Origin: a virus
IMG/VR virus record: IMGVR_UViG_3300008952_000066
Coordinates: 1-53,538 of that record
Strand: one strand, 5' to 3'
Length of the DNA stretch: 53,538 nt
The position numbers were made by a program, and so were the translations under genes. The notes under the pieces are model-generated. The model was given only the letters and a program-made list of their open reading frames with translations. It did no database searches and had not been told where the DNA came from. Shown here piece by piece: positions 1-53,538 of the stretch; the stretch's first letter is position 1, and every line of letters starts with the position of its first letter.

Positions 1-119
1 ACTGTCACAGTAAATCTTGCTATTGATGCCGCTGTTGATGTCGGTTCAGACGGCTCAGGAGTTGACGTATCCTTTTACAGCGACACGGCAGGCGATCTGG
101 TATTGTGGGATGCAAGTGA
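1..119. repeat. Terminal overlap, left copy
   Basis: These 119 bases are identical to the last 119 bases of the window (53420-53538). The reading frame of the tail gene that starts at 52952 continues in register through the join, so the contig closes into a circle. An exact, short overlap is what a k-mer assembler leaves on a circular contig. A real direct terminal repeat is possible but less likely at this length and inside a gene. Confidence 0.95.
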
Positions 120-222
120 CAAATCCTTAGAGTTTACTGACGCTACGATTAGTCTTAATGGAGCATCAGCAGGTTCTTGGGCTGACGCAAACATAGTTCT
201 TTGCAACACGGTTTTTAATTAA
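1..222 (+). CDS. Tail fibre protein, C-terminal part (gene spans the contig join)
   Basis: This is the end of the gene that starts at 52952. Joined across the 119-base overlap it encodes 229 residues; this segment supplies residues 157 to 229 and ends at TAA 220-222. The joined protein carries two copies of a Gly/Thr-rich module that begins GDITGVTAGT (residues about 75 and 138), also present twice in the protein at 3895. Such modules are typical of phage tail fibre or collar proteins, but the exact role is inferred from position between the baseplate gene and the other fibre genes. Read as linear, the segment has no start codon of its own. Confidence 0.8.
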   Translation, partial: TVTVNLAIDAAVDVGSDGSGVDVSFYSDTAGDLVLWDASDKSLEFTDATISLNGASAGSWADANIVLCNTVFN

Positions 223-238
223 ATAAAGGAAAGGCAAT

Positions 239-592
239 ATGGCAACATATTCAAAAGAGTTACTATCAGGTAGCACAAACGGTAAGAATATCAAGGTGGC
301 GGCTACGGCTACTGCTGGTACGACTATTCATACCGCTACGAGTGGTACTTCCAACTTGGATGAAATCTGGCTGTATGCTTGCAACACGGATTCAACGGAC
401 AGGAAACTGACCATCGAATACGGTGGAGCAACATCACCTGATGAATTAACAGAAATCACGATTACTGCTGAAGCTGGTTGGGTGCTTGTATGCCCCGGTC
501 TGCTTTTGCAGAACAGTCTCGTTGTTAAAGCATTTGCGGCGGCGGCGAACGTGGTTAACATTAATGGTTTTGTAAATAGAGTAACTGCTTAA
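239..592 (+). CDS. Small tail-region protein, unknown
   Basis: The 117-residue protein begins MATYSKELLSGST and is rich in Thr, Ala and Val, with a beta-strand character and no Cys-based or catalytic motif. A good ribosome site (AAAGGAAAGG) stands 5-6 bases before the ATG. It lies between two fibre-type genes, which suggests a minor virion or fibre-associated protein. The sequence pattern (S/T-rich turns, a middle 'LDEIWLYACNT' segment) resembles small beta-sandwich proteins common downstream of phage tails. No family was recognised. Confidence 0.75.
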   Translation: MATYSKELLSGSTNGKNIKVAATATAGTTIHTATSGTSNLDEIWLYACNTDSTDRKLTIEYGGATSPDELTEITITAEAGWVLVCPGLLLQNSLVVKAFAAAANVVNINGFVNRVTA

Positions 593-604
593 AAAGGGTT
601 CTTA

Positions 605-1600
605 ATGTTTCGACAAGACAGGACAGCACCTAGTAAAGCCGTTTCCACTTGGAAAGGTCGTAAGGATTTGCCGAAGGCACATCCCTCTACTGCTGTGTCT
701 GATTGGTTAAATGGTGTCGGTGGTGCTGCTGCTGCTTTGACTGCTTTCGGTGGGATCATTACTCAGTATGAGGATTCTGGTACAACGTATCGTGTTCATG
801 CTTTCAGGGGTTCTGGTTCGTTTACTGTTTCTGCTGGTTCCGCTGACGTTGACTATCTGATCGTTGGCGGTGGAGCAGGCGGTGCAACTGGTGGTAGTTC
901 GCCTTCATACTTCGGTGGCAGTGGCGGTGGAGGTGCTGGTGGTTACATAACCGCTTCAGGCGCAGTCACTGTTGACACTGCTTCTTCTCCTTACACTATT
1001 ACTGTTGGTACAGGTGGCGCTGGTGGAGCATCAGGAAGTGTTGGTCATGGCACTGATGGTGTTAGTTCTTCCGCTTTAGGACTTACTGTTGGGGGAGGCG
1101 GCAAAGGATCTAGTAACGGTGTTACTGGTGGAACAGGTGGTGTCAATGCTAGTGGTGGTGGCGGTAGCGCAGATCCACCTAGCACAATAGGCGGTGGTGG
1201 TGCGCCTAATGATGGTACTGGTAGCGGAAACGGTTATGCAGGTGGCACAGGAGCCATGTTTAGCACCACTCACCCTTCGGGCGGTGGCGGCGGTGGCGCA
1301 GGTGCTGTAGGTACGGCGGCTTCAGGTAAAGATGCTGGTAATGGTGGTAATGGAACATCAGGTAAATATGGTATAACGGCTTCAACTGTGACTTACGCTG
1401 GTGGTGGCGGTGGTTCTGCTACTACTACTGCTGGTACTGGTGGTACTGGTGGTGGTGGTGCTGGTATAGCGGCAAGTTTCAATGCAGGTGTAGGCGGTGT
1501 TCCTAATACTGGTGGCGGTGGTGGAGCAAGCGCATGGACTACTAATGGTGGCGGCGCTGGTGGTGCTGGCATTGTTCTAATCAGATATGCGGTGGCATAA
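605..1600 (+). CDS. Glycine-rich tail fibre / receptor-binding protein
   Basis: The 331-residue protein has a short N-terminal region (residues 1-75), then a long glycine-rich domain with runs of 4-5 Gly separated by Ser, Ala and Thr (about residues 80-330). The opening 'YLIVGGGAGG' and closing 'GGGGAGGAGIVLIRY' are the hallmark of the glycine-rich domain in phage tail tips, where polyglycine helices form the receptor-binding end. Its place in the fibre cluster agrees. The C-terminal 'GIVLIRYA' completes the domain, so the gene looks intact. The start is preceded by AAGGG, and the stop overlaps the next ATG as TAATG. Confidence 0.8.
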   Translation: MFRQDRTAPSKAVSTWKGRKDLPKAHPSTAVSDWLNGVGGAAAALTAFGGIITQYEDSGTTYRVHAFRGSGSFTVSAGSADVDYLIVGGGAGGATGGSSPSYFGGSGGGGAGGYITASGAVTVDTASSPYTITVGTGGAGGASGSVGHGTDGVSSSALGLTVGGGGKGSSNGVTGGTGGVNASGGGGSADPPSTIGGGGAPNDGTGSGNGYAGGTGAMFSTTHPSGGGGGGAGAVGTAASGKDAGNGGNGTSGKYGITASTVTYAGGGGGSATTTAGTGGTGGGGAGIAASFNAGVGGVPNTGGGGGASAWTTNGGGAGGAGIVLIRYAVA

Positions 1601-2202
1601 TGGCTGAAACAATAAACACTGACACTCCCGACTACATAGTTGACGGCGTTCTCACTGATGGTGAAGCGTGGGTTCCTCTGATAACAAATGTTTTAACTGG
1701 AACAGCAACTACGATAACTTTAACACCTTCAACTGGGGCTAACGACTGGTCACAGTACATGGATTTGAAAATCATTTTTTATGGTAGAGATGATGACACT
1801 GGCACTTACGGCGGGTATTTAGCGCTTCAATTAAATAATATAACAAGCGTTTCTGGTTACGATATTCAAAGATTGTATGGAGATGGGTCAAGTGTTGCCG
1901 CTTTAGGTTTCACTAACCAATACATTCCTGCTGGCATAATCGCTGACGGTAATCAAGACGCAGATGATTTCGGTGTTTCTGTTATTGATCTGTTTGATAT
2001 CAACAGTGGCAAATACACAACGGCACTTACTCAGTGGGCTGGTGATGATGGTGGTTCAGGCACTGTGGGTATGGCAGGTGTAACAGTGTTAACTCAGGCA
2101 CCTGTTACAGAAATTGATCTATATTGGCTTAGTGGTGGAGATTTTGAGATTGGGACAAGGGTTGATTTGTTTGGTGTTCTTCCAAGGATGGTGACAGCAT
2201 AA
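1600..2202 (+). CDS. Tail fibre-region protein, 200 residues
   Basis: The protein begins MAETINTDTPDYIVDG and has a beta-rich, Thr/Asp/Gly-rich composition. The segment 'YMDLKIIFYGRDD' matches, in place and character, the 'YEHLQLRCSLR' and 'YDHLLLMASVR' segments of the next two proteins, so the three may be distant copies of one jelly-roll-like fold. It starts within a TAATG overlap with the previous gene and ends in another, which makes tight translational coupling likely. It is probably part of the receptor-binding apparatus; this is inferred from context. Confidence 0.75.
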   Translation: MAETINTDTPDYIVDGVLTDGEAWVPLITNVLTGTATTITLTPSTGANDWSQYMDLKIIFYGRDDDTGTYGGYLALQLNNITSVSGYDIQRLYGDGSSVAALGFTNQYIPAGIIADGNQDADDFGVSVIDLFDINSGKYTTALTQWAGDDGGSGTVGMAGVTVLTQAPVTEIDLYWLSGGDFEIGTRVDLFGVLPRMVTA

Positions 2203-2705
2203 TGGCTATTATCGAAGCGATTGAAACAGTATATTTAGAAGCAGATGCCGCATCGGTAACGTTCTCGTCTATTCCTGCGACTTATGAGCATCTGCAACTG
2301 CGATGTTCCCTTCGTGTTGCTGGTATGTCTACACGTTCCTCGACGGATCTTCAGTTCAACAGCGACACTGGAAGCAACTATACTTTACATCGAATACACG
2401 CATACGGCACGAGCAAGGGTGGGGCAGGGTGGGCAAGTCAAACCAAATTGTATGCTCCCAACGCAACTGGTTACGACTCATCAAGTGCCGATTACAGCGG
2501 CGTAGTGGTTGACATTCTGGATTATGCGAACACAAATAAGAACACGTCATGCATGTTTACATCCTATGTGGCGGGTGTACCCGATGTGTTTTTTCAGAGT
2601 GGTCTTTGGGATGACACGTCAGCGGTTTCTAGCATTGTGATGACTGGAACATTAGATATAACTCGTGGTTCACAATATACACTATATGGGATAAAGAGTT
2701 CATAA
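2202..2705 (+). CDS. Tail fibre-region protein, paralogue A
   Basis: The 167-residue protein contains 'SSIPATYEHLQL' near residue 22 and ends 'YTLYGIKSS'. The neighbouring product (2705-3256) has 'SSIPASYDHLLL' and ends 'FTLYGINGAG', with similar spacing in between (an 'NSDTGSNY' type segment, then 'DILDYANT/IPNYANT' and 'SGLWDDTSAV/AGLWSSTSAI'). These two are clear tandem paralogues. Related proteins are found as tail or receptor-binding components in other phages, but no enzymatic motif is visible. It is coupled on both sides by TAATG. Confidence 0.8.
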   Translation: MAIIEAIETVYLEADAASVTFSSIPATYEHLQLRCSLRVAGMSTRSSTDLQFNSDTGSNYTLHRIHAYGTSKGGAGWASQTKLYAPNATGYDSSSADYSGVVVDILDYANTNKNTSCMFTSYVAGVPDVFFQSGLWDDTSAVSSIVMTGTLDITRGSQYTLYGIKSS

Positions 2706-3256
2706 TGGCTGTTTGGAATGTTATAGATCATCAAGAAATAGGCTCAGGAGGTGCGGCTAATTGGACTAAAAGCAGTATTCCTGCTAGTTACGATCATCTT
2801 CTATTAATGGCAAGTGTTAGGACAGAAGAATCAGCCTACCGTGCCTATTCCGATTTTCGAGTAGGCAATGGTGGAGTTGATACAGGTAACAACTATTCAT
2901 CAACTCGTATGAGAACTGCTAGCAGTGCTGTTGATGCGGGTAGAGAAACTGGTGTAGCCGCCTTCCAATACAATTCGGTAAGCCCCGGCACTGATGTTTT
3001 AGCGGACACTTTTAGTGTCTGTAAAATTTGGATTCCTAATTATGCAAATACTTCTAATTACAAACAACTTCTTTTTCAAGATACTGTTCCTAATAATGCC
3101 ACTGGCGTATTGCAATGGGAAATTATACTTGCCGCAGGATTATGGAGTTCTACATCAGCAATTACTGATGTGGCTTTTTATGGACATTCTCTTGGGAGTA
3201 CCGATTTAGCAGAATACAGCAGTTTTACACTATATGGAATAAATGGAGCAGGATAA
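2705..3256 (+). CDS. Tail fibre-region protein, paralogue B
   Basis: The 183-residue protein is the second member of the tandem pair with 2202-2705. Shared features in order are 'SIPASYDHLLL' (about residue 25), 'GNNYSSTRM', 'WIPNYANTSNYKQ', 'AGLWSSTSAITD' and a closing 'FTLYGI'. The copies differ widely between these anchors, as expected for exposed receptor-binding loops. The function as host-recognition protein is inferred. It overlaps its neighbours by one base (TAATG). Confidence 0.8.
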   Translation: MAVWNVIDHQEIGSGGAANWTKSSIPASYDHLLLMASVRTEESAYRAYSDFRVGNGGVDTGNNYSSTRMRTASSAVDAGRETGVAAFQYNSVSPGTDVLADTFSVCKIWIPNYANTSNYKQLLFQDTVPNNATGVLQWEIILAAGLWSSTSAITDVAFYGHSLGSTDLAEYSSFTLYGINGAG

Positions 3257-3579
3257 TGGCAGAGCCAAGATATAAGGTCGTGAACGGTGAGTACATCGAA
3301 CTCACGGCAGAAGAAATACAAGAGATAGAAGATCGAGTCGCAGAAGCGGACTTAGATTTCAGTATGGTCAGAGCAGACCGTGACGGATTGTTGCGTAACA
3401 CTGACTGGACACAAATAGCAGACGCTAAACTCGGCGATCATACTGCTGAGGAATGGGCGGCGTATCGCAAAAAACTACGTGACCTTCCAGCTACCTCTAA
3501 AGCAGGTAGCGGTGGGAAAGTCTCAGAAGTTGTTTGGCCTGATGATCCACCTACAGCTAAAGCTAAAGCTGAAGAATAA
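3256..3579 (+). CDS. Phage tail assembly chaperone-like protein
   Basis: The 107-residue acidic protein contains 'RADRDGLLRNTDWTQIAD' (about residue 39) and 'EEWAAYRKKLRDLP' (about residue 64). These match the small family of tail-fibre/tail assembly chaperones, with an R-x-x-RD-x-LL-x-x-DW motif followed by W-x-x-YR-x-x-LR-x-LP. Such proteins usually follow fibre genes and assist folding or attachment of the fibre, which agrees with its place here. The C-terminus is Ala/Lys-rich and probably flexible. Confidence 0.65.
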   Translation: MAEPRYKVVNGEYIELTAEEIQEIEDRVAEADLDFSMVRADRDGLLRNTDWTQIADAKLGDHTAEEWAAYRKKLRDLPATSKAGSGGKVSEVVWPDDPPTAKAKAEE

Positions 3580-3594
3580 TAGTAAGGTAAGAAT

Positions 3595-3885
3595 ATGAGT
3601 AGAGTAAAAGCAAGCGCTGGGGATTATGGAGTTTACAAGGGTGATGAGGCTTTAACAGTTTCAAGCACCGCTGTAGGTTTAGCTTCTGTCCCTTCAGGTG
3701 CAGTAAACGCTTTGGTGACTAATGGCGCTGAAGCTATAAGAGTCAGATGGGGGACTCCGACTGCTTCAGTTGGACATTATTTGAATCCTCATTCTGTTAT
3801 TGACCTTTTCAGCAGTATGGAAACGGTCAAGTTCATTCGAGTGGGCAGTTCTGATAGCACTATTCACGTAACTTATTTCGGGTAG
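3595..3885 (+). CDS. Small virion-type protein, unknown
   Basis: The 96-residue protein begins MSRVKASAGDYGVY. The body alternates hydrophobic and polar residues, as in a beta-sandwich ('ALTVSSTAVGLASVPSGAVNALVTN', 'IRVRWGTPTASVGHYL', 'VKFIRVGSSDSTIHVTYFG'). This pattern resembles small phage head or tail decoration proteins. AAGG precedes the start. The role is not known; position suggests a fibre or tail-tip accessory. Confidence 0.75.
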   Translation: MSRVKASAGDYGVYKGDEALTVSSTAVGLASVPSGAVNALVTNGAEAIRVRWGTPTASVGHYLNPHSVIDLFSSMETVKFIRVGSSDSTIHVTYFG

Positions 3886-3894
3886 GAGAGTCTT

Positions 3895-4245
3895 ATGCCA
3901 AGTCGTATTCAGCAAAGAGTTGAACAAGTCCCTACTGGTGACATCACAGGCGTAACTGCTGGTGATGGTTTATCGGGTGGAGGTTCTAGCGGTGCGCTTA
4001 CGTTGGCTCTTGATGTTAATGAATTATCTACTGCTACTGCCGTTTCAACTGATTACATAGCTATTGAAGATGTCACTGACAATTCAACTAAGAAGGCACT
4101 CGTTTCAGACATAGTGGCTTTAGGTGACATAACAGAGGTGACAGCAGGGACAGCACTTTCGGGTGGTGGCAGTTCAGGAGCAGTCACCTTGAATGTTGTG
4201 GTTGCTAACGATGATTTGATACTAGCCTCGCAAGTGTACGGCTAA
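3895..4245 (+). CDS. Fibre repeat-module protein
   Basis: The 116-residue protein consists of two copies of a module starting GDITGVTAGDG and GDITEVTAGTA (residues 15 and 77), each followed by LSGGGSSGA and a short beta segment. The linker between them contains 'STDYIAIEDVTDNSTKKALVSD'-like residues. The tail protein across the contig join (52952 to 222) has the same module-linker-module order, so one derives from the other by duplication. It is probably a fibre or collar component. AGGAG precedes the ATG, and the stop overlaps the endolysin start. Confidence 0.8.
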   Translation: MPSRIQQRVEQVPTGDITGVTAGDGLSGGGSSGALTLALDVNELSTATAVSTDYIAIEDVTDNSTKKALVSDIVALGDITEVTAGTALSGGGSSGAVTLNVVVANDDLILASQVYG

Positions 4246-4982
4246 TGAATATCCCTACGACTAAAAGCAACATCCAGCTTGACTTGTTGCACCCGAAATT
4301 CGTGACAAGACTTGAAGCGTTCTTTTCGGATAGTCGTATCAAAGGAAAAGTTAAAGTCAACTCAGGTTGCAGATCGTATGCGACACAAATGGGTTACTAC
4401 AAAGCCTATAAAGCAGGTAAGGGTAATCTTGCCGCTAACCCTGATAGACGTTTCGGTGTTAAAGGTTTAGACGGTCAAGGCATCTGGCGAGGCTCTTGGC
4501 ACATGGAACAGCTTGACGGATTTTGCTACGCTGTGGATCTAGCTCAATGGAGCAAAAAGATTTCCAAACCTGCTATAAACGACATCGCTACAGAGTATGG
4601 GATTGTCCCAACCATTAAAGATAAAGAATGGTGGCATCATCAGCCACGTTCAGGTGTTGACTGGTTTCCTGCTCCAGCATTAACAGGCGAACCGTCAGAG
4701 AAAGTAGACGCTCCTGAACCAGTAACCGACTGGGCAGGGATACTCGCCGCTATTGAAATGCAACGCAAAGAAGTAACAGCTTTTCCTTTACGCAAAGGAG
4801 CTAAAGGTGGATCTGTGAAAACTGTTCAATCCTGTCTCGGTAGACTAGGCTTTGAGTGCGGAATAGCTGACGGTCTTTATGGTCGTAAAACAGTTTGGGC
4901 AGTTAAACAATTTCAGAAAAAGCGAGGTTTACGAATAACTGGTACAGTTGACGTTAATACCTTTGACGCATTATTTAAGTAA
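4245..4982 (+). CDS. Endolysin: M15-type peptidase plus peptidoglycan-binding domain
   Basis: The 245-residue protein is predicted to cut the peptide part of host peptidoglycan at lysis. Residues 15-140 look like a VanY/M15 zinc carboxypeptidase: 'GCRSYATQ' (residue 41), then H86 in 'GSWHM', D98 in 'YAVDLA', and the H131-H132 pair in 'WWHHQP' as likely zinc and catalytic residues. Residues about 175-245 form a peptidoglycan-binding type 1 domain ('VKTVQSCLGRLGF', 'DGLYGRKTVWAVKQFQ'). There is no signal peptide, so export depends on a holin, found two genes downstream. Confidence 0.85.
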   Translation: MNIPTTKSNIQLDLLHPKFVTRLEAFFSDSRIKGKVKVNSGCRSYATQMGYYKAYKAGKGNLAANPDRRFGVKGLDGQGIWRGSWHMEQLDGFCYAVDLAQWSKKISKPAINDIATEYGIVPTIKDKEWWHHQPRSGVDWFPAPALTGEPSEKVDAPEPVTDWAGILAAIEMQRKEVTAFPLRKGAKGGSVKTVQSCLGRLGFECGIADGLYGRKTVWAVKQFQKKRGLRITGTVDVNTFDALFK

Positions 4983-4995
4983 GGAGAAATAAAAA

Positions 4996-5364
4996 ATGCT
5001 ACTCACCCACAAAAGGGCTGACCGTGTGTCTACTGTAAGAGTTCAAGAAGCTTTAAGAGATAAAGGTTACGCATCAGGTCACACAGATGGCAGATATGGA
5101 ATAACAACTATGAAAGCTGTGGTTGCTTTCCAGAATGACAACAAACTTGATCCAACAGGTCATGTTGATGACGATTTGTTCGCCATGATTGTGGATGGGG
5201 CAAAAGCTCCAGCTAAAAAAGCTCCAGCTAAAAAAGCTCCTGCTAAAAAAGCTCCTGCAAAGAAAACAGAAGCTAAGAAAGAACCAGTTAAAAAAGCTCC
5301 TGCTAAGAAAACTACTACTGCTAAAAAACCAGCCGCTAAGAAACCTGCGGCTAAGAAAGGCTAA
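4996..5364 (+). CDS. Peptidoglycan-binding domain protein with Ala/Pro/Lys repeat tail
   Basis: Of 122 residues, the first 58 form one peptidoglycan-binding type 1 domain ('[19 protein letters not shown]', '[10 protein letters not shown]'). The remaining residues are repeats of APAKK, encoded by a 15-base minisatellite at about 5207-5345. The strongly basic tail resembles histone H1-like C-termini and could bind anionic wall polymers or nucleic acid. There is no catalytic domain. Its place between endolysin and holin suggests a targeting or accessory lysis protein. SD AAGGAG lies 9 bases upstream of the ATG. Confidence 0.8.
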
Positions 5365-5366
5365 TA

Positions 5367-5633
5367 ATGAATTTGAAATTAGATTTAGACCAGCTTAAAG
5401 ATGTTGCTGAAAGAGCAATAATGACATACGTGCAATCCGTAGTCGGTTTGATTGCCGCTTCAGGAATGACAGATTTGTCAATGTCGAGTGCTAAAACCAT
5501 TGCCGTTTCAGCGGCTCCTGCGGCATTATCAATTATTAAAGGCTATTTTGCTTCAGTTCTTCCAATGGGAGACAAGTCGGCTTCAGTTCTTCCTATGGCG
5601 AAACCAGCAGGTAAAGAATATAAAGCTGAGTAA
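5367..5633 (+). CDS. Holin, r1t-like
   Basis: The 88-residue protein contains 'VAERAIMTYVQSVVGLIAASG' then 'AKTIAVSAAPAALSIIKGYFAS'. This AERA-x-x-T-x-x-QS and A-x-x-AAL-S-x-I-K pattern is that of the r1t holin family of phages of Gram-positive hosts. Two weakly hydrophobic helices (residues about 18-35 and 43-60) fit a small pore former. Its place right after the two wall-targeting genes supports the call. The C-terminus repeats 'SVLPM' twice. Its stop abuts the stop of the opposing HNH gene with no space for a terminator. Confidence 0.75.
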   Translation: MNLKLDLDQLKDVAERAIMTYVQSVVGLIAASGMTDLSMSSAKTIAVSAAPAALSIIKGYFASVLPMGDKSASVLPMAKPAGKEYKAE

Positions 5634-6032
5634 TTAAGCTCTTTTCAATAACCCTAATTTTGTTGCGGCTTCAGGGTTGTCATGTATCCAAGTGTGGCAA
5701 CTTCTGCAAACAGCCATACTGTTTTCTGTTTCCAAAATTGAACCGCCTCTAGCTCTTGTTAATGGTTCGTGTATATCAACTGCCCTGCCATCACAAACAG
5801 TCTTATTTTTAACTGACCGTTTCTGTGTTTCAGTTAACTGCGCTAACAGGTGGCGAGTGATATGAGAACCAGCTTCACACCATTGTCTATATTCCAATTC
5901 GTTTCTAACAAATTCACGGCGTTGGGCTTGAATACGTTGACGTTTCTTGCTCATAGGGCGCAACGGTGTTTTACGTTTAAGAGGGGTTTTTTGTTTTAAA
6001 GGTGTGTTTCTTTTAAGCGGCGTTCTTTTCAT
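5634..6032 (-). CDS. HNH-type endonuclease
   Basis: The 132-residue protein starts with a basic repeat ('KRTPLKRNTPLKQKTPLKRKTP') common in phage HNH proteins. The nuclease core is in the C-terminal half: 'VDIHEPLTRARGGS' (first H of the motif), 'ENSMAVCRSCHTWIH' with the C-x-x-CH and final H. A C-x-x-C pair expected upstream for a structural zinc is only partly present (single Cys in 'WCEAG' and 'VCDGR'). HNH proteins often take part in DNA packaging or processing, but this gene is far from the terminase genes. It overlaps the small upstream gene. Confidence 0.75.
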   Translation of the reverse strand: MKRTPLKRNTPLKQKTPLKRKTPLRPMSKKRQRIQAQRREFVRNELEYRQWCEAGSHITRHLLAQLTETQKRSVKNKTVCDGRAVDIHEPLTRARGGSILETENSMAVCRSCHTWIHDNPEAATKLGLLKRA

Positions 6033-6174
6033 TTTTCCTACATTCTCTTAATTGTTTAATTGTGTGCTGACTTGTAGCTTCTCCACAGTCGCATAATACA
6101 GCTACCTTTTGTTTGAATTTTGTTCTTTCCCCTACCCATTTACTAGCAAAATTAAAACCGTCATCAAACCCCAT
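6013..6174 (-). CDS. Small Cys-containing protein, 53 residues
   Basis: The ORF begins MGFDDGFNFASKWVGE and ends at TAA 6013-6015, inside the HNH gene start. It contains 'LCDCGEATSQHTIKQLREC', with three Cys and one His that could hold a zinc ion. Its ATG overlaps the TAA of the upstream gene as TAATG, the same arrangement used by genuine neighbours in this operon. That coupling is the best evidence that it is translated. No family was recognised. Confidence 0.6.
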   Translation of the reverse strand: MGFDDGFNFASKWVGERTKFKQKVAVLCDCGEATSQHTIKQLRECRKNEKNAA

Positions 6175-7091
6175 TAGTTGTTCCAAACATTATCTAAACC
6201 TTTAAGTTTTCCACCTTCTCTAAGAAATTCAACAGCAGTCGATAATCTGAAATGATATTTGTTAGGAGTATTAGGTGGATAACGTTCTTCTAAAAGTTTT
6301 ACTGTTTCCTCGAAAGGGAAGTTATCCCATTCTGCTTGAAACCATCGTTCAATCCAGTTTTCTTCGATAATCGAAGCCACGCCTTTTGTGGTTGAAGCTG
6401 TACTATTTACAGTATTTGTTACCTGTGAGGGCGATTCTACAGTAAATATTTCACTTTGGGTATATAAACCATTACCCGAAATTACAGGTTCTGTTGCTGT
6501 AACTGTATGGTTTTCAATAACTGTTGTTGTTGGAGGAATGTTGCTAACCCATTCTCCAACTTCGTTTTCTTCAAACAGCGGAATTGAATATCCGAGATTA
6601 GCCATACATAATGTTTGCCAAACAGTAAACGCTGGCGACAACGGATTAGGTTGCCTCCAGTAAGGGTCATTAAATCGTCTTACTTTTTTATTAGCGTCTA
6701 GTTGCCATTCTGCTACGAGTCCTGAATTAAACATAAGTTGTTCAAGTTCAGGATGATGACCACTAGCCCAGTTACCTAAAGAAAGGATCTGTCCTTCTTC
6801 TAAATTCCTAGCCCAAACAAAACGTGGATCTTCATTACCTTTACCACCGTCTCTAGCTTCCACATATCGTGAGATCATTCCAGCAGGTATTGTTCCGTCT
6901 TGCTCCATTATAGAAATACGAGCAACTACTTCTTCATAACTCATGTGTATATGACCTGTTTCTGTGTCACAGGGTGTGTATATTCTGTCATGGTGGGCAT
7001 CAGCTATGTGAGGCTCACAAGCTAACCACATGATAAAACAGATCAAAAAACCTATAATTACTATTGACCAAAGTTGAATATAGTACTTCAT
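6174..7091 (-). CDS. Membrane-anchored secreted protein, unknown
   Basis: The 305-residue protein has an N-terminal hydrophobic helix (residues 7-25, 'LWSIVIIGFLICFIMWLAC'), which could be a signal anchor; the following 280 residues would lie outside the membrane. The middle part is rich in Thr and Val ('PPTTTVIENHTVTATEP', residues about 185-235), like a wall-spanning linker, and the C-terminus is charged and helical. The segment 'NWASGHHPELEQLMF' is notable, but no catalytic motif could be assigned. It lies downstream of a lytic transglycosylase-like gene, which suggests a cell-envelope function. Confidence 0.7.
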   Translation of the reverse strand: MKYYIQLWSIVIIGFLICFIMWLACEPHIADAHHDRIYTPCDTETGHIHMSYEEVVARISIMEQDGTIPAGMISRYVEARDGGKGNEDPRFVWARNLEEGQILSLGNWASGHHPELEQLMFNSGLVAEWQLDANKKVRRFNDPYWRQPNPLSPAFTVWQTLCMANLGYSIPLFEENEVGEWVSNIPPTTTVIENHTVTATEPVISGNGLYTQSEIFTVESPSQVTNTVNSTASTTKGVASIIEENWIERWFQAEWDNFPFEETVKLLEERYPPNTPNKYHFRLSTAVEFLREGGKLKGLDNVWNN

Positions 7092-7336
7092 ATCACCGCC
7101 TTAAAACTTTCGCATTTATTACAGCGAAGCCAAAACTCGTAACGCAAAGGTTGTTTACTTTTATGTTTTTTGCTTTTCAATTCTTTTTTAAGCTCTGTTT
7201 CTTCTGAAAGAATTACAGCGTCTTGCCAATCATGTTCACATTTACGAACAGGAAACCGCCAGCCTGTAGGAATACACCACCTGCATAAAGGTGATTGGTT
7301 TTTACAGGTTGTGGCACATTTCATCTGATGGTGCAT
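7088..7336 (-). CDS. Small Cys-rich putative zinc protein, 82 residues
   Basis: The start is taken as the ATG at 7336, which overlaps the upstream TAA as TAATG; an ATG at 7360 in the same frame would overlap the upstream gene more. The protein begins MHHQMKCATTC and has Cys/His pairs spread as C-x3-C, C-x2-C, CEH and C-x2-C at the end ('LRCNKCESF'), with a lysine-rich middle. This suggests a zinc-ribbon-like fold. No family was recognised. The gene stop overlaps the start of the membrane protein at 7091. Confidence 0.65.
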   Translation of the reverse strand: MHHQMKCATTCKNQSPLCRWCIPTGWRFPVRKCEHDWQDAVILSEETELKKELKSKKHKSKQPLRYEFWLRCNKCESFKAVI

Positions 7337-7476
7337 TATGTCTTTTCCCAACAGTCGCAACCACAGTTGCTTTCTTTAGTACATTCACAATCAGTTCCGC
7401 AATCACATTTATAAGCAGGCAATTCGGTTAATCTGTCTGCAAAAACAGTAAGAACATTTCCCCATACTGGACTCAT
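7336..7476 (-). CDS. Metallothionein-like Cys-rich miniprotein, 46 residues
   Basis: The ORF begins MSPVWGNVLTVFADR and has seven Cys in residues 24-42, spaced C-x-C, x3, C-x-C, x5, C-x-C-x-C. It has no aromatic residue in that stretch, which is the signature of a metallothionein-type metal cluster. A very strong ribosome site (GGAGGAG) lies 5 bases before the ATG. The start and stop both overlap the neighbouring genes as TAATG. Known bacterial metallothioneins bind zinc, copper or cadmium, but the spacing here is not one I can match to a named family. The function is therefore inferred only. Confidence 0.7.
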   Translation of the reverse strand: MSPVWGNVLTVFADRLTELPAYKCDCGTDCECTKESNCGCDCWEKT

Positions 7477-8102
7477 TATTTCTCCTCCCAACAGGATCTA
7501 CTCGGATACCAATGGCTACTGCCACCGTCTAAATTGAAATAAATCCAAGCCGCCATACCCACATTGGCAATTGGATCTAAAATATGAAAACCGTCAAACA
7601 TTCCGCTTCGTTCTGTTCTTTCAAGCCAAAATTTCGGCAAGTGCTGAAACCACCCTGAAGCGCCACTAGATTTATTGATTGCTGTTGAATACTTGTCTGT
7701 AGGTTTTGCGCTCGACTCGCAAAATGCTATTCTCAAAAACAGTTGACGGTCACTCCATTTAGGGAAAAACCAATTTATTAATTCTTCTAGCGTGGGTAAC
7801 TGTTCAATGTAAATCTCAGGGTCAATTTCACAAGGTTTATTTATCGGACATTCTTCAAGTTTGCCTTGAGCTTTTAACCATTTACCGTAACTATTAAGCG
7901 TAGGTTCTACTTCAATAACTTTTCTTAGAGGCACTTTCCATGCTGAAACAGTTGTCGTGGTTGTTGTTGTAGGTGCAACAGAAGTTTGAGTTCCGTAAAT
8001 TTGAGTTTCCACTAAATTCAAAGGCTCTTGAATAAGAATCGCATCGCTAACAACTGTGCAACAAGTAATTGCAAAAGCTGTAATTATTTTCTCAAACAAC
8101 AT
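7476..8102 (-). CDS. Exported lytic transglycosylase-like protein
   Basis: The start is placed at ATG 8102, giving 208 residues, because a good ribosome site (AAGAAGG) precedes it and the product then begins with a signal-peptide-like helix (MLFEKIITAFAITCCTVVSDA). Residues about 105-208 carry 'LFLRIAFCESSA', 'GASGWFQHLPKFW', 'DPIANVGMAAWIYF' and 'SHWYPSRSCW', matching the lysozyme-like fold of actinobacterial transglycosylases: catalytic Glu in 'CES', G-x-x-Q-type segment, and a Trp-rich end. A Thr-rich linker (TTTTTTT) separates it from the signal. It may remodel the wall during infection rather than at lysis. Confidence 0.75.
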   Translation of the reverse strand: MLFEKIITAFAITCCTVVSDAILIQEPLNLVETQIYGTQTSVAPTTTTTTTVSAWKVPLRKVIEVEPTLNSYGKWLKAQGKLEECPINKPCEIDPEIYIEQLPTLEELINWFFPKWSDRQLFLRIAFCESSAKPTDKYSTAINKSSGASGWFQHLPKFWLERTERSGMFDGFHILDPIANVGMAAWIYFNLDGGSSHWYPSRSCWEEK

Positions 8103-8922
8103 AATTCCATTTACCTTCTTCGCTGTCATACTTAGCAATCGCACTTCCGTCTTTATCTCGTATTTCCATTCCAACAAGTTCAGGATTACTTACATGAGGT
8201 TTAGGTTTCTCAATTACAAGTGTAGCTTCTCTTTCTAAATCCCTAAATTTTTCGATATGTTCCGCATCTCGTAAAAGTAAATTCAAGGAATTGTAAATAG
8301 CATTTCTGTCATTTTTACCGCAATAAAAAGGTTCTCGTTTCCACCCAATCACAGCGTCACAAACATCTTCAAAGGGGTGAGTTTTAAGTGCTTTTCTTAT
8401 AACGGATCTACGTTTTTCATCTAATTTTGTTCTTGTTGGATGTTTTTCAGTTGCTTCTACCCATTTATCAAATACTTTTTTAATTAAATCAGGTTCTTCT
8501 TTTTTAATAGGTTCATTTATTAGGTTAATAGGGGGTACAGTTTCGTCTCCCACAAGGGGTACTGAATTGTCCTCCTCATCGAGTGCAGTTTCGTCCCCCT
8601 TGTTTACAGGTACTAAAAGTGTGTAAAGGGGAGTTGTTTCCCTGCCATTTCGGGGATCTTTACGAAATTCAACTTCTAAAAGGTTTGCCTTTTCTAATTC
8701 TGCTCTAGCCCTTCGTAGGGAAGTCTTTGCGGTTCCTTCAGGCATTAGTTCCAATAATTTTCTACGAGAAGGAAAACATTGGCGGTTGTCATTAGCAAAT
8801 TGTGCTAAAGCAATCCACAATCGTAAAGCCGTTGGTGATAATTTTTCTGCGAGTATTGAAGTTGGAAAAATAACTATCTCATTATTTGTCCATCTGCGCC
8901 GTAATTTAGTAGAATCTGTCAT
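8092..8922 (-). CDS. Replication initiator-like winged-helix protein
   Basis: The 276-residue protein has an N-terminal winged-helix region (residues about 10-105: 'LSPTALRLWIALAQFANDN', 'CFPSRRKLLELM', 'RRARAELEKANLLEVEF', with a 'TPLYTLLVP' wing). A linker and a second helical domain follow (residues about 140-235: 'KVFDKWVEAT', 'KLDEKRRSVIRKAL', 'CDAVIGWKREPF', 'SLNLLLRD'). This is the layout of phage O-type and DnaD-like replication initiators that bind the origin and load helicase. No helicase or polymerase gene was seen, so the phage must use host ones. RecT-like gene lies upstream in the same operon. Confidence 0.75.
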   Translation of the reverse strand: MTDSTKLRRRWTNNEIVIFPTSILAEKLSPTALRLWIALAQFANDNRQCFPSRRKLLELMPEGTAKTSLRRARAELEKANLLEVEFRKDPRNGRETTPLYTLLVPVNKGDETALDEEDNSVPLVGDETVPPINLINEPIKKEEPDLIKKVFDKWVEATEKHPTRTKLDEKRRSVIRKALKTHPFEDVCDAVIGWKREPFYCGKNDRNAIYNSLNLLLRDAEHIEKFRDLEREATLVIEKPKPHVSNPELVGMEIRDKDGSAIAKYDSEEGKWNYVV

Positions 8923-8946
8923 GTATACCGTAACCCTTATATACAG

Positions 8947-8979
8947 TGGTCGGGGGGTTATTCCCTAGCCCCCCGACCA
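8947..8979. terminator. Perfect 11-bp GC hairpin between recT-like and initiator genes
   Basis: TGGTCGGGGGG (8947-8957) pairs perfectly with CCCCCCGACCA (8969-8979), leaving an 11-base loop. It lies between two genes read on the minus strand. No T-run follows on the minus strand, so it may be an attenuator, RNA-processing site or pause rather than a full terminator. TATATA, a -10-like box, follows it on the minus strand before the initiator start. Confidence 0.6.
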
Positions 8980-8991
8980 AAACTTTCCATA

Positions 8992-9708
8992 TTATAGAAT
9001 TACCGATTGTAACTCCTCGATAAGCTTTAGTACATCAATTCGGAGGATTTTTTTAGAATCTCCAAATTCTAAGTTCCAAATGTCTTTAGCTTCTTCTGTG
9101 TTACCGCCGACTGCATCTAAAATAAGATGTTTAGCTTCAGAAATAGGAATTACATCTTCAGAAATTTCTTCTTCAGGTTCAATTCCAATTATTTCTCCTG
9201 TGTGTGTTACTTCAGCGCCTAGTTCTTCAGGAACATAACCTGCTCCTAAAACAACGTCAGGAAATAAAACACGGCAAAGTTTAGAAACTGCTCGCCAAGT
9301 CAACATTGCTTCTTGGTATTGTTTCCAATTTCTTTTATCGGCTAAACCAGCCGTTTCAGCATCTTCCATAGTGAAAGTTGCTACGTGTTCATCTCCTGTA
9401 TCAGCACGTTTTCCTGTAGCTTCAGCATAAGTGTCAGTTGTTTCCAAAGTTACAGAATGTCCTGCTTGCCTAACAAGACCTAACATAGACTCAGGTCTTA
9501 AACTTGCAGAACCTTCTATAACATGGAACTGTCTCATGCTTGTCATTACATCCCAACCGTAAGCTCGACCTGCGAGTCCAGCCGCCACAATATCGGGTGC
9601 TTTACGCCGATATGCAGTAGGGATAATAGTTGAACCAGCTAAAATATCTGCTTGTCTCATAATGAGATCAAAGGTTGCTGTTTCACTTATGGGTATCAAT
9701 TCTGACAT
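8992..9708 (-). CDS. RecT-like single-strand annealing protein
   Basis: The 238-residue protein contains 'MRQADILAGSTIIPTAYRRKAPDIVAAGLAGRAYG', 'FHVIEGSASLRPESMLGLVRQAGH', and 'NWKQYQEAMLTWRAVSKLCRVLFPDVVLGAGYVPEELG'. The last segment (an AM-x-WR-A-x-S-x-L-x-R-x-x-FPD motif) and the order of elements fit the RecT-type annealing proteins of actinophages. These bind single-stranded DNA and pair complementary strands during recombination-dependent replication. No partner exonuclease was recognised nearby. An SSB gene is present at 12905. Its start overlaps the upstream stop as TAATG. Confidence 0.65.
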   Translation of the reverse strand: MSELIPISETATFDLIMRQADILAGSTIIPTAYRRKAPDIVAAGLAGRAYGWDVMTSMRQFHVIEGSASLRPESMLGLVRQAGHSVTLETTDTYAEATGKRADTGDEHVATFTMEDAETAGLADKRNWKQYQEAMLTWRAVSKLCRVLFPDVVLGAGYVPEELGAEVTHTGEIIGIEPEEEISEDVIPISEAKHLILDAVGGNTEEAKDIWNLEFGDSKKILRIDVLKLIEELQSVIL

Positions 9709-10214
9709 TACAATACACCTGCACTTATAAGTTTTATTGACGCAACAAACTCACGTTCACAGAAATCAGCATCTTTAATCCCAAGATTCTTAAGTTCAGT
9801 CCATTTAGGTTCCGAACGGAAGCATCTTTTATGCAACTCTAAAGCTGTTGCATCAGGTGATTTAAGTTCACCTGTTTCAGGATCCATGCGTAAATCTTCT
9901 AAGCGAGCGCATTTTGCCACATATTTCTCTAAACCTTCACGGTCTATATTTGTGCGCCGATAAGAACCTGTCTTTTCAGCAATTAGCCCACTTGGAAGAA
10001 CTACTCTCTGTTCTCCGAGTTTATCCATTTTTATATTTGCAAGAGTTTTCGCCGCTGTAAGGGCGAAACGTATATTGCGATTGGCTTTATCAAACTGATC
10101 TATTATTTCAATCAGCGAAGCCAAATCTTCAAAGTCAGAATTGGAATCTGAAAACTCGTCTAAAAGAGCTTCAGACATATCGTTTAGCTCTTCAGCTAAT
10201 TTCAATGTTTCCAA
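9708..10214 (-). CDS. Unknown acidic protein at head of minus-strand operon
   Basis: The 168-residue protein starts with TTG at 10214, chosen because AGGAG lies 7 bases upstream. The N-terminal half is acidic and helical (many Glu/Asp and Leu), and the C-terminal half contains 'DPETGELKSPDATALELHKRCF'. Similar proteins are often next to RecT-like genes in phages, which suggests a role in recombination, possibly replacing a Gam-like or exonuclease partner. No catalytic residues can be assigned. Confidence 0.7.
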   Translation of the reverse strand: METLKLAEELNDMSEALLDEFSDSNSDFEDLASLIEIIDQFDKANRNIRFALTAAKTLANIKMDKLGEQRVVLPSGLIAEKTGSYRRTNIDREGLEKYVAKCARLEDLRMDPETGELKSPDATALELHKRCFRSEPKWTELKNLGIKDADFCEREFVASIKLISAGVL

Positions 10215-10330
10215 TTTATTCTCCTAACTTTTAGCCAGTGGAAACCACCGCTGAAACCATTTTATTTCAGGGGTATGACAGGGCTGTATCAGCTATAACA
10301 AAAATATTTTAAAAAAAAACCAGCTAAATG

Positions 10331-10372
10331 TATATATGGGGTTATATGTGCGTTATAGTAGTACTCGATGGG
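10331..10372 (+). promoter_or_regulatory. Repeated phage promoter with leader, copy 1
   Basis: TATATA (10331-10336) and TATAGT (10354-10359) are 17 bases apart and form a sigma70-type promoter. The copy shares with those at 16883 and (minus) 45529 the core 'TGGGGTTATAT' spacer and, downstream, GATGGGAAA(T/A)ATAAAAA and a CGAAAGGA ribosome site. The ATG of GATGGG is at 10368, nine bases after the -10 box. This copy and that at 16883 also share 'ACCAGCTAAATGTA' upstream. It drives the plus-strand operon starting at 10368/10410. Confidence 0.8.
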
Positions 10373-10409
10373 AAATATAAAAAATAAAACGAACCGAAAG
10401 GAAAACCCC

Positions 10410-10877
10410 ATGGTAGAAAAAATAAAGGTAACAGTTCTTCATAGAAATAATGAAGATGAAGTTGGAAGAATAATTGGAGACTGCTGGGAACTAACTCAGA
10501 AGTTTAATTCCGAAAGAGAAAGCTACACACCTTCATGGAAGGAAGTTTATTCATACGAAGTTGGGCAAGCTTCAATTGGATCTGAGTTTGATGGACCTCA
10601 CGAAGATTGCTTCGAAATTAACAACCGTATAAGTGGAACCGATAACGAAATGCCAGTTAAATTCCAAACACGCAGTCTAAGTGTTGGAGATTTAGTAATA
10701 ATTAGTGATCCAAATTCTCACTACATGATGAGAAATTCTAATTACATACCTGAATTTTATTTCGTAGATAGTTTCGGTTGGGTGAAACTTGACGAAAGAG
10801 ATTTTGTTCATGAAATTTCTTCAAACGAAATTCAGTTAAACCCTGAAAATTATCCAACAGTTGGGCAGGCAAACTAA
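10410..10877 (+). CDS. Unknown protein, first gene of plus-strand operon
   Basis: From ATG 10410 the protein has 155 residues (MVEKIKVTVLHRNN); AAAGGA lies 8 bases upstream. An in-frame ATG at 10368 would add the conserved leader MGNIKNKTNRKENP and could be used if the mRNA is leaderless. The sequence is acidic, with 'YEVGQASIGSEFDGPHEDCFEINNR' and 'SLSVGDLVIISDPNSHYMM'; the second segment is typical of a small beta-barrel. It may be an early takeover protein, inferred only from its position behind the strongest promoter. Confidence 0.75.
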   Translation: MVEKIKVTVLHRNNEDEVGRIIGDCWELTQKFNSERESYTPSWKEVYSYEVGQASIGSEFDGPHEDCFEINNRISGTDNEMPVKFQTRSLSVGDLVIISDPNSHYMMRNSNYIPEFYFVDSFGWVKLDERDFVHEISSNEIQLNPENYPTVGQAN

Positions 10878-10880
10878 CTA

Positions 10881-11237
10881 ATGACTTACACGGAACTTCT
10901 TAAAAAAGCTGAAAAGCTCTCAGCTACAGAAATCAAAGAAATCTTTAAAAACCGATATTCAATTTTTGGCGGGACACAAGCTTGGATAATCAGAAAACGC
11001 CAACGCCGTGACCGTCACATTTACATCACACGGATAACTGATGACTGGCAAGCAAGCCTTCATTGTCACACCGCTGAAGATGTAAACAATCCAGCTCATG
11101 CGAGGAGACTTGAATGGCACCAAAACATGATCGGCTTGAAGAATTTAATCATCACCATTCCCGAAGAAAATGAAGATGGTTCAGATCGAATAATCGCTTG
11201 GAATGGGGAATTCCAATGCGGAGAGGAGGAAAGATAA
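10881..11237 (+). CDS. Unknown protein, 118 residues
   Basis: The protein begins MTYTELLKKAEKLSATEIKEIF. It has a basic middle ('IIRKRQRRDRHIYITRIT') and a His/Cys-containing segment ('ASLHCHTAEDVNN'), and no motif I can name. It follows the first gene of the operon by four bases and precedes two WhiB genes. The reading frame is clean and codon use matches neighbours. Confidence 0.7.
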   Translation: MTYTELLKKAEKLSATEIKEIFKNRYSIFGGTQAWIIRKRQRRDRHIYITRITDDWQASLHCHTAEDVNNPAHARRLEWHQNMIGLKNLIITIPEENEDGSDRIIAWNGEFQCGEEER

Positions 11238-11239
11238 AC

Positions 11240-11497
11240 ATGGATGGATTTTGGGATAGAGAATTTACTCCTGCTCCTTTCATGGAAGATGCAGTTTGCA
11301 AAAATGCAGATCCTACTATTTTCTTCGTGAACAAGGGAGATACAGGAATTGAAGCTAAAAAACTTTGCGAAAAATGTCCTGTAAAACAAGCTTGTTTGGA
11401 TTTCGCTATTGAAACCCACGAACGGTTTGGGATTTGGGGTGGAATGAACTTCAGAGAAAGAAACGCCGAACTGAGAAGAAGAAAAAAGGTTGTTTGA
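11240..11497 (+). CDS. WhiB family iron-sulfur transcription factor, copy 1
   Basis: The start is ATG 11240, with GGAGGAA upstream, giving 85 residues. It has the four Cys of WhiB proteins: one in 'AVCKN' and then C-EK-C and C after five residues ('LCEKCPVKQACLDF'), followed by the G[IV]WGG turn ('FGIWGGM') and a basic tail ('RERNAELRRRKK'). WhiB proteins bind a 4Fe-4S cluster and regulate transcription together with the main sigma factor in Actinobacteria. Phage WhiBs can block host WhiB function. A second WhiB gene follows directly. Confidence 0.92.
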   Translation: MDGFWDREFTPAPFMEDAVCKNADPTIFFVNKGDTGIEAKKLCEKCPVKQACLDFAIETHERFGIWGGMNFRERNAELRRRKKVV

Positions 11498-11724
11498 TGA
11501 ACGACTGGCTAAAACATGCGGCTTGCAAAGACATGGCTTCAAATATTTTCTTTTCCACTAGAGGAGAATCTACTGAACCTGCAAAACTTATCTGCGAAAA
11601 TTGTCCTGTGAAAGAACCTTGTTTGGATTATGCGCTTGCTAATAATGAAACAATAGGTGTATGGGGTGGAATGTCTCGCAGGCAAAGAAGAAATGAAGCT
11701 CGGAGAAGAAAGCAGGCAGTGTGA
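11497..11724 (+). CDS. WhiB family iron-sulfur transcription factor, copy 2
   Basis: The 75-residue protein begins MNDWLKHAACKDM and has the WhiB set: Cys in 'AACKD', then 'ICENCPVKEPCLDY' and 'IGVWGGMSRRQRRNEARRRK'. It starts within TGATG, overlapping the stop of copy 1, so the two are translationally coupled. The two copies are clearly related but not identical, indicating an old duplication or separate acquisition with different targets. Confidence 0.92.
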   Translation: MNDWLKHAACKDMASNIFFSTRGESTEPAKLICENCPVKEPCLDYALANNETIGVWGGMSRRQRRNEARRRKQAV

Positions 11725-12209
11725 ATTTTGAAGATCATTCGTTGGAAATAACTCCACAAATACTTGAGGAAGCTCAAAAAATGGCAGACGAATTGCCAGT
11801 TTTAAATCATTCAATCAGAAAAGGCGAAGGAACTATTTACGGTTTTTTAGGGGAAATAATTTTTAGAACTTTAGTCGGTGGGGAACAACAAAACACCTAC
11901 GATTATGACATTGTGATGGCGAGTGGAATGAGGGTAGATGTTAAAACTAAAATGGTCAATTCAATTCCCCAACCGCATTATGATTGTTCTATAGCTTCAG
12001 GCCACACGCAACAAGCTTGTGACATTTATTCTTTTGTTCGAGTAATGGAAGATAAATCCAAAGGATGGTATGTCGGGTCTATTTTGAAAGAAGATTTCTT
12101 TCGGAAAGCTAGATTTGTCAAAAAAGGTGATGTTGATAAAAGCAATAACTGGAAAGCAAAAGCTGATTGTTACAATTTGCAAATTAAAGAATTAGGAGTA
12201 AGGCTTTGA
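11721..12209 (+). CDS. PD-(D/E)XK-like nuclease, putative
   Basis: The 162-residue protein starts with GTG at 11721, overlapping the WhiB stop (GTGA). 'TIYGFLGEIIFRTLVGG', then 'YDYDIVMASGMRVDVKTKMV' give the E...D...(D/E)-x-K arrangement of restriction-endonuclease-like folds: Glu in 'LGEI', Asp in 'YDYD', and the 'DVKTK' pair. The rest ('CDIYSFVRVMEDKSKGWYVGSI') fits the beta strands of the fold. Proteins of this kind in phages act on DNA ends or host DNA, but the substrate here is not known. Confidence 0.6.
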   Translation: MNFEDHSLEITPQILEEAQKMADELPVLNHSIRKGEGTIYGFLGEIIFRTLVGGEQQNTYDYDIVMASGMRVDVKTKMVNSIPQPHYDCSIASGHTQQACDIYSFVRVMEDKSKGWYVGSILKEDFFRKARFVKKGDVDKSNNWKAKADCYNLQIKELGVRL

Positions 12210-12400
12210 AAGAAAAACCGTGGGAAGCAATGTATCGAGCGCTTTTAAGGCGATTAACTGAAATAGCTTATCCTGATGATTATGATTTCAGCAAAAGAAA
12301 ATACAGTTTGGCTGATCTGAAAGTAATAGTAGATACACATAATGCTTTAATGAACGAATATGACGAAAAGAAAACACTAGAAGGAGGTAGCAACGGTTAA
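12206..12400 (+). CDS. Small protein, 64 residues, unknown
   Basis: It starts with TTG at 12206, inside the stop of the previous gene (TTGA), with AGGAG eight bases upstream. It is helical and basic at the N-terminus ('WEAMYRALLRRLTEIAYPDDYDFSKRKYSLADLKVIVDTHNALMNEY' in character). No family could be named. The overlap and good ribosome site support expression. Confidence 0.6.
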   Translation: MKEKPWEAMYRALLRRLTEIAYPDDYDFSKRKYSLADLKVIVDTHNALMNEYDEKKTLEGGSNG

Positions 12401-12412
12401 ACTTATTTATTG

Positions 12413-12790
12413 ATGGATAATGTTTCTTCATGGGTATTGGAAGATACCGAATTGCCTTGGACAACTAATGCTGAAAGAACTTGGCATTATCATAAAAGAG
12501 CAAAAAAAATTCGGGAAGCAAGGGAACGATGGGCTTGGATAGCGAAGGCTTCTAAAATTCCTAAACTTGAAAAAATATCTGTTGAAGCTACTCCATTAAA
12601 AGCATCTCGCAGATCCATGCCTGATGTTGCCGCTTGCTATCCATCAGTTAAAGCCGCAATAGATGGTTTGGTGGATGCAAACATAATTTTGGATGACAAC
12701 CCTGCTCATGTAGTTAGGATTACATTCAATTCACCTGAAGTCGGTTCTAAAAATGGGTTACGGCTTCAAATAAACAAAGAAAGTGACTAA
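12413..12790 (+). CDS. RusA-like Holliday junction resolvase, putative
   Basis: The ATG at 12413 gives 125 residues. The C-terminal half reads 'RRSMPDVAACYPSVKAAIDGLVDANIILDDNPAHVVRITF', which fits the RusA pattern: Asp then K-x-x-x-D-G-L, followed by DD and a hydrophobic strand. Acidic residues in these segments bind the metal ions that cut four-way DNA junctions. The N-terminal 'ELPWTTNAERTWHYHKRAKKIRE' is typical of actinophage members. Its place next to SSB and in a phage with a RecT-like protein agrees. Confidence 0.65.
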   Translation: MDNVSSWVLEDTELPWTTNAERTWHYHKRAKKIREARERWAWIAKASKIPKLEKISVEATPLKASRRSMPDVAACYPSVKAAIDGLVDANIILDDNPAHVVRITFNSPEVGSKNGLRLQINKESD

Positions 12791-12915
12791 TGAAAAAAGA
12801 AGAATCTAATGTAATTGTATTAGCGGATTATAAAAAATTCCGTCAATATTCTTTCAAGCATCCTTCTGTTTACTACAAAATAAAAAGAATGAGAGATAAA
12901 ACAAATGGCATTTGA
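12790..12915 (+). CDS. Small basic protein, 41 residues
   Basis: The ORF begins MKKEESNVIVLADYKK and is Lys/Tyr/Arg-rich. It starts at TAATG and ends inside the SSB gene (TGA 12913-12915). The tight coupling with both neighbours suggests that it is translated, but its shortness and simple composition leave doubt. No family is known. Confidence 0.45.
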   Translation: MKKEESNVIVLADYKKFRQYSFKHPSVYYKIKRMRDKTNGI

Positions 12916-13300
12916 CAACACAATAACTGTAATAGGGAATTTAACTAGAGAACCCGAATTGAAATACACCGCTTCAGGGACAGCGGTTTGTTCCTTCAGT
13001 GTTGCTTGGAATAGGAAAGACCAAAACCAAGCTGATGTGGCATCATTTTTTGATGTGACTTGTTGGCGAGAACTAGCAGAATATACTGCCGAATCTTTAA
13101 CAAAAGGTCAGCGAGTGATTATTCATGGAAGATTGGAACAAGAATCTTGGGAAAAAGACGGTGAAAAAAGAACCAAAATAAAAATTGTTGCTGAAGATGT
13201 GGGCGCTTCAATGAGATGGTCTGCAATAGGTTCTGTTGAAAGACCTGCCCCAAAACCTTTAATGGAGAAAAAATACGACAAACCTGAAGAACCGTTTTAA
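12905..13300 (+). CDS. ssb: Single-stranded DNA-binding protein
   Basis: The 131-residue protein has the OB-fold sequence of bacterial SSB: 'NTITVIGNLTREPELKYTASGTAVCSFSVAWNR' (residues 4-37), 'FFDVTCWRELAEYTAESLTKGQRVIIHGRLEQESWEKDGEKRT', and 'KIVAEDVGASMRW'. The C-terminus ends in EEPF, close to the acidic tip of host SSB that recruits replication partners. It probably coats single-stranded DNA for the RecT-like and replication proteins. The gene is shorter than host SSB because the linker is reduced. Confidence 0.9.
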   Translation: MAFDNTITVIGNLTREPELKYTASGTAVCSFSVAWNRKDQNQADVASFFDVTCWRELAEYTAESLTKGQRVIIHGRLEQESWEKDGEKRTKIKIVAEDVGASMRWSAIGSVERPAPKPLMEKKYDKPEEPF

Positions 13301-13665
13301 TGCGGAACGATTATTTAATCCAAACTGAAGTAGAAGAATTAATGGTCAGGTTGGGAAAACAATTAGAAGAAGGAACAGAAGATTTTGCAAAGCTTTCAGA
13401 AGAAAAAGCCATAGCAGAATCCGAATACAAAGAAAGGTATTGGACTGCTTTAGTTAGGCAATTAGATAGTGAAGGTACTGGGATGCACCGTTTAACTGCC
13501 CCACAAAAAGAAGCAAGAGCTTCTTTAATGGCTAGAGAAGAATTTAGAAGATTCAAACTTATGGAAGCAAGAGAAAAAGCTTCACAACAATTTCTTATCA
13601 CTATCAGAGCAAGGTTGGATTCTTTGCGAACGATAGCGGCAAATGTAAGAGCATCAGGAGGGTAA
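13300..13665 (+). CDS. Unknown helical protein next to ssb
   Basis: The 121-residue protein is mostly alpha-helical and charged, with 'ERYWTALVRQL', 'HRLTAPQKEARASLMAREEFRRFKLMEAREKASQQFLITIRARLDSLRTIAANVRA'-type heptads forming a coiled coil. Proteins with this 'EAREKA...LRTIAANVR' ending are frequent near SSB or recombination genes in tailed phages, and I take it as a replication/recombination accessory. It starts at TAATG with the SSB gene. Confidence 0.7.
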   Translation: MRNDYLIQTEVEELMVRLGKQLEEGTEDFAKLSEEKAIAESEYKERYWTALVRQLDSEGTGMHRLTAPQKEARASLMAREEFRRFKLMEAREKASQQFLITIRARLDSLRTIAANVRASGG

Positions 13666-13667
13666 AA

Positions 13668-13910
13668 ATGGAAGATGCAGTTTTAACAAAATTAAAAGAT
13701 TCTGAAGAATTAACTAAAGAAATGAGAAAATTACAGAATCAAATAGTTGAGTGCAATAATAAACGGCGAGAATTGTGGCATCAAGCTTCTACAAGTGGAG
13801 TATCTTATACCAAAATCGCTGAACAGAGTGGAGTTGTTAAACAAACTGTTTACAACGAATTACGCAAAAGGAAAAATTTGCCTCATGTTGTCGGTAAGAT
13901 TAATGAATGA
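13668..13910 (+). CDS. Small helix-turn-helix protein
   Basis: The 80-residue protein has a coiled-coil N-terminus ('EELTKEMRKLQNQIVECNNKRRELWHQAS') followed by a helix-turn-helix ('VSYTKIAEQSGVVKQTVYNELRKRK', residues about 45-70). It is likely to bind DNA as a small regulator. AGGAGGG precedes the start. It ends inside the start of the epimerase gene (ATGA). Confidence 0.65.
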   Translation: MEDAVLTKLKDSEELTKEMRKLQNQIVECNNKRRELWHQASTSGVSYTKIAEQSGVVKQTVYNELRKRKNLPHVVGKINE

Positions 13911-14902
13911 AAGTTCTTATTGCAGGTGGGGCAGGTTTTATAGGTTCTCATCTGACAGAACGCCTTTTAAGCAGAGGCGATGAAGTTACCGTAGTCGATT
14001 CTTTAATTACAGGCAGGGAATCTAATTTAGATTTCGTTAAAGAACATCCAAAATTTGCGTTTCACAAAGTTGACATCAATCACCCTCAAGCTGTTCAATG
14101 GCTTAATTTCAGTCCTTATCAGAAAACAGGCGGATTTGATGCTGTGTTGAATTTAGCGAGTCCTGCATCACCTGATGATTTTAAAACAATCCCTATTCAT
14201 ATTTTGGAAACTGGGAGTGTGGGAAATATGAGGCTTTTAAAATTAGCAAAAAAATCTAATGCTAAATTTCTTTTAGCTTCCACTAGCGAAGTTTATGGCG
14301 ATCCTGAAATTCACCCTCAAAAAGAAACGTATAACGGTTCTGTTAATCCTGTCGGTAGAAGAAGCTGTTATGACGAAGCTAAAAGATTTGCCGAAGCCAC
14401 AACTATGTCATTCCATAATGTTTATGAGACTGATACTCGAATAGCAAGAATCTTTAATACTTACGGAGAGCACATAAATCCGCATGATGGCAGAGTTATA
14501 AATACTTTCATTAAGCAAGCACTTACAAATAAACCTTTGCCTATTTACGGAAAAGGAACTCAAACAAGGTCTTTTTGTCACGTTTGGGATCTTGTAGAAG
14601 GTTTGGTGAAACTTTTGGATTTAGATAATCCTTCAGTTCAGCACCAACCGTTTAATCTTGGTAATCCTACAGAACTTACAGTTTTTTCTTTAGCTGAAGC
14701 GATTATAGAAATGACTAATTCAGATAGCGAAATAGAGTTTCTTCCTATGCCTTTGGAAAGAGAAGGCGATCCACAATTAAGGTGTCCTGATATTACTTTG
14801 GCTAAATTACATCTTAAATGGGAACCTGAAATTAGTTTCCATGAAGGCTTAAGAAGAACCATCAATTATTTTATTGAGAAAGAACGAATTACAGCCATAT
14901 AA
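13907..14902 (+). CDS. NAD-dependent UDP-sugar decarboxylase/epimerase (UXS-like)
   Basis: The 331-residue extended short-chain dehydrogenase has the NAD-binding 'GGAGFIGSH' (residues 7-15), the 'LASPASP' segment (about residue 85), 'ASTSEVYGDPEIHPQ' and the catalytic Tyr-Lys pair in 'RRSCYDEAKRFAEA'. 'GRVINTFIKQAL' and 'TRSFCHVWDLVEG' complete the fold. The STSEVYGDP-HPQ-E and CYDE-KR motifs match UDP-glucuronate decarboxylase (UDP-xylose synthase) better than plain GalE, though substrate cannot be proved from sequence. It may supply a nucleotide sugar for the glycosyltransferases at 19991 and 21850. Confidence 0.8.
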   Translation: MKVLIAGGAGFIGSHLTERLLSRGDEVTVVDSLITGRESNLDFVKEHPKFAFHKVDINHPQAVQWLNFSPYQKTGGFDAVLNLASPASPDDFKTIPIHILETGSVGNMRLLKLAKKSNAKFLLASTSEVYGDPEIHPQKETYNGSVNPVGRRSCYDEAKRFAEATTMSFHNVYETDTRIARIFNTYGEHINPHDGRVINTFIKQALTNKPLPIYGKGTQTRSFCHVWDLVEGLVKLLDLDNPSVQHQPFNLGNPTELTVFSLAEAIIEMTNSDSEIEFLPMPLEREGDPQLRCPDITLAKLHLKWEPEISFHEGLRRTINYFIEKERITAI

Positions 14903-14955
14903 TCCATTAATGAAAGTCATTATTTCCTGTAGAATCGCTCTAACCGACAACAAAT
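14901..14955 (+). repeat. 55-bp repeat with TAGA-N5-TCTA dyad, copy 1
   Basis: This stretch matches 19935-19989 at about 46 of 55 positions. It contains the dyad TAGAATCGCTCTA (14930-14942), and TAGAAT also looks like a -10 box. It begins within the epimerase stop codon region and lies upstream of the DUF932-like gene. Direct TTTTGTCAC repeats (14955-14962 and 14972-14979, roughly) follow. It could be a promoter-operator. Confidence 0.7.
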
Positions 14956-15028
14956 TTTGTCACCTGAAACAGTTTTGTCACACCTGTTGAATATTGTGGT
15001 TCTATAAATTAAATGCTGAGGAGGCAAA

Positions 15029-16189
15029 ATGGAAACACAAATCGAGGCTAGGAATTTGGATTTACCAAACTTAGTCCAAATGTTAAAAGAACAATCCGAT
15101 GTACGTTATGACGTTGTTGTTCCATCATCAGGAATGAAAATGACAAACGGAAATCTGATTATTAAAGGTGGTGGAGTACGGATTGATGAACAAGGCGTTC
15201 ACACCGAAGATGCCACATTAGTTCCTACACAAATTTTTGATGAAGGAATTGCTAACCGTTTAAATATACCTGCAAGGTATGTCCGCACTATGCGAGGACA
15301 AATCACTTCGGATATAGAAAATGATAACGGAACGCTTTATGACAAAAACATCAATTATTGGTTGGAAAATGATTCGTCAAGATTACATCTCGTCAGGGGT
15401 TTCAGAACCGATGACGTTGATGATTTCGGAATTGCAAGAGCATTTCTGTCTGACCGATACAGAACCATAGATAACTATGATGTGTTAATGGCAACTCTTG
15501 AAGGAGTGAAATCTGCTGGAGTTGAAGTAAATATTGACGGTGCTGATGTTTCGGATCACAGAATGGCGTTGAGGCTAACTTGCCCCGAAGTGCAACAATA
15601 CAGCGAAGAAATTTTGCGTGGTTACACCTCGCCTTTTACTGGAGAATCGGGAACGGATAATCCCACTATTTTTGCTGGTTTGGTTATTAAAAATTCTGAA
15701 ACAGGCGGTGGAGCATTTTCTATAGTGCCACGACTTGTAGTCAAAGTTTGTAATAACGGTTTGCAGATGACGAGAGATGCTATGAGGGCAGTTCATCTTG
15801 GAAGCAAATTAGAAGAAGGGGTTATTACTTGGTCAGAAGAAACTCAACAACAAGAATTGAGTTTGATAACTACAAAAACTAGAGATGCTGTTGCAACTTT
15901 CCTAGATGTTGAGTACATGAAAACCAAGATAGATGAATTGCATCAACTGGCAGGAATTGAAGTTAAACAACCTCCGAGAACTATGAAAATGATTTCTAAA
16001 AAATCAGGTTGGTCAGAAACTGAAGAACAAGATATTTTGAAACACTTTTATCAGGGTGGGGATAACTCCGCTTTGGGGGTAGCACAAGCAATTACATCTT
16101 TTGCACAGACTGTGAAAAAGACAGACAGACAAGATGAATTAGAAAGTTCTGCACTACAATCCGCAGAATTGGTTAGTATAAATATTTGA
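15029..16189 (+). CDS. DUF932-like phage/plasmid protein
   Basis: The 386-residue protein resembles the DUF932 (phage/plasmid-like TIGR03299) group: 'ANRLNIPARYVRTM', 'LVRGFRTDDVDDFGIARAFLSDRYRTIDNYDVL', 'GLVIKNSETGGGAFSIVPRLVVKVCNNGLQMTRDAMRAVHLG' and a helical C-terminus. Such proteins are widespread in phages and plasmids, and their function is not established. SD GAGGAGG precedes the ATG. It lies downstream of the first 55-bp repeat, so it may be a separate transcription unit, closed by the terminator at 16438. Confidence 0.75.
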   Translation: METQIEARNLDLPNLVQMLKEQSDVRYDVVVPSSGMKMTNGNLIIKGGGVRIDEQGVHTEDATLVPTQIFDEGIANRLNIPARYVRTMRGQITSDIENDNGTLYDKNINYWLENDSSRLHLVRGFRTDDVDDFGIARAFLSDRYRTIDNYDVLMATLEGVKSAGVEVNIDGADVSDHRMALRLTCPEVQQYSEEILRGYTSPFTGESGTDNPTIFAGLVIKNSETGGGAFSIVPRLVVKVCNNGLQMTRDAMRAVHLGSKLEEGVITWSEETQQQELSLITTKTRDAVATFLDVEYMKTKIDELHQLAGIEVKQPPRTMKMISKKSGWSETEEQDILKHFYQGGDNSALGVAQAITSFAQTVKKTDRQDELESSALQSAELVSINI

Positions 16190-16220
16190 AAACTAAATAA
16201 GTAAATAGGTTTGAAGGTTT

Positions 16221-16307
16221 GTGGATGAACCGAACAATGATCCTAAATTAAATTTGGGGAGTTGGGTAGTTGAAGCAAATTGGCACCGGAAAAAACTGCG
16301 CCAATAG
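16221..16307 (+). CDS. Possible small ORF or gene remnant
   Basis: A GTG-started ORF encodes 28 residues (MDEPNNDPKLNLGSW...). Another frame, 16280 to about 16363, continues with protein-like sequence (APEKTAPIGTYKEISLPSG) and no start of its own. The two could be one small gene broken by a frameshift, or chance. AAGG lies 5 bases before the GTG. Confidence 0.3.
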   Translation: MDEPNNDPKLNLGSWVVEANWHRKKLRQ

Positions 16308-16380
16308 GAACTTACAAAGAAATAAGTTTACCTTCGGGATTCTATATAGATAATTTGTAATACCTGCCTTCAAAACTTTT

Positions 16381-16436
16381 ACAAACACAGGGAGCCTCCT
16401 CGGTTCATTTTTCCCATCAGAAAAACCTGTGTTTGT
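16381..16436. other. Long-armed inverted repeat
   Basis: ACAAACACAGG (16381-16391) is the exact reverse complement of CCTGTGTTTGT (16426-16436), with 34 bases between. No T-run follows. It may form a hairpin near the terminator, or be a binding site for a dimeric protein. Confidence 0.6.
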
Positions 16437-16437
16437 C

Positions 16438-16477
16438 GGGGGCAAGGTTTTAGCAGACTAAACCTTGCCCCCCTTTT
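16438..16477 (+). terminator. Rho-independent terminator between convergent genes
   Basis: GGGGGCAAGGTTT (16438-16450) pairs with AAACCTTGCCCCC (16460-16472), a perfect 13-bp stem with a 9-base loop, then CTTTTAATTTT. It ends the plus-strand unit of 15029 and may also serve the minus-strand WhiB gene, whose stop is at 16476. Confidence 0.9.
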
Positions 16478-16703
16478 AATTTTCCTCAAGCTTTTTATAA
16501 GCTCTACGTTTCGATTCTGTTAAGCCTCCCCAAATGCCGTGTGCAATATTTTCTTCTATGGCGTATTCGAGGCATTTCTGTTTAATTGGGCAATGGTTAC
16601 AAATAAAAATTGCTAAATCGAATTTTCCACCTTGTTCGGGAAACCACCACTTTGTAGGAAAGCCTTTGCAGACAGCATCATCTTGCCAAGCGAAAAGTCC
16701 CAT
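16476..16703 (-). CDS. WhiB family iron-sulfur transcription factor, copy 3
   Basis: The 75-residue protein begins MGLFAWQDDAVCKGF and has the WhiB pattern 'ICNHCPIKQKCLEY', with the first Cys in 'AVCKG' and the turn 'HGIWGGL' followed by a basic tail. It is alone on the minus strand, convergent to the DUF932-like gene and divergent from the promoter at 16883. The separate control suggests a different time or role from the pair at 11240. SD AGGATGA precedes the start. Confidence 0.92.
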   Translation of the reverse strand: MGLFAWQDDAVCKGFPTKWWFPEQGGKFDLAIFICNHCPIKQKCLEYAIEENIAHGIWGGLTESKRRAYKKLEEN

Positions 16704-16840
16704 TCATCCTGCAAGCTTCATTTTGCTTCTAATTTTTCTTCTGTCGTGCATTGTTGAAAAATCTACAAGCATTTACAGCCCTTTTGAGCGATGTAGAAGA
16801 TTTTTATTTAATGCTATTCATAAAGTGTTGAGAACTCGCA

Positions 16841-16921
16841 TAGAACTGTATATAAGAAATTTCAAAAAAAACCAGCTAAATGTATACATGGGGTTATATG
16901 TTTGTTATAGTGGAACTGATG
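16841..16921 (+). promoter_or_regulatory. Repeated phage promoter with leader, copy 2
   Basis: TATACA (16883-16888) and TATAGT (16906-16911) are 17 bases apart. The leader starts GATGGGAAAAATAAAAAA and ends in a CGAAAGGA ribosome site. ATG of the leader is at 16919, eight bases after the -10 box. A half-site TAGAACTGT (16841-16849), also seen near 37732 and 45807, lies upstream. Together with copy 1, this is the best-preserved version of the element. Confidence 0.8.
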
Positions 16922-16957
16922 GGAAAAATAAAAAATACAAACCGAAAGGAAAAACCA

Positions 16958-17071
16958 TTGGATGCACATACTGAACACTTATTGAAAATGGAGCGAAAGG
17001 AAAACTTCATAAGGGAAATGCTTAAAGACGAAGATATGAAAAAGTATTTTCTCAATAGGGAGGAACGATAA
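16958..17071 (+). CDS. Small charged protein behind promoter copy 2
   Basis: TTG 16958 has GAAAGGA upstream and gives 37 residues; the same frame extends up to ATG 16919, adding leader residues MGKIKNTNRKEKP. The protein is Lys/Glu/Arg-rich (KMERKENFIREMLKDEDMKKYF) and helical. It is the first gene of an operon of small unknown genes up to 17617. Which start is used depends on whether the mRNA is leaderless. Confidence 0.55.
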   Translation: MDAHTEHLLKMERKENFIREMLKDEDMKKYFLNREER

Positions 17072-17072
17072 A

Positions 17073-17318
17073 TTGGAAACACAAACAACACGTATTTATT
17101 GGAATAAAACCGAAGCCATTGGCTTAGAAGAAGATTCGATTTTGATTTTGACACGAAATGAAGTCAATAACAAATGCGAAGCCGAAGAATTATTCTACGA
17201 CTTGCTTAATAACATCAAGGTAACTGACTCAAAGAATCTTGTGGAAGTTTTGAACTTCACAAAATTTCACATTGACAAATGGATAGACGAAAACCAACTC
17301 AGAGAGGAGGTGAAGTAA
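17073..17318 (+). CDS. Small unknown protein, 81 residues
   Basis: It starts with TTG (17073), with GGGAGG 9-10 bases upstream. The sequence 'METQTTRIYWNKTEAIGLEEDSILILTRNEVNNKCEAEELFYDLLNNI' is compatible with a small alpha/beta fold. Nothing assigns a function. It is in the operon driven by promoter copy 2. Confidence 0.6.
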   Translation: METQTTRIYWNKTEAIGLEEDSILILTRNEVNNKCEAEELFYDLLNNIKVTDSKNLVEVLNFTKFHIDKWIDENQLREEVK

Positions 17319-17320
17319 CC

Positions 17321-17617
17321 ATGAACAAACTTTCTAACGAAGCAAGAATCACACTTGCAGAAAACTTTGCGAAAACAAATCAGCAAACATTTGATTTGAA
17401 GCTTGCAACAGATTTGAAAGCTGGAGATGTTATTGCTAAATGGATTGATCAACTTTCAAATATTGATCTAGACGGAATGGAAGTTATTTCTGTAGAAACT
17501 TACGAAATGATTTCTGTGCCTGATGCTGTGAAGCTCACTTTCAAAGATCCGACAACAGGAAATAAAGAAATAAATATTATTAATGGAGATTTCTTATTTG
17601 CAGTAAAAATCGTATAA
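17321..17617 (+). CDS. Small unknown protein, 98 residues
   Basis: ATG 17321 was chosen over an upstream in-frame ATG (17279) because GAGGAGGTGA lies just before it and the upstream one overlaps the previous gene. The protein reads MNKLSNEARITLAENFAKTN, followed by a helical and then a beta-rich part ending 'GDFLFAVKIV'. No family known. It is the last gene before promoter copy 3. Confidence 0.65.
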   Translation: MNKLSNEARITLAENFAKTNQQTFDLKLATDLKAGDVIAKWIDQLSNIDLDGMEVISVETYEMISVPDAVKLTFKDPTTGNKEINIINGDFLFAVKIV

Positions 17618-17624
17618 CCCCAAT

Positions 17625-17664
17625 TTGACAGTTGGGCAAATATGAGTTAGAATGGTACTTGATG
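17625..17664 (+). promoter_or_regulatory. Repeated phage promoter with leader, copy 3 (consensus type)
   Basis: TTGACA (17625-17630) and TAGAAT (17648-17653), exactly 17 bases apart, form a near-perfect sigma70 promoter. The upstream and spacer sequences differ from copies 1, 2, 4 and 5, but the leader after it (TGGTACTTGATGGGAAAAATAAAAAA) is the same. The leader is therefore conserved independently of the promoter core. ATG of GATGGG is at 17662, nine bases after the -10 box. Confidence 0.85.
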
Positions 17665-17679
17665 GGAAAAATAAAAAAT

Positions 17680-18186
17680 ATGAATCAAACAATCGAACAA
17701 CTTATAGAAAATACTCCTCGCGAGGATTTTCAATTTGTTCTACCTTTCAAATTAACTAAAAAACAAATGACAGGTTTGTTTCATCAAGTCGAAATGAAAG
17801 ATGACCGTCAAACTATCCAAGTTAACGAAGATATTTTACTTGAAACAAGAGGACACGAATTAACTGAAGGCAGATCACCTTCATGGATTGCTTTTGAAGA
17901 ATTTGTGGATGAACTTTACTGGAACATTGATAGATGGGCTGATCTTCCAAATGGCACGGATGAACAACAATGTGGAAAAGCTGATTGTGAATGTTATTCA
18001 AATAATGGTGAAGGTTTATACGACATATATTACCGAGAACAAAAAGAAGCAGGTGTTAATATCCGAACAGGACACAGCTACACTCCTCGTGAAACCAAAC
18101 ACACAATCGGTTATCAAACCAAACTCCTCATAAATTCTTGGAAGGGCTTACTCACTAAGGTCTACAAATTAGGGGAAGTAATATGA
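17680..18186 (+). CDS. Unknown protein, 168 residues
   Basis: ATG 17680 begins MNQTIEQLIENTPRED; an in-frame ATG at 17662 in the conserved leader (MGKIKN) may be the real start if the mRNA is leaderless, because no clear ribosome site precedes 17680. The protein has 'FQFVLPFKLTKKQMTGLFHQVEMKDDRQTIQ' and a Cys pair 'CGKADCEC'. It has no known family. The next gene overlaps its stop (ATGA). Confidence 0.7.
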   Translation: MNQTIEQLIENTPREDFQFVLPFKLTKKQMTGLFHQVEMKDDRQTIQVNEDILLETRGHELTEGRSPSWIAFEEFVDELYWNIDRWADLPNGTDEQQCGKADCECYSNNGEGLYDIYYREQKEAGVNIRTGHSYTPRETKHTIGYQTKLLINSWKGLLTKVYKLGEVI

Positions 18187-18512
18187 ATCTTCCTTTCAAC
18201 CACAATCACGCTTATGACGTTGCGGAAGTTATAAACAGACAAACTGTAGAAGCTTTAATCAGAACTTACGGTGAACATATAGCAATTTATATGCCACGCA
18301 AACAGATTCTTCATGTGAAGTTTGACCGTTTAGAAAATGATTTAATGTTTTACTTACGAATAGATGATTTAAATAAAACTAAATATGAAGCTGAATACCC
18401 AACTGATTTTATTGACATAACAAACAGTAATATTATTCTCGCTTTTCCTCATGCTGATAATGAAAATGGTAGACTGGTCAGATCCATCAGCGGAGGATGG
18501 GGGCGTTATTAA
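18183..18512 (+). CDS. Unknown protein, 109 residues
   Basis: The protein begins MNLPFNHNHAYDVAEVINRQTVEALIRTYGEH and contains 'DDLMFYLRIDDLNKTK'-like and 'ISGGWGRY' segments. It overlaps the previous stop by ATGA. No motif was assigned. It belongs to the operon behind promoter copy 3. Confidence 0.65.
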   Translation: MNLPFNHNHAYDVAEVINRQTVEALIRTYGEHIAIYMPRKQILHVKFDRLENDLMFYLRIDDLNKTKYEAEYPTDFIDITNSNIILAFPHADNENGRLVRSISGGWGRY

Positions 18513-18514
18513 TC

Positions 18515-18610
18515 ATGTCGGTTAGATACAGTTTACAGAATAAATGTTCTTTCGTTAATGGTTTATGTGACCGAAGTTCTATGAACATGAGGACTGTAAA
18601 TGATTTCTAA
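18515..18610 (+). CDS. Possible small ORF, 31 residues
   Basis: ATG 18515 opens a 31-residue frame (MSVRYSLQNKCSFVNGLCDRSS) that ends in the next gene. It has two Cys but no close ribosome site. It would otherwise leave an 88-base gap between tightly packed genes. Evidence is weak. Confidence 0.3.
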   Translation: MSVRYSLQNKCSFVNGLCDRSSMNMRTVNDF

Positions 18611-18992
18611 AGAAGCTCAAAAAGGTGCAGAGTTTTGTGTCGATTTGATTATCGAAGATTGGGAAAGACTATATAAAGAAAATCCTGACTCTACTTTCAA
18701 TTTGGATGCTGAATCTTGGAAAGAAGCAAAAAGTAATTTCACCAGTTTAGGGCATGTTAAAGCAATCAGGAAAAGTGATTACACAGATTGGGATGTTGTA
18801 ATTGAATGTGCTATGTCACAAACACACAATTTGACTGAAGAAATAAAATATTGGGAAGATGATTATGACGAAACTTGGCTAATAAAACAGTTAAAAGTTA
18901 TTAAACAATTAAAAGCTTTATTAGAAGAATCAGGTTGGGATAGCATTTTCACAAGCGAAGTTAAACAGTTTTTGAAAGAATACAAAACATGA
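18600..18992 (+). CDS. Unknown protein, 130 residues
   Basis: The protein begins MISKEAQKGAEFCVDLIIEDWERLYKENPD and is acidic and helical, ending 'VIKQLKALLEESGWDSIFTSEVKQFLKEYKT'. GAGGA lies 8 bases upstream of the ATG. No family was recognised. The small CxxC gene at 18989 follows with an ATGA overlap. Confidence 0.65.
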   Translation: MISKEAQKGAEFCVDLIIEDWERLYKENPDSTFNLDAESWKEAKSNFTSLGHVKAIRKSDYTDWDVVIECAMSQTHNLTEEIKYWEDDYDETWLIKQLKVIKQLKALLEESGWDSIFTSEVKQFLKEYKT

Positions 18993-19153
18993 AGTGCCAA
19001 AATTGCACAGCATTGATTGTTTATGCAGGAGAAGGAATTTGGATTGACGGATACCAAAGTTCCGAATGTCCAAGCTTTGAACTTTTTCATAAGCCAGTCA
19101 CCCCCTGCGAGTCAGAAGAAGCTATGCTGATGGGAGAAATTAACAAGCCATAA
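18989..19153 (+). CDS. Small putative zinc protein, 54 residues
   Basis: The ORF reads MKCQNCTALIVYAGEGIWIDG and has C-x-x-C at residues 3-6 with further Cys at 27 and 40, compatible with a zinc ribbon. It starts at ATGA with the previous gene and ends 16 bases before the ParB-like gene. Such proteins occur often in actinophages; the role is unknown. Confidence 0.6.
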   Translation: MKCQNCTALIVYAGEGIWIDGYQSSECPSFELFHKPVTPCESEEAMLMGEINKP

Positions 19154-19168
19154 TACGGAGGCATAGCT

Positions 19169-19936
19169 GTGGGAATATTTGACAATTTAAATCAGTCACC
19201 CAAATCCGAATCTGAAGATCCATCACACGATTACCAAAGATCCTCTGAACAATGTTCAGTAATGGAATTGAAACCTCATCCACGAAACTACAGGCAACAT
19301 TCTGAAGATCAAATAGAACACATCAAACAATCAATTAAAGATCATGGGTTTTATAGAAATGTTGTTGTCGCAAACGATAACACCATCCTTGCAGGACACG
19401 GAGTAGTTAAAGCCGCCAAAGAACTAAATATGACTACTATCCCTGTTGTTAGATTAAAAGTTTCCCCCGAAGATGCACAAGCCTTAAAGCTTTTAGCGGC
19501 TGACAATTACATACAGCACTTATCTTTTGACGATGACAGGATGCTTACTGATCTTTTAAAAGAAGTATCAAGTGAAGAAGGTTTACTTGGCACAGGATTT
19601 GATGACGTTTCTTTAGCTGCTTATGCGATGATTACTCGTTCAGCGGATGAAATTGAAGATTTCGATGCGGCTTTAGAATGGGCAGAAGCTGGTATGCCCG
19701 AATTTGAAAACCCGAAAGAAATGGATGAATTTAGTAAAGAAGCTTATGCAAATATAAAGTTTCCCACAGCAGAACATAGAGAAGAATGGGTAGAAAAAGC
19801 TACAAAAGCTGATCCTGAACTTGTAGAAACAATTCGCAGACAAAACAACTGGTCTTTAAGATGGCCTGCAAGCGAAAGCGTAGACCAGCGAGAAGATCTA
19901 CAATCAGTTGAGTTTACTGTTGGCATTGATGAATAA
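19169..19936 (+). CDS. ParB-like (ParB/Srx fold) protein
   Basis: It starts with GTG (19169) with GGAGG upstream. The 255-residue protein has an N-terminal ParB-type domain (residues about 28-135): 'LKPHPRNYRQHSEDQIEHIKQSIKDHGFYRNVVVANDNTILAGHGVVKAAKELNMTTIPVVRL' with the G-H-G-x-x-x-A loop, then a helical 'DAQALKLLAADN' segment. Stand-alone phage ParB-like proteins are repeatedly found in DNA-modification gene sets. No DNA methyltransferase domain is fused. Two glycosyltransferases and an epimerase follow. It probably processes nucleotides or DNA here, not plasmid partition. Confidence 0.8.
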   Translation: MGIFDNLNQSPKSESEDPSHDYQRSSEQCSVMELKPHPRNYRQHSEDQIEHIKQSIKDHGFYRNVVVANDNTILAGHGVVKAAKELNMTTIPVVRLKVSPEDAQALKLLAADNYIQHLSFDDDRMLTDLLKEVSSEEGLLGTGFDDVSLAAYAMITRSADEIEDFDAALEWAEAGMPEFENPKEMDEFSKEAYANIKFPTAEHREEWVEKATKADPELVETIRRQNNWSLRWPASESVDQREDLQSVEFTVGIDE

Positions 19937-19989
19937 TCCATGCACTAAAGTCCTTATTTCCTTTAGAATCGCCCTAACCGTGAACAAAT
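19935..19989 (+). repeat. 55-bp repeat with TAGA-N5-TCTA-like dyad, copy 2
   Basis: About 46 of 55 bases match 14901-14955. The dyad is TAGAATCGCCCTA (19964-19976), one mismatch from perfect. It starts inside the last codons of the ParB-like gene and ends just before the glycosyltransferase ATG (19991). The placement is parallel to copy 1: after a gene, before another. A promoter-operator is likely. Confidence 0.7.
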
Positions 19990-19990
19990 A

Positions 19991-20878
19991 ATGCCTAAAC
20001 TACCCAAATATCCTATTTACATTCCAACTAAAGGCAGATGGAATACTCCATTCACTATAAAAGCCTTCCAAAAAGACGAAGTTCCTATATATGTAGTTGT
20101 TCAACCGCAAGAACTGGAAGAATACGAAAAGCATTGTTCATCTCCTACCACAACCTTCCTTACCCTGCCTTTCAGTAATCCTGTAGACGAAGAAGGAAAC
20201 CCATGCGGTCTTTTAGCAACTCGTAATTGGATAATGGATCACTCCATAGAATTAGGCGCAACTCGCCATTGGCAATTTGACGACAATCAAGATAAATTCA
20301 TGCGGTATTACAAAGGGAGAAGCATCCCAATACAATCCCATCTTGCTTTAAGAATCGTTGAAGATTTCACCGACAGGTACAAAAACATAGCAATATCAGG
20401 TTTCGATTACGAAATGTTTGTCGTAAGAGGAAAACAAACACAACCATTCACACGCAACTGTAGAGTTTATTCAGCTTCACTCATAAACAACGAAGCAAAC
20501 ATACGTTGGAGACTCCGATACAACGATGACGTAGACATCTGCCTCCAAGCCTTATCAACAGGATACTGGTCAACCATTCTGTTCAGAGCAGTTCACATCC
20601 GCAAAAGAAAAACCATGACAGTAAAAGGCGGCAACACAGACGACCTTTACCAAGATGACGGAAGAAACATAATGGCACGCTCATTAGAAAGAGTATGGCC
20701 GGGAGTTGTCAAAACCAAAAGAAGATTCAACAGACCACAACACGTTGTCTCACACTCATGGGGACATTTCGACAACCCATTAATACCAATAGAAAACCCC
20801 GAACCCACACCCGATTACCCAATGCAGATAGAAGGAAACCCAAAATCCAAATCATTGCGTAACGCACTTGACCTCTGA
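19991..20878 (+). CDS. TET-associated-type glycosyltransferase (TAGT-like), copy 1
   Basis: The 295-residue protein has 'PIYIPTKGRWNTPFTIKAF' (residues 7-25), 'YVVVQPQELEEYEKH', 'GLLATRNWIMDHSIELGATRHWQFDDNQDKF' (about 75-105) and 'DDVDICLQALSTGYWS'. These are the IPxKGR, VVxPxExxxY, RNxI and W-x-x-DD elements of the GT-A-fold glycosyltransferases found next to TET/JBP base oxidases in phages, which glycosylate modified bases in DNA. The DDN/DD pairs are likely metal and UDP-sugar ligands. No TET gene is seen here, so the acceptor is open. Confidence 0.75.
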   Translation: MPKLPKYPIYIPTKGRWNTPFTIKAFQKDEVPIYVVVQPQELEEYEKHCSSPTTTFLTLPFSNPVDEEGNPCGLLATRNWIMDHSIELGATRHWQFDDNQDKFMRYYKGRSIPIQSHLALRIVEDFTDRYKNIAISGFDYEMFVVRGKQTQPFTRNCRVYSASLINNEANIRWRLRYNDDVDICLQALSTGYWSTILFRAVHIRKRKTMTVKGGNTDDLYQDDGRNIMARSLERVWPGVVKTKRRFNRPQHVVSHSWGHFDNPLIPIENPEPTPDYPMQIEGNPKSKSLRNALDL

Positions 20879-20894
20879 ACACTAAGGTCTGAAC

Positions 20895-21845
20895 ATGGAA
20901 AATAGAAAAAACAAAACGATTGTGACAGGTGGAGCAGGTTTTATAGGCTCACATCTCGCTGAAAAACTGGTTAAACGAGGAGATGAAGTCCTTGTAATAG
21001 ATAATTTCTCTACTGGTTCATTAAAGAATCTTGTTCAAATAGAAAAAGAAATAGAAATTATCAATATGGATATCGCTAATCCTTTAATAAATGATTTGGT
21101 GAGAAGATTTAAACCTGATGTTGTTTTTCATTTAGCCGCTCAAATGGATGTACGCCACTCTGTGGGAAATCCACTCGATGATGCTTATACAAATATCATA
21201 GGTTTGCTTAATGTTTTAGAAGGAGCTTGTAGCGAAACATTAAAGAAAATAGTTATCGCTTCTTCAGGGGGAACAATTTATGGGGAATTGGATAAAACAC
21301 TTATTCCAGTTAAAGAAACGGCTGTTCGTAAGCCTTTATCGCCTTATGGCGTAGCAAAAGTAGCAGGCGATCTTTATTTAGACGCTTATCGCTTTCTTCA
21401 TGGATTATCAGGAACGAGTCTCGCTTTGGGGAATGTATATGGTCCTCGACAAGATCCTTTAGGGGAAGCAGGAGTAATTTCTATTTTTGCAGGAACTTTA
21501 TTGGAAGGTAAACAGGCAGTTATTTATGGAGATGGGAAACAAACAAGAGATTTTATTTACATTGATGATGTGGTGGAAGCTTTTTTAAGTGCCGAAGAAT
21601 ATGAAGGTGAAGAACTTTTCAATATTGGAAGCGGTGAAGAAACTTCAATAAACGAATTACATGAGATGTTGGCTTCAATAATAGATCCTACTGCTGAACC
21701 GAAATGGGAAAATAACCGCAAAGGGGAATTACAATACTCGGCTTTAGATTCTTCATTGGCACAATCGAAACTTGACTGGAAACCTGTTATTGACTTACAG
21801 GAAGGTTTAAACCGTACTGTTAATTGGTTTAAAACAAAGGAATAA
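20895..21845 (+). CDS. UDP-sugar 4-epimerase-like (GalE family)
   Basis: The 316-residue extended SDR enzyme has 'TGGAGFIGSHLAEKL' (residues 9-23), 'VIDNFSTGSLKNL', 'VFHLAAQMDVRHSV', 'IASSGGTIYGE' and the catalytic Y-x-x-x-K in 'LSPYGVAKVAG', then 'GNVYGPRQDPLGEAGVISIFAGTLLEG' and 'TRDFIYIDDVVEAFL'. This is the GalE/UDP-glucose 4-epimerase type. It sits between two glycosyltransferase genes, so it probably supplies their donor sugar. The protein is different in subfamily from the UXS-like enzyme at 13907, so two UDP-sugars may be made. Confidence 0.85.
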   Translation: MENRKNKTIVTGGAGFIGSHLAEKLVKRGDEVLVIDNFSTGSLKNLVQIEKEIEIINMDIANPLINDLVRRFKPDVVFHLAAQMDVRHSVGNPLDDAYTNIIGLLNVLEGACSETLKKIVIASSGGTIYGELDKTLIPVKETAVRKPLSPYGVAKVAGDLYLDAYRFLHGLSGTSLALGNVYGPRQDPLGEAGVISIFAGTLLEGKQAVIYGDGKQTRDFIYIDDVVEAFLSAEEYEGEELFNIGSGEETSINELHEMLASIIDPTAEPKWENNRKGELQYSALDSSLAQSKLDWKPVIDLQEGLNRTVNWFKTKE

Positions 21846-21849
21846 TGCT

Positions 21850-22626
21850 ATGCAGAAATTTCCTATATATATCCCCAGCAAAGGAAGGGCAGAACGTAGC
21901 AGAACTGTAGAAGAATTAGAAAAAGGTAACTGCACAGATTATTTCATAGTTGTTGAACCGCAAGATTATGAAGCGTATTCGGAAGCCCATCATGAAAAAA
22001 ACCTTCTTTGCTTAGATAAAAATGATGAAGGAATTTATTACGTGCGTAACTTCATTCTTCAACATGCGTTAAATAACGGTTATGAATACGTTTGGCAGGT
22101 TGATGACGATTTGCAATTCGCAAGACACTCAAAAAACAGTAAACCTATCCTTAAACCTATTCACCCAACAGAAGCTTTTATAGAAATAGAACAGGTTGTA
22201 GAAAAATTTTCCAATATTGGAGTGGCAGGTGTAAGAGACAGCACTTACGCTTGGAGCCAACCTGAACGAATCAGTATAAACAAACAAGCATCGGGCTGTT
22301 GGTTAATAAAAACAGATACAGGATGCAAATTCCGAAAAGACATCATCGAAGATACTGATTTCAATATGCAAATACTTGTAGCAGGATACTGCACGCTCAA
22401 TTTCAATCGTTTAGTTTACGTTAATCCACCTACAGGAACTGTTGAGGGAGGAAACAGTAACGTCAATTTTCTTTTACAGCAAAAGAATTTGGTAAAAGCG
22501 TGGCATGGATGTTTCACTTTGAAATACAACAGAATAGGAACTGTTCATACAGAAAACCTCAGTTCACGAATAGCTCCAAGTCGGATATGGAGCAAATTTC
22601 CTCAACGCCCTAAACGAAAGGTTTAA
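21850..22626 (+). CDS. TET-associated-type glycosyltransferase (TAGT-like), copy 2
   Basis: The 258-residue protein has 'PIYIPSKGRAERSRTVEEL' (residues 5-23), 'YFIVVEPQDYEAYSE', 'GIYYVRNFILQHALNNGYEYVWQVDDDLQF' (about 57-86), 'ASGCWLIKTDTG' and 'EDTDFNMQILVAGYCTLNF'. The element order equals that of copy 1, but the sequences are divergent outside the motifs. A phage with two such enzymes could add two sugars in series, or glycosylate two acceptors. Start ATG 21850 follows AAAGGAAT. The terminase small subunit follows directly. Confidence 0.75.
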   Translation: MQKFPIYIPSKGRAERSRTVEELEKGNCTDYFIVVEPQDYEAYSEAHHEKNLLCLDKNDEGIYYVRNFILQHALNNGYEYVWQVDDDLQFARHSKNSKPILKPIHPTEAFIEIEQVVEKFSNIGVAGVRDSTYAWSQPERISINKQASGCWLIKTDTGCKFRKDIIEDTDFNMQILVAGYCTLNFNRLVYVNPPTGTVEGGNSNVNFLLQQKNLVKAWHGCFTLKYNRIGTVHTENLSSRIAPSRIWSKFPQRPKRKV

Positions 22627-22628
22627 TT

Positions 22629-23168
22629 ATGGCTAGAGGACAATCACCAGCATTATCTCCTGAAACGGCTGAAAGATATAGACAAGTCGTACAAATGAGA
22701 GCCGCAGGTTTAACATTTGACCGTATCGCTCAAGAATTAGGTTACGCAAGCCGTTCAGGTGCTAAAGAAGCTTATGATTCTGCCTTGCAATCTTGGGGAA
22801 GGGAAGCCGTTGACAATTTAAGAGTTCTAGAAGGCGAACGTGTTGATGAATTGTGGCGCAGAACTTTCGCTCGTTTATTAGAAGCTGACCGTAATCAAGC
22901 AGAAATAAACGAATTTCTGAACATTGTTATGACTGCCGTGAGAATTTCTAAAAGAAGATCAGAATTATTTGGTTTGGATGCTCCTCGCCAACTTGAAGTT
23001 ACTGGTGCAGGAGGAGGAGCTATCAGGACTGACATAGGAGACTTACTTATTTCTCGTTTAGAAGAATTAAGAGAAAAACAAGGTCCTTTAGCAGAAAATC
23101 TTGATCAAAAGCCCCTGTTGGATGCAATACCCTCTGAGAGCGCCACAGAGGAGTCCTATGATGAGTAA
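22629..23168 (+). CDS. terS: Terminase small subunit
   Basis: The 179-residue protein has a helix-turn-helix type N-terminus ('ERYRQVVQMRAAGLTFDRIAQELGYASRSGAKEAYDSALQSW') and a helical middle ('NLRVLEGERVDELWRRTFARLLEADRNQAEINEFLNIVMTAVRISKRRSELFGLDAPRQLEVTG'). 'DRNQAEINEFLNIVMTAVRISKRRSELFGLDAPRQ' is typical of small terminase subunits of this phage type. It recognises the packaging site and recruits the large subunit, whose gene is immediately downstream. Confidence 0.8.
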   Translation: MARGQSPALSPETAERYRQVVQMRAAGLTFDRIAQELGYASRSGAKEAYDSALQSWGREAVDNLRVLEGERVDELWRRTFARLLEADRNQAEINEFLNIVMTAVRISKRRSELFGLDAPRQLEVTGAGGGAIRTDIGDLLISRLEELREKQGPLAENLDQKPLLDAIPSESATEESYDE

Positions 23169-23226
23169 ACCATATAGTAATGTGTTCACTCAAAAAGAAC
23201 TTAAAAACGCTTTAGAAGGGCTGTAA
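23161..23226 (+). CDS. Possible micro-ORF between terminase genes
   Basis: ATG 23161 opens a 21-residue frame (MSKPYSNVFTQKELKNALEGL) with GAGGAG eight bases upstream; it ends directly before the terminase large subunit ATG. It may act only to couple translation, since the frame overlaps terS by 8 bases. Evidence is weak. Confidence 0.35.
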   Translation: MSKPYSNVFTQKELKNALEGL

Positions 23227-24555
23227 ATGGCAGAATTATCAGTAGTTGAAGAAATTTCTCGCCGAACAGACCCAAATCTGCTGTTTGAAGGGTTAGATCC
23301 TGAACAAATAGAAGCTGTGATGCACGACTGGAGACTTTGGCGCAGACCGAAACAAATAACCCCTGAAGGAAACTGGAGAGTTTGGCTTATTCTTGCAGGT
23401 CGTGGTTTCGGTAAAACACGCACAGGATCAGAATGGGTAAGGGAGCAAGTTGAAGCTGGTAACGCAAAACACATAGCACTTGTCGGTGCAACAGCCGCAG
23501 ATGTCAGAGACACTATGATAGAAGGCGAATCAGGTATTCTGTCTATTTTCCCTGATGGGAAACGACCACGCTATGAACCTTCCAAAAGGCGAATAACTTT
23601 CCATAACGGTGCAATGGCTACTTCTTATACAGCGGATGAACCTGACCGCCTTCGTGGTCCCAACCATGATTTGGCTTGGTGTGATGAGTTAGCCGCTTGG
23701 AGGTATCCACAAGCGTGGGACATGCTTATTTTCGGTTTGCGTATCGGGAAACACCCTCAAGCATTAGTCACCACCACTCCTCGACCAACAAAAATAATCA
23801 GGGATTTGGTTAAAAGAAAAGGTAATGACGTTGTTGTCACACATGGCAGTACTTTTGAAAATAAAACTAATCTTGCGGCTTCATTCTTTCAGGAAATAAT
23901 TGAACGATACGAAGGCACAAGATTAGGCAGACAAGAATTACATGCAGAAATTCTCGATGATGTGGATGGCGCTTTATGGAATCGAGACATGCTTGACGAT
24001 GCAAGAGTAACTGAAATGCCTGACTTGAAAAGAATCGTAGTTGCTATTGATCCTGCTGTTTCTTCCCATGAAGGTTCTGCTGAAACAGGAATAGTAGCCG
24101 CTGGAGTAGATGAAGCAGGGCATGGATACATCCTTGAAGATGTTTCAAAAAGAGGCACACCATTGGAATGGGCTAACGAAGCTGTTGCGGCTTATAACAG
24201 ATTGAAAGCAGATCGAATAGTCGCAGAAGCAAATCAAGGTGGGGACATGATACGCCACACCTTGAACACGGTGGATAAAAATATTCCTTTACGTCTCGTT
24301 CATGCAAGTAGAGGAAAAAGAGTTCGTGCAGAACCTATAGCGGCTTTATATGAACAGCATAAAGTTCATCACGTTGGTTCTTTCCCCGATTTGGAAGATC
24401 AACTTTGTTCTTGGGTTCCTGATGTATCTGCTTCACCTGATAGGTTGGATGCTCTAGTATGGGCATTAACAGAATTAATGATTGATGGAGCAAGACATCA
24501 TCCTGCTGTTGCACCTATTAATATTGAGCAAGTAAATCCATGGATACCGCAATGA
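23227..24555 (+). CDS. terL: Terminase large subunit
   Basis: The 442-residue ATPase-nuclease powers DNA packaging. Walker A is 'AGRGFGKTRTG' (residues 57-67, Lys63), the Walker B region 'HDLAWCDELAAW' (Asp153-Glu154), and the coupling motif 'ALVTTTPRP' follows. The RNase H-like nuclease domain starts at 'RIVVAIDPAVSS' (about residue 270) with further acidic residues in 'VAEANQGGDMIRHTL' and 'PDRLDALVWALTELM'. The length is normal. The C-terminus overlaps the start of a 50-residue gene (ATGA). Confidence 0.95.
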   Translation: MAELSVVEEISRRTDPNLLFEGLDPEQIEAVMHDWRLWRRPKQITPEGNWRVWLILAGRGFGKTRTGSEWVREQVEAGNAKHIALVGATAADVRDTMIEGESGILSIFPDGKRPRYEPSKRRITFHNGAMATSYTADEPDRLRGPNHDLAWCDELAAWRYPQAWDMLIFGLRIGKHPQALVTTTPRPTKIIRDLVKRKGNDVVVTHGSTFENKTNLAASFFQEIIERYEGTRLGRQELHAEILDDVDGALWNRDMLDDARVTEMPDLKRIVVAIDPAVSSHEGSAETGIVAAGVDEAGHGYILEDVSKRGTPLEWANEAVAAYNRLKADRIVAEANQGGDMIRHTLNTVDKNIPLRLVHASRGKRVRAEPIAALYEQHKVHHVGSFPDLEDQLCSWVPDVSASPDRLDALVWALTELMIDGARHHPAVAPINIEQVNPWIPQ

Positions 24556-24704
24556 GTGAAAAAGTAATTTTAACGGATGAAGATACACCGTTTGGTCGTT
24601 TACAATTCGATCCGAAAAAAGGAACAACTAAAATGGTTTTCCCGAATGGTGTAGATACACGCCGAACTATTCCGTTACGTAAGAAGTACAGGAAACAGTC
24701 TTGA
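24552..24704 (+). CDS. Small protein between terminase and portal, 50 residues
   Basis: The ORF begins MSEKVILTDEDTPFG and reads 'GRLQFDPKKGTTKMVFPNGVDTRRTIPLRKKYRKQS'; the C-terminus is strongly basic. It starts at the terL stop (ATGA). It is shorter than most callers accept, but the coupling and coding-like composition support it. Its function is unknown; it might be a portal or packaging accessory. Confidence 0.6.
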   Translation: MSEKVILTDEDTPFGRLQFDPKKGTTKMVFPNGVDTRRTIPLRKKYRKQS

Positions 24705-24743
24705 ATAGAAGCATTAAATATGGTATTGATGTAAGATCAAATT

Positions 24744-26063
24744 ATGTCTTTAACTGACGACTTCCAAAAAGCCGCACCTGCTTCAACAGACATGGGTGAA
24801 GTAGGCTCCACAGGGCTTGTCCAATACGGCGGTGAGGTGCAAGAAGATTTCCTTCGACAGCTTCAGGGCAAACGAGGTTATGCCACATATCGGGAAATGT
24901 CAGACAACCATCCTGTTATCGGCTCAATTCTTTATTCAATAGAAATGCTTGTAAGAGGAGTTAATTGGACTGTCACGCCTTCAGATCCTAATGACCAACG
25001 GTCAGTTGATGAAGCACAATTCGTTTCAGAGTGTATGAGTGATATGTCACATTCTTGGGCAGATACTCTTTCATCTATTCTTTCAATGTTGCAGTTCGGT
25101 TACTGTTACAACGAAATTGTTTACAAGAGAAGAAACGGAGTGGACAGGGAAGATTCAAGTGAACGGTCACAATATAATGATGGGCGCATCGGTTGGCGTA
25201 AATGGCCTATAAGAGATCAGTCAACAATCATCCGTTGGGACTTTGACAATAATGGTGGAATAAACGGCGCTTACCAAATGAACCCACTTGCAGGCACAGG
25301 TGAGGTTTTCTTACCGATAGAGAAATGTTTATTGTTTAGAACAACCACTAAACGAAATAACCCTCAAGGCAGGTCAATTCTTCGTAACGCTTTCGTGCCG
25401 TGGTATTTCCAAAAACGAATAGCAGAGATTGAAGCTATCGGTATTGAACGTGACCTTGCTGGTATGCCAGTTGCTTTAGTTCCACCACATCTACTTTCTG
25501 ATAATGCAACCGCTCAGGAAACACAAGCTTTAACTGCTATTAAACAAATGGTGAGAAACATACGCCGTGACGAACAAGAAGGAATTGTTTTCCCTCTTGC
25601 ATACGACCCTGACACTAAACAACTTGCTTACGATCTGAAACTTTTAACTTCAGGTGGGCGAAGGCAATTCGACACTAACGCTATTATCGCTCGTTATGAT
25701 GCTCGCATAGCGATGTCAGTTTTAGCTGATTTCATCCTTTTGGGACATGACCAAGTAGGAACTCAAGCTCTTTCAGTTTCAAAGATTCAATTATTCTCGG
25801 ATGCTTTAGACACTTGGGTAACAGGAATAGCTGATGTTATTAACACACACGCAATTCCACGCTTGATGAAATTAAACGGTGTTGATGCACAGTATTGGCC
25901 TAAAGTCGATTATGACTCACCACGACAGGTTGACCTCTTGGCTATAGCAGATTATGTACAGAAACTTGCAGGAGTCGGAGCTATCCTGCCTGACGAAGCG
26001 TTAGGTGAGCATTTAAGAGATATTGCAGGGCTACCGCAGGAGGAAGCGGAAAGCATAGACTAA
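24744..26063 (+). CDS. Portal protein, DUF935 / Mu gp29 type
   Basis: The 439-residue protein begins with a disordered N-terminus, then 'REMSDNHPVIGSILYSIEMLVRGVNWTV' and 'ADTLSSILSMLQFGYCYNEIVYKRRNG', 'IEKCLLFRTTTKRNNPQGRSILRNAFVPWYFQKRIAEIEAIGIERDLAGMPVALVPPHLL'. These are the conserved segments of DUF935-family portals, which form the dodecameric DNA gate of the capsid. Its place between terminase and MuF-type minor head protein is the normal order. Confidence 0.9.
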   Translation: MSLTDDFQKAAPASTDMGEVGSTGLVQYGGEVQEDFLRQLQGKRGYATYREMSDNHPVIGSILYSIEMLVRGVNWTVTPSDPNDQRSVDEAQFVSECMSDMSHSWADTLSSILSMLQFGYCYNEIVYKRRNGVDREDSSERSQYNDGRIGWRKWPIRDQSTIIRWDFDNNGGINGAYQMNPLAGTGEVFLPIEKCLLFRTTTKRNNPQGRSILRNAFVPWYFQKRIAEIEAIGIERDLAGMPVALVPPHLLSDNATAQETQALTAIKQMVRNIRRDEQEGIVFPLAYDPDTKQLAYDLKLLTSGGRRQFDTNAIIARYDARIAMSVLADFILLGHDQVGTQALSVSKIQLFSDALDTWVTGIADVINTHAIPRLMKLNGVDAQYWPKVDYDSPRQVDLLAIADYVQKLAGVGAILPDEALGEHLRDIAGLPQEEAESID

Positions 26064-29000
26064 ATGGCTGGCGAAATAAAGGTTGGTCTGTCTAAAAAGA
26101 TTCACCACATCCCACTTTCTTGGGATGTTAATAAAGCTAAATCTAATCATCAGCCTAAATTCCGACCTGTTGGTGACGCAATACTTCGAGGCAGAGAAAA
26201 ATCTGTAGGTAAAATAATGGAACAGATGTTTCTAGCTATGCCACCTGTTGAACTTTGGATAGATGGCAAATTAACTCCCGAACAGTATTTGGAAAGAGCT
26301 GAAAAAATATCAGAACCTTACATGCAACAAATTGCGGCTTTATTGCAAGTTTCTTTTAACGAAGGTGCGATTATGCAACAGGACAGAATACGTGCTGATG
26401 CTAATGAGCAATTAAAACGGTTACGAAGCCCTTTGCGTTTAACAGATGAAAAAGGGAAAGTAACGAAAGCAACTGTTGGGGGAATTGATGTAGGTGAAGA
26501 TCCAAAAATCATTTGGTCACCTGTGGGCATAGAAGCCTTCGACGAAGTAAGTTCTGCTTCAGTTCAATACGCACAATTCCGTTCAGCGACTCTTGTTACC
26601 GCAATGCTGGAAGAACAACAGCGAGTTATTCAAGAACTTATAGGAGAATCTTTCACAGCGTCACAGACTTTCTCTACAGGAAGAACAGTTACAGGTTTAA
26701 CAACAGGACAAACTTCAAGAGCTTTATTTGAAGTGTTAGAAGAAATGAACCCGAATACTCCTTTAGGCAGGCAACTCGCTCAAATGCGAGGAATAAACTC
26801 GGCAGGTTTAACTCACCCATGGGAAAAAGCAGTTTTTAGACGTTCAGAAAAAATAGCTCAACAATTAGCTGATAAGGGAATTGGAGGAGCAAGAGCTTAC
26901 AACAAGATAAGAGACGATTCCAATAAATACGCTAAGAAACTTCGCCGTTCAAGAGCAAGGGTGATTTCTCGTACTGAGATTAAACGAGCGCAAGTAGCAG
27001 GACAACTTGACTCTATGCAGGAAGCTGTAAATTCAGGTTTAGCTGATCCTAGAACAGCAGGTAAAAAATGGATTACAGGTTCTACTGACGTTTGCCCTAT
27101 ATGCACAAGTCTTGGTTTCGGTAGAGCTATTCATATACGGCAATCTTTCCCGAATGTGGGGGATGGACCTCCTGCTCATCCTAATTGTCGTTGCGATTTG
27201 GATTTCGCTCATCGGATAAAAGATGCACCACAAGCTGTCGGTGCAGGTAACCCTAACTTTCCTGCTGGTAGTCCTGAGAACCCGATTGTTTGGCAATTCA
27301 ATTCAGGTTTCCAATCTTCACCTAATGTGACTACTGCTTTCAGACCGCCTTCGGTTCCTAGAACTCCTAGAAAACCTGTTAAGGCTCCTTCTCCATCTGC
27401 TCAATACAGTGAAATTCCTGATGTTGATGATGAAATAACAGAAAAAATTGTTGAAGTTTATGAAACCACAGAAGGCACACATCAACAAAAAGCTGATGCC
27501 GTATACCAATATCTTGGTTATAAGGGTAAACCAAAAGTTGTTGAATGGGAAGATTTAGGTAAGCATGTAGATGAAAGCCCTGCTGGAGAAATGCGCCGTG
27601 TGGTGCGAGAAACTAAAGATAAAACAAACCCAATAACAGGTGTTGAAGAAACTTTTTCAAAAGAAGAAATAGCAGAACAATTTAGAACAGGACAAGCTTT
27701 CACAGGCGAAGGTTTAAGTGGTACAGGTACTTACACTTATGAAGGAACAGCAGGAGCATTTGATGAATATGCAATGAGCCGAAAAGGGAAGTGGGAAACT
27801 GTCGAAATGACATTAGCGCCTGACGCTAAAATTATGACTTTAACTGATGAAACTGAAAGGGCACTTAAAAAGAAATATAAAGATTTATACCCTGATGGAC
27901 CTACAGATATAGGGTTAATTCTCGCTTCTAAAGGATTTGACGCTATAAGATTAGTGGATTTAGACGATGAATTTGGAAATGTTATGATGATCATTTTAAA
28001 TCGTTCTAAAGTTATTGTCAGTAAGGTGCATGGGGCAGAAATAGGAAAACTTAAACCTTTTAAACGACCTCCTCCTCCAACAGCTAGTGTCCCACCTACA
28101 CCTACTCCTGCCACAGTTGATGAAGTCATAGAAGAAATAGATGCGGTTCCTTTGCAAAGTAAACCCACTCCTACTGAAACAGGTAAAACGTGGGAAGATG
28201 ACGCTTTCCACGAAATAAACGCAACTGTTACTTACACCGCAGGGCGAATGGGTACTGTTATAGAGGAAGCTATAGATGAAGTATCACAAGTTTTAGGTAA
28301 CCCAATTCCATCTAATGCACTTAAAACTCATATTAAAACTGCACCAATTAAAAGAACAAGTAAAACAGGAGACAATGTAAGAGTTTTAGGTGATTTTTCT
28401 CCTAGTCGAAAAATTCAGTTACCTAGACAACCTAAAAGACCAAAAAAAATGGATTTGTCTACATTTGAAACCCGAGGGGGATATGGCACTTCCCAAGCCA
28501 TTGACCATAGACGTTGGGCTAAAGCTAGAGAACTTGATCGTGAACTTGGAGATGATGTAACTACTTTCACGGATGAGCTTTTAGAAGAAATGGCTGAAGA
28601 AGGCGAGTTTCCTTTCGCTAATTGGAAAGAAGCAGGTTACAAATCTGAACAAGATTTCAAAAACGCTGTTGAAGATTTTTACACAAAAGAAGAAAAATAT
28701 TGGAAAGATATTGAAGACATTTTCAATGGTATAGATCCTGCAACTGGTGAAGCGTTTGAAACTTTTGCGACTGGAGAATTAAAAGATCCACGTTATGAAG
28801 CAGGTTATGGGGCTTTGGATGATGTACCTGCTCGTAGAGATATACGAATCGGGGAAGAAAATAGTTACAAAAAAGGAACACCTGAATACAATTCCAGTTT
28901 GAAATCAACCTTCCATCATGAGAACGGTCACAACATTGATTTCATGCACTTAAGTACTAATGCTCCGAGTGGGGATGACATCGCAGCCATTGAACGTTTC

Positions 29001-29495
29001 TTGAATAACTTGCCTAGAAATGGAACTTTACCTGCTGACGTTAACGGTTTACAGCCTCGTTCTTCAACATTACTTAGAGTGCTTGATTTAAAAATGCAAA
29101 AATTTGGAATGACTAGGGCAGAAGCTATTACAAGTTTACAAGACGAAGCTGATATGGCTTTAATGAGATTATTTCAGTTAATAGAAGATTCTGAAGCAAC
29201 AAAACGCATAGACACTTATGTTCAAGGTTTAATAGCAAAAGCTAAAACTCCCCAAGCTAGAGAACAAGCAGTAAATAAAGGAAATTATTTAACAGATCCT
29301 ACTGAAAGAATAGCAAGAATATTTCAACAATATATTCCTACTAGAGTAGGCTCAGTAACAGACCGAAAACTTCTCGCAGAAGCGATAGCAGGTGATGATG
29401 GGATTACAGGTGAATTGTTTTCTGTGGGAGAGTTTGAAGGAGTTATTGTGCCTGCTTTTGAAAAATGGCTTCGAGCAGTTGGGATGATTGAATAA
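26064..29495 (+). CDS. MuF-type minor head protein fused to ADP-ribosyltransferase-like and zinc-protease-like domains
   Basis: At 1143 residues the protein is about three times longer than a normal MuF protein. Residues about 1-385 are the MuF head part, ending in the Cys motif C344-x2-C347 and 'HPNCRCDLDF' (372-381). Residues about 490-665 resemble an ART domain: Arg in 'RRVVRETKD', 'EQFRTGQAFTGEGLSGTGTYTYE', 'MTLAPDAKIM', 'KGFDAIRLVD', 'NRSKVIVS'. A Pro/Thr linker follows. Residues about 940-1143 contain a zincin motif H952-E953-N-G-H956 and a later Glu1081 in 'TERIARIFQQYI'. These would be injected effectors, inferred from known MuF-toxin fusions. Confidence 0.75.
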   Translation: MAGEIKVGLSKKIHHIPLSWDVNKAKSNHQPKFRPVGDAILRGREKSVGKIMEQMFLAMPPVELWIDGKLTPEQYLERAEKISEPYMQQIAALLQVSFNEGAIMQQDRIRADANEQLKRLRSPLRLTDEKGKVTKATVGGIDVGEDPKIIWSPVGIEAFDEVSSASVQYAQFRSATLVTAMLEEQQRVIQELIGESFTASQTFSTGRTVTGLTTGQTSRALFEVLEEMNPNTPLGRQLAQMRGINSAGLTHPWEKAVFRRSEKIAQQLADKGIGGARAYNKIRDDSNKYAKKLRRSRARVISRTEIKRAQVAGQLDSMQEAVNSGLADPRTAGKKWITGSTDVCPICTSLGFGRAIHIRQSFPNVGDGPPAHPNCRCDLDFAHRIKDAPQAVGAGNPNFPAGSPENPIVWQFNSGFQSSPNVTTAFRPPSVPRTPRKPVKAPSPSAQYSEIPDVDDEITEKIVEVYETTEGTHQQKADAVYQYLGYKGKPKVVEWEDLGKHVDESPAGEMRRVVRETKDKTNPITGVEETFSKEEIAEQFRTGQAFTGEGLSGTGTYTYEGTAGAFDEYAMSRKGKWETVEMTLAPDAKIMTLTDETERALKKKYKDLYPDGPTDIGLILASKGFDAIRLVDLDDEFGNVMMIILNRSKVIVSKVHGAEIGKLKPFKRPPPPTASVPPTPTPATVDEVIEEIDAVPLQSKPTPTETGKTWEDDAFHEINATVTYTAGRMGTVIEEAIDEVSQVLGNPIPSNALKTHIKTAPIKRTSKTGDNVRVLGDFSPSRKIQLPRQPKRPKKMDLSTFETRGGYGTSQAIDHRRWAKARELDRELGDDVTTFTDELLEEMAEEGEFPFANWKEAGYKSEQDFKNAVEDFYTKEEKYWKDIEDIFNGIDPATGEAFETFATGELKDPRYEAGYGALDDVPARRDIRIGEENSYKKGTPEYNSSLKSTFHHENGHNIDFMHLSTNAPSGDDIAAIERFLNNLPRNGTLPADVNGLQPRSSTLLRVLDLKMQKFGMTRAEAITSLQDEADMALMRLFQLIEDSEATKRIDTYVQGLIAKAKTPQAREQAVNKGNYLTDPTERIARIFQQYIPTRVGSVTDRKLLAEAIAGDDGITGELFSVGEFEGVIVPAFEKWLRAVGMIE

Positions 29496-29653
29496 TGGCA
29501 GAAGAAGAAACAATAAATCCAGTTGTTTATGGTCCCAATAACGAGATGATAAATTTTTCTGCTCATCGTTGGATATTTAAAATACCTGAAGGTAAAACAA
29601 TAAATGATTTAACAACTAAGGAACTCATGGACATAGGCTATTTTGATGAGTAA
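29495..29653 (+). CDS. Small protein, 52 residues
   Basis: It begins MAEEETINPVVYGPNNEMINFSAHRWIFKIPEG, starting at TAATG with the MuF gene stop. It has no known family. Its place between the MuF fusion and the XkdF protease gene and its tight coupling suggest a head or injected-protein accessory (chaperone or immunity-type role), which is inference only. Confidence 0.6.
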   Translation: MAEEETINPVVYGPNNEMINFSAHRWIFKIPEGKTINDLTTKELMDIGYFDE

Positions 29654-30683
29654 AGTATTAAAGATGTCAGAAGAAACCCTCAACGAATTTGTTGAAGAAA
29701 CCCCTGATATTCTTAAAGGATACGGATGGGGTGACGAAGAAAAAGGTCACGAATACGGACAAACCGCTGAAGGTATTGATGCTATGACTCATCTCCTGAT
29801 GGCATACCGTTTATTAATGGATCATCAGGAGTGTTGGGATTTACTTAAACCGTTGATGCGTTTAATACATAAACTTGAAGAAAAAATGACTTCAGCAGAA
29901 CCAACTGCTGATGAATACGCTGAAGATTTTTCTTATAATTATTATTCCGAATCCGATAAAGAAATAAAACAGGAAAATGGTCAATTCTGTGTTTATTCAA
30001 CTACAGGCAGATCATTCGGTTGTTACGCTAACGCTGATGAAGCTAAAGAACGATTAGCTCAAATTGAAAGATTCAAAACAAATAAATTGCAAGCATCAAG
30101 CACAGAACAACTTATTATTTTCCATAATCGTTTACACGCTTTAAAAGAAATTGGAACAGAGCATATTATTGTTCATAACCTCATTGAAGATGAATTAGAG
30201 AACAGAGGAATAGCACCACCTTATGAATTGGGAGACATTGAAAAGAAATTGGAAATGCTTTCCGAACCCATGACAGGAATAACACCTGTTATTAAACAAG
30301 AGGAGCAAAGGTACACATTGGGACCTGTATATGTTCCCGACAGAGAAGATGCTCACGGTGAATTTACTGATGCTTCTACTTTGCAAAAAGCTTTATGGAA
30401 TTGGGTACGCAAAGGTGACCGCAGAATCTTTATACAACACTCAGATAAAGTAGCTGGTGAAATGGTTGAGACACTTACGTGGCCTTTCCCTATTGAAGTT
30501 GATTTAGAAGTTCCTAATCAGGGTGTAACCAAACAGACGTTCCCTCCTGACACTCCTTTTCTTGGAGTTGTTTGGGAAGAATGGGCTTGGGAGCTTGTTA
30601 AAGCAGGTGAGTTGAGAGGCTATTCGATTGGTGGTAAAGCTAAAAGAATTGAAGCCGATTTACCTGAACCAGCATTGATTTAA
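29646..30683 (+). CDS. XkdF-like prohead serine protease
   Basis: ATG 29646 gives 345 residues; it overlaps the previous gene and has no clear ribosome site, so ATG 29667 is another option. Residues about 220-345 ('LGPVYVPDREDAHGEFTDASTLQKALWNWVRKGDRRIFIQHSD', 'EVPNQGVTKQTFPPDTPFLGVVWEEWAWELVKAGELRGYSIGGKAKR') match the XkdF putative protease. His in 'QHSD' and Ser in 'GYSIGG' are the likely catalytic residues. It would cut the scaffold or capsid N-terminus. N-terminal residues 1-215 are less conserved and include 'FCVYSTTGRSFGCYANADEAKERL'. Confidence 0.85.
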   Translation: MSKVLKMSEETLNEFVEETPDILKGYGWGDEEKGHEYGQTAEGIDAMTHLLMAYRLLMDHQECWDLLKPLMRLIHKLEEKMTSAEPTADEYAEDFSYNYYSESDKEIKQENGQFCVYSTTGRSFGCYANADEAKERLAQIERFKTNKLQASSTEQLIIFHNRLHALKEIGTEHIIVHNLIEDELENRGIAPPYELGDIEKKLEMLSEPMTGITPVIKQEEQRYTLGPVYVPDREDAHGEFTDASTLQKALWNWVRKGDRRIFIQHSDKVAGEMVETLTWPFPIEVDLEVPNQGVTKQTFPPDTPFLGVVWEEWAWELVKAGELRGYSIGGKAKRIEADLPEPALI

Positions 30684-30945
30684 AAAGTTATAACACCGAC
30701 CAATTTCTTCGTTTCCTACCATCTCACGTTAAGTTCTAGGTAGTTCCCTACTCTTTTCTCAGTCCATCGCCATTTAACTTTTCAGATTTTGTTTCCTCTA
30801 TCTTATTATTAAATGGTTTGTGCTATAACTCAATTACTAATCTACATTAAACCAAATCACATCTTGTATTAGCTTTAACAAAAAATACTGATCTGCTAAG
30901 ATAACAATTAGTGACCAAAGTGTCCTCAGAAATCAGGAGGGCATC
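30684..30945 (+). promoter_or_regulatory. Intergenic region with candidate promoter for membrane/lipoprotein genes
   Basis: No gene was found in these 262 bases. TTAACA (30875-30880) and TAAGAT (30897-30902), 16 bases apart, form a plausible sigma70 promoter 44 bases before the TTG start at 30946. No copy of the repeated promoter is here. The 30684-30800 part is pyrimidine-rich, with no obvious hairpin. Confidence 0.5.
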
Positions 30946-31374
30946 TTGGATGACCAACAGCTAACCGAAGCGTTAGAACATATACAGGAACGTCTGCAAT
31001 TAAGTGTTGATGCAACGATAACTAAAACTCAAGGTGTAAAAGCTAGAGTTGAGAAAACACAAAGCTTAATTGAAACGATTAAAGACAATATTGCTTATAT
31101 AGTTGGTTTACCTGCCACACTTGGCGGTGCTTTCGGGTTTCTGTGGGACTCATCGGGGGATGAAGCGGCATTAACTCATAAAGTAACAATGCTTGAAGAA
31201 GCGGTAGCAGGATTAAAAGCAGAGAATGATCTGCTAGGTGGCGGTACTAAAAACTTCGCCATCGACATGAGCGCAGTTCCTAGCGGTTCCGTAACCGTCA
31301 TAATTGTTGCATCAATAATAGTTGTAAGTGTTGGGTTACTTGCCATGTATCAAAGACGGCGTAAGAAGCGTTGA
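30946..31374 (+). CDS. Coiled-coil membrane protein, 142 residues
   Basis: It starts with TTG, behind GGAGG at 6 bases. Residues 1-45 form a coiled coil ('LTEALEHIQERLQLSVD', 'VKARVEKTQSLIETIKDNI'), residues 46-65 are weakly hydrophobic ('IAYIVGLPATLGGAFGFLW'), a second coil follows (70-90) and a clear transmembrane helix lies at about 112-134 ('SVTVIIVASIIVVSVGLLAMY'), ending in RRRKKR. The stop overlaps the lipoprotein start (TTGA), so the two are co-translated and may act together in the envelope. Confidence 0.7.
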   Translation: MDDQQLTEALEHIQERLQLSVDATITKTQGVKARVEKTQSLIETIKDNIAYIVGLPATLGGAFGFLWDSSGDEAALTHKVTMLEEAVAGLKAENDLLGGGTKNFAIDMSAVPSGSVTVIIVASIIVVSVGLLAMYQRRRKKR

Positions 31375-34300
31375 TTAAAAGAGTAGTGGCTGTTCTTTCG
31401 ACAGCATTACTCTTTGCCTCTTGCGCTCAAGGCGATACAACTGAATCAACACCAACAACAACCGAGCCTGTTGTCACAACTGTCCCTGTTGAAGTTCTCG
31501 AACCTGTAACGACCACACCTGTAGAAAAAGACGCATCAGCTTCTTTGGAGTACACACCTGTTCAAGATGGTTTTTCTTTTGAAAACTTTGGAGGAGGGGA
31601 AGCTCCAGCGGAATTAACAGTCAATATGACTCGCAGGTTTTATGGTGACAATCAAGTCTGTTCAGATGTAACAGATAACGAATGCACTCCATATCCTGTA
31701 ATCCTTCAACTCATATCTCAAGCTAATCGTTCAATGAAAGGTGGTTTATGTGAAGGTTTAACTGTTTTATCTTTAAGGTTAGCCAATGATCCACTTGCAT
31801 TAGCAGGCTTTCAAAATGCTGAAGAAGTAGCAACACTTATCAAACAAGATCCTGCTTTGCTTTCAGAAATTGCTTACTGGTATGTAACACAGTTCGCTAT
31901 AGAGGTACAACAACAAGCCGCACAGTTTTTAGAACTGTCCCCTTTAGCTTTAGCACGAATACTTTATGAAGATTTCGCTAAAGCAGAAACAGGTCAACCA
32001 TCAGTCGGGTACACGATAGGTATTTACTCTGAGCAAGGCGGTCACGCCGTAACACCTTACAAAGTGACCACAGACGGTGACACATGGAGAATCTATATAT
32101 ATGACTCTAATTGGCCTTCAACAGAACGATGGATTGATGTGAATGAAGAAGGTTGGAATTACGCATTAGCCGCAACTAACCCAACTGAACAAACTGAAGC
32201 GTGGGGTGGCGGAACTGGAACAATGGAATTAACTCCAATGACTTCACGTTCGGGACCTTTTACTTGCAGTTTTTGCCCACAAGAAGAAAATGAAGAATCG
32301 GGAACACTTCTTACCGTTGCGGCTTCAGGCAGTAAACAAATGGCTATTCAAATACAAACAGAAACAGGTGAACGGCTCGGCTATTACGATGGCAAATTTG
32401 TTAATGAAATAGAAGGCGCAACTTACAGGTATTTAATATCAGGAACTTCAACGGCTGATCCTGTAATGGTTTTCTTACCTGCTGGTATAGAAGATTTTAG
32501 TGCAGATGTTGATGTTATAGACATTCCCACCCCAGCGGTTACATCGCCAACAGCGCCTACGGAGGGGGAAGTTGAAGATTCACCGCCAGAGCAGGAACAA
32601 GAACAAGATACCACACAACAATTTTCGCTTCTCATATTGGATGATGAGAAATCAGTTCAAATAGAAGCTGATATATCTGTAGAAGAACCTATTGCAGATG
32701 AACAAATAATAGAAACAGAATCCTTAATAAATTTTTCTGAAGAATCTGTAGAGATAGCTGACATTGAAGAAGCAACAGTCGCTATAGCGGTTGATGCTTT
32801 GGAAGTTGAAATAGACGTACAGCAAGGACAGCAGATAGCAGTACAGTTTGTTCCTGATCCTCCACCTGTGATTGAAGCAGGTCAACCTGAACCAGTTGAA
32901 ATAGCTCCAGCAATGTTAGATATTTCTATAGCAGACAACACAGGCGAACTGTTAGCTGAAGTCGAAGTTGATTTAACACCCTTCCGAGTTGAGGACAGAC
33001 AAGAAGAAACAGAGTTAGAAGAAGAACCTGAACAGGCTCCCATAGTGCTTGCTATTTCGTTTGATGAGGAGATCGGTGAAGTAGAACAAGTAGAGGAGTC
33101 TATCGAAGCTTGGGTGGCTTCAGACGCTGAATATTTCCAAGCAATTATCGAAGATCGAGTAGAGGAAGTGTTAGGTGAAACATGGGTAGAGGAATTACAA
33201 GAAACAGATGATTGGGAAACAGAAGAAGAATTTGAAGAATTTGATTTAACAGAAATCCTTTTAGCAGTAGAGGAAGAATACTGGGAAGATGAAATTTGGG
33301 AAGAAATTGATTACACAGAAGAATGGTTTGAAGAAGAAGCTGAATTAGAACTTTTTATTATCTATGAAGAAGAAGATTGGTGGGATGAAGAACCTGAAGA
33401 ATGGTTAGAGGAGGAATGGTTTGAAGAATTATTATTGGAAGAAGAATGGCTCGAAGAAGAATGGATTGATCCTGAGCCTTTATTTGAAGAATTTGAGGAG
33501 GAAGAAATTGAAGAAATTATTGAAGAAATTATTGAAGAAATTTGGTTTGAAGAAGAAATCACAGACGAGGAATGGGAGCAGTTGGAAGAATCCGAATGGC
33601 TACCCGAACCCTTTGAGGAATTTGAACAGGAAATAGAATTAGAGGAATTATTTGAGGATGATTTAGTTCCTACAACCACATGGATGGAAGAATGGGACTT
33701 TGATGAGTTCGGTGAAATACCTGAAGATATGCTCGAATGGTCAGATGATGAATTTGATTTATTTGAAGAATTTTTAGGTAACACAACCGAAGAAGAAGAA
33801 GAAGAAGTCTGGGAAGAAGATCCTTTTCTTAACACAGAAGAAGAATGGGAGGAATGGGAAGATGAGTTTTGGTTTGAGGATTCTGAACTAGAAGATGATT
33901 GGATAGAGGATTGGATACCAGAGGAAGAAGAAATTGAAGAAGAAGAAGAAACCCCACCACTTGAAGAAGAAGAATGGGAGAGTAACACCGAAGAAGAAGT
34001 CAATGACTTCGAGGACATTTTAGAACAAGAATGGGATAATCCTTATGCAGATTGCATTGGCACTTCAGCTTGTGCTGATGCTCCTGCTGGTTTCGATACT
34101 TGGGCGCAATGGGAGTCAGCTAATAATCCTAATTATGTAGCCCCTGAAGTTGGCGATCCTGATTATGTGCCACCTCCACCACCGCCACCAGTTTATGTTC
34201 CTGTCTATTGGGCTTATTCTAATAATTTAGTTGCCAGTAGGATTAGTAGTGCCAGCGAGTCAACTGTTACAACGGTGTTGGCTAGAGGCGAAGATGGACA

Positions 34301-35042
34301 TTGGTACGAGACACACACAACAGAAATGACAACGACTACCACGACTTACACTACGAATGGAACAGAGCAGTTCGGTTGTGTAGATAATGCTTGCGCTTTA
34401 TCAGGTACTACATGGGATGATGAAACAAGTGAACAAACTGTAGCAGTAACTACTTCATCAACAGTAGTTCCAGCTTCTTGCTCTCAAGGCGGGTTTACTG
34501 GTCTAGGAGACTGGTGCATAGTTGATTCGAGTAGTCGAAACGATTATGACCATGTTGCTTTCTCGGTTCCTACTGCGGCTGAAGAAAATGAAGCCTGCGA
34601 CTGCACAGATGGCGATGGGCTTATGGATATTCGTATAGACGCTGAAAGCAATTTAACTGGGGTGCAGTTCAACTCTAATAACGAACACGCTGATCCTTAC
34701 ATATACCTGAACCATGACACAGACTCAGATGATGGTGACCATTCAGGAGACATGGATGCGATAACAGTTGGTAATCAAATCACATATAACGATGACGGTG
34801 GTAGAGATTGCGGTAACACTTGCAACAATCCTCCTAGCACAGCAACAGACCCTGACGAGACACCGAACGTAACACTCTCCAACGGTGAACCAGTTATCAA
34901 CAATGTTGCCGACTCTTGGGATTCTCGGATAACAAGAGAACTGTCAGCAGGTGATTATGTTGTAAGGGCTTCGGTTTACAATAACGCTAATAGCGGATGG
35001 TATCGCTTAACAATAAGAGATGCAGATGTTACATACCCATAA
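31371..35042 (+). CDS. Giant lipoprotein with cysteine-peptidase-like domain and Glu/Trp-rich region
   Basis: It starts with TTG, overlapping the previous stop. The 1223-residue protein has a lipoprotein signal (MIKRVVAVLSTALLFASC; Cys18). Residues 70-260 resemble a papain/C39-like fold, with C127 in 'GGLCEGL', H225 in 'GGHAVTPY' and D245/N247 in 'YDSNWP'. Residues about 594-888 are Glu/Trp/Phe/Asp-rich with no Lys, Arg or His. A Pro-rich segment and a Thr-rich part follow. The last 150 residues ('DGDGLMDI', 'ITRELSAGDYVVRASVYNNANSGWYRLTI') look like a PPC-type beta domain. Probably anchored outside the host membrane. Confidence 0.75.
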   Translation: MIKRVVAVLSTALLFASCAQGDTTESTPTTTEPVVTTVPVEVLEPVTTTPVEKDASASLEYTPVQDGFSFENFGGGEAPAELTVNMTRRFYGDNQVCSDVTDNECTPYPVILQLISQANRSMKGGLCEGLTVLSLRLANDPLALAGFQNAEEVATLIKQDPALLSEIAYWYVTQFAIEVQQQAAQFLELSPLALARILYEDFAKAETGQPSVGYTIGIYSEQGGHAVTPYKVTTDGDTWRIYIYDSNWPSTERWIDVNEEGWNYALAATNPTEQTEAWGGGTGTMELTPMTSRSGPFTCSFCPQEENEESGTLLTVAASGSKQMAIQIQTETGERLGYYDGKFVNEIEGATYRYLISGTSTADPVMVFLPAGIEDFSADVDVIDIPTPAVTSPTAPTEGEVEDSPPEQEQEQDTTQQFSLLILDDEKSVQIEADISVEEPIADEQIIETESLINFSEESVEIADIEEATVAIAVDALEVEIDVQQGQQIAVQFVPDPPPVIEAGQPEPVEIAPAMLDISIADNTGELLAEVEVDLTPFRVEDRQEETELEEEPEQAPIVLAISFDEEIGEVEQVEESIEAWVASDAEYFQAIIEDRVEEVLGETWVEELQETDDWETEEEFEEFDLTEILLAVEEEYWEDEIWEEIDYTEEWFEEEAELELFIIYEEEDWWDEEPEEWLEEEWFEELLLEEEWLEEEWIDPEPLFEEFEEEEIEEIIEEIIEEIWFEEEITDEEWEQLEESEWLPEPFEEFEQEIELEELFEDDLVPTTTWMEEWDFDEFGEIPEDMLEWSDDEFDLFEEFLGNTTEEEEEEVWEEDPFLNTEEEWEEWEDEFWFEDSELEDDWIEDWIPEEEEIEEEEETPPLEEEEWESNTEEEVNDFEDILEQEWDNPYADCIGTSACADAPAGFDTWAQWESANNPNYVAPEVGDPDYVPPPPPPPVYVPVYWAYSNNLVASRISSASESTVTTVLARGEDGHWYETHTTEMTTTTTTYTTNGTEQFGCVDNACALSGTTWDDETSEQTVAVTTSSTVVPASCSQGGFTGLGDWCIVDSSSRNDYDHVAFSVPTAAEENEACDCTDGDGLMDIRIDAESNLTGVQFNSNNEHADPYIYLNHDTDSDDGDHSGDMDAITVGNQITYNDDGGRDCGNTCNNPPSTATDPDETPNVTLSNGEPVINNVADSWDSRITRELSAGDYVVRASVYNNANSGWYRLTIRDADVTYP

Positions 35043-35050
35043 GGAGGATA

Positions 35051-35290
35051 ATGAAAGTTTGGATTGACCAAGATTTATGTACTGGAGATGGTTTATGCGA
35101 AGAACTATGTGGTGACATATTTTACGGTCACGATGACGGATTGTTTTACGTTAAAGAAGCAGGTACGCCCACTCCTAAAGAACCTACTCACAAGATGAGT
35201 GAAACAGTTAATGTCCCTGACGAATTAGCCGAAGCTGTTATTGAATCTGCCGAAGAATGTCCCGGCGAATGTATTTTTGTGGAACCATAG
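35051..35290 (+). CDS. Single-cluster ferredoxin
   Basis: ATG 35051 follows AAGGAGG; 79 residues. 'VWIDQDLCTGDGLCEELCGDIFYGHDDGLFYV' gives C-x5-C-x3-C, and 'EECPGECIFVEP' supplies the C-P. This is the layout of actinobacterial 3Fe-4S/4Fe-4S ferredoxins that pass electrons to P450s and other redox enzymes. The phage codes no obvious partner, so it may serve a host enzyme or help to load WhiB proteins. It ends antisense over the next gene by 53 bases. Confidence 0.85.
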   Translation: MKVWIDQDLCTGDGLCEELCGDIFYGHDDGLFYVKEAGTPTPKEPTHKMSETVNVPDELAEAVIESAEECPGECIFVEP

Positions 35291-35450
35291 AAATATCTTT
35301 TATCCTCACTACATAGATGCAAGGATCTTCTCCAGAGTTAAATTCTTTAATTTCATCTTCTGTGTAGTAGTCAGCTTCGTGAGTTTCACAAGCAATATCT
35401 GAACAGTAGCCTTTATCAAAACCTTCTTGTAGCCATTTTTGAACAGTCAT
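35238..35450 (-). CDS. Small Cys/His protein, 70 residues
   Basis: The protein 'MTVQKWLQEGFDKGYCSDIACETHEADYYTEDEIKEFNSGEDPCIYVVRI' has C-x4-C-x-x-H and a later Cys. The pattern 'W-x-x-x-G-x-x-x-G-[FY]-C-S-x-x-x-C-x-T-H' recurs in many actinophage small proteins. Its 3' end overlaps the ferredoxin gene on the other strand. Function unknown; the zinc site is inferred. Confidence 0.7.
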   Translation of the reverse strand: MTVQKWLQEGFDKGYCSDIACETHEADYYTEDEIKEFNSGEDPCIYVVRIKDISMVPQKYIRRDILRQIQ

Positions 35451-36539
35451 TTAATCCTCAAAAGTTATTGCTGTCTGCCATAAAACATTCTTATCAGGCG
35501 TATCAATCCAAATAGCTTGCTGTGGAGCTTCATAAGGATAATTACTAATAGAAGCATATTCATCATAACCTTTAAGGCTACCGTTTAATAGGAATCCTGA
35601 TGATGGTGCCATGATTAACTGATGAAAATGACCTAACACCATGTAATCAAAGTTCATATTCTGTCGTTTACGAGCCACCATTCGCATCAAAGGAGGCCAA
35701 ATACCACCGATACCTCCACCGCCTCTAGCTTGATCACCATGTGTGAGAAGATAAGTGGTGTCTTGAACTTTCACTATCAGGTCAGCACCAGTAGCCACAT
35801 CGAATGTAACTTTGTCGTTGCCTTCAAATTGTTTCTCCAACGTCTTAGCTAACATCCAATCGAAGTTATCTTTAGCACGAAGTTTCGCTCTGCTTTTACG
35901 AGTCCGCCTGCCATGATTGCCTACTACAGAAGGAATATGGACATATTCAAAGTGTTCAGCTAACAGGTTGATTCCTGCGGCTAACTGTTCAGTCCAAAAG
36001 ATAACTGAGCCGAGCATAGTGTCCTCGTTGGTTTCTGTTAGTTCTTCGTGAATGTCTCCTGAGAAGATGTCGCCTGCTAAGAAAAGAACACAACCCTGAT
36101 AGTCGATGCCTGTTACATATTCGTTAGTCAAAAGAATTATCTTCTGGAAATAAGTTTTAAGTCTTTGAACAGCAATCTTACGATTGTATTCGTTGCGATA
36201 TTGTATTTCTTCAGGTTTAACCACTTCATCAAAATGTGTATCGGAAAGAATTGTGCAAACAACACCTGTCCCTTGCTTGCCTGTTTTAACCAACCATTTA
36301 GGTGGTTTGTATCTACGCTTATCAAGTTTGCTTATTAAGTCGCTACGTCTTTCAGATTCTTCTAAGTCAGCCTCAAGTTCTTTAATCTGTGCTTTAGAAA
36401 TAGATAGCTCTTGTCGTAGCTTAGAAGCTTGACGAGATAGCTTCGCCATCTCTTGTATCGCCGCATCATCCTTAGCGAACTCTGATAAAGAGTTTTTATT
36501 TTCTGCGTTCACGAATAAACATTGCATCCAGTCTGCCAC
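35451..36539 (-). CDS. Metallophosphoesterase with N-terminal coiled coil
   Basis: The reading frame opens at GTG 36539 (362 residues); an ATG at 36527 may be the real start. Residues about 30-70 are a coiled coil. The calcineurin-like phosphoesterase follows: 'ILSDTHFDE' (about 97), 'LFLAGDIFSGD' (about 150), 'VVGNHGRRT' (about 207), 'LLTHGDQARGG' (about 267) and 'VLGHFHQ' (about 302). All five metal-binding motifs are present. Substrate is unknown; similar phage enzymes act on DNA or nucleotides. It overlaps the upstream gene by 44 bases. Confidence 0.85.
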   Translation of the reverse strand: MADWMQCLFVNAENKNSLSEFAKDDAAIQEMAKLSRQASKLRQELSISKAQIKELEADLEESERRSDLISKLDKRRYKPPKWLVKTGKQGTGVVCTILSDTHFDEVVKPEEIQYRNEYNRKIAVQRLKTYFQKIILLTNEYVTGIDYQGCVLFLAGDIFSGDIHEELTETNEDTMLGSVIFWTEQLAAGINLLAEHFEYVHIPSVVGNHGRRTRKSRAKLRAKDNFDWMLAKTLEKQFEGNDKVTFDVATGADLIVKVQDTTYLLTHGDQARGGGGIGGIWPPLMRMVARKRQNMNFDYMVLGHFHQLIMAPSSGFLLNGSLKGYDEYASISNYPYEAPQQAIWIDTPDKNVLWQTAITFED

Positions 36540-36729
36540 CAGTGGCTTCTTTGTAACCTATTGAATGTAACCATTTGGCGGCAGTTACTTTACCGACAGG
36601 AACGTCAGAGTCGTGGAAAGCATCCCATAATTGATTGAAAATATCATCAGGCAAAGTTTCAACCCACGCTGTTGTCGTAGTGCGAGTTTGCTTTTGCAAA
36701 AAGTCCTGCAAGGACAATTCTTTTGACAT
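36496..36729 (-). CDS. Small protein upstream of the phosphoesterase, 77 residues
   Basis: The protein reads MSKELSLQDFLQKQTRTTTTAWVETLPDDIFNQLWDAFHDSDVPVGKVTAAKWLHSIGYKEATGGRLD, helical with a helix-turn-helix-like 'VTAAKWLHSIGY' segment. AAGG precedes the start. It overlaps the phosphoesterase gene start, indicating an operon. No name can be given; DNA binding is a guess. Confidence 0.65.
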   Translation of the reverse strand: MSKELSLQDFLQKQTRTTTTAWVETLPDDIFNQLWDAFHDSDVPVGKVTAAKWLHSIGYKEATGGRLDAMFIRERRK

Positions 36730-36948
36730 GCTGATTAACCTTAGCGGATATTTAGATCATGCGGTATCTTTTACACAATTTGCAAAGATGGTAAGGTTGT
36801 TAAAGAACTCAGAGGAGTGTATATCGGTATAAGATCATCGTGGCGTGAATTACGTCAACACAGCCGAAGAAGCAAAGCTGGCTTAGAAAAAATAATACAA
36901 GCAGAGCCACCGAGCTACACTTCTCGCAAGACCAACGGAGGTCAACTC

Positions 36949-37317
36949 TTGAGCAAACAAAAACTATTCCACTATAAAGCAACAGTAGGTCGTGTAGTGG
37001 ATGGAGACACAATAGACGTAACTCTTAATTTGGGTTTCGATATTTATTACAAAGGCAGAATCAGGTTCATGGGCATTAACGCTCCTGAGTCGAGAACGAA
37101 AGACGCTGTTGAGAAAGAAGCAGGACTCGCCGCTAAACGCTATGTCGAGGATTGGATAAGCGCTTTGGAACACAAAGTTATTATCGAAACTTCTTTAGAC
37201 GAGAAAGGTAAGTTCGGTAGGATTCTTGGCAGGATATTAAACGAAGAAGGCGAGTGTTTGAATGAGGAGATGGTGAGCTTAGGTCACGCCACTCCTTATC
37301 ATGGCGGTAAGCGATAA
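36949..37317 (+). CDS. Thermonuclease (SNase-like) protein
   Basis: TTG 36949 has GGAGGT six bases upstream, giving 122 residues (MSKQKLFHYKATVGRVVDGDTIDV). The staphylococcal nuclease core is clear: 'VVDGDTIDVTLNLGF' (calcium site), 'RFMGINAPE', 'EKEAGLAAKRYVEDWI', 'DEKGKFGRILGRI' (Arg-rich) and 'LVSLGHA'-like end. The frame stays open upstream to 36745, and GTG 36817 could add 44 protein-like residues ('YIGIRSSWRELRQHSRRSKAG'). It probably degrades host DNA or RNA, or DNA ends. Confidence 0.8.
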   Translation: MSKQKLFHYKATVGRVVDGDTIDVTLNLGFDIYYKGRIRFMGINAPESRTKDAVEKEAGLAAKRYVEDWISALEHKVIIETSLDEKGKFGRILGRILNEEGECLNEEMVSLGHATPYHGGKR

Positions 37318-37346
37318 AAAAAGAAAGGGAGCCGAAGCCCCCTTTC
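37316..37346. terminator. Bidirectional terminator between convergent genes
   Basis: GAAAGGG (37323-37329) pairs with CCCTTTC (37340-37346); the loop AGCCGAAGCC has an inner GC/GC pair. On the minus strand the hairpin is followed by seven Ts (37316-37322 complement), so it ends the minus gene at 37369. On the plus strand only TGCAAATTTT follows, giving a weaker terminator for the nuclease gene. Confidence 0.8.
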
Positions 37347-37368
37347 TGCAAATTTTAATAGTTTTCAT

Positions 37369-37554
37369 TTATATTATTTGTCCTTTCATGATTAAGTTTT
37401 TTACCATTACGATGGTTGTTGAAAGACCAAGTGTGAGAATCATCAATACCATTTCCGTTGTGCGGATCAGGTTTTTCCTAAACTCTTGTTTCCTTTGAAG
37501 TTCAGCCGCAAATTCAAAAGCGGTAACTCTAGTAACTCCCATTGAATTTTTCAT
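37369..37554 (-). CDS. Small membrane protein, 61 residues
   Basis: ATG 37554 follows GAGAGGGA. The product MKNSMGVTRVTAFEFAAELQRKQEFRKNLIRT is followed by a transmembrane helix (residues about 34-56, 'TEMVLMILTLGLSTTIVMVKNLI'). It is the first and only gene of the unit headed by promoter copy 4. An ATG at 37587 in the conserved leader is in frame (MGNKKINREGT) and could start a longer product. Early-expressed membrane protein; the role is unknown. Confidence 0.65.
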   Translation of the reverse strand: MKNSMGVTRVTAFEFAAELQRKQEFRKNLIRTTEMVLMILTLGLSTTIVMVKNLIMKGQII

Positions 37555-37584
37555 TGTTCCCTCTCGGTTGATTTTTTTATTTCC

Positions 37585-37625
37585 CATCAAGTACCACTAT
37601 AACGAACCATATAACCCCATGTATA
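37585..37625 (-). promoter_or_regulatory. Repeated phage promoter with leader, copy 4
   Basis: Read on minus, TATACA (37625-37620) and TATAGT (37601-37596) are 18 bases apart; spacer TGGGGTTATATGGTTCGT carries one base more than the other copies. The leader begins GATGGGAAATAAAAAA and ends CGAGAGGGA, a changed ribosome site. The leader ATG is at 37587, nine bases after the -10 box. It faces away from the late scaffold gene at 37842. Confidence 0.8.
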
Positions 37626-37671
37626 CATTAGGCGAACAATTTTTATACTTTTTTTTGTTCCCTCACATCAC

Positions 37672-37793
37672 TTCTAAAGCGTTATTAATTGACGAAATGA
37701 ATAAAACAACATCCACTAGCTGAAAGATGATTAGAACTGTTCTAAATGCTTCTGAAGGGCTGTTAGAAGAAATACAGCTTCAGATACGAGACA
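37672..37793 (+). promoter_or_regulatory. Control region B, upstream of the head operon
   Basis: Three elements recur in the same order in control region A (45748-45833): TTCTAAAGCGTTA (37672-37684), TTAGAACTGT (37731-37740) and CAGATACGAGACA (37781-37793). The middle element here is a complete palindrome, TTAGAACTGTTCTAA (37731-37745). The region lies between promoter copy 4 and the scaffold gene. A regulator-binding switch for late head genes is likely. Confidence 0.6.
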
Positions 37794-37841
37794 AACGGAT
37801 TACATTGCTGTAATCTAGGCAATGTCTCCTGTGGAGGATAA

Positions 37842-38603
37842 ATGCCAAAAACTAAAAAGCTCGTAGAGCTTCAAATAGATGAAACTTCAGGAGTAGATCA
37901 TCCTGCTCATCTTTATGAAGGTTGGTTGGTTCGCAAGGACTCAGCCGCTGTTTTAGACGAGGTGATATCCGCCATTGAACTGGAGGCACAAGACAATAAC
38001 ACCAACGAAGGAAAAACAATGAGTGAACTAGAAAGCACCATTGACACTTCGGCTGAAGAAGAAACCGAAACTGTTGAAACAGTTGCAGAAGAAGAAGTAG
38101 TAGCAGAACCTGAAATGGAACCTGTTGCCGCATCTGCATTTGTTGAAAAGAGTGACGGTTCAGACTCGGAATTGGTAGCTAAAGAACTGGCTGATCTTCG
38201 CAAACAGCTTGACGATGCAACGGCAGAAGCCGCTTCGCTTCGTGAAGAACGTGAGATGGAGAAAGCCACAGAGCGAGTCGCTCAATGGCGCATCCTTCCC
38301 GGTGTCGTTGTTGAAGATTTCGCACCTGTTCTACGCTCCCTCCGAGCCGCTAATTTAGAAGCAACGACAATAGTTGAGGACATTCTTGACAGTTGCGCTT
38401 CTGCATTAGCCGAGGCTGGCGTGTTAAAAGAATTGGGTTCCGATTTGGATGAAACATCAACTGATGCTTATGAACAAATTGAAGCCCTTGCTAAATCTGC
38501 TGTTGAAGCAGGTAGAGCAACTAACCTGCCAGAAGCAATCGGGCTTGTGGCTGTAGAGAACCCTGACCTTTATTCAAGGTACAGGACAGAACAGGGGGTA
38601 TAA
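37842..38603 (+). CDS. Capsid scaffold protein
   Basis: The 253-residue acidic protein begins with 'KLVELQIDETSGVDHPAHLYEGWLVRKDSAAVL', the start typical of scaffold proteins in phages with DUF935-type portals, then an acidic region and a coiled coil (residues about 105-140, 'SELVAKELADLRKQLDDATAEAASLREEREM'), and a helical C-terminus. It should guide capsid assembly and be removed by the XkdF-like protease. GGAGG lies 6-7 bases upstream of the ATG. Confidence 0.8.
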   Translation: MPKTKKLVELQIDETSGVDHPAHLYEGWLVRKDSAAVLDEVISAIELEAQDNNTNEGKTMSELESTIDTSAEEETETVETVAEEEVVAEPEMEPVAASAFVEKSDGSDSELVAKELADLRKQLDDATAEAASLREEREMEKATERVAQWRILPGVVVEDFAPVLRSLRAANLEATTIVEDILDSCASALAEAGVLKELGSDLDETSTDAYEQIEALAKSAVEAGRATNLPEAIGLVAVENPDLYSRYRTEQGV

Positions 38604-38606
38604 GTT

Positions 38607-38996
38607 ATGGCTGCTTATGAAAGCCCACAACTCGCATTTGGCACCCTGACTGCGGCGGCTGATCTGTCGAGCAAGCAATATCACTTTGTCAAGTTAGCTT
38701 CGGCTACGACGGTGAATGTATGCTCTGCAATCACCGATTTACCTATTGGCATTTTGCAGAATGACCCCGAATCGGGTGAAGTTGCTGAAATAGCCATCTT
38801 TGGTATTTCCAAAGCAGTTGCTGACGGCACTATTGCCGCCGCTAGGTGGATCGGCACAAGCGCCGACTCGCAGGCGGCTGGGATAACTCCCGGTTCAGAC
38901 ACAACCGTCTATGTCATGGGACAAGCAATCGGAGCCGCTTCGGCTGGCGAAACATTCACAATGTTCCTTAATCCATCCAACTGTCGAGCACAATAA
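38607..38996 (+). CDS. Head decoration protein (DUF2190-like)
   Basis: The 129-residue protein has 'KQYHFVKLASATTVNVCSAITDLPIGILQNDPESGEVAEIAIFGISKAVADGTIAAARWIGTSADSQAAGITPG', the pattern of small capsid-decorating beta proteins of the DUF2190 kind. It sits between scaffold and major capsid genes, the usual place. It would bind outside the shell after expansion. GGGGG precedes the start. Confidence 0.8.
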   Translation: MAAYESPQLAFGTLTAAADLSSKQYHFVKLASATTVNVCSAITDLPIGILQNDPESGEVAEIAIFGISKAVADGTIAAARWIGTSADSQAAGITPGSDTTVYVMGQAIGAASAGETFTMFLNPSNCRAQ

Positions 38997-39009
38997 GGAG
39001 GATTGACAA

Positions 39010-39960
39010 ATGCCACAACCAACATCAAATAGCGTTCACGTAGATGCGATACTTACAAATATGTCTGTTGCTTATATGCAAGAGGCTTATGCGTTTGTTG
39101 CTAATCGTGCGTTTCCACAGGTTTCGGTAGCGAAACAGACTGATAAGTATTTCACATACTCTCAGGCTGATTTCTTCCGTGACCAAGTACAACGTAGAGC
39201 AGATGGTACAGAGTCCGCTGGAACTGGGTACTCACTCAGCACAGCGACTTATGCTTGCGAAGTTTTCGCTTTGCATAAGGACATTGGTGATCAAACGAGA
39301 GCCAACTCTGATGCACCTCTTAACCCTGATATGGATGCAACTCGTTTCTTGACTCAACAAATGTTGATTCGTCAAGAAGTAGAGTGGGCATCAGCCGCCT
39401 TCACAACAGGCGTATGGGGAACAGATGCTACTCCCGGCACCCTTTGGAGTGCCGCAAGCTCTACTCCTATAGCTGACGTTGAAACAGGTAAGAATGTAGT
39501 ATTGACAAACACAGGGTATGTACCAAATACCATGATTATGTCATACAAAGTATTCTCAGCACTTGTTGACAATGCAGACATAGTAGACAGAATCAAATAC
39601 ACGACACAGGACTCTGTGACTGAGGATCTCCTCGCTCGCTTGTTCAATGTTGATCGTGTTCTAGTCATGGCAGGCACATACAACACCGCCGCTGAAGGAG
39701 CAACCGCTTCTTACTCACAGATCGGTGATAGAGATGCTCTGCTTTGCTACGTTCCAGCCAATCCGGGCTTGATGGTTCCATCAGCAGGATACACAATGAC
39801 ATGGAATGGAGTAAGTCAGGGACTTGGTGCTTCAAATGCCATAAGTCGCTTCAGAATGGAAGAGCGCAAAGCTGACAGAATCGAAATTGAATCCGCTTGG
39901 GATACCAAGATCGTTTCTTCTGCTTTGGGATACTTCTTCTCTAATCCTGTAGCCGCTTAA
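39010..39960 (+). CDS. Major capsid protein
   Basis: The 316-residue protein begins MPQPTSNSVHVDAILTNMSVAYMQEAYAFVANRAFP and contains 'VEWASAAFTTGVWG' and 'RFRMEERKADRIEIESAWDTKIVSSALGYFFSN', characteristic of HK97-fold major capsid proteins in Mu-like and related phages. The gene has the strongest ribosome site in the region (AAGGAGG). It is followed by a terminator hairpin, common behind major capsid genes to limit downstream expression. Confidence 0.9.
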   Translation: MPQPTSNSVHVDAILTNMSVAYMQEAYAFVANRAFPQVSVAKQTDKYFTYSQADFFRDQVQRRADGTESAGTGYSLSTATYACEVFALHKDIGDQTRANSDAPLNPDMDATRFLTQQMLIRQEVEWASAAFTTGVWGTDATPGTLWSAASSTPIADVETGKNVVLTNTGYVPNTMIMSYKVFSALVDNADIVDRIKYTTQDSVTEDLLARLFNVDRVLVMAGTYNTAAEGATASYSQIGDRDALLCYVPANPGLMVPSAGYTMTWNGVSQGLGASNAISRFRMEERKADRIEIESAWDTKIVSSALGYFFSNPVAA

Positions 39961-39978
39961 TAAAGAAACACACCGCAT

Positions 39979-40022
39979 AAGCTGGAGTCGGTTGATATTC
40001 CGGCTCCAGCTTAAGCGTTTTT
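39979..40022 (+). terminator. Terminator / attenuator behind major capsid gene
   Basis: AAGCTGGAG (39979-39987) pairs with CTCCAGCTT (40004-40012), extended by a CGG/CCG pair, with GTTGATATT-type loop; TTTTT ends the element. It probably lets only part of transcription continue into the connector genes. Confidence 0.8.
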
Positions 40023-40032
40023 AAGGAGAGAT

Positions 40033-40512
40033 ATGGCTTGGACTTATAGTGGAGATCCCGACTCTAGTGCTTTAGATGCTATTCGTTTCCTTTGTGGAGA
40101 CACAGACACTAACGATCAACTTCTCGCTAATGAAGAAATAAGTTGGATTAATAAAGAAATAACAGGTAGCTCCACAGCTACTACTGGTTTATATAGTGCC
40201 GCTTATCGTTCCTGTATAACTATTGCATCTAAATTCTCACGTTTAGCAGATCAATCTGTGGGTGATCTGAAAGTAAACATGAGTCAAAAAGCCAAAGCCT
40301 ATCAAAGTCAAGCCGCTTACCTTATGGAAATGGCAGGCAGAGAAGGGCTTACACCTACACCTTATGCAGGTGGTATAAAAGTTTCAGACAAAGACATCGA
40401 CTGGGATAATTCTAATCTTGTTAGACCGGGATTTTTCAAAGGGCAGTTTGATGATGACCGTTTCGGCAACACGGAAACTGATCTTAAACCTCTTTGGACT
40501 GGGGCAGATTAA
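40033..40512 (+). CDS. Head-tail connector protein, putative
   Basis: The 159-residue protein begins MAWTYSGDPDSSALDAIRFLCGDTDTNDQLLANEEISWI, with a helical 'SAAYRSCITIASKFSRLADQSVGDLKVNMSQKAKAYQSQAAYLM'. This 'D-x-x-D-x-x-R-x-L-x-GDT-D' start and 'QSVGDLKV' are typical of the adaptor after the capsid gene. It likely sits under the portal. Strong SD AAGGAGAG. Confidence 0.75.
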   Translation: MAWTYSGDPDSSALDAIRFLCGDTDTNDQLLANEEISWINKEITGSSTATTGLYSAAYRSCITIASKFSRLADQSVGDLKVNMSQKAKAYQSQAAYLMEMAGREGLTPTPYAGGIKVSDKDIDWDNSNLVRPGFFKGQFDDDRFGNTETDLKPLWTGAD

Positions 40513-40865
40513 TGGCACAGCCTTCTGCACAGTTTATGACTGATCTGAAGGTCAACATGACTCCAGACACGATTGAATTTCGCACTTCTTCCACCATGAA
40601 TAACTATGGAGAACGCACTTTCTCAGGGAGTGCTGTATCCTATGACGCTTATATTCGTAGAGCTAATGAAGCTGAACGAGATATGGATGAAAAGAAAAAA
40701 ATTGCGTGGGTTATTTACGTTCCTGATTCTTCTTTGACGTTAAACGTAGAAGATCAAGTAACTTTAGGCGCACCAATAAGCGCTACAAGACCTTTGGTGA
40801 AAGTTGAAACTAGAAAAGATCCTTTAGGGCAAGTCGGAGTCGTTGCTTACGTTGGGAATAAATAA
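40512..40865 (+). CDS. Head closure protein, putative
   Basis: ATG 40512 (117 residues) overlaps the upstream stop as TAATG; a TTG at 40494 in the same frame is less likely. 'DTIEFRTSSTMNNYGERTFSGSAVSYDAYIRRANEAERDMDEKKKIAWVIYVPDSSLTLNVEDQVTLG' is beta-rich, in keeping with head-closure/stopper proteins at this place in the gene order. The call rests on position and size. Confidence 0.65.
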   Translation: MAQPSAQFMTDLKVNMTPDTIEFRTSSTMNNYGERTFSGSAVSYDAYIRRANEAERDMDEKKKIAWVIYVPDSSLTLNVEDQVTLGAPISATRPLVKVETRKDPLGQVGVVAYVGNK

Positions 40866-41299
40866 TGTCATCTTCTAATCTTAAACTTGAAGGCATGAAA
40901 GACATTAAAAGGATTCTTAAAACAGCTTCACCTAAAATTGTTACGGCAGTTAATCAAGAACTGCATAAAATCGCTAACGACATCAAAAGCGAATCTATGG
41001 CATTGGTGCCTTTCGATACAGGAGCTTTACGAGGATCAGCAACTCTTAAAATAGAAAGTGCTGGTGGAGGGACTTTATTAAAAAAATTTACTGTTGGCTA
41101 TGGAGGACCTGCGGCTCCTTATGCTTTGGAACAGCATGAGAATTTAAGATACTTTCACCCTTCTAAAGCTAAAGGTGGGGTAAGCGCAGGGATACCGGGA
41201 GAAACGAGAGCCGCTAAGTATCTTGAATGGCCTGCTAAAAGAAAACGTATGACTTTAGTTCCTAGATTAATTTCAGCTATTAAAAAGGAAATGAGATAA
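40865..41299 (+). CDS. Neck protein, HK97 gp10-like
   Basis: The 144-residue protein has 'EGMKDIKRILKTASPKIVTAVNQELHKIANDIKSESMALVPFDTGALRGSATLK' and 'YALEQHENLRYFHPSKAKGG', the HK97 gp10 family pattern (a helix with 'A-x-x-I-x-x-x-A-x-x-LVP-x-DTGALR-x-S'). It is a neck component that links the head to the tail terminator. TAATG overlap at the start. Confidence 0.85.
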   Translation: MSSSNLKLEGMKDIKRILKTASPKIVTAVNQELHKIANDIKSESMALVPFDTGALRGSATLKIESAGGGTLLKKFTVGYGGPAAPYALEQHENLRYFHPSKAKGGVSAGIPGETRAAKYLEWPAKRKRMTLVPRLISAIKKEMR

Positions 41300-41703
41300 T
41301 GGCTTTGCTAGGTGATGTGGGAACGTTTTTAGCGGCGAATGTTACTGATACGACTTTGACTTTAGGAACCAACCTGTTTTTAGGGCGTATGCCTGACTCT
41401 CCTAACACTTGTGTTGCCTTATATGAAACAGGAGGGGAAGCTCCTACAGATGTTTTCGGAGCGAACAGCGCACCGCCTATTGAAAATGCTGGTTTGATGT
41501 GTCACACAAGAGCTTCTAGTTATTCTGATTGTCAATCTTTAGCGGTTGACATTATGAAAACTTTAAGCAAAGTAATCAACGAAACTTTAACCAGTACTAC
41601 TTACTATAAGATAGAAGCCGAACAGTCGCCTTTCGGTTTGGAAAGAGATGAACAAGAACGAATGGTTTTCTCATGCAACTTTACGGCGGTTAAGGCTCTG
41701 TGA
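41299..41703 (+). CDS. Tail terminator / minor tail protein
   Basis: The 134-residue protein begins MALLGDVGTFLAANVTDTTLTLGTNLFLGRMPDSPNTCVALYETGGEAPTDVFG and has 'RASSYSDCQSLAVDIMKTLSKVIN'. The fold pattern (helix, then 'L-F-L-G-x-x-PD-x-P-x-x-C-V-A-L-Y-E-T-GG') is that of actinophage tail terminators that cap the tube. It follows the gp10-like gene, as usual. Confidence 0.75.
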   Translation: MALLGDVGTFLAANVTDTTLTLGTNLFLGRMPDSPNTCVALYETGGEAPTDVFGANSAPPIENAGLMCHTRASSYSDCQSLAVDIMKTLSKVINETLTSTTYYKIEAEQSPFGLERDEQERMVFSCNFTAVKAL

Positions 41704-41704
41704 A

Positions 41705-41866
41705 ATGGATGACGCTTACGGAGAAGATAGAGCCGTAGTAGTACGGCAAACTCTTTTCCATGTGAGGTGTACTAGCTGTCAGAAACTTTTAGCTGAGATG
41801 GTTTCAACTCCTTACAAACTTAAATGCCCTCGTTGTAAAGTAGTTAATTCTGTAGAACAGAAATAA
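41705..41866 (+). CDS. Com-like zinc ribbon protein
   Basis: The 53-residue protein has two C-x-x-C knuckles, 'VRCTSCQKLLAEM' and 'LKCPRCKVVNS', 15 residues apart. This is the arrangement of phage Mu Com, a zinc protein that activates translation of the DNA-modification gene mom. Relatives occur in many phages, mostly without a proven role. The location at the end of a late operon and the presence of DNA-modification type genes elsewhere make such a role worth testing. No mom-like gene was recognised. Confidence 0.7.
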   Translation: MDDAYGEDRAVVVRQTLFHVRCTSCQKLLAEMVSTPYKLKCPRCKVVNSVEQK

Positions 41867-41881
41867 GCATCCCTATACAAA

Positions 41882-41989
41882 TTACATCTGACATATCAAC
41901 GCTCCTATCATCACTCCTAGTAGTGCTACGAAAGCACTAATAGTTCCAACTAGAATGAATAGAACCATCGCTTCTTTTTGTTCACTCAT
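41882..41989 (-). CDS. Single-helix membrane miniprotein, 35 residues
   Basis: The ORF MSEQKEAMVLFILVGTISAF continues as a hydrophobic helix of about 25 residues. AGGTGAG lies 5 bases before the ATG, which touches the upstream TAA. It is the last gene of the minus-strand operon. It could be a membrane-disturbing or regulatory peptide. Confidence 0.6.
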   Translation of the reverse strand: MSEQKEAMVLFILVGTISAFVALLGVMIGALICQM

Positions 41990-42148
41990 TTACTCACCTA
42001 TTTGAGCTTTTTCTTTTATTAGATTCCCACGTATTTGTTCCAACAAATGGATATGCGCTGAGTAAGCACCATTTTCAGCATGGTTAACATCTACCAATAC
42101 TTCAAGGAGCAATTCCTCTAAAAGCTCAATCTGTTTTTCAAGCCTCAT
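41990..42148 (-). CDS. Small helical protein, 52 residues
   Basis: ATG 42148 gives MRLEKQIELLEELLLEVLVDVNHAENGAYSAHIHLLEQIRGNLIKEK, a predicted coiled coil. An in-frame start at 42184 lacks a ribosome site and overlaps the upstream gene more. Function unknown. It is part of the minus-strand operon headed at 45459. Confidence 0.55.
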   Translation of the reverse strand: MRLEKQIELLEELLLEVLVDVNHAENGAYSAHIHLLEQIRGNLIKEKAQIGE

Positions 42149-42278
42149 GAGAATCCACCACACAAGAATGTTTGAAGAAAGCATCTATTTCTTTTCCAAG
42201 CTCCCAAAACATTTGACAATCCCAACAAGTTAATGTTCCCCCTTCTGCTTCATCAAGTTCTGCTATCGGTCTAGGCAT
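42138..42278 (-). CDS. Small zinc-type protein, 46 residues
   Basis: The ORF begins MPRPIAELDEAEGGTLTCWDCQMFWELG and has C-x-x-C at 18-21 and H-x-x-C at 36-39, a possible zinc knuckle. Its ATG lies 3 bases after the upstream stop, and it overlaps the next gene by 11 bases. Not a known family. Confidence 0.55.
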   Translation of the reverse strand: MPRPIAELDEAEGGTLTCWDCQMFWELGKEIDAFFKHSCVVDSHEA

Positions 42279-42281
42279 TTG

Positions 42282-42512
42282 TTATTCAACATCTTTTATT
42301 TCGTCTAGGAACTGGGCTATCATTTCCATTCCTTGATCGGCATGTTCAGCTATGAGTTTCTCTATATCTTCTTTACTAGGGGCTGGTGAGCTTAATGAGC
42401 CGTGACAAATGTTTGTTATGTCCTGCATTACTTGAGCCGCACTTTCTAAAAGATGACAAAGTACACCAAGCTTGACTACTACTTGTTCTTTTTGTTCTTC
42501 ATCTATTTCCAT
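42282..42512 (-). CDS. Small helical acidic protein, 76 residues
   Basis: ATG 42512 has GGAGGAAG upstream, so it is preferred to 42560. The protein is helical with 'KLGVLCHLLESAAQVMQDITNICHGSLSSP' and an acidic end ('MIAQFLDEIKDVE'). No family recognised. Confidence 0.6.
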   Translation of the reverse strand: MEIDEEQKEQVVVKLGVLCHLLESAAQVMQDITNICHGSLSSPAPSKEDIEKLIAEHADQGMEMIAQFLDEIKDVE

Positions 42513-42765
42513 CTTCTTCCTCCGTTTCTGATCCGAATGTTGCAGGGAACTCAAATACATCAGCGTTAACTACTAAAGGAATGTCAGGCATTTCTTCAAA
42601 CACCATTGGTTTCTCATCCATTCCAATAATCATTATTCCACTACCACCGATGTAAGGAGTTTCGACTGCTCCCATTGTTGTTAATACTGCTGGCAGTAGT
42701 TCTTCGTATTCGCCGTGACAGGCAACATCAAAGATGAGTCGCCTGTAAGTCATTTCGTTACTCAT
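42499..42765 (-). CDS. Unknown protein, 88 residues
   Basis: The protein reads MSNEMTYRRLIFDVACHGEYEELLPAVLTTMGAVETPYIGGSGIMIIGMDEK, alternating helix and strand, with an acidic C-terminus. It overlaps both neighbours by a few bases. Function unknown. Confidence 0.65.
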   Translation of the reverse strand: MSNEMTYRRLIFDVACHGEYEELLPAVLTTMGAVETPYIGGSGIMIIGMDEKPMVFEEMPDIPLVVNADVFEFPATFGSETEEEDGNR

Positions 42766-43075
42766 CAGTTACCTCCTCAGGTGTTAGATAATCACCATTT
42801 AACATCAAATCATCTCCTTCTTCCCAGAAAAGTTCACTTTCTGACTCATAGTTATTCGAGTCGATACGGTAAATAGAACTTTCACAGGATGAAGTTGGAG
42901 AGTCCAGTTCTTCTTCAAGAACTTTATCTTCTGCCTTCACACGTTCTTTTATGTAGTCCAGCAGGTCTTTAGGTTCAACGGTGTTAGGTACAAGGTACTC
43001 AACATCTAAATCCCTGCTGTACGTGTAATGAGTATGCCCTTTCACTCTTACTGTGTAGTGTTGTTCAGATGTCAT
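42758..43075 (-). CDS. Unknown acidic protein, 105 residues
   Basis: The protein begins MTSEQHYTVRVKGHTHYTYSRDLDVEYLVPN and becomes very acidic in the second half ('ESESELFWEEGDDLML'). Such acidic small proteins can mimic DNA, but this is only a suggestion. It overlaps both neighbours. Confidence 0.65.
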   Translation of the reverse strand: MTSEQHYTVRVKGHTHYTYSRDLDVEYLVPNTVEPKDLLDYIKERVKAEDKVLEEELDSPTSSCESSIYRIDSNNYESESELFWEEGDDLMLNGDYLTPEEVTDE

Positions 43076-43388
43076 AGTCCTGCTCCCCTACAACGATTTT
43101 GCCTGTTGTGCGGACTGCACACGAAGGTTCTCCACCTAGTTCCTCACAGGTCGTAGGCATTTCATCCTTGTGCCAATGGTATTGACGTTCCCACGCCCCA
43201 CACCCTTGTATGTCGTCTAGCCAACCGCCCTTGCCGTCAGGTATGTCTTCCGAGCATTCAAATGTTTTTTCATTCTCAGGCAGATAGTCCAAGACTTCAT
43301 TCTCAGGCACTTGTTGTCCAAACTGATTTTCAAAGATTTCGTGTGTGAACTCTTTAGTCGAATGGTTGTAAGTCAATACTTTACCCAT
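43065..43388 (-). CDS. Unknown Cys-containing protein, 107 residues
   Basis: The protein begins MGKVLTYNHSTKEFTHEIFENQFGQQVPENEVLDYLP and has four Cys ('TFECSED', 'IQGCGAW', 'TTCEELGGEPSCAV'). 'ELGGEPSCAV' and 'KIVVGEQDYDI' look like a short folded end. No name could be given. Confidence 0.65.
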   Translation of the reverse strand: MGKVLTYNHSTKEFTHEIFENQFGQQVPENEVLDYLPENEKTFECSEDIPDGKGGWLDDIQGCGAWERQYHWHKDEMPTTCEELGGEPSCAVRTTGKIVVGEQDYDI

Positions 43389-43569
43389 TAGCCACCAACC
43401 CTTCTTCGCCTGCTTCGTGACACCAGCCGTTATACAACGAGCCGTCTATATCGCAAAGTTCGCATATCATTATGTCCTTATGCTCCTCATGGTCGCATCC
43501 TGAGAAACCAACAGAGTTATTCTTGTCTCCGCACATTTCACAGAATTTGCCGTCTATTACTTCAGGCAT
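43381..43569 (-). CDS. Small zinc-finger-like protein, 62 residues
   Basis: ATG 43569 gives MPEVIDGKFCEMCGDKNNSVGFSGCDHEEHKDIMICELCDIDGSLYNGWCHEAGEE, with C-x-x-C, C-x-H, H, C-x-x-C and C-H, fit for two zinc ions. An upstream in-frame start (43632) overlaps the previous gene widely. Function unknown; such proteins may bind RNA polymerase or nucleic acid. Confidence 0.65.
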   Translation of the reverse strand: MPEVIDGKFCEMCGDKNNSVGFSGCDHEEHKDIMICELCDIDGSLYNGWCHEAGEEGLVANG

Positions 43570-43744
43570 TAGCCTTCGCCTTACTATTTTTTTCAACTCT
43601 TTCAATGCACACATCATCATGTCCATAATCAATTAACTTGTCATATTGATACAAAGCTCTGCCTAAATCCACACTTTTAATATCAGGCACCCCACCTGCC
43701 CATACTGTGTAAACTTCTTCGTCTACTTCAATAATGTCAGTCAT
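43562..43744 (-). CDS. Small unknown protein, 60 residues
   Basis: ATG 43744 lies in a TAATG overlap with the previous gene and is favoured over the ATG at 43753. The protein reads MTDIIEVDEEVYTVWAGGVPDIKSVDLGRALYQYDKLIDYGHDDVCIERV; no motif found. Confidence 0.6.
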   Translation of the reverse strand: MTDIIEVDEEVYTVWAGGVPDIKSVDLGRALYQYDKLIDYGHDDVCIERVEKNSKAKANA

Positions 43745-44085
43745 TATCGCCATCCTTCATCGTCTAGCGGTGGTCTGCCTAAAGTGTCCCTGATAGCGTC
43801 AGCTACCATTTTCAACATTGCGAGATCACCTGCGTTGGACATATCGAAGCCAGCACCAAACTTTTCAGCTACATATCTTGTAGTCAAGACTCCTTCTTTA
43901 GCCATAACATAAGTTCGACCTATCTGCGACAGGGGAAGCCAAACAGTAACCACTACATAAGCATTAGGATCTCCCCCACCCATGAAACCTTCATAGGGAA
44001 GTTCTGAAACGAGGACTGTGTATCGCCAACCGTCATCAGGTTCATAATTGTTCACATGAGGCATTTGTCCGTTTAATTGGCTCAT
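43744..44085 (-). CDS. Unknown protein, 113 residues
   Basis: The protein begins MSQLNGQMPHVNNYEPDDGWRYTVLVSELPYEGFMGGGDPNAYVVVTVWLPL and ends 'MVADAIRDTLGRPPLDDEGWR'. It looks like a small alpha/beta fold. It overlaps both neighbours. No family was recognised. Confidence 0.65.
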   Translation of the reverse strand: MSQLNGQMPHVNNYEPDDGWRYTVLVSELPYEGFMGGGDPNAYVVVTVWLPLSQIGRTYVMAKEGVLTTRYVAEKFGAGFDMSNAGDLAMLKMVADAIRDTLGRPPLDDEGWR

Positions 44086-44270
44086 TTCATCACATTACTT
44101 ATTGTTTCTAAACCTGAGTTTAAATGTTCCATTAATTTGGCTGATAATTCTTCGTCAGTTAAAGGTTTATGTGTTTTTTGCGCCAATCCGCAAACACATT
44201 CCAAAGAGCCTTCCTCGTCATAACAGATTTGTTTATGATTTTCTTTACCATAATAATTTTTGTATCCCAT
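44082..44270 (-). CDS. Small Cys-containing protein, 62 residues
   Basis: The protein MGYKNYYGKENHKQICYDEEGSLECVCGLAQKTHKPLTDEELSAKLMEHL has 'C...CVC...H', possibly a zinc site, followed by a helix. AGGATA lies 5 bases before the ATG. Function unknown. Confidence 0.6.
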   Translation of the reverse strand: MGYKNYYGKENHKQICYDEEGSLECVCGLAQKTHKPLTDEELSAKLMEHLNSGLETISNVMK

Positions 44271-44284
44271 ATAAGTATCCTATT

Positions 44285-44398
44285 TCACTCTTGTGACAAA
44301 TCTGTATTTTCTTCTTCTGCCCACATTTTAACTCCACACCATTCGAGGATTAATCCTGTGAGTATGAAACCAAATAGAAATAATCCAAGTTCTAACAT
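44285..44398 (-). CDS. Single-helix membrane miniprotein, 37 residues
   Basis: MLELGLFLFGFILTGLILEW forms a transmembrane helix, then a charged acidic tail ('MWAEEENTDLSQE'). It starts 7 bases before the end of the upstream gene. Together with 41882-41989 it gives two short membrane peptides in one early operon. Confidence 0.55.
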   Translation of the reverse strand: MLELGLFLFGFILTGLILEWCGVKMWAEEENTDLSQE

Positions 44399-44817
44399 GA
44401 GTAGCCTTCCAAGTCACTATCAGAAGCTAACATCACACCAATTCTTTCGTTTATTTCTCCACTCCAACGGACTTTTAAACCGTGTTTACGTAAAACTGCT
44501 ACGGCTTCCCAAGCTCTAGCTCGATGCGCCAATCCACCCATTCCACCCATTTTTGAGTCATAGAAGACCGCTTCACCTGAATGCCACAAGAAAACTTCAC
44601 CAAGATTTTCTATATTCTTTTCATTTTGTTTGGTGAAAGCTAAACAAGGTTTATCGTCAGGGCTTACATGCATTGAACAAGTCTGACAACACTCATGGTT
44701 CATTCTTGTCCACCAGCCGTTACGAGTTAATTCGCTAAATGCTTTCCGTAATAATTTACGATTGTTACTTATTTCAGTATTTCGTAAATCATTTTGTGTA
44801 GGAGCCAATTTAGGCAT
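44392..44817 (-). CDS. Unknown protein with CC-x-x-C motif, 141 residues
   Basis: The protein contains 'LTRNGWWTRMNHECCQTCSMHVSPDDKPCLAFTKQNEKNIENLG' and 'AVFYDSKMGGMGGLAHRARAWEAVAVLRKHGLKVRWSGEINERIGV'. The second half resembles a domain found in phage and bacterial proteins with 'L-x-x-x-G-L-x-V-x-W-x-G' ends, without a known activity. Cys cluster may bind metal. Confidence 0.65.
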   Translation of the reverse strand: MPKLAPTQNDLRNTEISNNRKLLRKAFSELTRNGWWTRMNHECCQTCSMHVSPDDKPCLAFTKQNEKNIENLGEVFLWHSGEAVFYDSKMGGMGGLAHRARAWEAVAVLRKHGLKVRWSGEINERIGVMLASDSDLEGYSC

Positions 44818-45220
44818 TTGTTTCTCCTTTCATAAAATGAGTTACTGATTTAGTGAATACATCGTGTGCCATTTCCTTGACATATTCGTCATGTCCTGAG
44901 ATTCTGTATTCATCTGCGAAGAATCTTTTAACAACTTGCCATTCGCCTGAAGTTTTAGAAATCACGTAAGCACCATTGTCACCGTTGTCGTAGTCAAGTC
45001 TGCTGATTACATCAACGTAAAGGCTTTGATTGCCTCCGAACCAGTTGCCTAGCATTTGGATAAACCTTGCAGGTTCGCTGATATTTAAGTCGGTTGCCGC
45101 TTTGCAGAAACCTTCGATTGATTCTAAGCCACCGTTCCAATGAAGGTATATACCAACCTCTGATAGTTTCAAAGTAGTCACAGATGGATCTTGGAAACTT
45201 ATTACTGCTCTGTTACCCAT
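44810..45220 (-). CDS. Conserved phage protein (MGNRAVI family)
   Basis: ATG 45220 gives 136 residues starting MGNRAVISFQDPSVTTLKLSEVGIYLHWNGGLESIEGFCKAA and including 'NWFGGNQSLYVDVISRLDYDNGDNGAYVI'. The MGNRAVI start, 'YLHWNGG' and 'DNGDNG' are shared by a widespread phage family of unknown function. An in-frame start at 45241 overlaps the upstream gene. The TAATG overlap supports 45220. Confidence 0.75.
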   Translation of the reverse strand: MGNRAVISFQDPSVTTLKLSEVGIYLHWNGGLESIEGFCKAATDLNISEPARFIQMLGNWFGGNQSLYVDVISRLDYDNGDNGAYVISKTSGEWQVVKRFFADEYRISGHDEYVKEMAHDVFTKSVTHFMKGETNA

Positions 45221-45459
45221 TACTTCACTTCCAAACTGCAAGTCTCATTTGGATGGATTCCTATTACCAACCCATCTTTTTGATCGGTTTTAAAATGTAG
45301 GAATCCACGAATGGATTGTCCGTTATCGGCTTTAATCCATTGGCTGATGTTGATTACTTCGTGAACTTCATTTCTATAAAAAGTATTATCTTCAATAAAG
45401 TCACCTAATTTGATTTCAGAAACAGGTATGTTTCCTTCACCAAGTTTGTATATTTTCAT
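45220..45459 (-). CDS. First gene of the minus-strand small-protein operon, 79 residues
   Basis: ATG 45459 has AAAGGAGA nine bases upstream, from the repeated leader. The protein MKIYKLGEGNIPVSEIKLGDFIEDNTFYRNEVHEVINISQWIKADNGQSIRGFLHFKTDQKDGLVIGI looks like a small beta-barrel. The conserved leader ATG at 45497 is out of frame here and its peptide (MGNIKTNRKENHQ) stops just after this start, so leader and gene overlap. Confidence 0.7.
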   Translation of the reverse strand: MKIYKLGEGNIPVSEIKLGDFIEDNTFYRNEVHEVINISQWIKADNGQSIRGFLHFKTDQKDGLVIGIHPNETCSLEVK

Positions 45460-45494
45460 TGATGGTTCTCCTTTCGGTTTGTTTTTATATTTCC

Positions 45495-45534
45495 CATCAC
45501 AGACCACTATAACGAATATATAACCCCGTGTATA
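45495..45534 (-). promoter_or_regulatory. Repeated phage promoter with leader, copy 5
   Basis: Read on minus, TATACA (45534-45529), 17-base spacer with CGGGGTTATAT, TATAGT (45511-45506), then GATGGGAAATATAAAAA and CGAAAGGAG. The leader ATG is at 45497, nine bases after the -10 box. It drives the small-gene operon down to 41882 and faces away from the tail operon. Confidence 0.8.
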
Positions 45535-45566
45535 CATCAGAAGGGATATTTTTTAGATTATTTCAT

Positions 45567-45740
45567 AGTCAATTTCAACTCACTTTGACTCCTGCAAGTT
45601 GTACAGATCTAACCAACTTTTTAAGTAGTCAATTTCAACTCACTTTGACTCCTGCGAGTTGTACAGATCTAACGAACTTTTTAAGTAGTCAATTTCAACT
45701 CACTTCGACTATTTTAAGTTGTACAGTTCTAACCATTTTT
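45567..45740. repeat. Three tandem 60-bp repeats (iteron-like)
   Basis: The unit AGTCAATTTCAACTCACTTT... begins at 45567, 45627 and 45687, with exact 60-base spacing; units 1 and 2 differ at only a few positions, unit 3 is more diverged at its end. Each contains TTGTACAG followed by ATCTAAC or TTCTAAC. They lie in the only noncoding stretch longer than 400 bases (45460-45941). Origin iterons or operators for the two flanking operons are the likely roles. Confidence 0.9.
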
Positions 45741-45747
45741 GCAACAG

Positions 45748-45833
45748 TTCTAAAGCGTTAATAAGTTACTGATGAATAACTCATCATAAGAAAAATAAAG
45801 ATCCTTTAGAACTGTCCAGTCAGGTACGAGACA
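45748..45833 (+). promoter_or_regulatory. Control region A, upstream of the tail operon
   Basis: TTCTAAAGCGTTA (45748-45760), TTAGAACTGT (45806-45815) and CAGGTACGAGACA (45821-45833) recur, in order, in control region B at 37672-37793. ACAGTTCTAA half-sites (45724, 45745) add to the set. The remaining bases to 45941 hold no gene. These elements probably bind the regulator that turns on the late operons; no consensus -35/-10 was found. Confidence 0.6.
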
Positions 45834-45941
45834 TAAACAAATACAGGTGCTACCATGTAATTACCAAAGTGACCTATGTGTCCTGTGTCCAGCGTGAACG
45901 GTGACAACGGTTTTCGCTGTGCCATAAAAGAAGGGTGAGTG

Positions 45942-46220
45942 ATGCCGAAATATATTGTCACTGGAGGCGAGACTGGAACTTCAGGAATTAATTACAACGG
46001 CGAACGCTATGAAGCTGGTGAAGTTGTAGAGGTCGCAAAGCCTAAAGGCTTGTGGCTTATTGATGAAGGCTACTTGGCTTTAGAATCTGATGTAGTTAAA
46101 GAACGTGCAAGGAATGATAAAGGACATTTCATACCTGACGATCCTTCGACTCCTGATGTTAATGAAGCATTTGTTCAAGAAGAAGAACCACCTGCTAAGA
46201 AAACAGGAGGTAAGAAGTAA
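45942..46220 (+). CDS. Small protein heading the tail operon, 92 residues
   Basis: ATG 45942 (after AAGGGTGAG) begins MPKYIVTGGETGTSGINYNGERYEAGEVVEVAKPKGLWLIDEGYLAL and ends with a Lys-rich tail. It resembles small head-tail proteins with a short SH3-like barrel. A GTG at 45939 is the alternative start. Its role in virion assembly is inferred from its position before the tail tube genes. Confidence 0.7.
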   Translation: MPKYIVTGGETGTSGINYNGERYEAGEVVEVAKPKGLWLIDEGYLALESDVVKERARNDKGHFIPDDPSTPDVNEAFVQEEEPPAKKTGGKK

Positions 46221-46978
46221 TGCCAACATTCGTTCACGGTAAAGCGACTAAAATTTATATGGATGAGTTTGATATGAGTCCGTGGTTAAATTCAGCAGAA
46301 ATGACGATGACCACAGACACAGCAGAAGTAACTTCTTTCAACTCAACTACAAGGTCTTACATTAAAGGAATATCTGACGGAACAGTAAGTCTTTCAGGTA
46401 TGTGGTCTGCTGATACAGATGGTTCAGACGAGGAATTACATGCTTTGCTTGGCAATGCCACAACTCCTGTAATAACTGTTGCTGAAAGTGGAGATGGGAT
46501 AGGCAATTCAGCTATCATGGCTCAAGCTCATGAAGTTACTTATTCAATCTCAAATCCTGTTTCAGATGTTTCCACCATAACCGCAGATTTTAATTCTTCA
46601 GCGGCTAACAGACCTGACTTTTATGGAATAAGAAGCGGTGTCCAATTAACCGCAGGTGCAAGTATTGATTACAACGCTTTAGGAAATTTAACTGGACACA
46701 ATCACGGTTCACAAACAACAGGCGGTGGAATGGCAATACTTCACGTTCCCACCAACTCAATCGGTGGTGGTGCAACCACTATTAAAGTTCAACACGATGC
46801 TTCCTCTGGCTTTGGTTCAGCGGCTGACCTCGTATCATTCACAAATGTTGCGGCTTCGACCAAGACAAGTGAGCTAGTTGCAATATCAGGAACAATTAAA
46901 CAATACGTTCGTGTTACTGCTTCAACTGCCGGATCTTCCGGTTCAATCACCTTTATGGTGTCATTAGCAAGGTTCTAG
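46220..46978 (+). CDS. Major tail (tube) protein, long copy
   Basis: The 252-residue protein begins MPTFVHGKATKIYMDEFDMSPWLNSAEMTMTTDTAEVTSFNSTTRSYIKGISDGTVSLSGMW, the tail-tube start with 'T-A-E-V-T-x-F-x-x-x-x-R-x-Y-I-x-G-x-x-D'. The second half is an added, beta-rich domain (residues about 130-252) that could be exposed on the tail. A shorter paralogue follows. TAATG overlap at start. Confidence 0.8.
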   Translation: MPTFVHGKATKIYMDEFDMSPWLNSAEMTMTTDTAEVTSFNSTTRSYIKGISDGTVSLSGMWSADTDGSDEELHALLGNATTPVITVAESGDGIGNSAIMAQAHEVTYSISNPVSDVSTITADFNSSAANRPDFYGIRSGVQLTAGASIDYNALGNLTGHNHGSQTTGGGMAILHVPTNSIGGGATTIKVQHDASSGFGSAADLVSFTNVAASTKTSELVAISGTIKQYVRVTASTAGSSGSITFMVSLARF

Positions 46979-46990
46979 GAGGACTAATTT

Positions 46991-47401
46991 ATGCCAACCT
47001 TTGTTCACGGTAAATCCACTGACTTTGAGCTTGATGATACAAGCGGAACTTCACGTTCCCTTGCTAACACGCTCACTTCGGTAGATTTTCCAGAAGTAAT
47101 AGATACAGCAGAAACAACTGCTTTCGGTGCTACAAGCCGTTCATACATTGTCGGTCTTAAAGACGCTACTATTTCAGTAAGTGGTCTTTGGGACTCAACA
47201 GTTGATGGATACATCATGGGCGGTACTGAGCCATCTACTCGCACGTTCATTTTTGGACCTGCTGGTAGCACAGGCGGTAACGTAAAATACACAGGCGAGT
47301 GCATACTCACCAATTACTCTGTTTCTAACCCTGTCGGAGATGTCGTAACTTACAGTATCGACCTTCAATGCACAGGTGGAGTAACTAGAGGCACATACTA
47401 A
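46991..47401 (+). CDS. Major tail (tube) protein, short paralogue
   Basis: The 136-residue protein begins MPTFVHGKSTDFELDDTSGTSRSLANTLTSVDFPEVIDTAETTAFGATSRSYIVGLKDATISVSGLWD, sharing its first eight residues and the 'TAE.T.F...SRSYI.GL.D' core with the long copy. It ends with 'NYSVSNPVGDVVTYSIDLQC', matching 'TYSISNPVSDVSTITADF' there. It is either the main tube subunit or a minor variant. AGGAGG precedes the start. Confidence 0.8.
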   Translation: MPTFVHGKSTDFELDDTSGTSRSLANTLTSVDFPEVIDTAETTAFGATSRSYIVGLKDATISVSGLWDSTVDGYIMGGTEPSTRTFIFGPAGSTGGNVKYTGECILTNYSVSNPVGDVVTYSIDLQCTGGVTRGTY

Positions 47402-47431
47402 ATCTAACCAACTAAATAAGGAGTGACCATC

Positions 47432-47860
47432 GTGTCCATTAGAGAAAAAATAAAAACTGCTGACGATAGCAGTACCGAATTATATGAGATCCCTGAATGG
47501 GGAGTAACAGTAGAAATACGTTCCATGACTGCACGTTCGAGGGCAATTTTCGTAGCTGAAATGGCTAGCGAAGATGGCACCGTAAGCGGTGTCAATGATC
47601 CTGCCCGAATTGAGGGCATGTGGTGGAATGTGATTTCACAAACCTGTTATGATCCAAAAACAGGGGAATTAGCTTTCGAGGAAGGTGACCAAGACTGGCT
47701 GTTTGAGAAGAACGCCAAAGTTGTCAACGATTTAGCTAATGAATGTATGGCTTCATCGGGGCTAACGGAAGAAGCGCAGAGTGAGGCGGGAAAAGATTTC
47801 TCGGCTTCGCTGACAAGCGTGGCAGACGAAACCCTGAGCGAAGATTCTATTTCCGATTAG
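47432..47860 (+). CDS. Tail assembly chaperone, short form (gpG-like)
   Basis: GTG 47432 follows AAGGAG; a GTG at 47423 is less likely. The 142-residue protein has 'IPEWGVTVEIRSMTARSRAIFVAEMASEDG', 'GMWWNVISQTCYDPKTGELAFEEGDQDWLFEKNAKVVNDLANECM'. Position between tube and tape measure is that of gpG. A -1 frameshift at GGGAAAA (47788-47794) makes the longer form. Confidence 0.85.
   Translation: MSIREKIKTADDSSTELYEIPEWGVTVEIRSMTARSRAIFVAEMASEDGTVSGVNDPARIEGMWWNVISQTCYDPKTGELAFEEGDQDWLFEKNAKVVNDLANECMASSGLTEEAQSEAGKDFSASLTSVADETLSEDSISD
47788..47794 (+). promoter_or_regulatory. Programmed -1 frameshift slippery site
   Basis: GGGAAAA lies in frame as G GGA AAA in the chaperone gene. Slippage to GGG AAA puts translation into a frame open until TAG 48010. 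The pattern equals the classic gpG/gpGT site of lambda-like tails (there GGGAAAG). No other slippery heptamer is needed. Confidence 0.85.
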
Positions 47861-48012
47861 CAAGGGATCTCGGCATGACCGTAGGCGAACTCCTAGAACG
47901 TATGAGTAGTGCCGAGCTAACTGAATGGGCGGCGTTAATAAAAATAGAGAATGAAGAAATGGCGCATCAAAGTAAGGTGGCGTCTAACAGAACTACACGA
48001 AGGTCACGATAG
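47794..48012 (+). CDS. Tail assembly chaperone extension (gpT-like, by frameshift)
   Basis: This is the second part of the frameshift product. From AGA 47794 it encodes 72 residues including 'RRFYFRLARDLGMTVGELLERMSSAELTEWAALIKIENEEMA', the typical gpT-type end. No independent ribosome site precedes an internal ATG at 47876. The full gpGT product has about 193 residues. It guides tape-measure folding with the tube subunits. Confidence 0.85.
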   Translation, partial: RFLGFADKRGRRNPERRFYFRLARDLGMTVGELLERMSSAELTEWAALIKIENEEMAHQSKVASNRTTRRSR

Positions 48013-48015
48013 CTT

Positions 48016-51000
48016 ATGGCAACCGTTGGCGTAGTCAAGGCGATTATAACTGCTGATGTAACAGAGCTTAAAAAAGGAATGAACGAGGCTCAAAGAAGCC
48101 TCGATAATTTCAGTCAGAACGCTACAAAAATAGGTAAGAGCATGACTATGAAAGTCACGGCTCCACTTGTTGGTTTAGGAGTGGCTTCTGGAAAGATGGC
48201 TTCTGATTTTGAGTTCTCAATGACTCAAATAGAAACTTTGGTAGGAAGATCCGCTGAAGAAGTTGAATCTTTAAAAGGTCATGTTCTTGCTTTATCAGGT
48301 GAAACAGGTCGTGCGCCTAAAGAATTAGCTGACGCTATGTTCTTCATTACATCAGCAGGTCTTGATGCAGAAGCGGCTACCAAAGCTTTAGAGGCTTCAG
48401 CTAAAGCCGCCGCTATCGGTATGGGAGATACCGTAGTGGTAGCTGACGCTGTTACTAACGCTATGAACGGTTACGGAATGTCAGCGGATGGAGCCGCTTA
48501 CGCTACTGATGTTTTAGTTAAAACTGTTGAACAAGGTAAAGCCGCCGCCGCAGAATTGGCTCCCCAATTCGGTAATCTTGTACCATTCGCCGCTGAACTT
48601 GGTATTTCATTTGACCAGTTAGGTGCTGGTATGGCGTTTTTAACTAGAGCAACAGGTAATGCCTCAAGAGCCGCAACAGGCTTGAAAGGTATTATGTCTA
48701 AACTTATTAAGCCTAGTGAACAGGGTAAAAAAGAACTTGAAGCATTAGGAATGTCTGCTGAAGGTTTACGAATGGCAGTTCGTGAAAAAGGCTTACTTGT
48801 AGCTCTTAATGATCTGAAAGCTGGCATTGAAGCTAATGGCGGTTCGATGTCTAAAGTCTTTGAAGATGTTGAAGGCCTTTCAGCAGTATTGCAGTTGACA
48901 GGTCCTGCGGCTGAACAAGCACAACAAGTATTTGACGAATTAGCTAATTCAACTGGAAAATTGGAAACAGCTTTTGAGGGTGTTCAAAAAACAGCTAAAC
49001 ATAAAATGTCAGTAGCGATGGCTGGTATGCAAGCTTCAATGATTACTTTAGGTCAACAAGTTTTGCCTGTTGTAATTCCTATGATACAAAAATTAGCTGA
49101 AACGATAGGTAAACTCGCTGAATGGTTCGGTGATTTAAGCCCAACGGTTCAACGAGTAATCGTCATTTTTGGCGGTGTTGTAGCCGCTGTAGGACCTCTC
49201 CTGCTTGTTGTCGGCACTTTAACCAATTCGTTTAATGTCTTATCAGCGGCGGCTTTAAAAGCAGGAACAACTATCGGTGCGGTGATTGCTCCTCTTGGGA
49301 TACTCATGGGAGTTGTTGCAGGCGGTTTCCTGATATGGAGCAAATGGAAAGACGCTGAGAAAAAAGCTAGAGAAGAAATGACACTTCTTAAAGATGAGAT
49401 GATAGCCGCAGGAGAGGCTTCAATCATTTTAAGTACGGATGTTGAAGGTTTAACTGACAGATTGAAAAAACTTGCAGAAACAAGTAAAGAAGCTGTCGAA
49501 GAACAGGATGAGTTCAATCAAAGCATGGTTCTCCTTCAACAGTTAATAGACCGTGATGTGCGTGAATCTTTCCAAACTTACTTTAAAGACATGGAACATC
49601 ACAATACTTTAGTTTCTCAAGGTTCAGATGTTTATGATTATTTGAACGAAACCTTAAATGAAAACAGTATGAGTTTGGATTCAAACATTGCCATATTAGA
49701 AGAACACAAATCTGCATTAGGCAAAGACGCTGACATGATTCTCGAACACGTTGCAAACGGCAAATTGGAGATTGACACTTTAAGAGAAATGCTTGACGCA
49801 TTGGATGAAACAGCAGATGCACATGACAATGTAGCTGAAGAAACAAAGAAAACTGCTGAAGAATTCTTTGAAAGTGCAGAAAATATAAAAGCTTATGAAG
49901 ATGCTTTGGATGCTGGAACAGTAGCTTCTATAAATCAGATGGTGGCGCAGGGTGATCTTCAAGGGGCGATGGAAAAGGTCATTCGGGAAACTGGTTATCT
50001 TGAAACTAAAACACAGCAGATGGCTGATGCCGCTAAAGCAGGCACGGAAGATGTTAATGGTTTAGAAACAGCAATGGAAGATATAGCAGAAGCTACTGCA
50101 CAAGCTACTGTAGAATTAACCGATTATCAAAAAGAAATGGCTCTTTTGATGGCGACATCTGCTGACAGGGCGATGTTGAGTGGAGCTAGTGGTCGCCAAT
50201 TCGGAGAAGATTTAACTGATGCGGCACATTGGATTGAAGTTGTACGTGTTCAAAGAGAAGCAACAGCGGCAGCAGAGCAAGCGATTGTAGATGAGGAATT
50301 AAGACAAGAAAAAATACAACAACGTGCCTTAAAGTTAGCTAATGACATACAGAAAGCAAAACAAGAAATCAACAGTTTAGAAGCTGAACAAACAGCCATT
50401 CAAGATGAACGCCAACGCACTCTTGAAGAAATAGCGTCTATCAATGATGAGATAGCTGGGCTGATGGAAGATCAAGCTTTGTTCAGCGCTACGAACGTAG
50501 AGTTTGCGGCAGAGATAGCTCAGGAGTTCCGTAAAGCTGAATTAGCGATAATGAATCTTGAAGAAAAGATTGCTGATTTGCAAGAAGAAGTAGATGCAGT
50601 TCCTCCTGATGATACAACTCAACGTGAGTTCGTTAACAAACTAAAAAGTCAAAGAGCGCAAGTTAATGCTGTAGAGGAAGCTTTGATAGACATGAACGTC
50701 ATCAAAGAAGAAGATGCAGGGTTCATGGACTTGACAGCGGCTGAAGCTCAAACGCTTGTCAGGTTACAAGAACAGTTACAGCAAACACAGTTAGACATGG
50801 AGGCAGGCGAAGCTACCACTCTTGATTTGATGGCGGCTGAAGAAGCATGGGTTAAAGGCATGCAAAACGCTATGGAGGCTTCAAGAGAATTACAAAAAGC
50901 TGAAGCTGATCTTGCTGACATGGAAACTAAAGCTATTCAAATAGAAAAGGATCGCAAGAAGGCGATGCTTGAACTTGAGATAGCTCAATACGATTTAGCT

Positions 51001-51696
51001 GAAGCTAAAAAGGTAGGCACAGAAGAAACTTATCTTGCTATGAGGGCTGAGGAAGAACAAGCTAAAGTCGAAGAAGTTATTAATGGCTTGTTAGAAACTC
51101 GCACAGGGCTTCAAGAAAAGCAAACAGATTTAGCTCTTAAAGAAATACAGGTGGTTGACGAACTCAAATACGCTAACGAGCGTCTGAAATCTGTAATGGA
51201 AGAATTAAACAATCTTGGCGAAGATGGTAATGACATTTGGCGTGAGTTAATGGAGTTAATTCATGCTACGACAGGCGAGTTCCGTGACCTTATTGGTTTA
51301 TTGAAAACCAAAGGTGCTGGTGGAAGTGCTGGCGCAGGAGCAGGAGCAGGAGCAGGAGCAGTTATTCCTACAACAGCAGTTGCTTCAACGGCAAGTGCTG
51401 TAACCGATTCGGGTGTGGTAGTTAATGAATGGACAACAATGCTGGCAGGTTTAACTGATGCCCAACGTGGTTTAGTCGGGCAACTTTATGAAGATGTTGA
51501 AAGAGAACGTGGGAGAGGGATGCTTGCTGGACACAGTTGGGGTGGTTCAGGCGTAACAGTTAATGTTCAAGGTTCTGTAATTAGTGAAGCAGATTTAACG
51601 AACGCAATAAACTTAGCGCTTCAAGACATAACACGGTCAGGTGGCACAGGACCTTCGTATGCTGGTCTTGATACCTATGTGGACTTCGAAGGTTAA
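48016..51696 (+). CDS. Tape measure protein
   Basis: The 1226-residue protein begins MATVGVVKAIITADVTELKKGMNEAQRSLDNF and has the phage tape-measure core ('FEFSMTQIETLVGRSAEEVESLKGHVLALSGETGRAPKELADAMFFITSAGLDAE'), a hydrophobic region (residues about 378-442) and long coiled coils (about 745-1075). A short GAGAGAGA tract lies near the C-terminus. It sets tail length and is injected. There is no visible lytic domain. Confidence 0.93.
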   Translation: MATVGVVKAIITADVTELKKGMNEAQRSLDNFSQNATKIGKSMTMKVTAPLVGLGVASGKMASDFEFSMTQIETLVGRSAEEVESLKGHVLALSGETGRAPKELADAMFFITSAGLDAEAATKALEASAKAAAIGMGDTVVVADAVTNAMNGYGMSADGAAYATDVLVKTVEQGKAAAAELAPQFGNLVPFAAELGISFDQLGAGMAFLTRATGNASRAATGLKGIMSKLIKPSEQGKKELEALGMSAEGLRMAVREKGLLVALNDLKAGIEANGGSMSKVFEDVEGLSAVLQLTGPAAEQAQQVFDELANSTGKLETAFEGVQKTAKHKMSVAMAGMQASMITLGQQVLPVVIPMIQKLAETIGKLAEWFGDLSPTVQRVIVIFGGVVAAVGPLLLVVGTLTNSFNVLSAAALKAGTTIGAVIAPLGILMGVVAGGFLIWSKWKDAEKKAREEMTLLKDEMIAAGEASIILSTDVEGLTDRLKKLAETSKEAVEEQDEFNQSMVLLQQLIDRDVRESFQTYFKDMEHHNTLVSQGSDVYDYLNETLNENSMSLDSNIAILEEHKSALGKDADMILEHVANGKLEIDTLREMLDALDETADAHDNVAEETKKTAEEFFESAENIKAYEDALDAGTVASINQMVAQGDLQGAMEKVIRETGYLETKTQQMADAAKAGTEDVNGLETAMEDIAEATAQATVELTDYQKEMALLMATSADRAMLSGASGRQFGEDLTDAAHWIEVVRVQREATAAAEQAIVDEELRQEKIQQRALKLANDIQKAKQEINSLEAEQTAIQDERQRTLEEIASINDEIAGLMEDQALFSATNVEFAAEIAQEFRKAELAIMNLEEKIADLQEEVDAVPPDDTTQREFVNKLKSQRAQVNAVEEALIDMNVIKEEDAGFMDLTAAEAQTLVRLQEQLQQTQLDMEAGEATTLDLMAAEEAWVKGMQNAMEASRELQKAEADLADMETKAIQIEKDRKKAMLELEIAQYDLAEAKKVGTEETYLAMRAEEEQAKVEEVINGLLETRTGLQEKQTDLALKEIQVVDELKYANERLKSVMEELNNLGEDGNDIWRELMELIHATTGEFRDLIGLLKTKGAGGSAGAGAGAGAGAVIPTTAVASTASAVTDSGVVVNEWTTMLAGLTDAQRGLVGQLYEDVERERGRGMLAGHSWGGSGVTVNVQGSVISEADLTNAINLALQDITRSGGTGPSYAGLDTYVDFEG

Positions 51697-51698
51697 TA

Positions 51699-52940
51699 AT
51701 GCCATCAGCCGCTACGCTTGAAGTAACTGTTCGTTTTCAGACGAGTCCTTCTTTTGGACCTAACCTTGTTTTAGGTGACGCAAGTTCCCCTTTAGGAACT
51801 GGTGTTCTATCGGATGCTGATTCCAGTCCTGTGGACATTACAAACACAGTCAATTCGGTTGCTATCAGGCGAGGGCGTAACCGTTTGTTGGACAAATTCG
51901 CCGCTGGTACTTGCACGATTGAGCTTACAGACACGACTGGTTTATTTGATCCTGATAACGGAACTTACGCTGATGAGATTTTACCGATGAGACAGTTGCA
52001 AGTTAAAGCCACTTACAGCGGTACGACTTACACACTTTACTCAGGGTTCATAGACGAATGGGACTACACATACAATCCCGGTGAGAACGCCGCTTTTATG
52101 ACTGTTAAAGCAGTTGACTCTTTCCGTATATTGAACCTGTCAAGAATCACAACTGTTTCAGGTGCTACTGCTGGGCAAACAACTTCTGCGAGAATGGGAA
52201 AAATTCTTGATGCGGTTAGTTGGCCTTCCAGTATGAGAGATTTTTCTACTGGAACAGGGCAAACGACTTGTAAAGTTGATGGTGGTTCCGACAGGGATGC
52301 TCTTACAGCTTGTCAAGTAGTTAATCAAACTGAGCTTGGTGCTTTTTACACTAAAACTAATGGTGTGTTGAAATTCATGGATCGTAACGACATTGTTAAG
52401 AAACATGCTGAAAGCCCAACGGTGTTTGATGATACTGGGGCGAATATTCAGTATCAGTCTGTTGATTTTGATATTGACGACACTATTCTCGCTAACGATG
52501 TTTCTGTTCAACGGTCAGGTGGCACAGCGCAAAATGTTACTGATTCCACTTCTATAAGTGATTTTTTTCAAAGAAATTACACTCGTGCTGGTTTATTAAT
52601 GGACACGGATGCTGATGCTTTGCTTCAAGCTAAAGCGATTCTGAATAATCGTAAAGATCCGAAACTGAGAATTGGTAGTATAAGCCTTGACGCTTACGGT
52701 GATGTTTCTAACAGGGTGACAGCGGCTTTGAACACGGAGATTATGGATCCGATTAAAGTAACAAGAACCCAACCGGGTGGGGGTACTGTTTCTCGTACTC
52801 TTTCTGTGCAAGGTATTGAACACACGATAAGACCGAATAGTTGGGTAACAACTTTTCAAACAGCGGAAAAGATATTAGATGGCTTCATACTTAATTCCAC
52901 GACAAGTGGTATCTTAGGTACGAGTGCCTTGAGTTATTAA
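51699..52940 (+). CDS. Baseplate / minor tail protein
   Basis: The 413-residue protein has 'SVAIRRGRNRLLDKFAAGTCTIELTDTTGLFDPDNG', 'LYSGFIDEWDYTYNPGENAAFMTVKAVDSFRILNLSRI' and 'IEHTIRPNSWVTTFQTAE'. This 'RGR...L...F.AG..T..L.N..G.FDP' pattern is that of actinophage minor tail / distal tail proteins at the tail tip. It follows the tape measure as usual. Confidence 0.8.
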   Translation: MPSAATLEVTVRFQTSPSFGPNLVLGDASSPLGTGVLSDADSSPVDITNTVNSVAIRRGRNRLLDKFAAGTCTIELTDTTGLFDPDNGTYADEILPMRQLQVKATYSGTTYTLYSGFIDEWDYTYNPGENAAFMTVKAVDSFRILNLSRITTVSGATAGQTTSARMGKILDAVSWPSSMRDFSTGTGQTTCKVDGGSDRDALTACQVVNQTELGAFYTKTNGVLKFMDRNDIVKKHAESPTVFDDTGANIQYQSVDFDIDDTILANDVSVQRSGGTAQNVTDSTSISDFFQRNYTRAGLLMDTDADALLQAKAILNNRKDPKLRIGSISLDAYGDVSNRVTAALNTEIMDPIKVTRTQPGGGTVSRTLSVQGIEHTIRPNSWVTTFQTAEKILDGFILNSTTSGILGTSALSY

Positions 52941-52951
52941 GGAGTAATAAA

Positions 52952-53538
52952 ATGGCAGGAGCAGGCTATAAGAGTTTCACCACAGGTGATGTGCTGACGG
53001 CTAGTGATCTTAACACATACGGAATTGAGCAGACCATAATGGTTTTTGCGTCAAGTACGGCAAGAGACACAGCGTTGTCAAGTGCAAAGTCTGAGGGAAT
53101 GTTTGCGTTCCTGAAAGACTCTGATTCTTTGACTTACTATGACGGTTCGTCTTGGACAGCAGTTGATCTAGCTGGTGACATAACTGGTGTCACGGCTGGT
53201 ACAGCGATGTCGGGTGGAGGAACTTCGGGGACGGTCACGGTGAATGTGGATGTCAACTCGGCTTCTTCTGTAACTGCGACAACTTCTGACTACATGCTCA
53301 TTTCGGATGTTGATGATTCTAACGCCACGAAAAAAGCGTTGATTTCTGATGTTGTAACCGCAGGCGATATAACTGGCGTGACTGCTGGAACGAACATTTC
53401 AGGTGGAGGCACTAGCGGTACTGTCACAGTAAATCTTGCTATTGATGCCGCTGTTGATGTCGGTTCAGACGGCTCAGGAGTTGACGTATCCTTTTACAGC
53501 GACACGGCAGGCGATCTGGTATTGTGGGATGCAAGTGA
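52952..53538 (+). CDS. Tail fibre protein, N-terminal part (gene spans the contig join)
   Basis: It starts at ATG 52952 behind AAGGAG and runs off the end; joined with 1-222 it makes 229 residues. The N-terminus (MAGAGYKSFTTGDVLTASDLNTYG) has the start common in minor tail/fibre proteins ('F..GdvLTAsDlN'), followed by 'TARDTALSSAKSEGMFAFLKDSDSLTYYDG' and the repeat modules. It would join the fibre to the baseplate. The segment present here reaches residue 195. Confidence 0.8.
   Translation, partial: MAGAGYKSFTTGDVLTASDLNTYGIEQTIMVFASSTARDTALSSAKSEGMFAFLKDSDSLTYYDGSSWTAVDLAGDITGVTAGTAMSGGGTSGTVTVNVDVNSASSVTATTSDYMLISDVDDSNATKKALISDVVTAGDITGVTAGTNISGGGTSGTVTVNLAIDAAVDVGSDGSGVDVSFYSDTAGDLVLWDAS
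53420..53538. repeat. Terminal overlap, right copy
   Basis: Identical to bases 1-119. See the left copy. The reading frame passes through in register (53420 equals the first base of a codon, as does base 1). Confidence 0.95.

Follow-up and report, generated by a model that had tools for sequence, protein, structure and literature searches.

We propose, with moderate confidence, that a gene cluster in the virus record IMGVR_UViG_3300008952_000066 encodes a two-component phage module that would glycosylate phage DNA, its components being a glycosyltransferase of the TAGT family and a ParB-like protein whose C-terminal domain, W-GMPEF (GMPEF hereafter), is a new partner domain tied to TAGT. The window analyzed is the whole record of 53,538 bases. 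Its first and last 119 bases (1-119 and 53420-53538) are identical, and this exact terminal overlap of 119 bp shows the genome to be complete at 53,419 bp; it is probably circular in the assembly. From 19169 to 24555 the gene order, all on the plus strand, is ParB, TAGT1, a GalE-like gene, TAGT2, a gene for a helix-turn-helix (HTH) protein and the large terminase gene. The large terminase (23227..24555) is identified by Pfam matches to Terminase_6N (1.9e-26) and 6C (9e-17), and the HTH protein (22629..23168) is probably the small terminase, given a weak HTH_23 match and its position before the large subunit; a homologue occupies the equivalent position in a related locus (L076). The large terminase follows the ParB-TAGT pair in many relatives, and its cluster is present in 35 of 79 loci. 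Two WhiB-type genes in the genome point to an actinobacterial host, and an orphan ferredoxin is also encoded. A near DNA search with the cluster found no isolate phage match, and promoter and terminator scans of the region gave sites no more numerous than in shuffled sequences.

The name TAGT is said to originate from Iyer et al. 2013. The preliminary description had called two enzymes of the window TAGT-like, and both assignments hold: TAGT1 (19991..20878, plus strand, 295 aa) matches PF20691 at 129.4 bits (E=2.2e-37; 130.4 bits in six-frame translation) and TAGT2 (21850..22626, plus strand, 258 aa) at 118.7 bits (E=4.4e-34; 119.1 bits in six-frame translation), the curated cut-off being 27.5 bits. 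TAGT is the sole Pfam match of both, an NCBIfam scan returned no other glycosyltransferase-family match for them, and TAGT2 alone has weak matches to glycosyltransferase PHROGs (1e-4). Placement in a wall- or capsid-glycosylating family, which had been named beforehand as a result that would speak against DNA glycosylation, did not occur in the profile searches, no other glycosyltransferase family scoring above its cut-off. When aligned with ten GenBank phage TAGTs, TAGT1 and TAGT2 keep all 17 invariant columns, among them K14, R16, R78, N79, W94, D97, D98, E124, R174, D180 and G213-G214, and TAGT1 thereby retains the W-x-x-DD metal motif (W94, D97, D98). The invariant and catalytic residues are identical across family members from thymidylate synthase (TS), TET and orphan contexts. 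The structural model of TAGT1 (pLDDT 92) has a GT-A fold, for which Foldseek gave COLGALT1/LH3-type transferases and heparosan synthase as the best matches, at a low TM of ~0.42; that these neighbors act on proteins and polysaccharides speaks against a DNA target; a sequence search for solved structures of TAGT relatives found none, and a plasmid search found no TAGT1 relative. The characterized PF20691 member, the T6 enzyme, glucosylates the already glucosylated cytosine of DNA (PMC13216743), which speaks for DNA as the probable target of the family members in the window.

The gene before TAGT1 (19169..19936, plus strand, 255 aa) encodes the ParB-like protein that had earlier been placed ahead of the transferases. 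Pfam recognizes ParB_N (PF02195) in it at 26.8 bits (E=5.6e-6; cut-off 26.3), the PHROG ParB profile at 1.8e-31, and our purpose-built HMMs for ParB_N and GMPEF at 1.2e-46 and 9.8e-15, respectively. The ParB_N part (nt 19235-19639) gives a profile that matches Spo0J/Noc structures (best 1.5e-12), and its predicted model resembles the fold of Spo0J, Noc and pNOB8 ParB; no ParA partner was seen in the ORF scans of the window. The C-terminus (nt 19643-19921) consists of GMPEF in place of the usual HTH region. This domain of ~75 aa begins with W-x-GMP-[ED]-[FY], carries a later W-[YFW]-P motif and is not recognized by Pfam; the AlphaFold model of the region is of low confidence.

Scanning IMG/VR with the TAGT profile detected at least 590 relatives, and in the best 80, which were kept, the gene directly upstream of TAGT is ParB-like and usually overlaps it by a few bases. 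Six-frame HMM searches of these best 80 of at least 590 placed GMPEF either immediately ahead of TAGT or in one chain with it in 76/76 testable viral loci and found ParB_N in 61 of 70; the constant partner piece is GMPEF and not ParB_N. Apparent exceptions to the linkage proved to be wrong-strand greedy ORF calls and were resolved by the six-frame searches. The reverse search of IMG/VR used GMPEF alone, independently of TAGT, with a profile from the closer alignment, the mixed one being too diverse; TAGT lay downstream of GMPEF in 72 of 74 new loci, and the remaining two end at a contig edge. The pair was also found in 32/35 genome contigs. The linkage is obligate, and with well over a hundred viral sequences showing the ParB-TAGT link, the tie between ParB and modification genes is far stronger than could be seen when the preliminary description was made; these figures cover the closest relatives (best 80 per scan) and so describe this TAGT branch and not the whole family. 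In Aeromonas phages 65 and Aeh1, Pectobacterium phage POP12, Vibrio phage Kuja, 1.124.O and 1.076.O, TAGT is extended at its N-terminus by GMPEF, and locus L233 encodes ParB_N–GMPEF–TAGT as a single chain. Widespread ParB–TAGT fusion was considered and rejected, most such proteins having GMPEF fused without ParB_N; the triple fusion was confirmed in L233 alone. Within the relatives' records 31 ParB_N domains lie near TAGT and one elsewhere. The pairing of ParB_N–GMPEF with TAGT is what two subunits of a single putative machine would show.

All-against-all clustering of 25 phage records, which span 30-71% GC and of which five are complete genomes (the window, G012, G014, G018 and G024), yielded ParB (25/25) and TAGT (24/25) as the only broadly common families. 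The next commonest clusters were antisense artefacts, sugar epimerases, terminase and structural genes, and a conserved third partner gene was therefore rejected. The earlier suggestion that the acceptor is made by a base-hydroxylase gene of a new kind is weakened, since the phages that carry the pair have no third gene in common.

To our knowledge, the known DNA glycosylation pathways first put a hydroxyl on the pyrimidine, either at the nucleotide (TS-type) or in DNA (TET-type). Profile searches for the TAGT, TET/JBP and ParB families, proposed in the preliminary description as a check, matched TAGT and ParB and found TET/JBP absent. Its statement that the region has no TET, TS-like or DNA methyltransferase gene extends to the complete genome: six-frame searches with Tet_JBP, Thymidylat_synt and C5 DNA_methylase returned no match even at E<=10, and Pfam scans of almost all window ORFs contained no oxygenase, TS or DNA methyltransferase. 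In the same general Pfam scans no ORF matched alpha-GT or beta-GT. PHROG labels of RNA ligase and DNA methyltransferase at 29643 were rejected, the protein being a Peptidase_S78_2. Among the related records TS was found in 0/48 and TET above cut-off in 0/48, negatives that are firm for the complete genomes alone, many of the records being fragments. A 2OG-Oxy_3 match in 1/37 records, a 2OG-Fe(II) oxygenase in the complete genome G018, was too rare to be retained as the missing hydroxylase. As positive controls, TET was found in Nonlabens phage P12024L, which carries a TET-linked TAGT, and TS in 6/6 large phages with a fused GMPEF–TAGT. Vibrio phage 1.124.O and phage 1.076.O (host recorded as Shewanella) are small cultured phages with TAGT and without TET or TS, in records labelled partial. 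With neither TS nor TET, these phages must rely on a new way of hydroxylating the base or on a new acceptor, and the sugar may go onto an acceptor of a kind new to the known systems.

The preliminary description had also identified GalE-like and UXS-like enzymes as parts of the cluster; both identities and positions stand, and only the GalE-type gene is adjacent, UXS lying 5 kb upstream. The UXS protein (13907..14902, plus strand) matches human UXS1 structures at E=9e-86 versus 5e-31 for GalE and has the Rossmann GGAGFIG motif (GxxGxxG) at 7 and YDEAK (YxxxK) at 155, which by sequence mark it as a true UDP-xylose synthase, that is, a UDP-glucuronate decarboxylase making UDP-xylose; it likely supplies the sugar donor. 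The enzyme at 20895..21845 (plus strand) matches the PHROG nucleotide-sugar epimerase and has UDP-glucose 4-epimerases as its best solved relatives (E=5e-81 and 8e-79), consistent with an NDP-sugar 4-epimerase, possibly acting on UDP-xylose/UDP-arabinose or on UDP-glucose. Besides the window, 23 loci have UXS or GalE-type genes within 4 kb of TAGT, 13 of them with a strong UXS match (E<1e-69) beside ParB-TAGT. In the 25 records these genes are enriched beside TAGT, with 5 in the nearby 211 kb and 2 in the other 906 kb (p=0.004). A pentose donor therefore appears to be a recurring theme, which is in line with the pentose-modified DNA of RB69-type phages and Thanatos, and the sugar in this phage is probably a pentose. 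It is plausible that the two TAGTs build a disaccharide. TAGT2 groups in the tree with the C-terminal TAGT of L020 (support 0.98), and a second distinct TAGT stands beside the first in L020 (fused), L053, L059, L161, L166, L168, L172, L173 and L177; this recurrence in about nine other loci lends the idea some support, the second copies branching apart from the TAGT1 group with mixed support.

The cluster differs from each of the known systems that it resembles. It is similar to the TET/JBP–TAGT–DNA methyltransferase sets, exemplified by P12024L, in the invariant PF20691 residues, the small phage and the clustering of modification genes; however, TET and DNA methyltransferase are both absent, the ParB_N–GMPEF partner is present instead, and TAGT1 shares just 22-24% identity with its P12024L counterpart. 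The T-even gentiobiosyl-hmC pathway (T6 TAGT, alpha-GT and dCMP hydroxymethylase) employs the same Pfam family, and its second-sugar TAGT is a model for TAGT2, but the TS-family hydroxymethylase has no counterpart in the window. Pentoses occur on DNA as arabinosyl-hydroxycytosine in RB69/Mosigvirus and as pentosyl-cytosine in Shewanella phage Thanatos, likewise with phage sugar-nucleotide genes, and two sequential transferases have been proposed for Mosigvirus (PMC13390438, PMC12838424); these phages encode a member of the TS family, which in Mosigvirus is 5-hydroxy-dCMP synthase, and activate the sugar with other enzymes, whereas the window has no TS. Solitary TAGTs without alpha-GT or beta-GT in 288 of 753 phage genomes have been flagged as potential novel transferases, in a text that does not mention ParB (PMC13216743); the partner domain and the TS- and TET-free context are described here. 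Among the papers searched, the 2013 one aside, none joined ParB, a glycosyltransferase, phage and DNA glycosylation.

In the proposed mechanism, ParB_N–GMPEF would bind DNA and load TAGT onto phage DNA, with the GMPEF domain presumably docking or activating TAGT1. TAGT1 would attach the sugar of a UDP donor to an acceptor on this DNA, the donor here probably being UDP-xylose from UXS, or UDP-arabinose or another epimer after the GalE-type enzyme, and TAGT2 would probably add a second sugar. The modification may take place around replication or packaging, a timing consistent with the genes standing directly before the terminase genes, and could protect the DNA from host nucleases. The docking, donor, TAGT2 and protection roles are all included in the moderate confidence expressed at the outset. 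The acceptor would be either a hydroxylated pyrimidine formed by an unrecognized route or an unmodified base.

That the gene content of the window and of most relatives accounts for no hydroxylated base counts against a DNA-glycosylating module, as the functionally known TAGTs use a hydroxyl acceptor. A narrower form of the proposal, in which a phage or host hydroxylase that goes unrecognized and varies between phages provides the hydroxylated pyrimidine, is a serious possibility at somewhat less than even chance. It is favored by the matching active-site residues in TS, TET and orphan contexts, which suggest similar acceptors, and the oxygenase of G018 and the orphan ferredoxin gene of the window fit with it, whereas the counts for TS, TET and 2OG-Oxy_3 among the relatives and the lack of a third family common to the 25 records weigh against it. 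That same lack favors direct glycosylation of something always present. ParB_N–GMPEF/TAGT might thus glycosylate an unmodified DNA base without a hydroxylation step, for example at an exocyclic amine, where the ParB_N–N6/N4 methyltransferases act, an option that we regard as unlikely.

It is also conceivable, at low probability, that the sugar goes onto a protein of the virion or the host, such as capsid, portal or terminase, with ParB_N–GMPEF selecting a protein partner rather than DNA. In 1.076.O the TAGT gene has a portal gene and head-morphogenesis genes as its neighbors, a setting that a virion-protein acceptor would fit as well; TAGT adjoins terminase genes in the window and many relatives, no base hydroxyl is available, and collagen hydroxylysine galactosyltransferases are among the relatives with the GT-A fold. 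The partnerships of ParB_N point the other way. Fusions of ParBc to DNA methyltransferases are frequent (PMC12783734), and the Dpd and Dnd systems of DNA modification include ParB-like proteins (PMC12839542, PMC10853773). The ParB of the window is matched by the N-terminal portion of Gordonia phage Jambalaya gp78, a protein with N6_N4_Mtase as its C-terminal portion; three ParB–TAGT loci (L019, L065 and L169) also encode a ParB_N-type protein fused to N6_N4_Mtase, and L065 a further one fused to a PAPS-reductase domain. The ParB_N module thus appears to be exchanged among DNA-modifying enzymes, within the same loci in the case of the methyltransferases, and DNA is favored over protein because of these N6/N4 methyltransferase fusions. 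ParB_N–methyltransferase fusions, DpdB–DpdA and DndB likewise combine a ParB-superfamily protein with a DNA-modifying enzyme, but in the present module a glycosyltransferase takes the place of that enzyme and GMPEF is the new link. In cyanophage MED4-184 a ParB lies two genes before a Tet_JBP-like protein. Moreover, sister TAGT branches co-occur with TS- or TET-type base hydroxylation, and the catalytic residues, unchanged across contexts, also argue against a protein acceptor. DNA modification by the module is accordingly our preferred reading of the gene content. Phages do carry glycosyltransferases and epimerases for surface glycans (PMC7824862), and the cluster might be a remnant or accidental cargo, with an ordinary partition or regulatory ParB beside transferases acting on surface polysaccharide. 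This is very improbable, being largely refuted by the linkage of GMPEF and TAGT, which is almost without exception in both search directions and holds in unrelated phages of 30-71% GC, and it is also at odds with the short or overlapping gene junctions, the fusions and the concentration of ParB_N near TAGT.

The GMPEF pairing suggests a partner for the many solitary TAGTs of the literature, and the module, which defines a new partner domain, is a simple two-gene expression target. It can be tested in the two cultured Vibrio/Shewanella phages and in a prophage of Erwinia sp. OLFS4 (L250). The finding bears on phage escape from restriction and CRISPR and on DNA-labelling enzymes. Direct glycosylation, if true, would mean that hundreds of uncultured phages share a DNA glycosylation system that is complete with two genes.

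A small 4Fe-4S ferredoxin, the sole redox protein seen in the window, is encoded on the plus strand (34997-35290) between the gene for a 1223-aa protein and a metallophosphoesterase gene, and it is possible that it serves as the electron donor to some unknown oxygenase. Among the other loci, L107 (2269-4090), which lies in the complete relative G018, has a gene for a 2OG-Fe(II) oxygenase and, directly after it, genes for two more proteins that by eye resemble this enzyme. In L152 (2932-5056) of cyanophage MED4-184, the ParB gene is succeeded by one for a methyltransferase-like protein and then by one for a Tet_JBP-like protein.

Four TAGT genes stand in tandem in L053 (5954-11754), together with several ParB-like genes. 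Next to the ParB–TAGT pair of L065 (2809-8903) are ParB_N-like fusion proteins, one with an N6/N4 methyltransferase and another with a PAPS-reductase domain, which places three kinds of modification in adjacent positions. In the Erwinia sp. OLFS4 prophage (L250, 7190-9250), MptE-like, GT9-like and methyltransferase-like genes lie upstream of ParB–TAGT, and Dam and C5 methyltransferases are additionally encoded. The ParB_N–GMPEF protein of L039 (3279-4946) has an additional N-terminal domain of ~340 aa, which is glycosyltransferase-like by eye and lacks a Pfam match.

The plus strand of the window also encodes a Mu F-like head protein of 1143 aa (26064-29495) with a long C-terminal extension, and the 1223-aa lipoprotein-like protein (31371-35042), whose central part is strongly acidic and rich in tryptophan and for which no Pfam match was found.

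Positions 1-119 and 53420-53538 form a perfect terminal repeat of 119 bp; in four relatives the repeats are 127 bp long. Rather than being biological, all of these repeats appear to be k-mer overlaps from the assembly of circular or permuted genomes. The presence of two WhiB-type transcription factor genes (11434-11724, plus strand; 16476-16703, minus strand) points to an actinobacterial host for the phage.

Follow-up and report, generated by a model that had tools for sequence, protein, structure and literature searches.

What use might a marine phage have for a giant lipoprotein that carries a putative enzyme near its N-terminus, a long stretch devoid of Lys and Arg behind it, and a net charge of -283 over its whole length of 1223 residues? 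The question is raised by a DNA stretch of 53,538 nucleotides (positions 1 to 53,538 of IMG/VR virus record IMGVR_UViG_3300008952_000066), the whole of which is referred to here as the window. Judged from its sequence, the locus (Table 1) is a membrane cassette of two genes carried by marine actinophages, in which a hyperacidic lipobox protein is paired with a partner combining a coiled coil and a transmembrane (TM) helix.

Table 1. Coordinates of the cassette, its predicted parts and two neighbouring genes in the window
Feature	Position	Strand	Details
Partner gene	30946..31374	+	TTG start, 142 aa; directly precedes the lipoprotein gene, essentially without exception
Partner, first hydrophobic segment (residues ~46-67)	31081..31146	+	Hydropathy 1.4-1.6; invariant DNIA, GLP, GxFGF
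Partner, coiled-coil segment	31150..31239	+	Sequence pattern and conservation
Partner, C-terminal TM helix with RRRKKR tail	31282..31371	+	Hydropathy up to 2.8
Giant lipoprotein gene	31371..35042	+	1223 aa; TTG start overlapping partner stop (TTGA)
Lipoprotein signal, lipobox LLFASC, lipidated Cys18 (predicted)	31371..31424	+	Sequence; lipobox-type signal across relatives
Thr-rich spacer (residues 19-62)	31425..31556	+	Sequence
Papain-like Cys domain (predicted; residues 63-300)	31557..32270	+	N119, C127, H225, D245, N247; dN/dS
CxFC motif (C299, C302)	32265..32276	+	Accompanies C127; absent where C127 is Ser
Beta-rich region (residues ~300-540)	32270..32990	+	Matches C-terminal half of cellular relatives, profile-profile
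Hyperacidic Glu/Trp-rich stretch without Lys/Arg (residues 597-956)	33159..34238	+	Composition; Pro-rich run near residues 934-940
Thr-rich segment, probably beta	34239..34457	+	Sequence and alignment
C-terminal Asp/Gly-rich domain (residues 1030-1223)	34458..35039	+	Conserved GDWCI and SGWYRLTI
Ferredoxin gene, single 4Fe-4S cluster	35051..35290	+	PF13459, E 4.9e-15; often adjoins cassette in relatives
SNase-like nuclease gene	36817..37317	+	PF00565, E 5.8e-9; often near cassette in relatives

A linked pair in marine actinophages

A sequence-only reading of this DNA had recognised a lipoprotein signal in the giant protein. Inspection of 37 non-redundant relatives showed a signal of the lipobox type in every one, by pattern in 34 and by eye in the other three; a destination in the host envelope is thus supported. 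The same reading had taken the coiled-coil membrane protein for a partner from the overlap of the two genes, and the pairing held, with linkage in 25 of 25 records and at essentially all partner loci, the partner directly upstream. The partner runs from a variable charged N-terminus through a conserved hydrophobic segment (DNIAYxxGLPAxxxGAFGF), the coiled coil and an LLGGGTKN motif to its C-terminal TM helix and basic tail. Its first hydrophobic segment is possibly a TM helix or a membrane-dipping segment and, should both hydrophobic segments span the membrane, the positive-inside rule predicts a coiled coil on the outside. Promoter and terminator scans of the cassette region returned sites no more numerous than in shuffled sequence.

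When sought in related phages, the pair was present, relatives being encoded on more than 100 marine IMG/VR contigs, and no frameshifts were seen, frequent ones having been named in advance as evidence against the reading. The earlier impression that no known family has this make-up was upheld: Pfam, PHROGs, NCBIfam and PADLOC gave no significant family match except for the C-terminal domain of one relative (L077), and tblastn against the INPHARED phages found no match. WhiB genes, which among the control genomes were found only in Corynebacterium, occur in the window and in 18 of the 24 relatives tested (19 of 25 records), and the host is therefore placed in the Actinomycetota, as had been supposed. 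An integrase (PF00589) was absent from all 25 records, so that a prophage role is unlikely. The cassette takes varied positions in the late region, either near holin or endolysin genes, after tail fibres, among head genes (as in the window and some relatives) or adjoining WhiB. A match in a Phycisphaerae metagenome-assembled genome (MAG), L086, was rejected as a planctomycete gene and attributed to a phage contig binned with the MAG.

The cysteine domain and its cellular relatives

C127, H225, D245 and N247, from which an enzyme-like domain had been proposed, stand at the positions claimed, and together with N119 they are conserved with very few exceptions over 39 phage and 18 cellular rows, in the Cys, His, Asp/Asn order of clan CA papain-like peptidases. 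A dN/dS of ~0.055 over residues 63-385 points to strong purifying selection, with the Cys domain constrained more strongly than the acidic stretch; residue conservation and dN/dS alike thus back an enzyme-like domain. A disulfide between C97 and C105 is likely.

From residue 63 to ~540 the lipoprotein is homologous to unclassified secreted lipoproteins of Myxococcota (L163-L174, L087 and L088) and to a Rhodococcus plasmid protein (WP_307846829.1), with residues ~300-540 matching the C-terminal half of the cellular proteins at a profile-profile probability of 99.7 (E 2e-24). The likeness extends to the Cys-His-Asp/Asn domain, the CxFC motif and a VNEIPGA beta module; in contrast, the cellular proteins lack the long acidic Glu/Trp stretch and showed no partner gene alongside, and no conserved partner was seen in the Myxococcota gene neighbourhoods. 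The acidic part and the C-terminus are phage additions. One cellular clade of eight rows has Ser in place of Cys127 and is without CxFC, which gives a striking association between C127 and the motif (10 to 0 against 0 to 8 rows), but because the tree places all Ser127 rows in a single clade, this would amount to about one event despite its strong look. With Ser standing in for the Cys throughout a clade, the fold can function in the absence of a thiol, which counts against the ectoenzyme reading favoured below.

Structure prediction leaves the fold assignment at low confidence. A first model of residues 63-610, built from seven sequences, reached a mean pLDDT of 37, and a second, from 41 sequences, one of 61; in the latter C127 lies just ahead of a helix, with H225 and D245 on adjacent strands. 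The four listed PDB matches that are confined to the Cys domain were all of clan CA (Alr0975, IdeS, PlyPy and calpain), at VIA Z scores of 3.7-4.6, values also attained by unrelated folds. Foldseek with the second model gave no match at E 0.001 in PDB or BFVD, its non-significant top row being the lysin Ly7917. The likeness to clan CA enzymes such as Alr0975, IdeS and the CHAP lysins consists of the order and surroundings of the Cys, His and Asp/Asn residues and of weak model matches, whereas sequence searches of the PDB, with the single protein and with profiles, found no credible match to any chain.

The acidic stretch and the C-terminal domain

Residues 594-888 had been described as free of Lys and Arg, and although they are as acidic and Trp-rich as claimed (125 Glu, 26 Asp and 25 Trp), they include one Arg (R596); the true run is longer, covering residues 597-956 with 35% Glu, 8.6% Asp and 7.8% Trp. 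Seven other large proteins of the window have a Lys/Arg frequency of 10.4% and a longest such run of 51 residues; at that frequency, a run of 360 would arise by chance with a probability of ~7e-18. Across the five pairs compared, D/E swaps dominate within the stretch and E-to-K changes number zero, while E/K changes do occur outside it. Every full-length member examined is hyperacidic (net charge -152 to -457 in 35 of 35), and this acidity is universal while exact sequence and repeats vary. The charge thus appears to be under selection that keeps the stretch free of Lys and Arg. The proposal that the region is amphipathic was not supported for an alpha-helix, as its hydrophobic moment at the alpha-helical angle of 100 degrees was not above shuffles (z 1.2); a signal at 70-80 degrees (z 4.0-4.6) corresponds to a period of ~4.5-5 residues.

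The PPC-like C-terminus fared unevenly. PF04151 gave no match in the four records searched, the window among them, even with the threshold relaxed to E 10, but the C-terminus of L077 passes NCBIfam NF038127 (DVUA0089/FDP family; E 3e-9, 37.4 bits against a cut-off of 29), lending the idea indirect support; the window protein did not reach that cut-off.

Possible functions

Our favoured reading, a tentative one at less than even confidence, is that a papain-like ectoenzyme, anchored to the membrane and raised on an acidic stalk, acts late to alter the host envelope, the likeliest purpose being to block re-adsorption. Late in infection a lipid anchor would fix the lipoprotein to the external face of the host's cytoplasmic membrane, where the partner's outward coiled-coil loop would hold it. 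Its Cys domain could cut or modify a proteinaceous envelope component, such as the phage receptor, and the Glu/Trp stretch would form an extended anionic stalk, carrying the C-terminal domain outwards and repelling or masking binding sites. The most likely benefit would be that neither progeny nor rival phages could adsorb again to the infected cell or to the debris it leaves. In favour of exclusion, the cassette of three relatives (L153, L006 and L049), though not that of the window, lies just after tail-fibre-type genes, in the kind of place that coliphage exclusion lipoproteins occupy (PMC9586334), and in such relatives it may resemble T5 Llp and Cor as a virulent-phage lipoprotein near receptor-binding genes. 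Against it, the exclusion lipoproteins described so far are of small size, and the T5 protein Llp is periplasmic, is made early and acts on an outer-membrane transporter (PMC9586334), whereas this gene is giant, stands among late genes and belongs, by its WhiB genes, to phages of actinobacteria and not of diderm hosts. The low fold confidence (mean pLDDT 61; VIA Z at most 4.6) also counts against the reading. That the cassette represents a new class, a moving marine actinophage unit in which an ectopeptidase on a polyanionic stalk and its membrane partner destroy or mask the receptor on infected actinobacteria and debris, is doubtful, if conceivable.

The main rival, itself unlikely, is an accessory role in lysis, in which the Cys domain would cut cross-links in peptidoglycan, or proteins of the envelope, on the outer side of the membrane, while the partner tethers it to that membrane or to the holin. 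A holin or endolysin (VanY-like/PG_binding) within ~3 kb of the cassette in at least 24 of 60 relatives fits lysis equally well. Also in its favour are a weak resemblance of one partner to XhlA (E 0.0027, below the cut-off), the CHAP lysin PlyPy among the weak fold matches, and the lysin Ly7917 as the non-significant Foldseek top row. However, the window's own lysis genes (4245-5633) are 25 kb distant, other relatives have the pair among head genes or adjoining WhiB, and no recognised wall-binding domain was found in the cellular relatives. Two-component spanins likewise pair a coiled-coil TM protein with a lipoprotein, their genes overlapping, but an i-spanin has an N-terminal TM helix and outward coiled coil, whereas the partner's clear TM helix is C-terminal, the lipoprotein is giant and the host belongs to the Actinomycetota.

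Selection on charge, and an acidity that is universal although the sequence itself varies, would suit a trap, an unlikely reading in which the Glu/Trp stretch binds divalent cations or cationic proteins and peptides (the injection machinery of other phages, or peptides of hosts and competitors), leaving the Cys domain secondary. A precedent is Ltp of Streptococcus phage TP-J34, whose repeat domain touches the positively charged C-terminus of the tape measure through its negative residues (PMC3952083), and the giant lipoprotein shares the lipobox and spacer of Ltp-type proteins; it is, however, far larger, has an enzyme-like domain and lies among late genes outside any lysogeny module. A trap for the phage's own tape measure was rejected, as that protein is acidic (net -94) with no basic C-terminal region, an argument limited to the phage itself; the stronger constraint on the Cys domain also weighs against a role centred on charge. 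The frequent ferredoxin and SNase neighbours, and cellular relatives that are unremarkable secreted proteins made by free-living bacteria, would accord with host conversion by a late accessory cassette that moves with these genes, its surface protein changing the cell's contact with metals, grazers or neighbours. This we regard as quite improbable, since in a phage that is apparently virulent a late gene has little time to bring metabolic benefit and the neighbours may just share a late transcript. Least probable is a virion component, either structural or at the tail tip, whose lipobox is a coincidence: the position among head genes would suit it, but the lipobox is present in every relative inspected, the position is independent of any structural module, and the gene is linked instead to a membrane partner.

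Implications

Members are widespread among contigs of marine actinophages but correspond to no named family in the searched databases, and their hosts belong to a group whose phages are almost all uncultured. The cassette offers a well-bounded two-gene unit with a clear candidate for the active-site residue (C127) and an acidic module that can be separated from the rest, and some 360 residues without Lys or Arg, apparently maintained by selection, are remarkable in their own right. Should receptors prove to be its target, the cassette would exemplify lipoprotein-based exclusion achieved enzymatically, whereas a role in lysis would make it an unusual means of breaching the actinobacterial envelope.

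Architecture and linkage of the gene pair

The window, an entire IMG/VR virus record (53,538 bases), encodes a coiled-coil membrane protein and a large lipoprotein in ORFs that overlap by TTGA. The larger protein opens with a lipobox (LLFASC, with Cys18) and a Thr-rich spacer, contains C127, H225, D245 and N247, and lacks Lys and Arg throughout residues 597-956, where Glu makes up 35% and Trp 7.8%. The lipoprotein signal, the Cys-His-Asp/Asn set, the acidic Glu/Trp-rich region and the TTGA overlap with the partner gene had been noted in the sequence-only reading and hold, although the acidic region had been placed at about 594-888. At the Lys/Arg frequency of the other window proteins the chance of such a run is ~7e-18, the longest comparable run in those proteins being 51 residues; net charge of the whole lipoprotein is -283.

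Features of the window and of relative records (positions are in the window unless a record is named)
Feature	Positions	Direction
Partner ORF, 142 aa	30946-31374	same as lipoprotein ORF
Lipoprotein ORF, 1223 aa	31371-35042	same as partner ORF
Lysis genes	4245-5633	
Small PG_binding_1 protein, in lysis cassette	4996-5364	
WhiB matches (two in neighbouring genes)	11285-11464; 11506-11691; 16500-16688	
Sugar epimerase/dehydratase genes and two TET-associated glycosyltransferase (TAGT) genes	13907-14902; 19991-22626	
MuF-type head protein, 1143 aa	26064-29495	
Single-cluster ferredoxin gene	35051-35290	
Conserved ~270-290 aa protein, relative records	L004 13137-13988; L030 7346-8188; L049 12528-13400; L006 12343-13155	

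Searches of Pfam, PHROGs, NCBIfam and PADLOC gave no significant match for either protein, in keeping with the earlier view that no known phage family has this make-up, and no Cys-domain relatives were found among INPHARED phages. Scans of IMG/VR with the protein and with alignments recovered relatives at more than 100 loci, whose habitat we read as marine from the metagenome sets and sequences; a phage contig bearing the cassette (L086) sits in the bin of a Phycisphaerae MAG, probably through contamination. Full-length relatives (985-1733 aa) are open throughout, with no frameshifts seen, and all 37 non-redundant members carry a lipobox-type signal (34 by pattern, 3 by eye). The proposed search for the pair in related phages found exactly one partner copy in each of 25 tested records and the partner upstream of the lipoprotein at 60 of 60 surveyed loci. 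Of the 78 loci from a partner-only scan that had sufficient sequence downstream, 74 showed the lipoprotein motif; three of the other four are contigs on which the lipoprotein had been found before, and one has only 529 bases left. The pair moves as one unit. The cassette is real and conserved, is under strong selection, and belongs to none of the named families tested.

Apparent selection for charge in the acidic stretch

The acidic stretch expands and shrinks among relatives, with repeats such as EEWPEDWGPSPTESWDWTEEDWQAYDEE in some and the long Trp-rich run missing in others, while hyperacidity was present in all 35 members examined (net -152 to -457; Asp+Glu 38-63% over the best 150-residue segment). 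Comparison of close relatives gives a dN/dS of ~0.055 for the Cys domain and of 0.15-0.24 for the acidic stretch. Selection seems to keep charge rather than exact sequence, because D/E exchanges predominate there and no single-base E-to-K change was seen in five pairs, which are not mutually independent; E/K changes do occur outside the stretch.

Cellular homologues and fold of the Cys domain

The genome sampling covered Myxococcota and one further phylum. Of 284 Myxococcota genomes, 18 encode secreted proteins that match residues 63-300 and that are, judging by their leaders, mostly lipoproteins; two Rhodococcus plasmids also encode matching proteins. The matching proteins (L163-L178, L087, L088, L179) form an undescribed secreted Cys-His-Asp/Asn family. 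The region after the domain also matches (hhalign probability 99.7, E 2e-24), in an alignment that convinces chiefly as far as the VNEIPGA module and loosens on the way to residue 600. Residues 63 to ~540 are thus the counterpart of a whole cellular protein, and the acidic and C-terminal parts are phage additions. In a tree of 57 Cys domains the phage rows all group on a single branch (support 100/99). Eight Myxococcota rows, which make up one clade, carry Ser in place of C127 and have neither C299 nor C302, the two cysteines of the CxFC motif. This suggests that the motif works together with the nucleophile, but the association amounts to about one evolutionary event.

A second structure model, built on 39 phage sequences plus two from Myxococcota (mean pLDDT 61), has C127 immediately ahead of a helix, while H225 lies within a strand and D245 ends the strand that follows, a predicted arrangement as in papain-like enzymes. 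Foldseek gave nothing significant for the Cys-domain model. The four chains that a second look with VIA listed for this part alone are all clan CA enzymes: Alr0975 (Z 4.6), IdeS (4.4), PlyPy (3.9) and calpain (3.7); unrelated folds also reach such Z. The domain is likely papain-like.

Host and genomic setting

An actinobacterial host is supported by WhiB, matched three times in the window, in 19 of 25 records and, among 14 control genomes, only in Corynebacterium; marine phages were earlier assigned to actinobacteria by WhiB (PMC3861242, PMC7771536). The 25 records, which may be incomplete, yielded no tyrosine integrase. The epimerase/dehydratase and TAGT genes suggest that the phage DNA is modified. 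Pfam matches nothing in the long C-terminal extension of the MuF-type protein, where inspection by eye picks out a stretch resembling ADP-ribosyltransferases and, as an HExxH-like motif, HHENGH.

In our count of 60 relatives, some near-identical and many truncated, an SNase gene lies near the cassette in 22, a ferredoxin gene in 11, head genes in 9 and an upstream, opposite-strand WhiB gene in 11. Ferredoxin follows the lipoprotein in many relatives (including L004, L006, L009 and L045), as in the window. Often just downstream is the conserved ~270-290 aa protein, commonly starting MSILVHETF; for its L049 copy neither Pfam nor NCBIfam gave a match.

Possible function

We favour a reading in which, late in infection, the lipoprotein would be an envelope-anchored ectoenzyme on an anionic stalk, whose Cys domain would inactivate a surface component and so prevent re-adsorption; the parts fit. 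We do so because coliphages encode their exclusion lipoproteins next to receptor-binding genes, and exclusion keeps phages from adsorbing unproductively to infected cells and to fragments (PMC9586334); tail-fibre-type genes lie immediately upstream of the cassette in three relatives (L153, L006, L049). The closest monoderm parallel is Ltp, the exclusion lipoprotein of Streptococcus phage TP-J34. Ltp is lipid-anchored and has a Ser-rich spacer, and negatively charged residues of its repeat domain make contact with the basic C-terminus of the tape measure (PMC3952083). Such trapping of the phage's own tape measure fails here, because that protein is acidic and has no basic C-terminal region.

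The strongest rival is a role in lysis, on account of the cassette's neighbourhood: a holin or endolysin gene lies within ~3 kb in at least 24 of the 60 relatives. In the window the lysis genes are 25 kb away from the pair, which lies between an XkdF-like protease and scaffold/capsid genes. The PG_binding_1 protein of the lysis cassette ends in a very basic tail that resembles histones (HC2-like) and carries +18 over 50 residues, the most basic stretch among the window proteins checked; it is conceivable as an electrostatic counterpart of the acidic lipoprotein.

We file the lipoprotein as a variant of the known 'phage surface lipoprotein' kind, set apart by two parts that known members lack, the enzyme-like domain and the polyanionic stretch.
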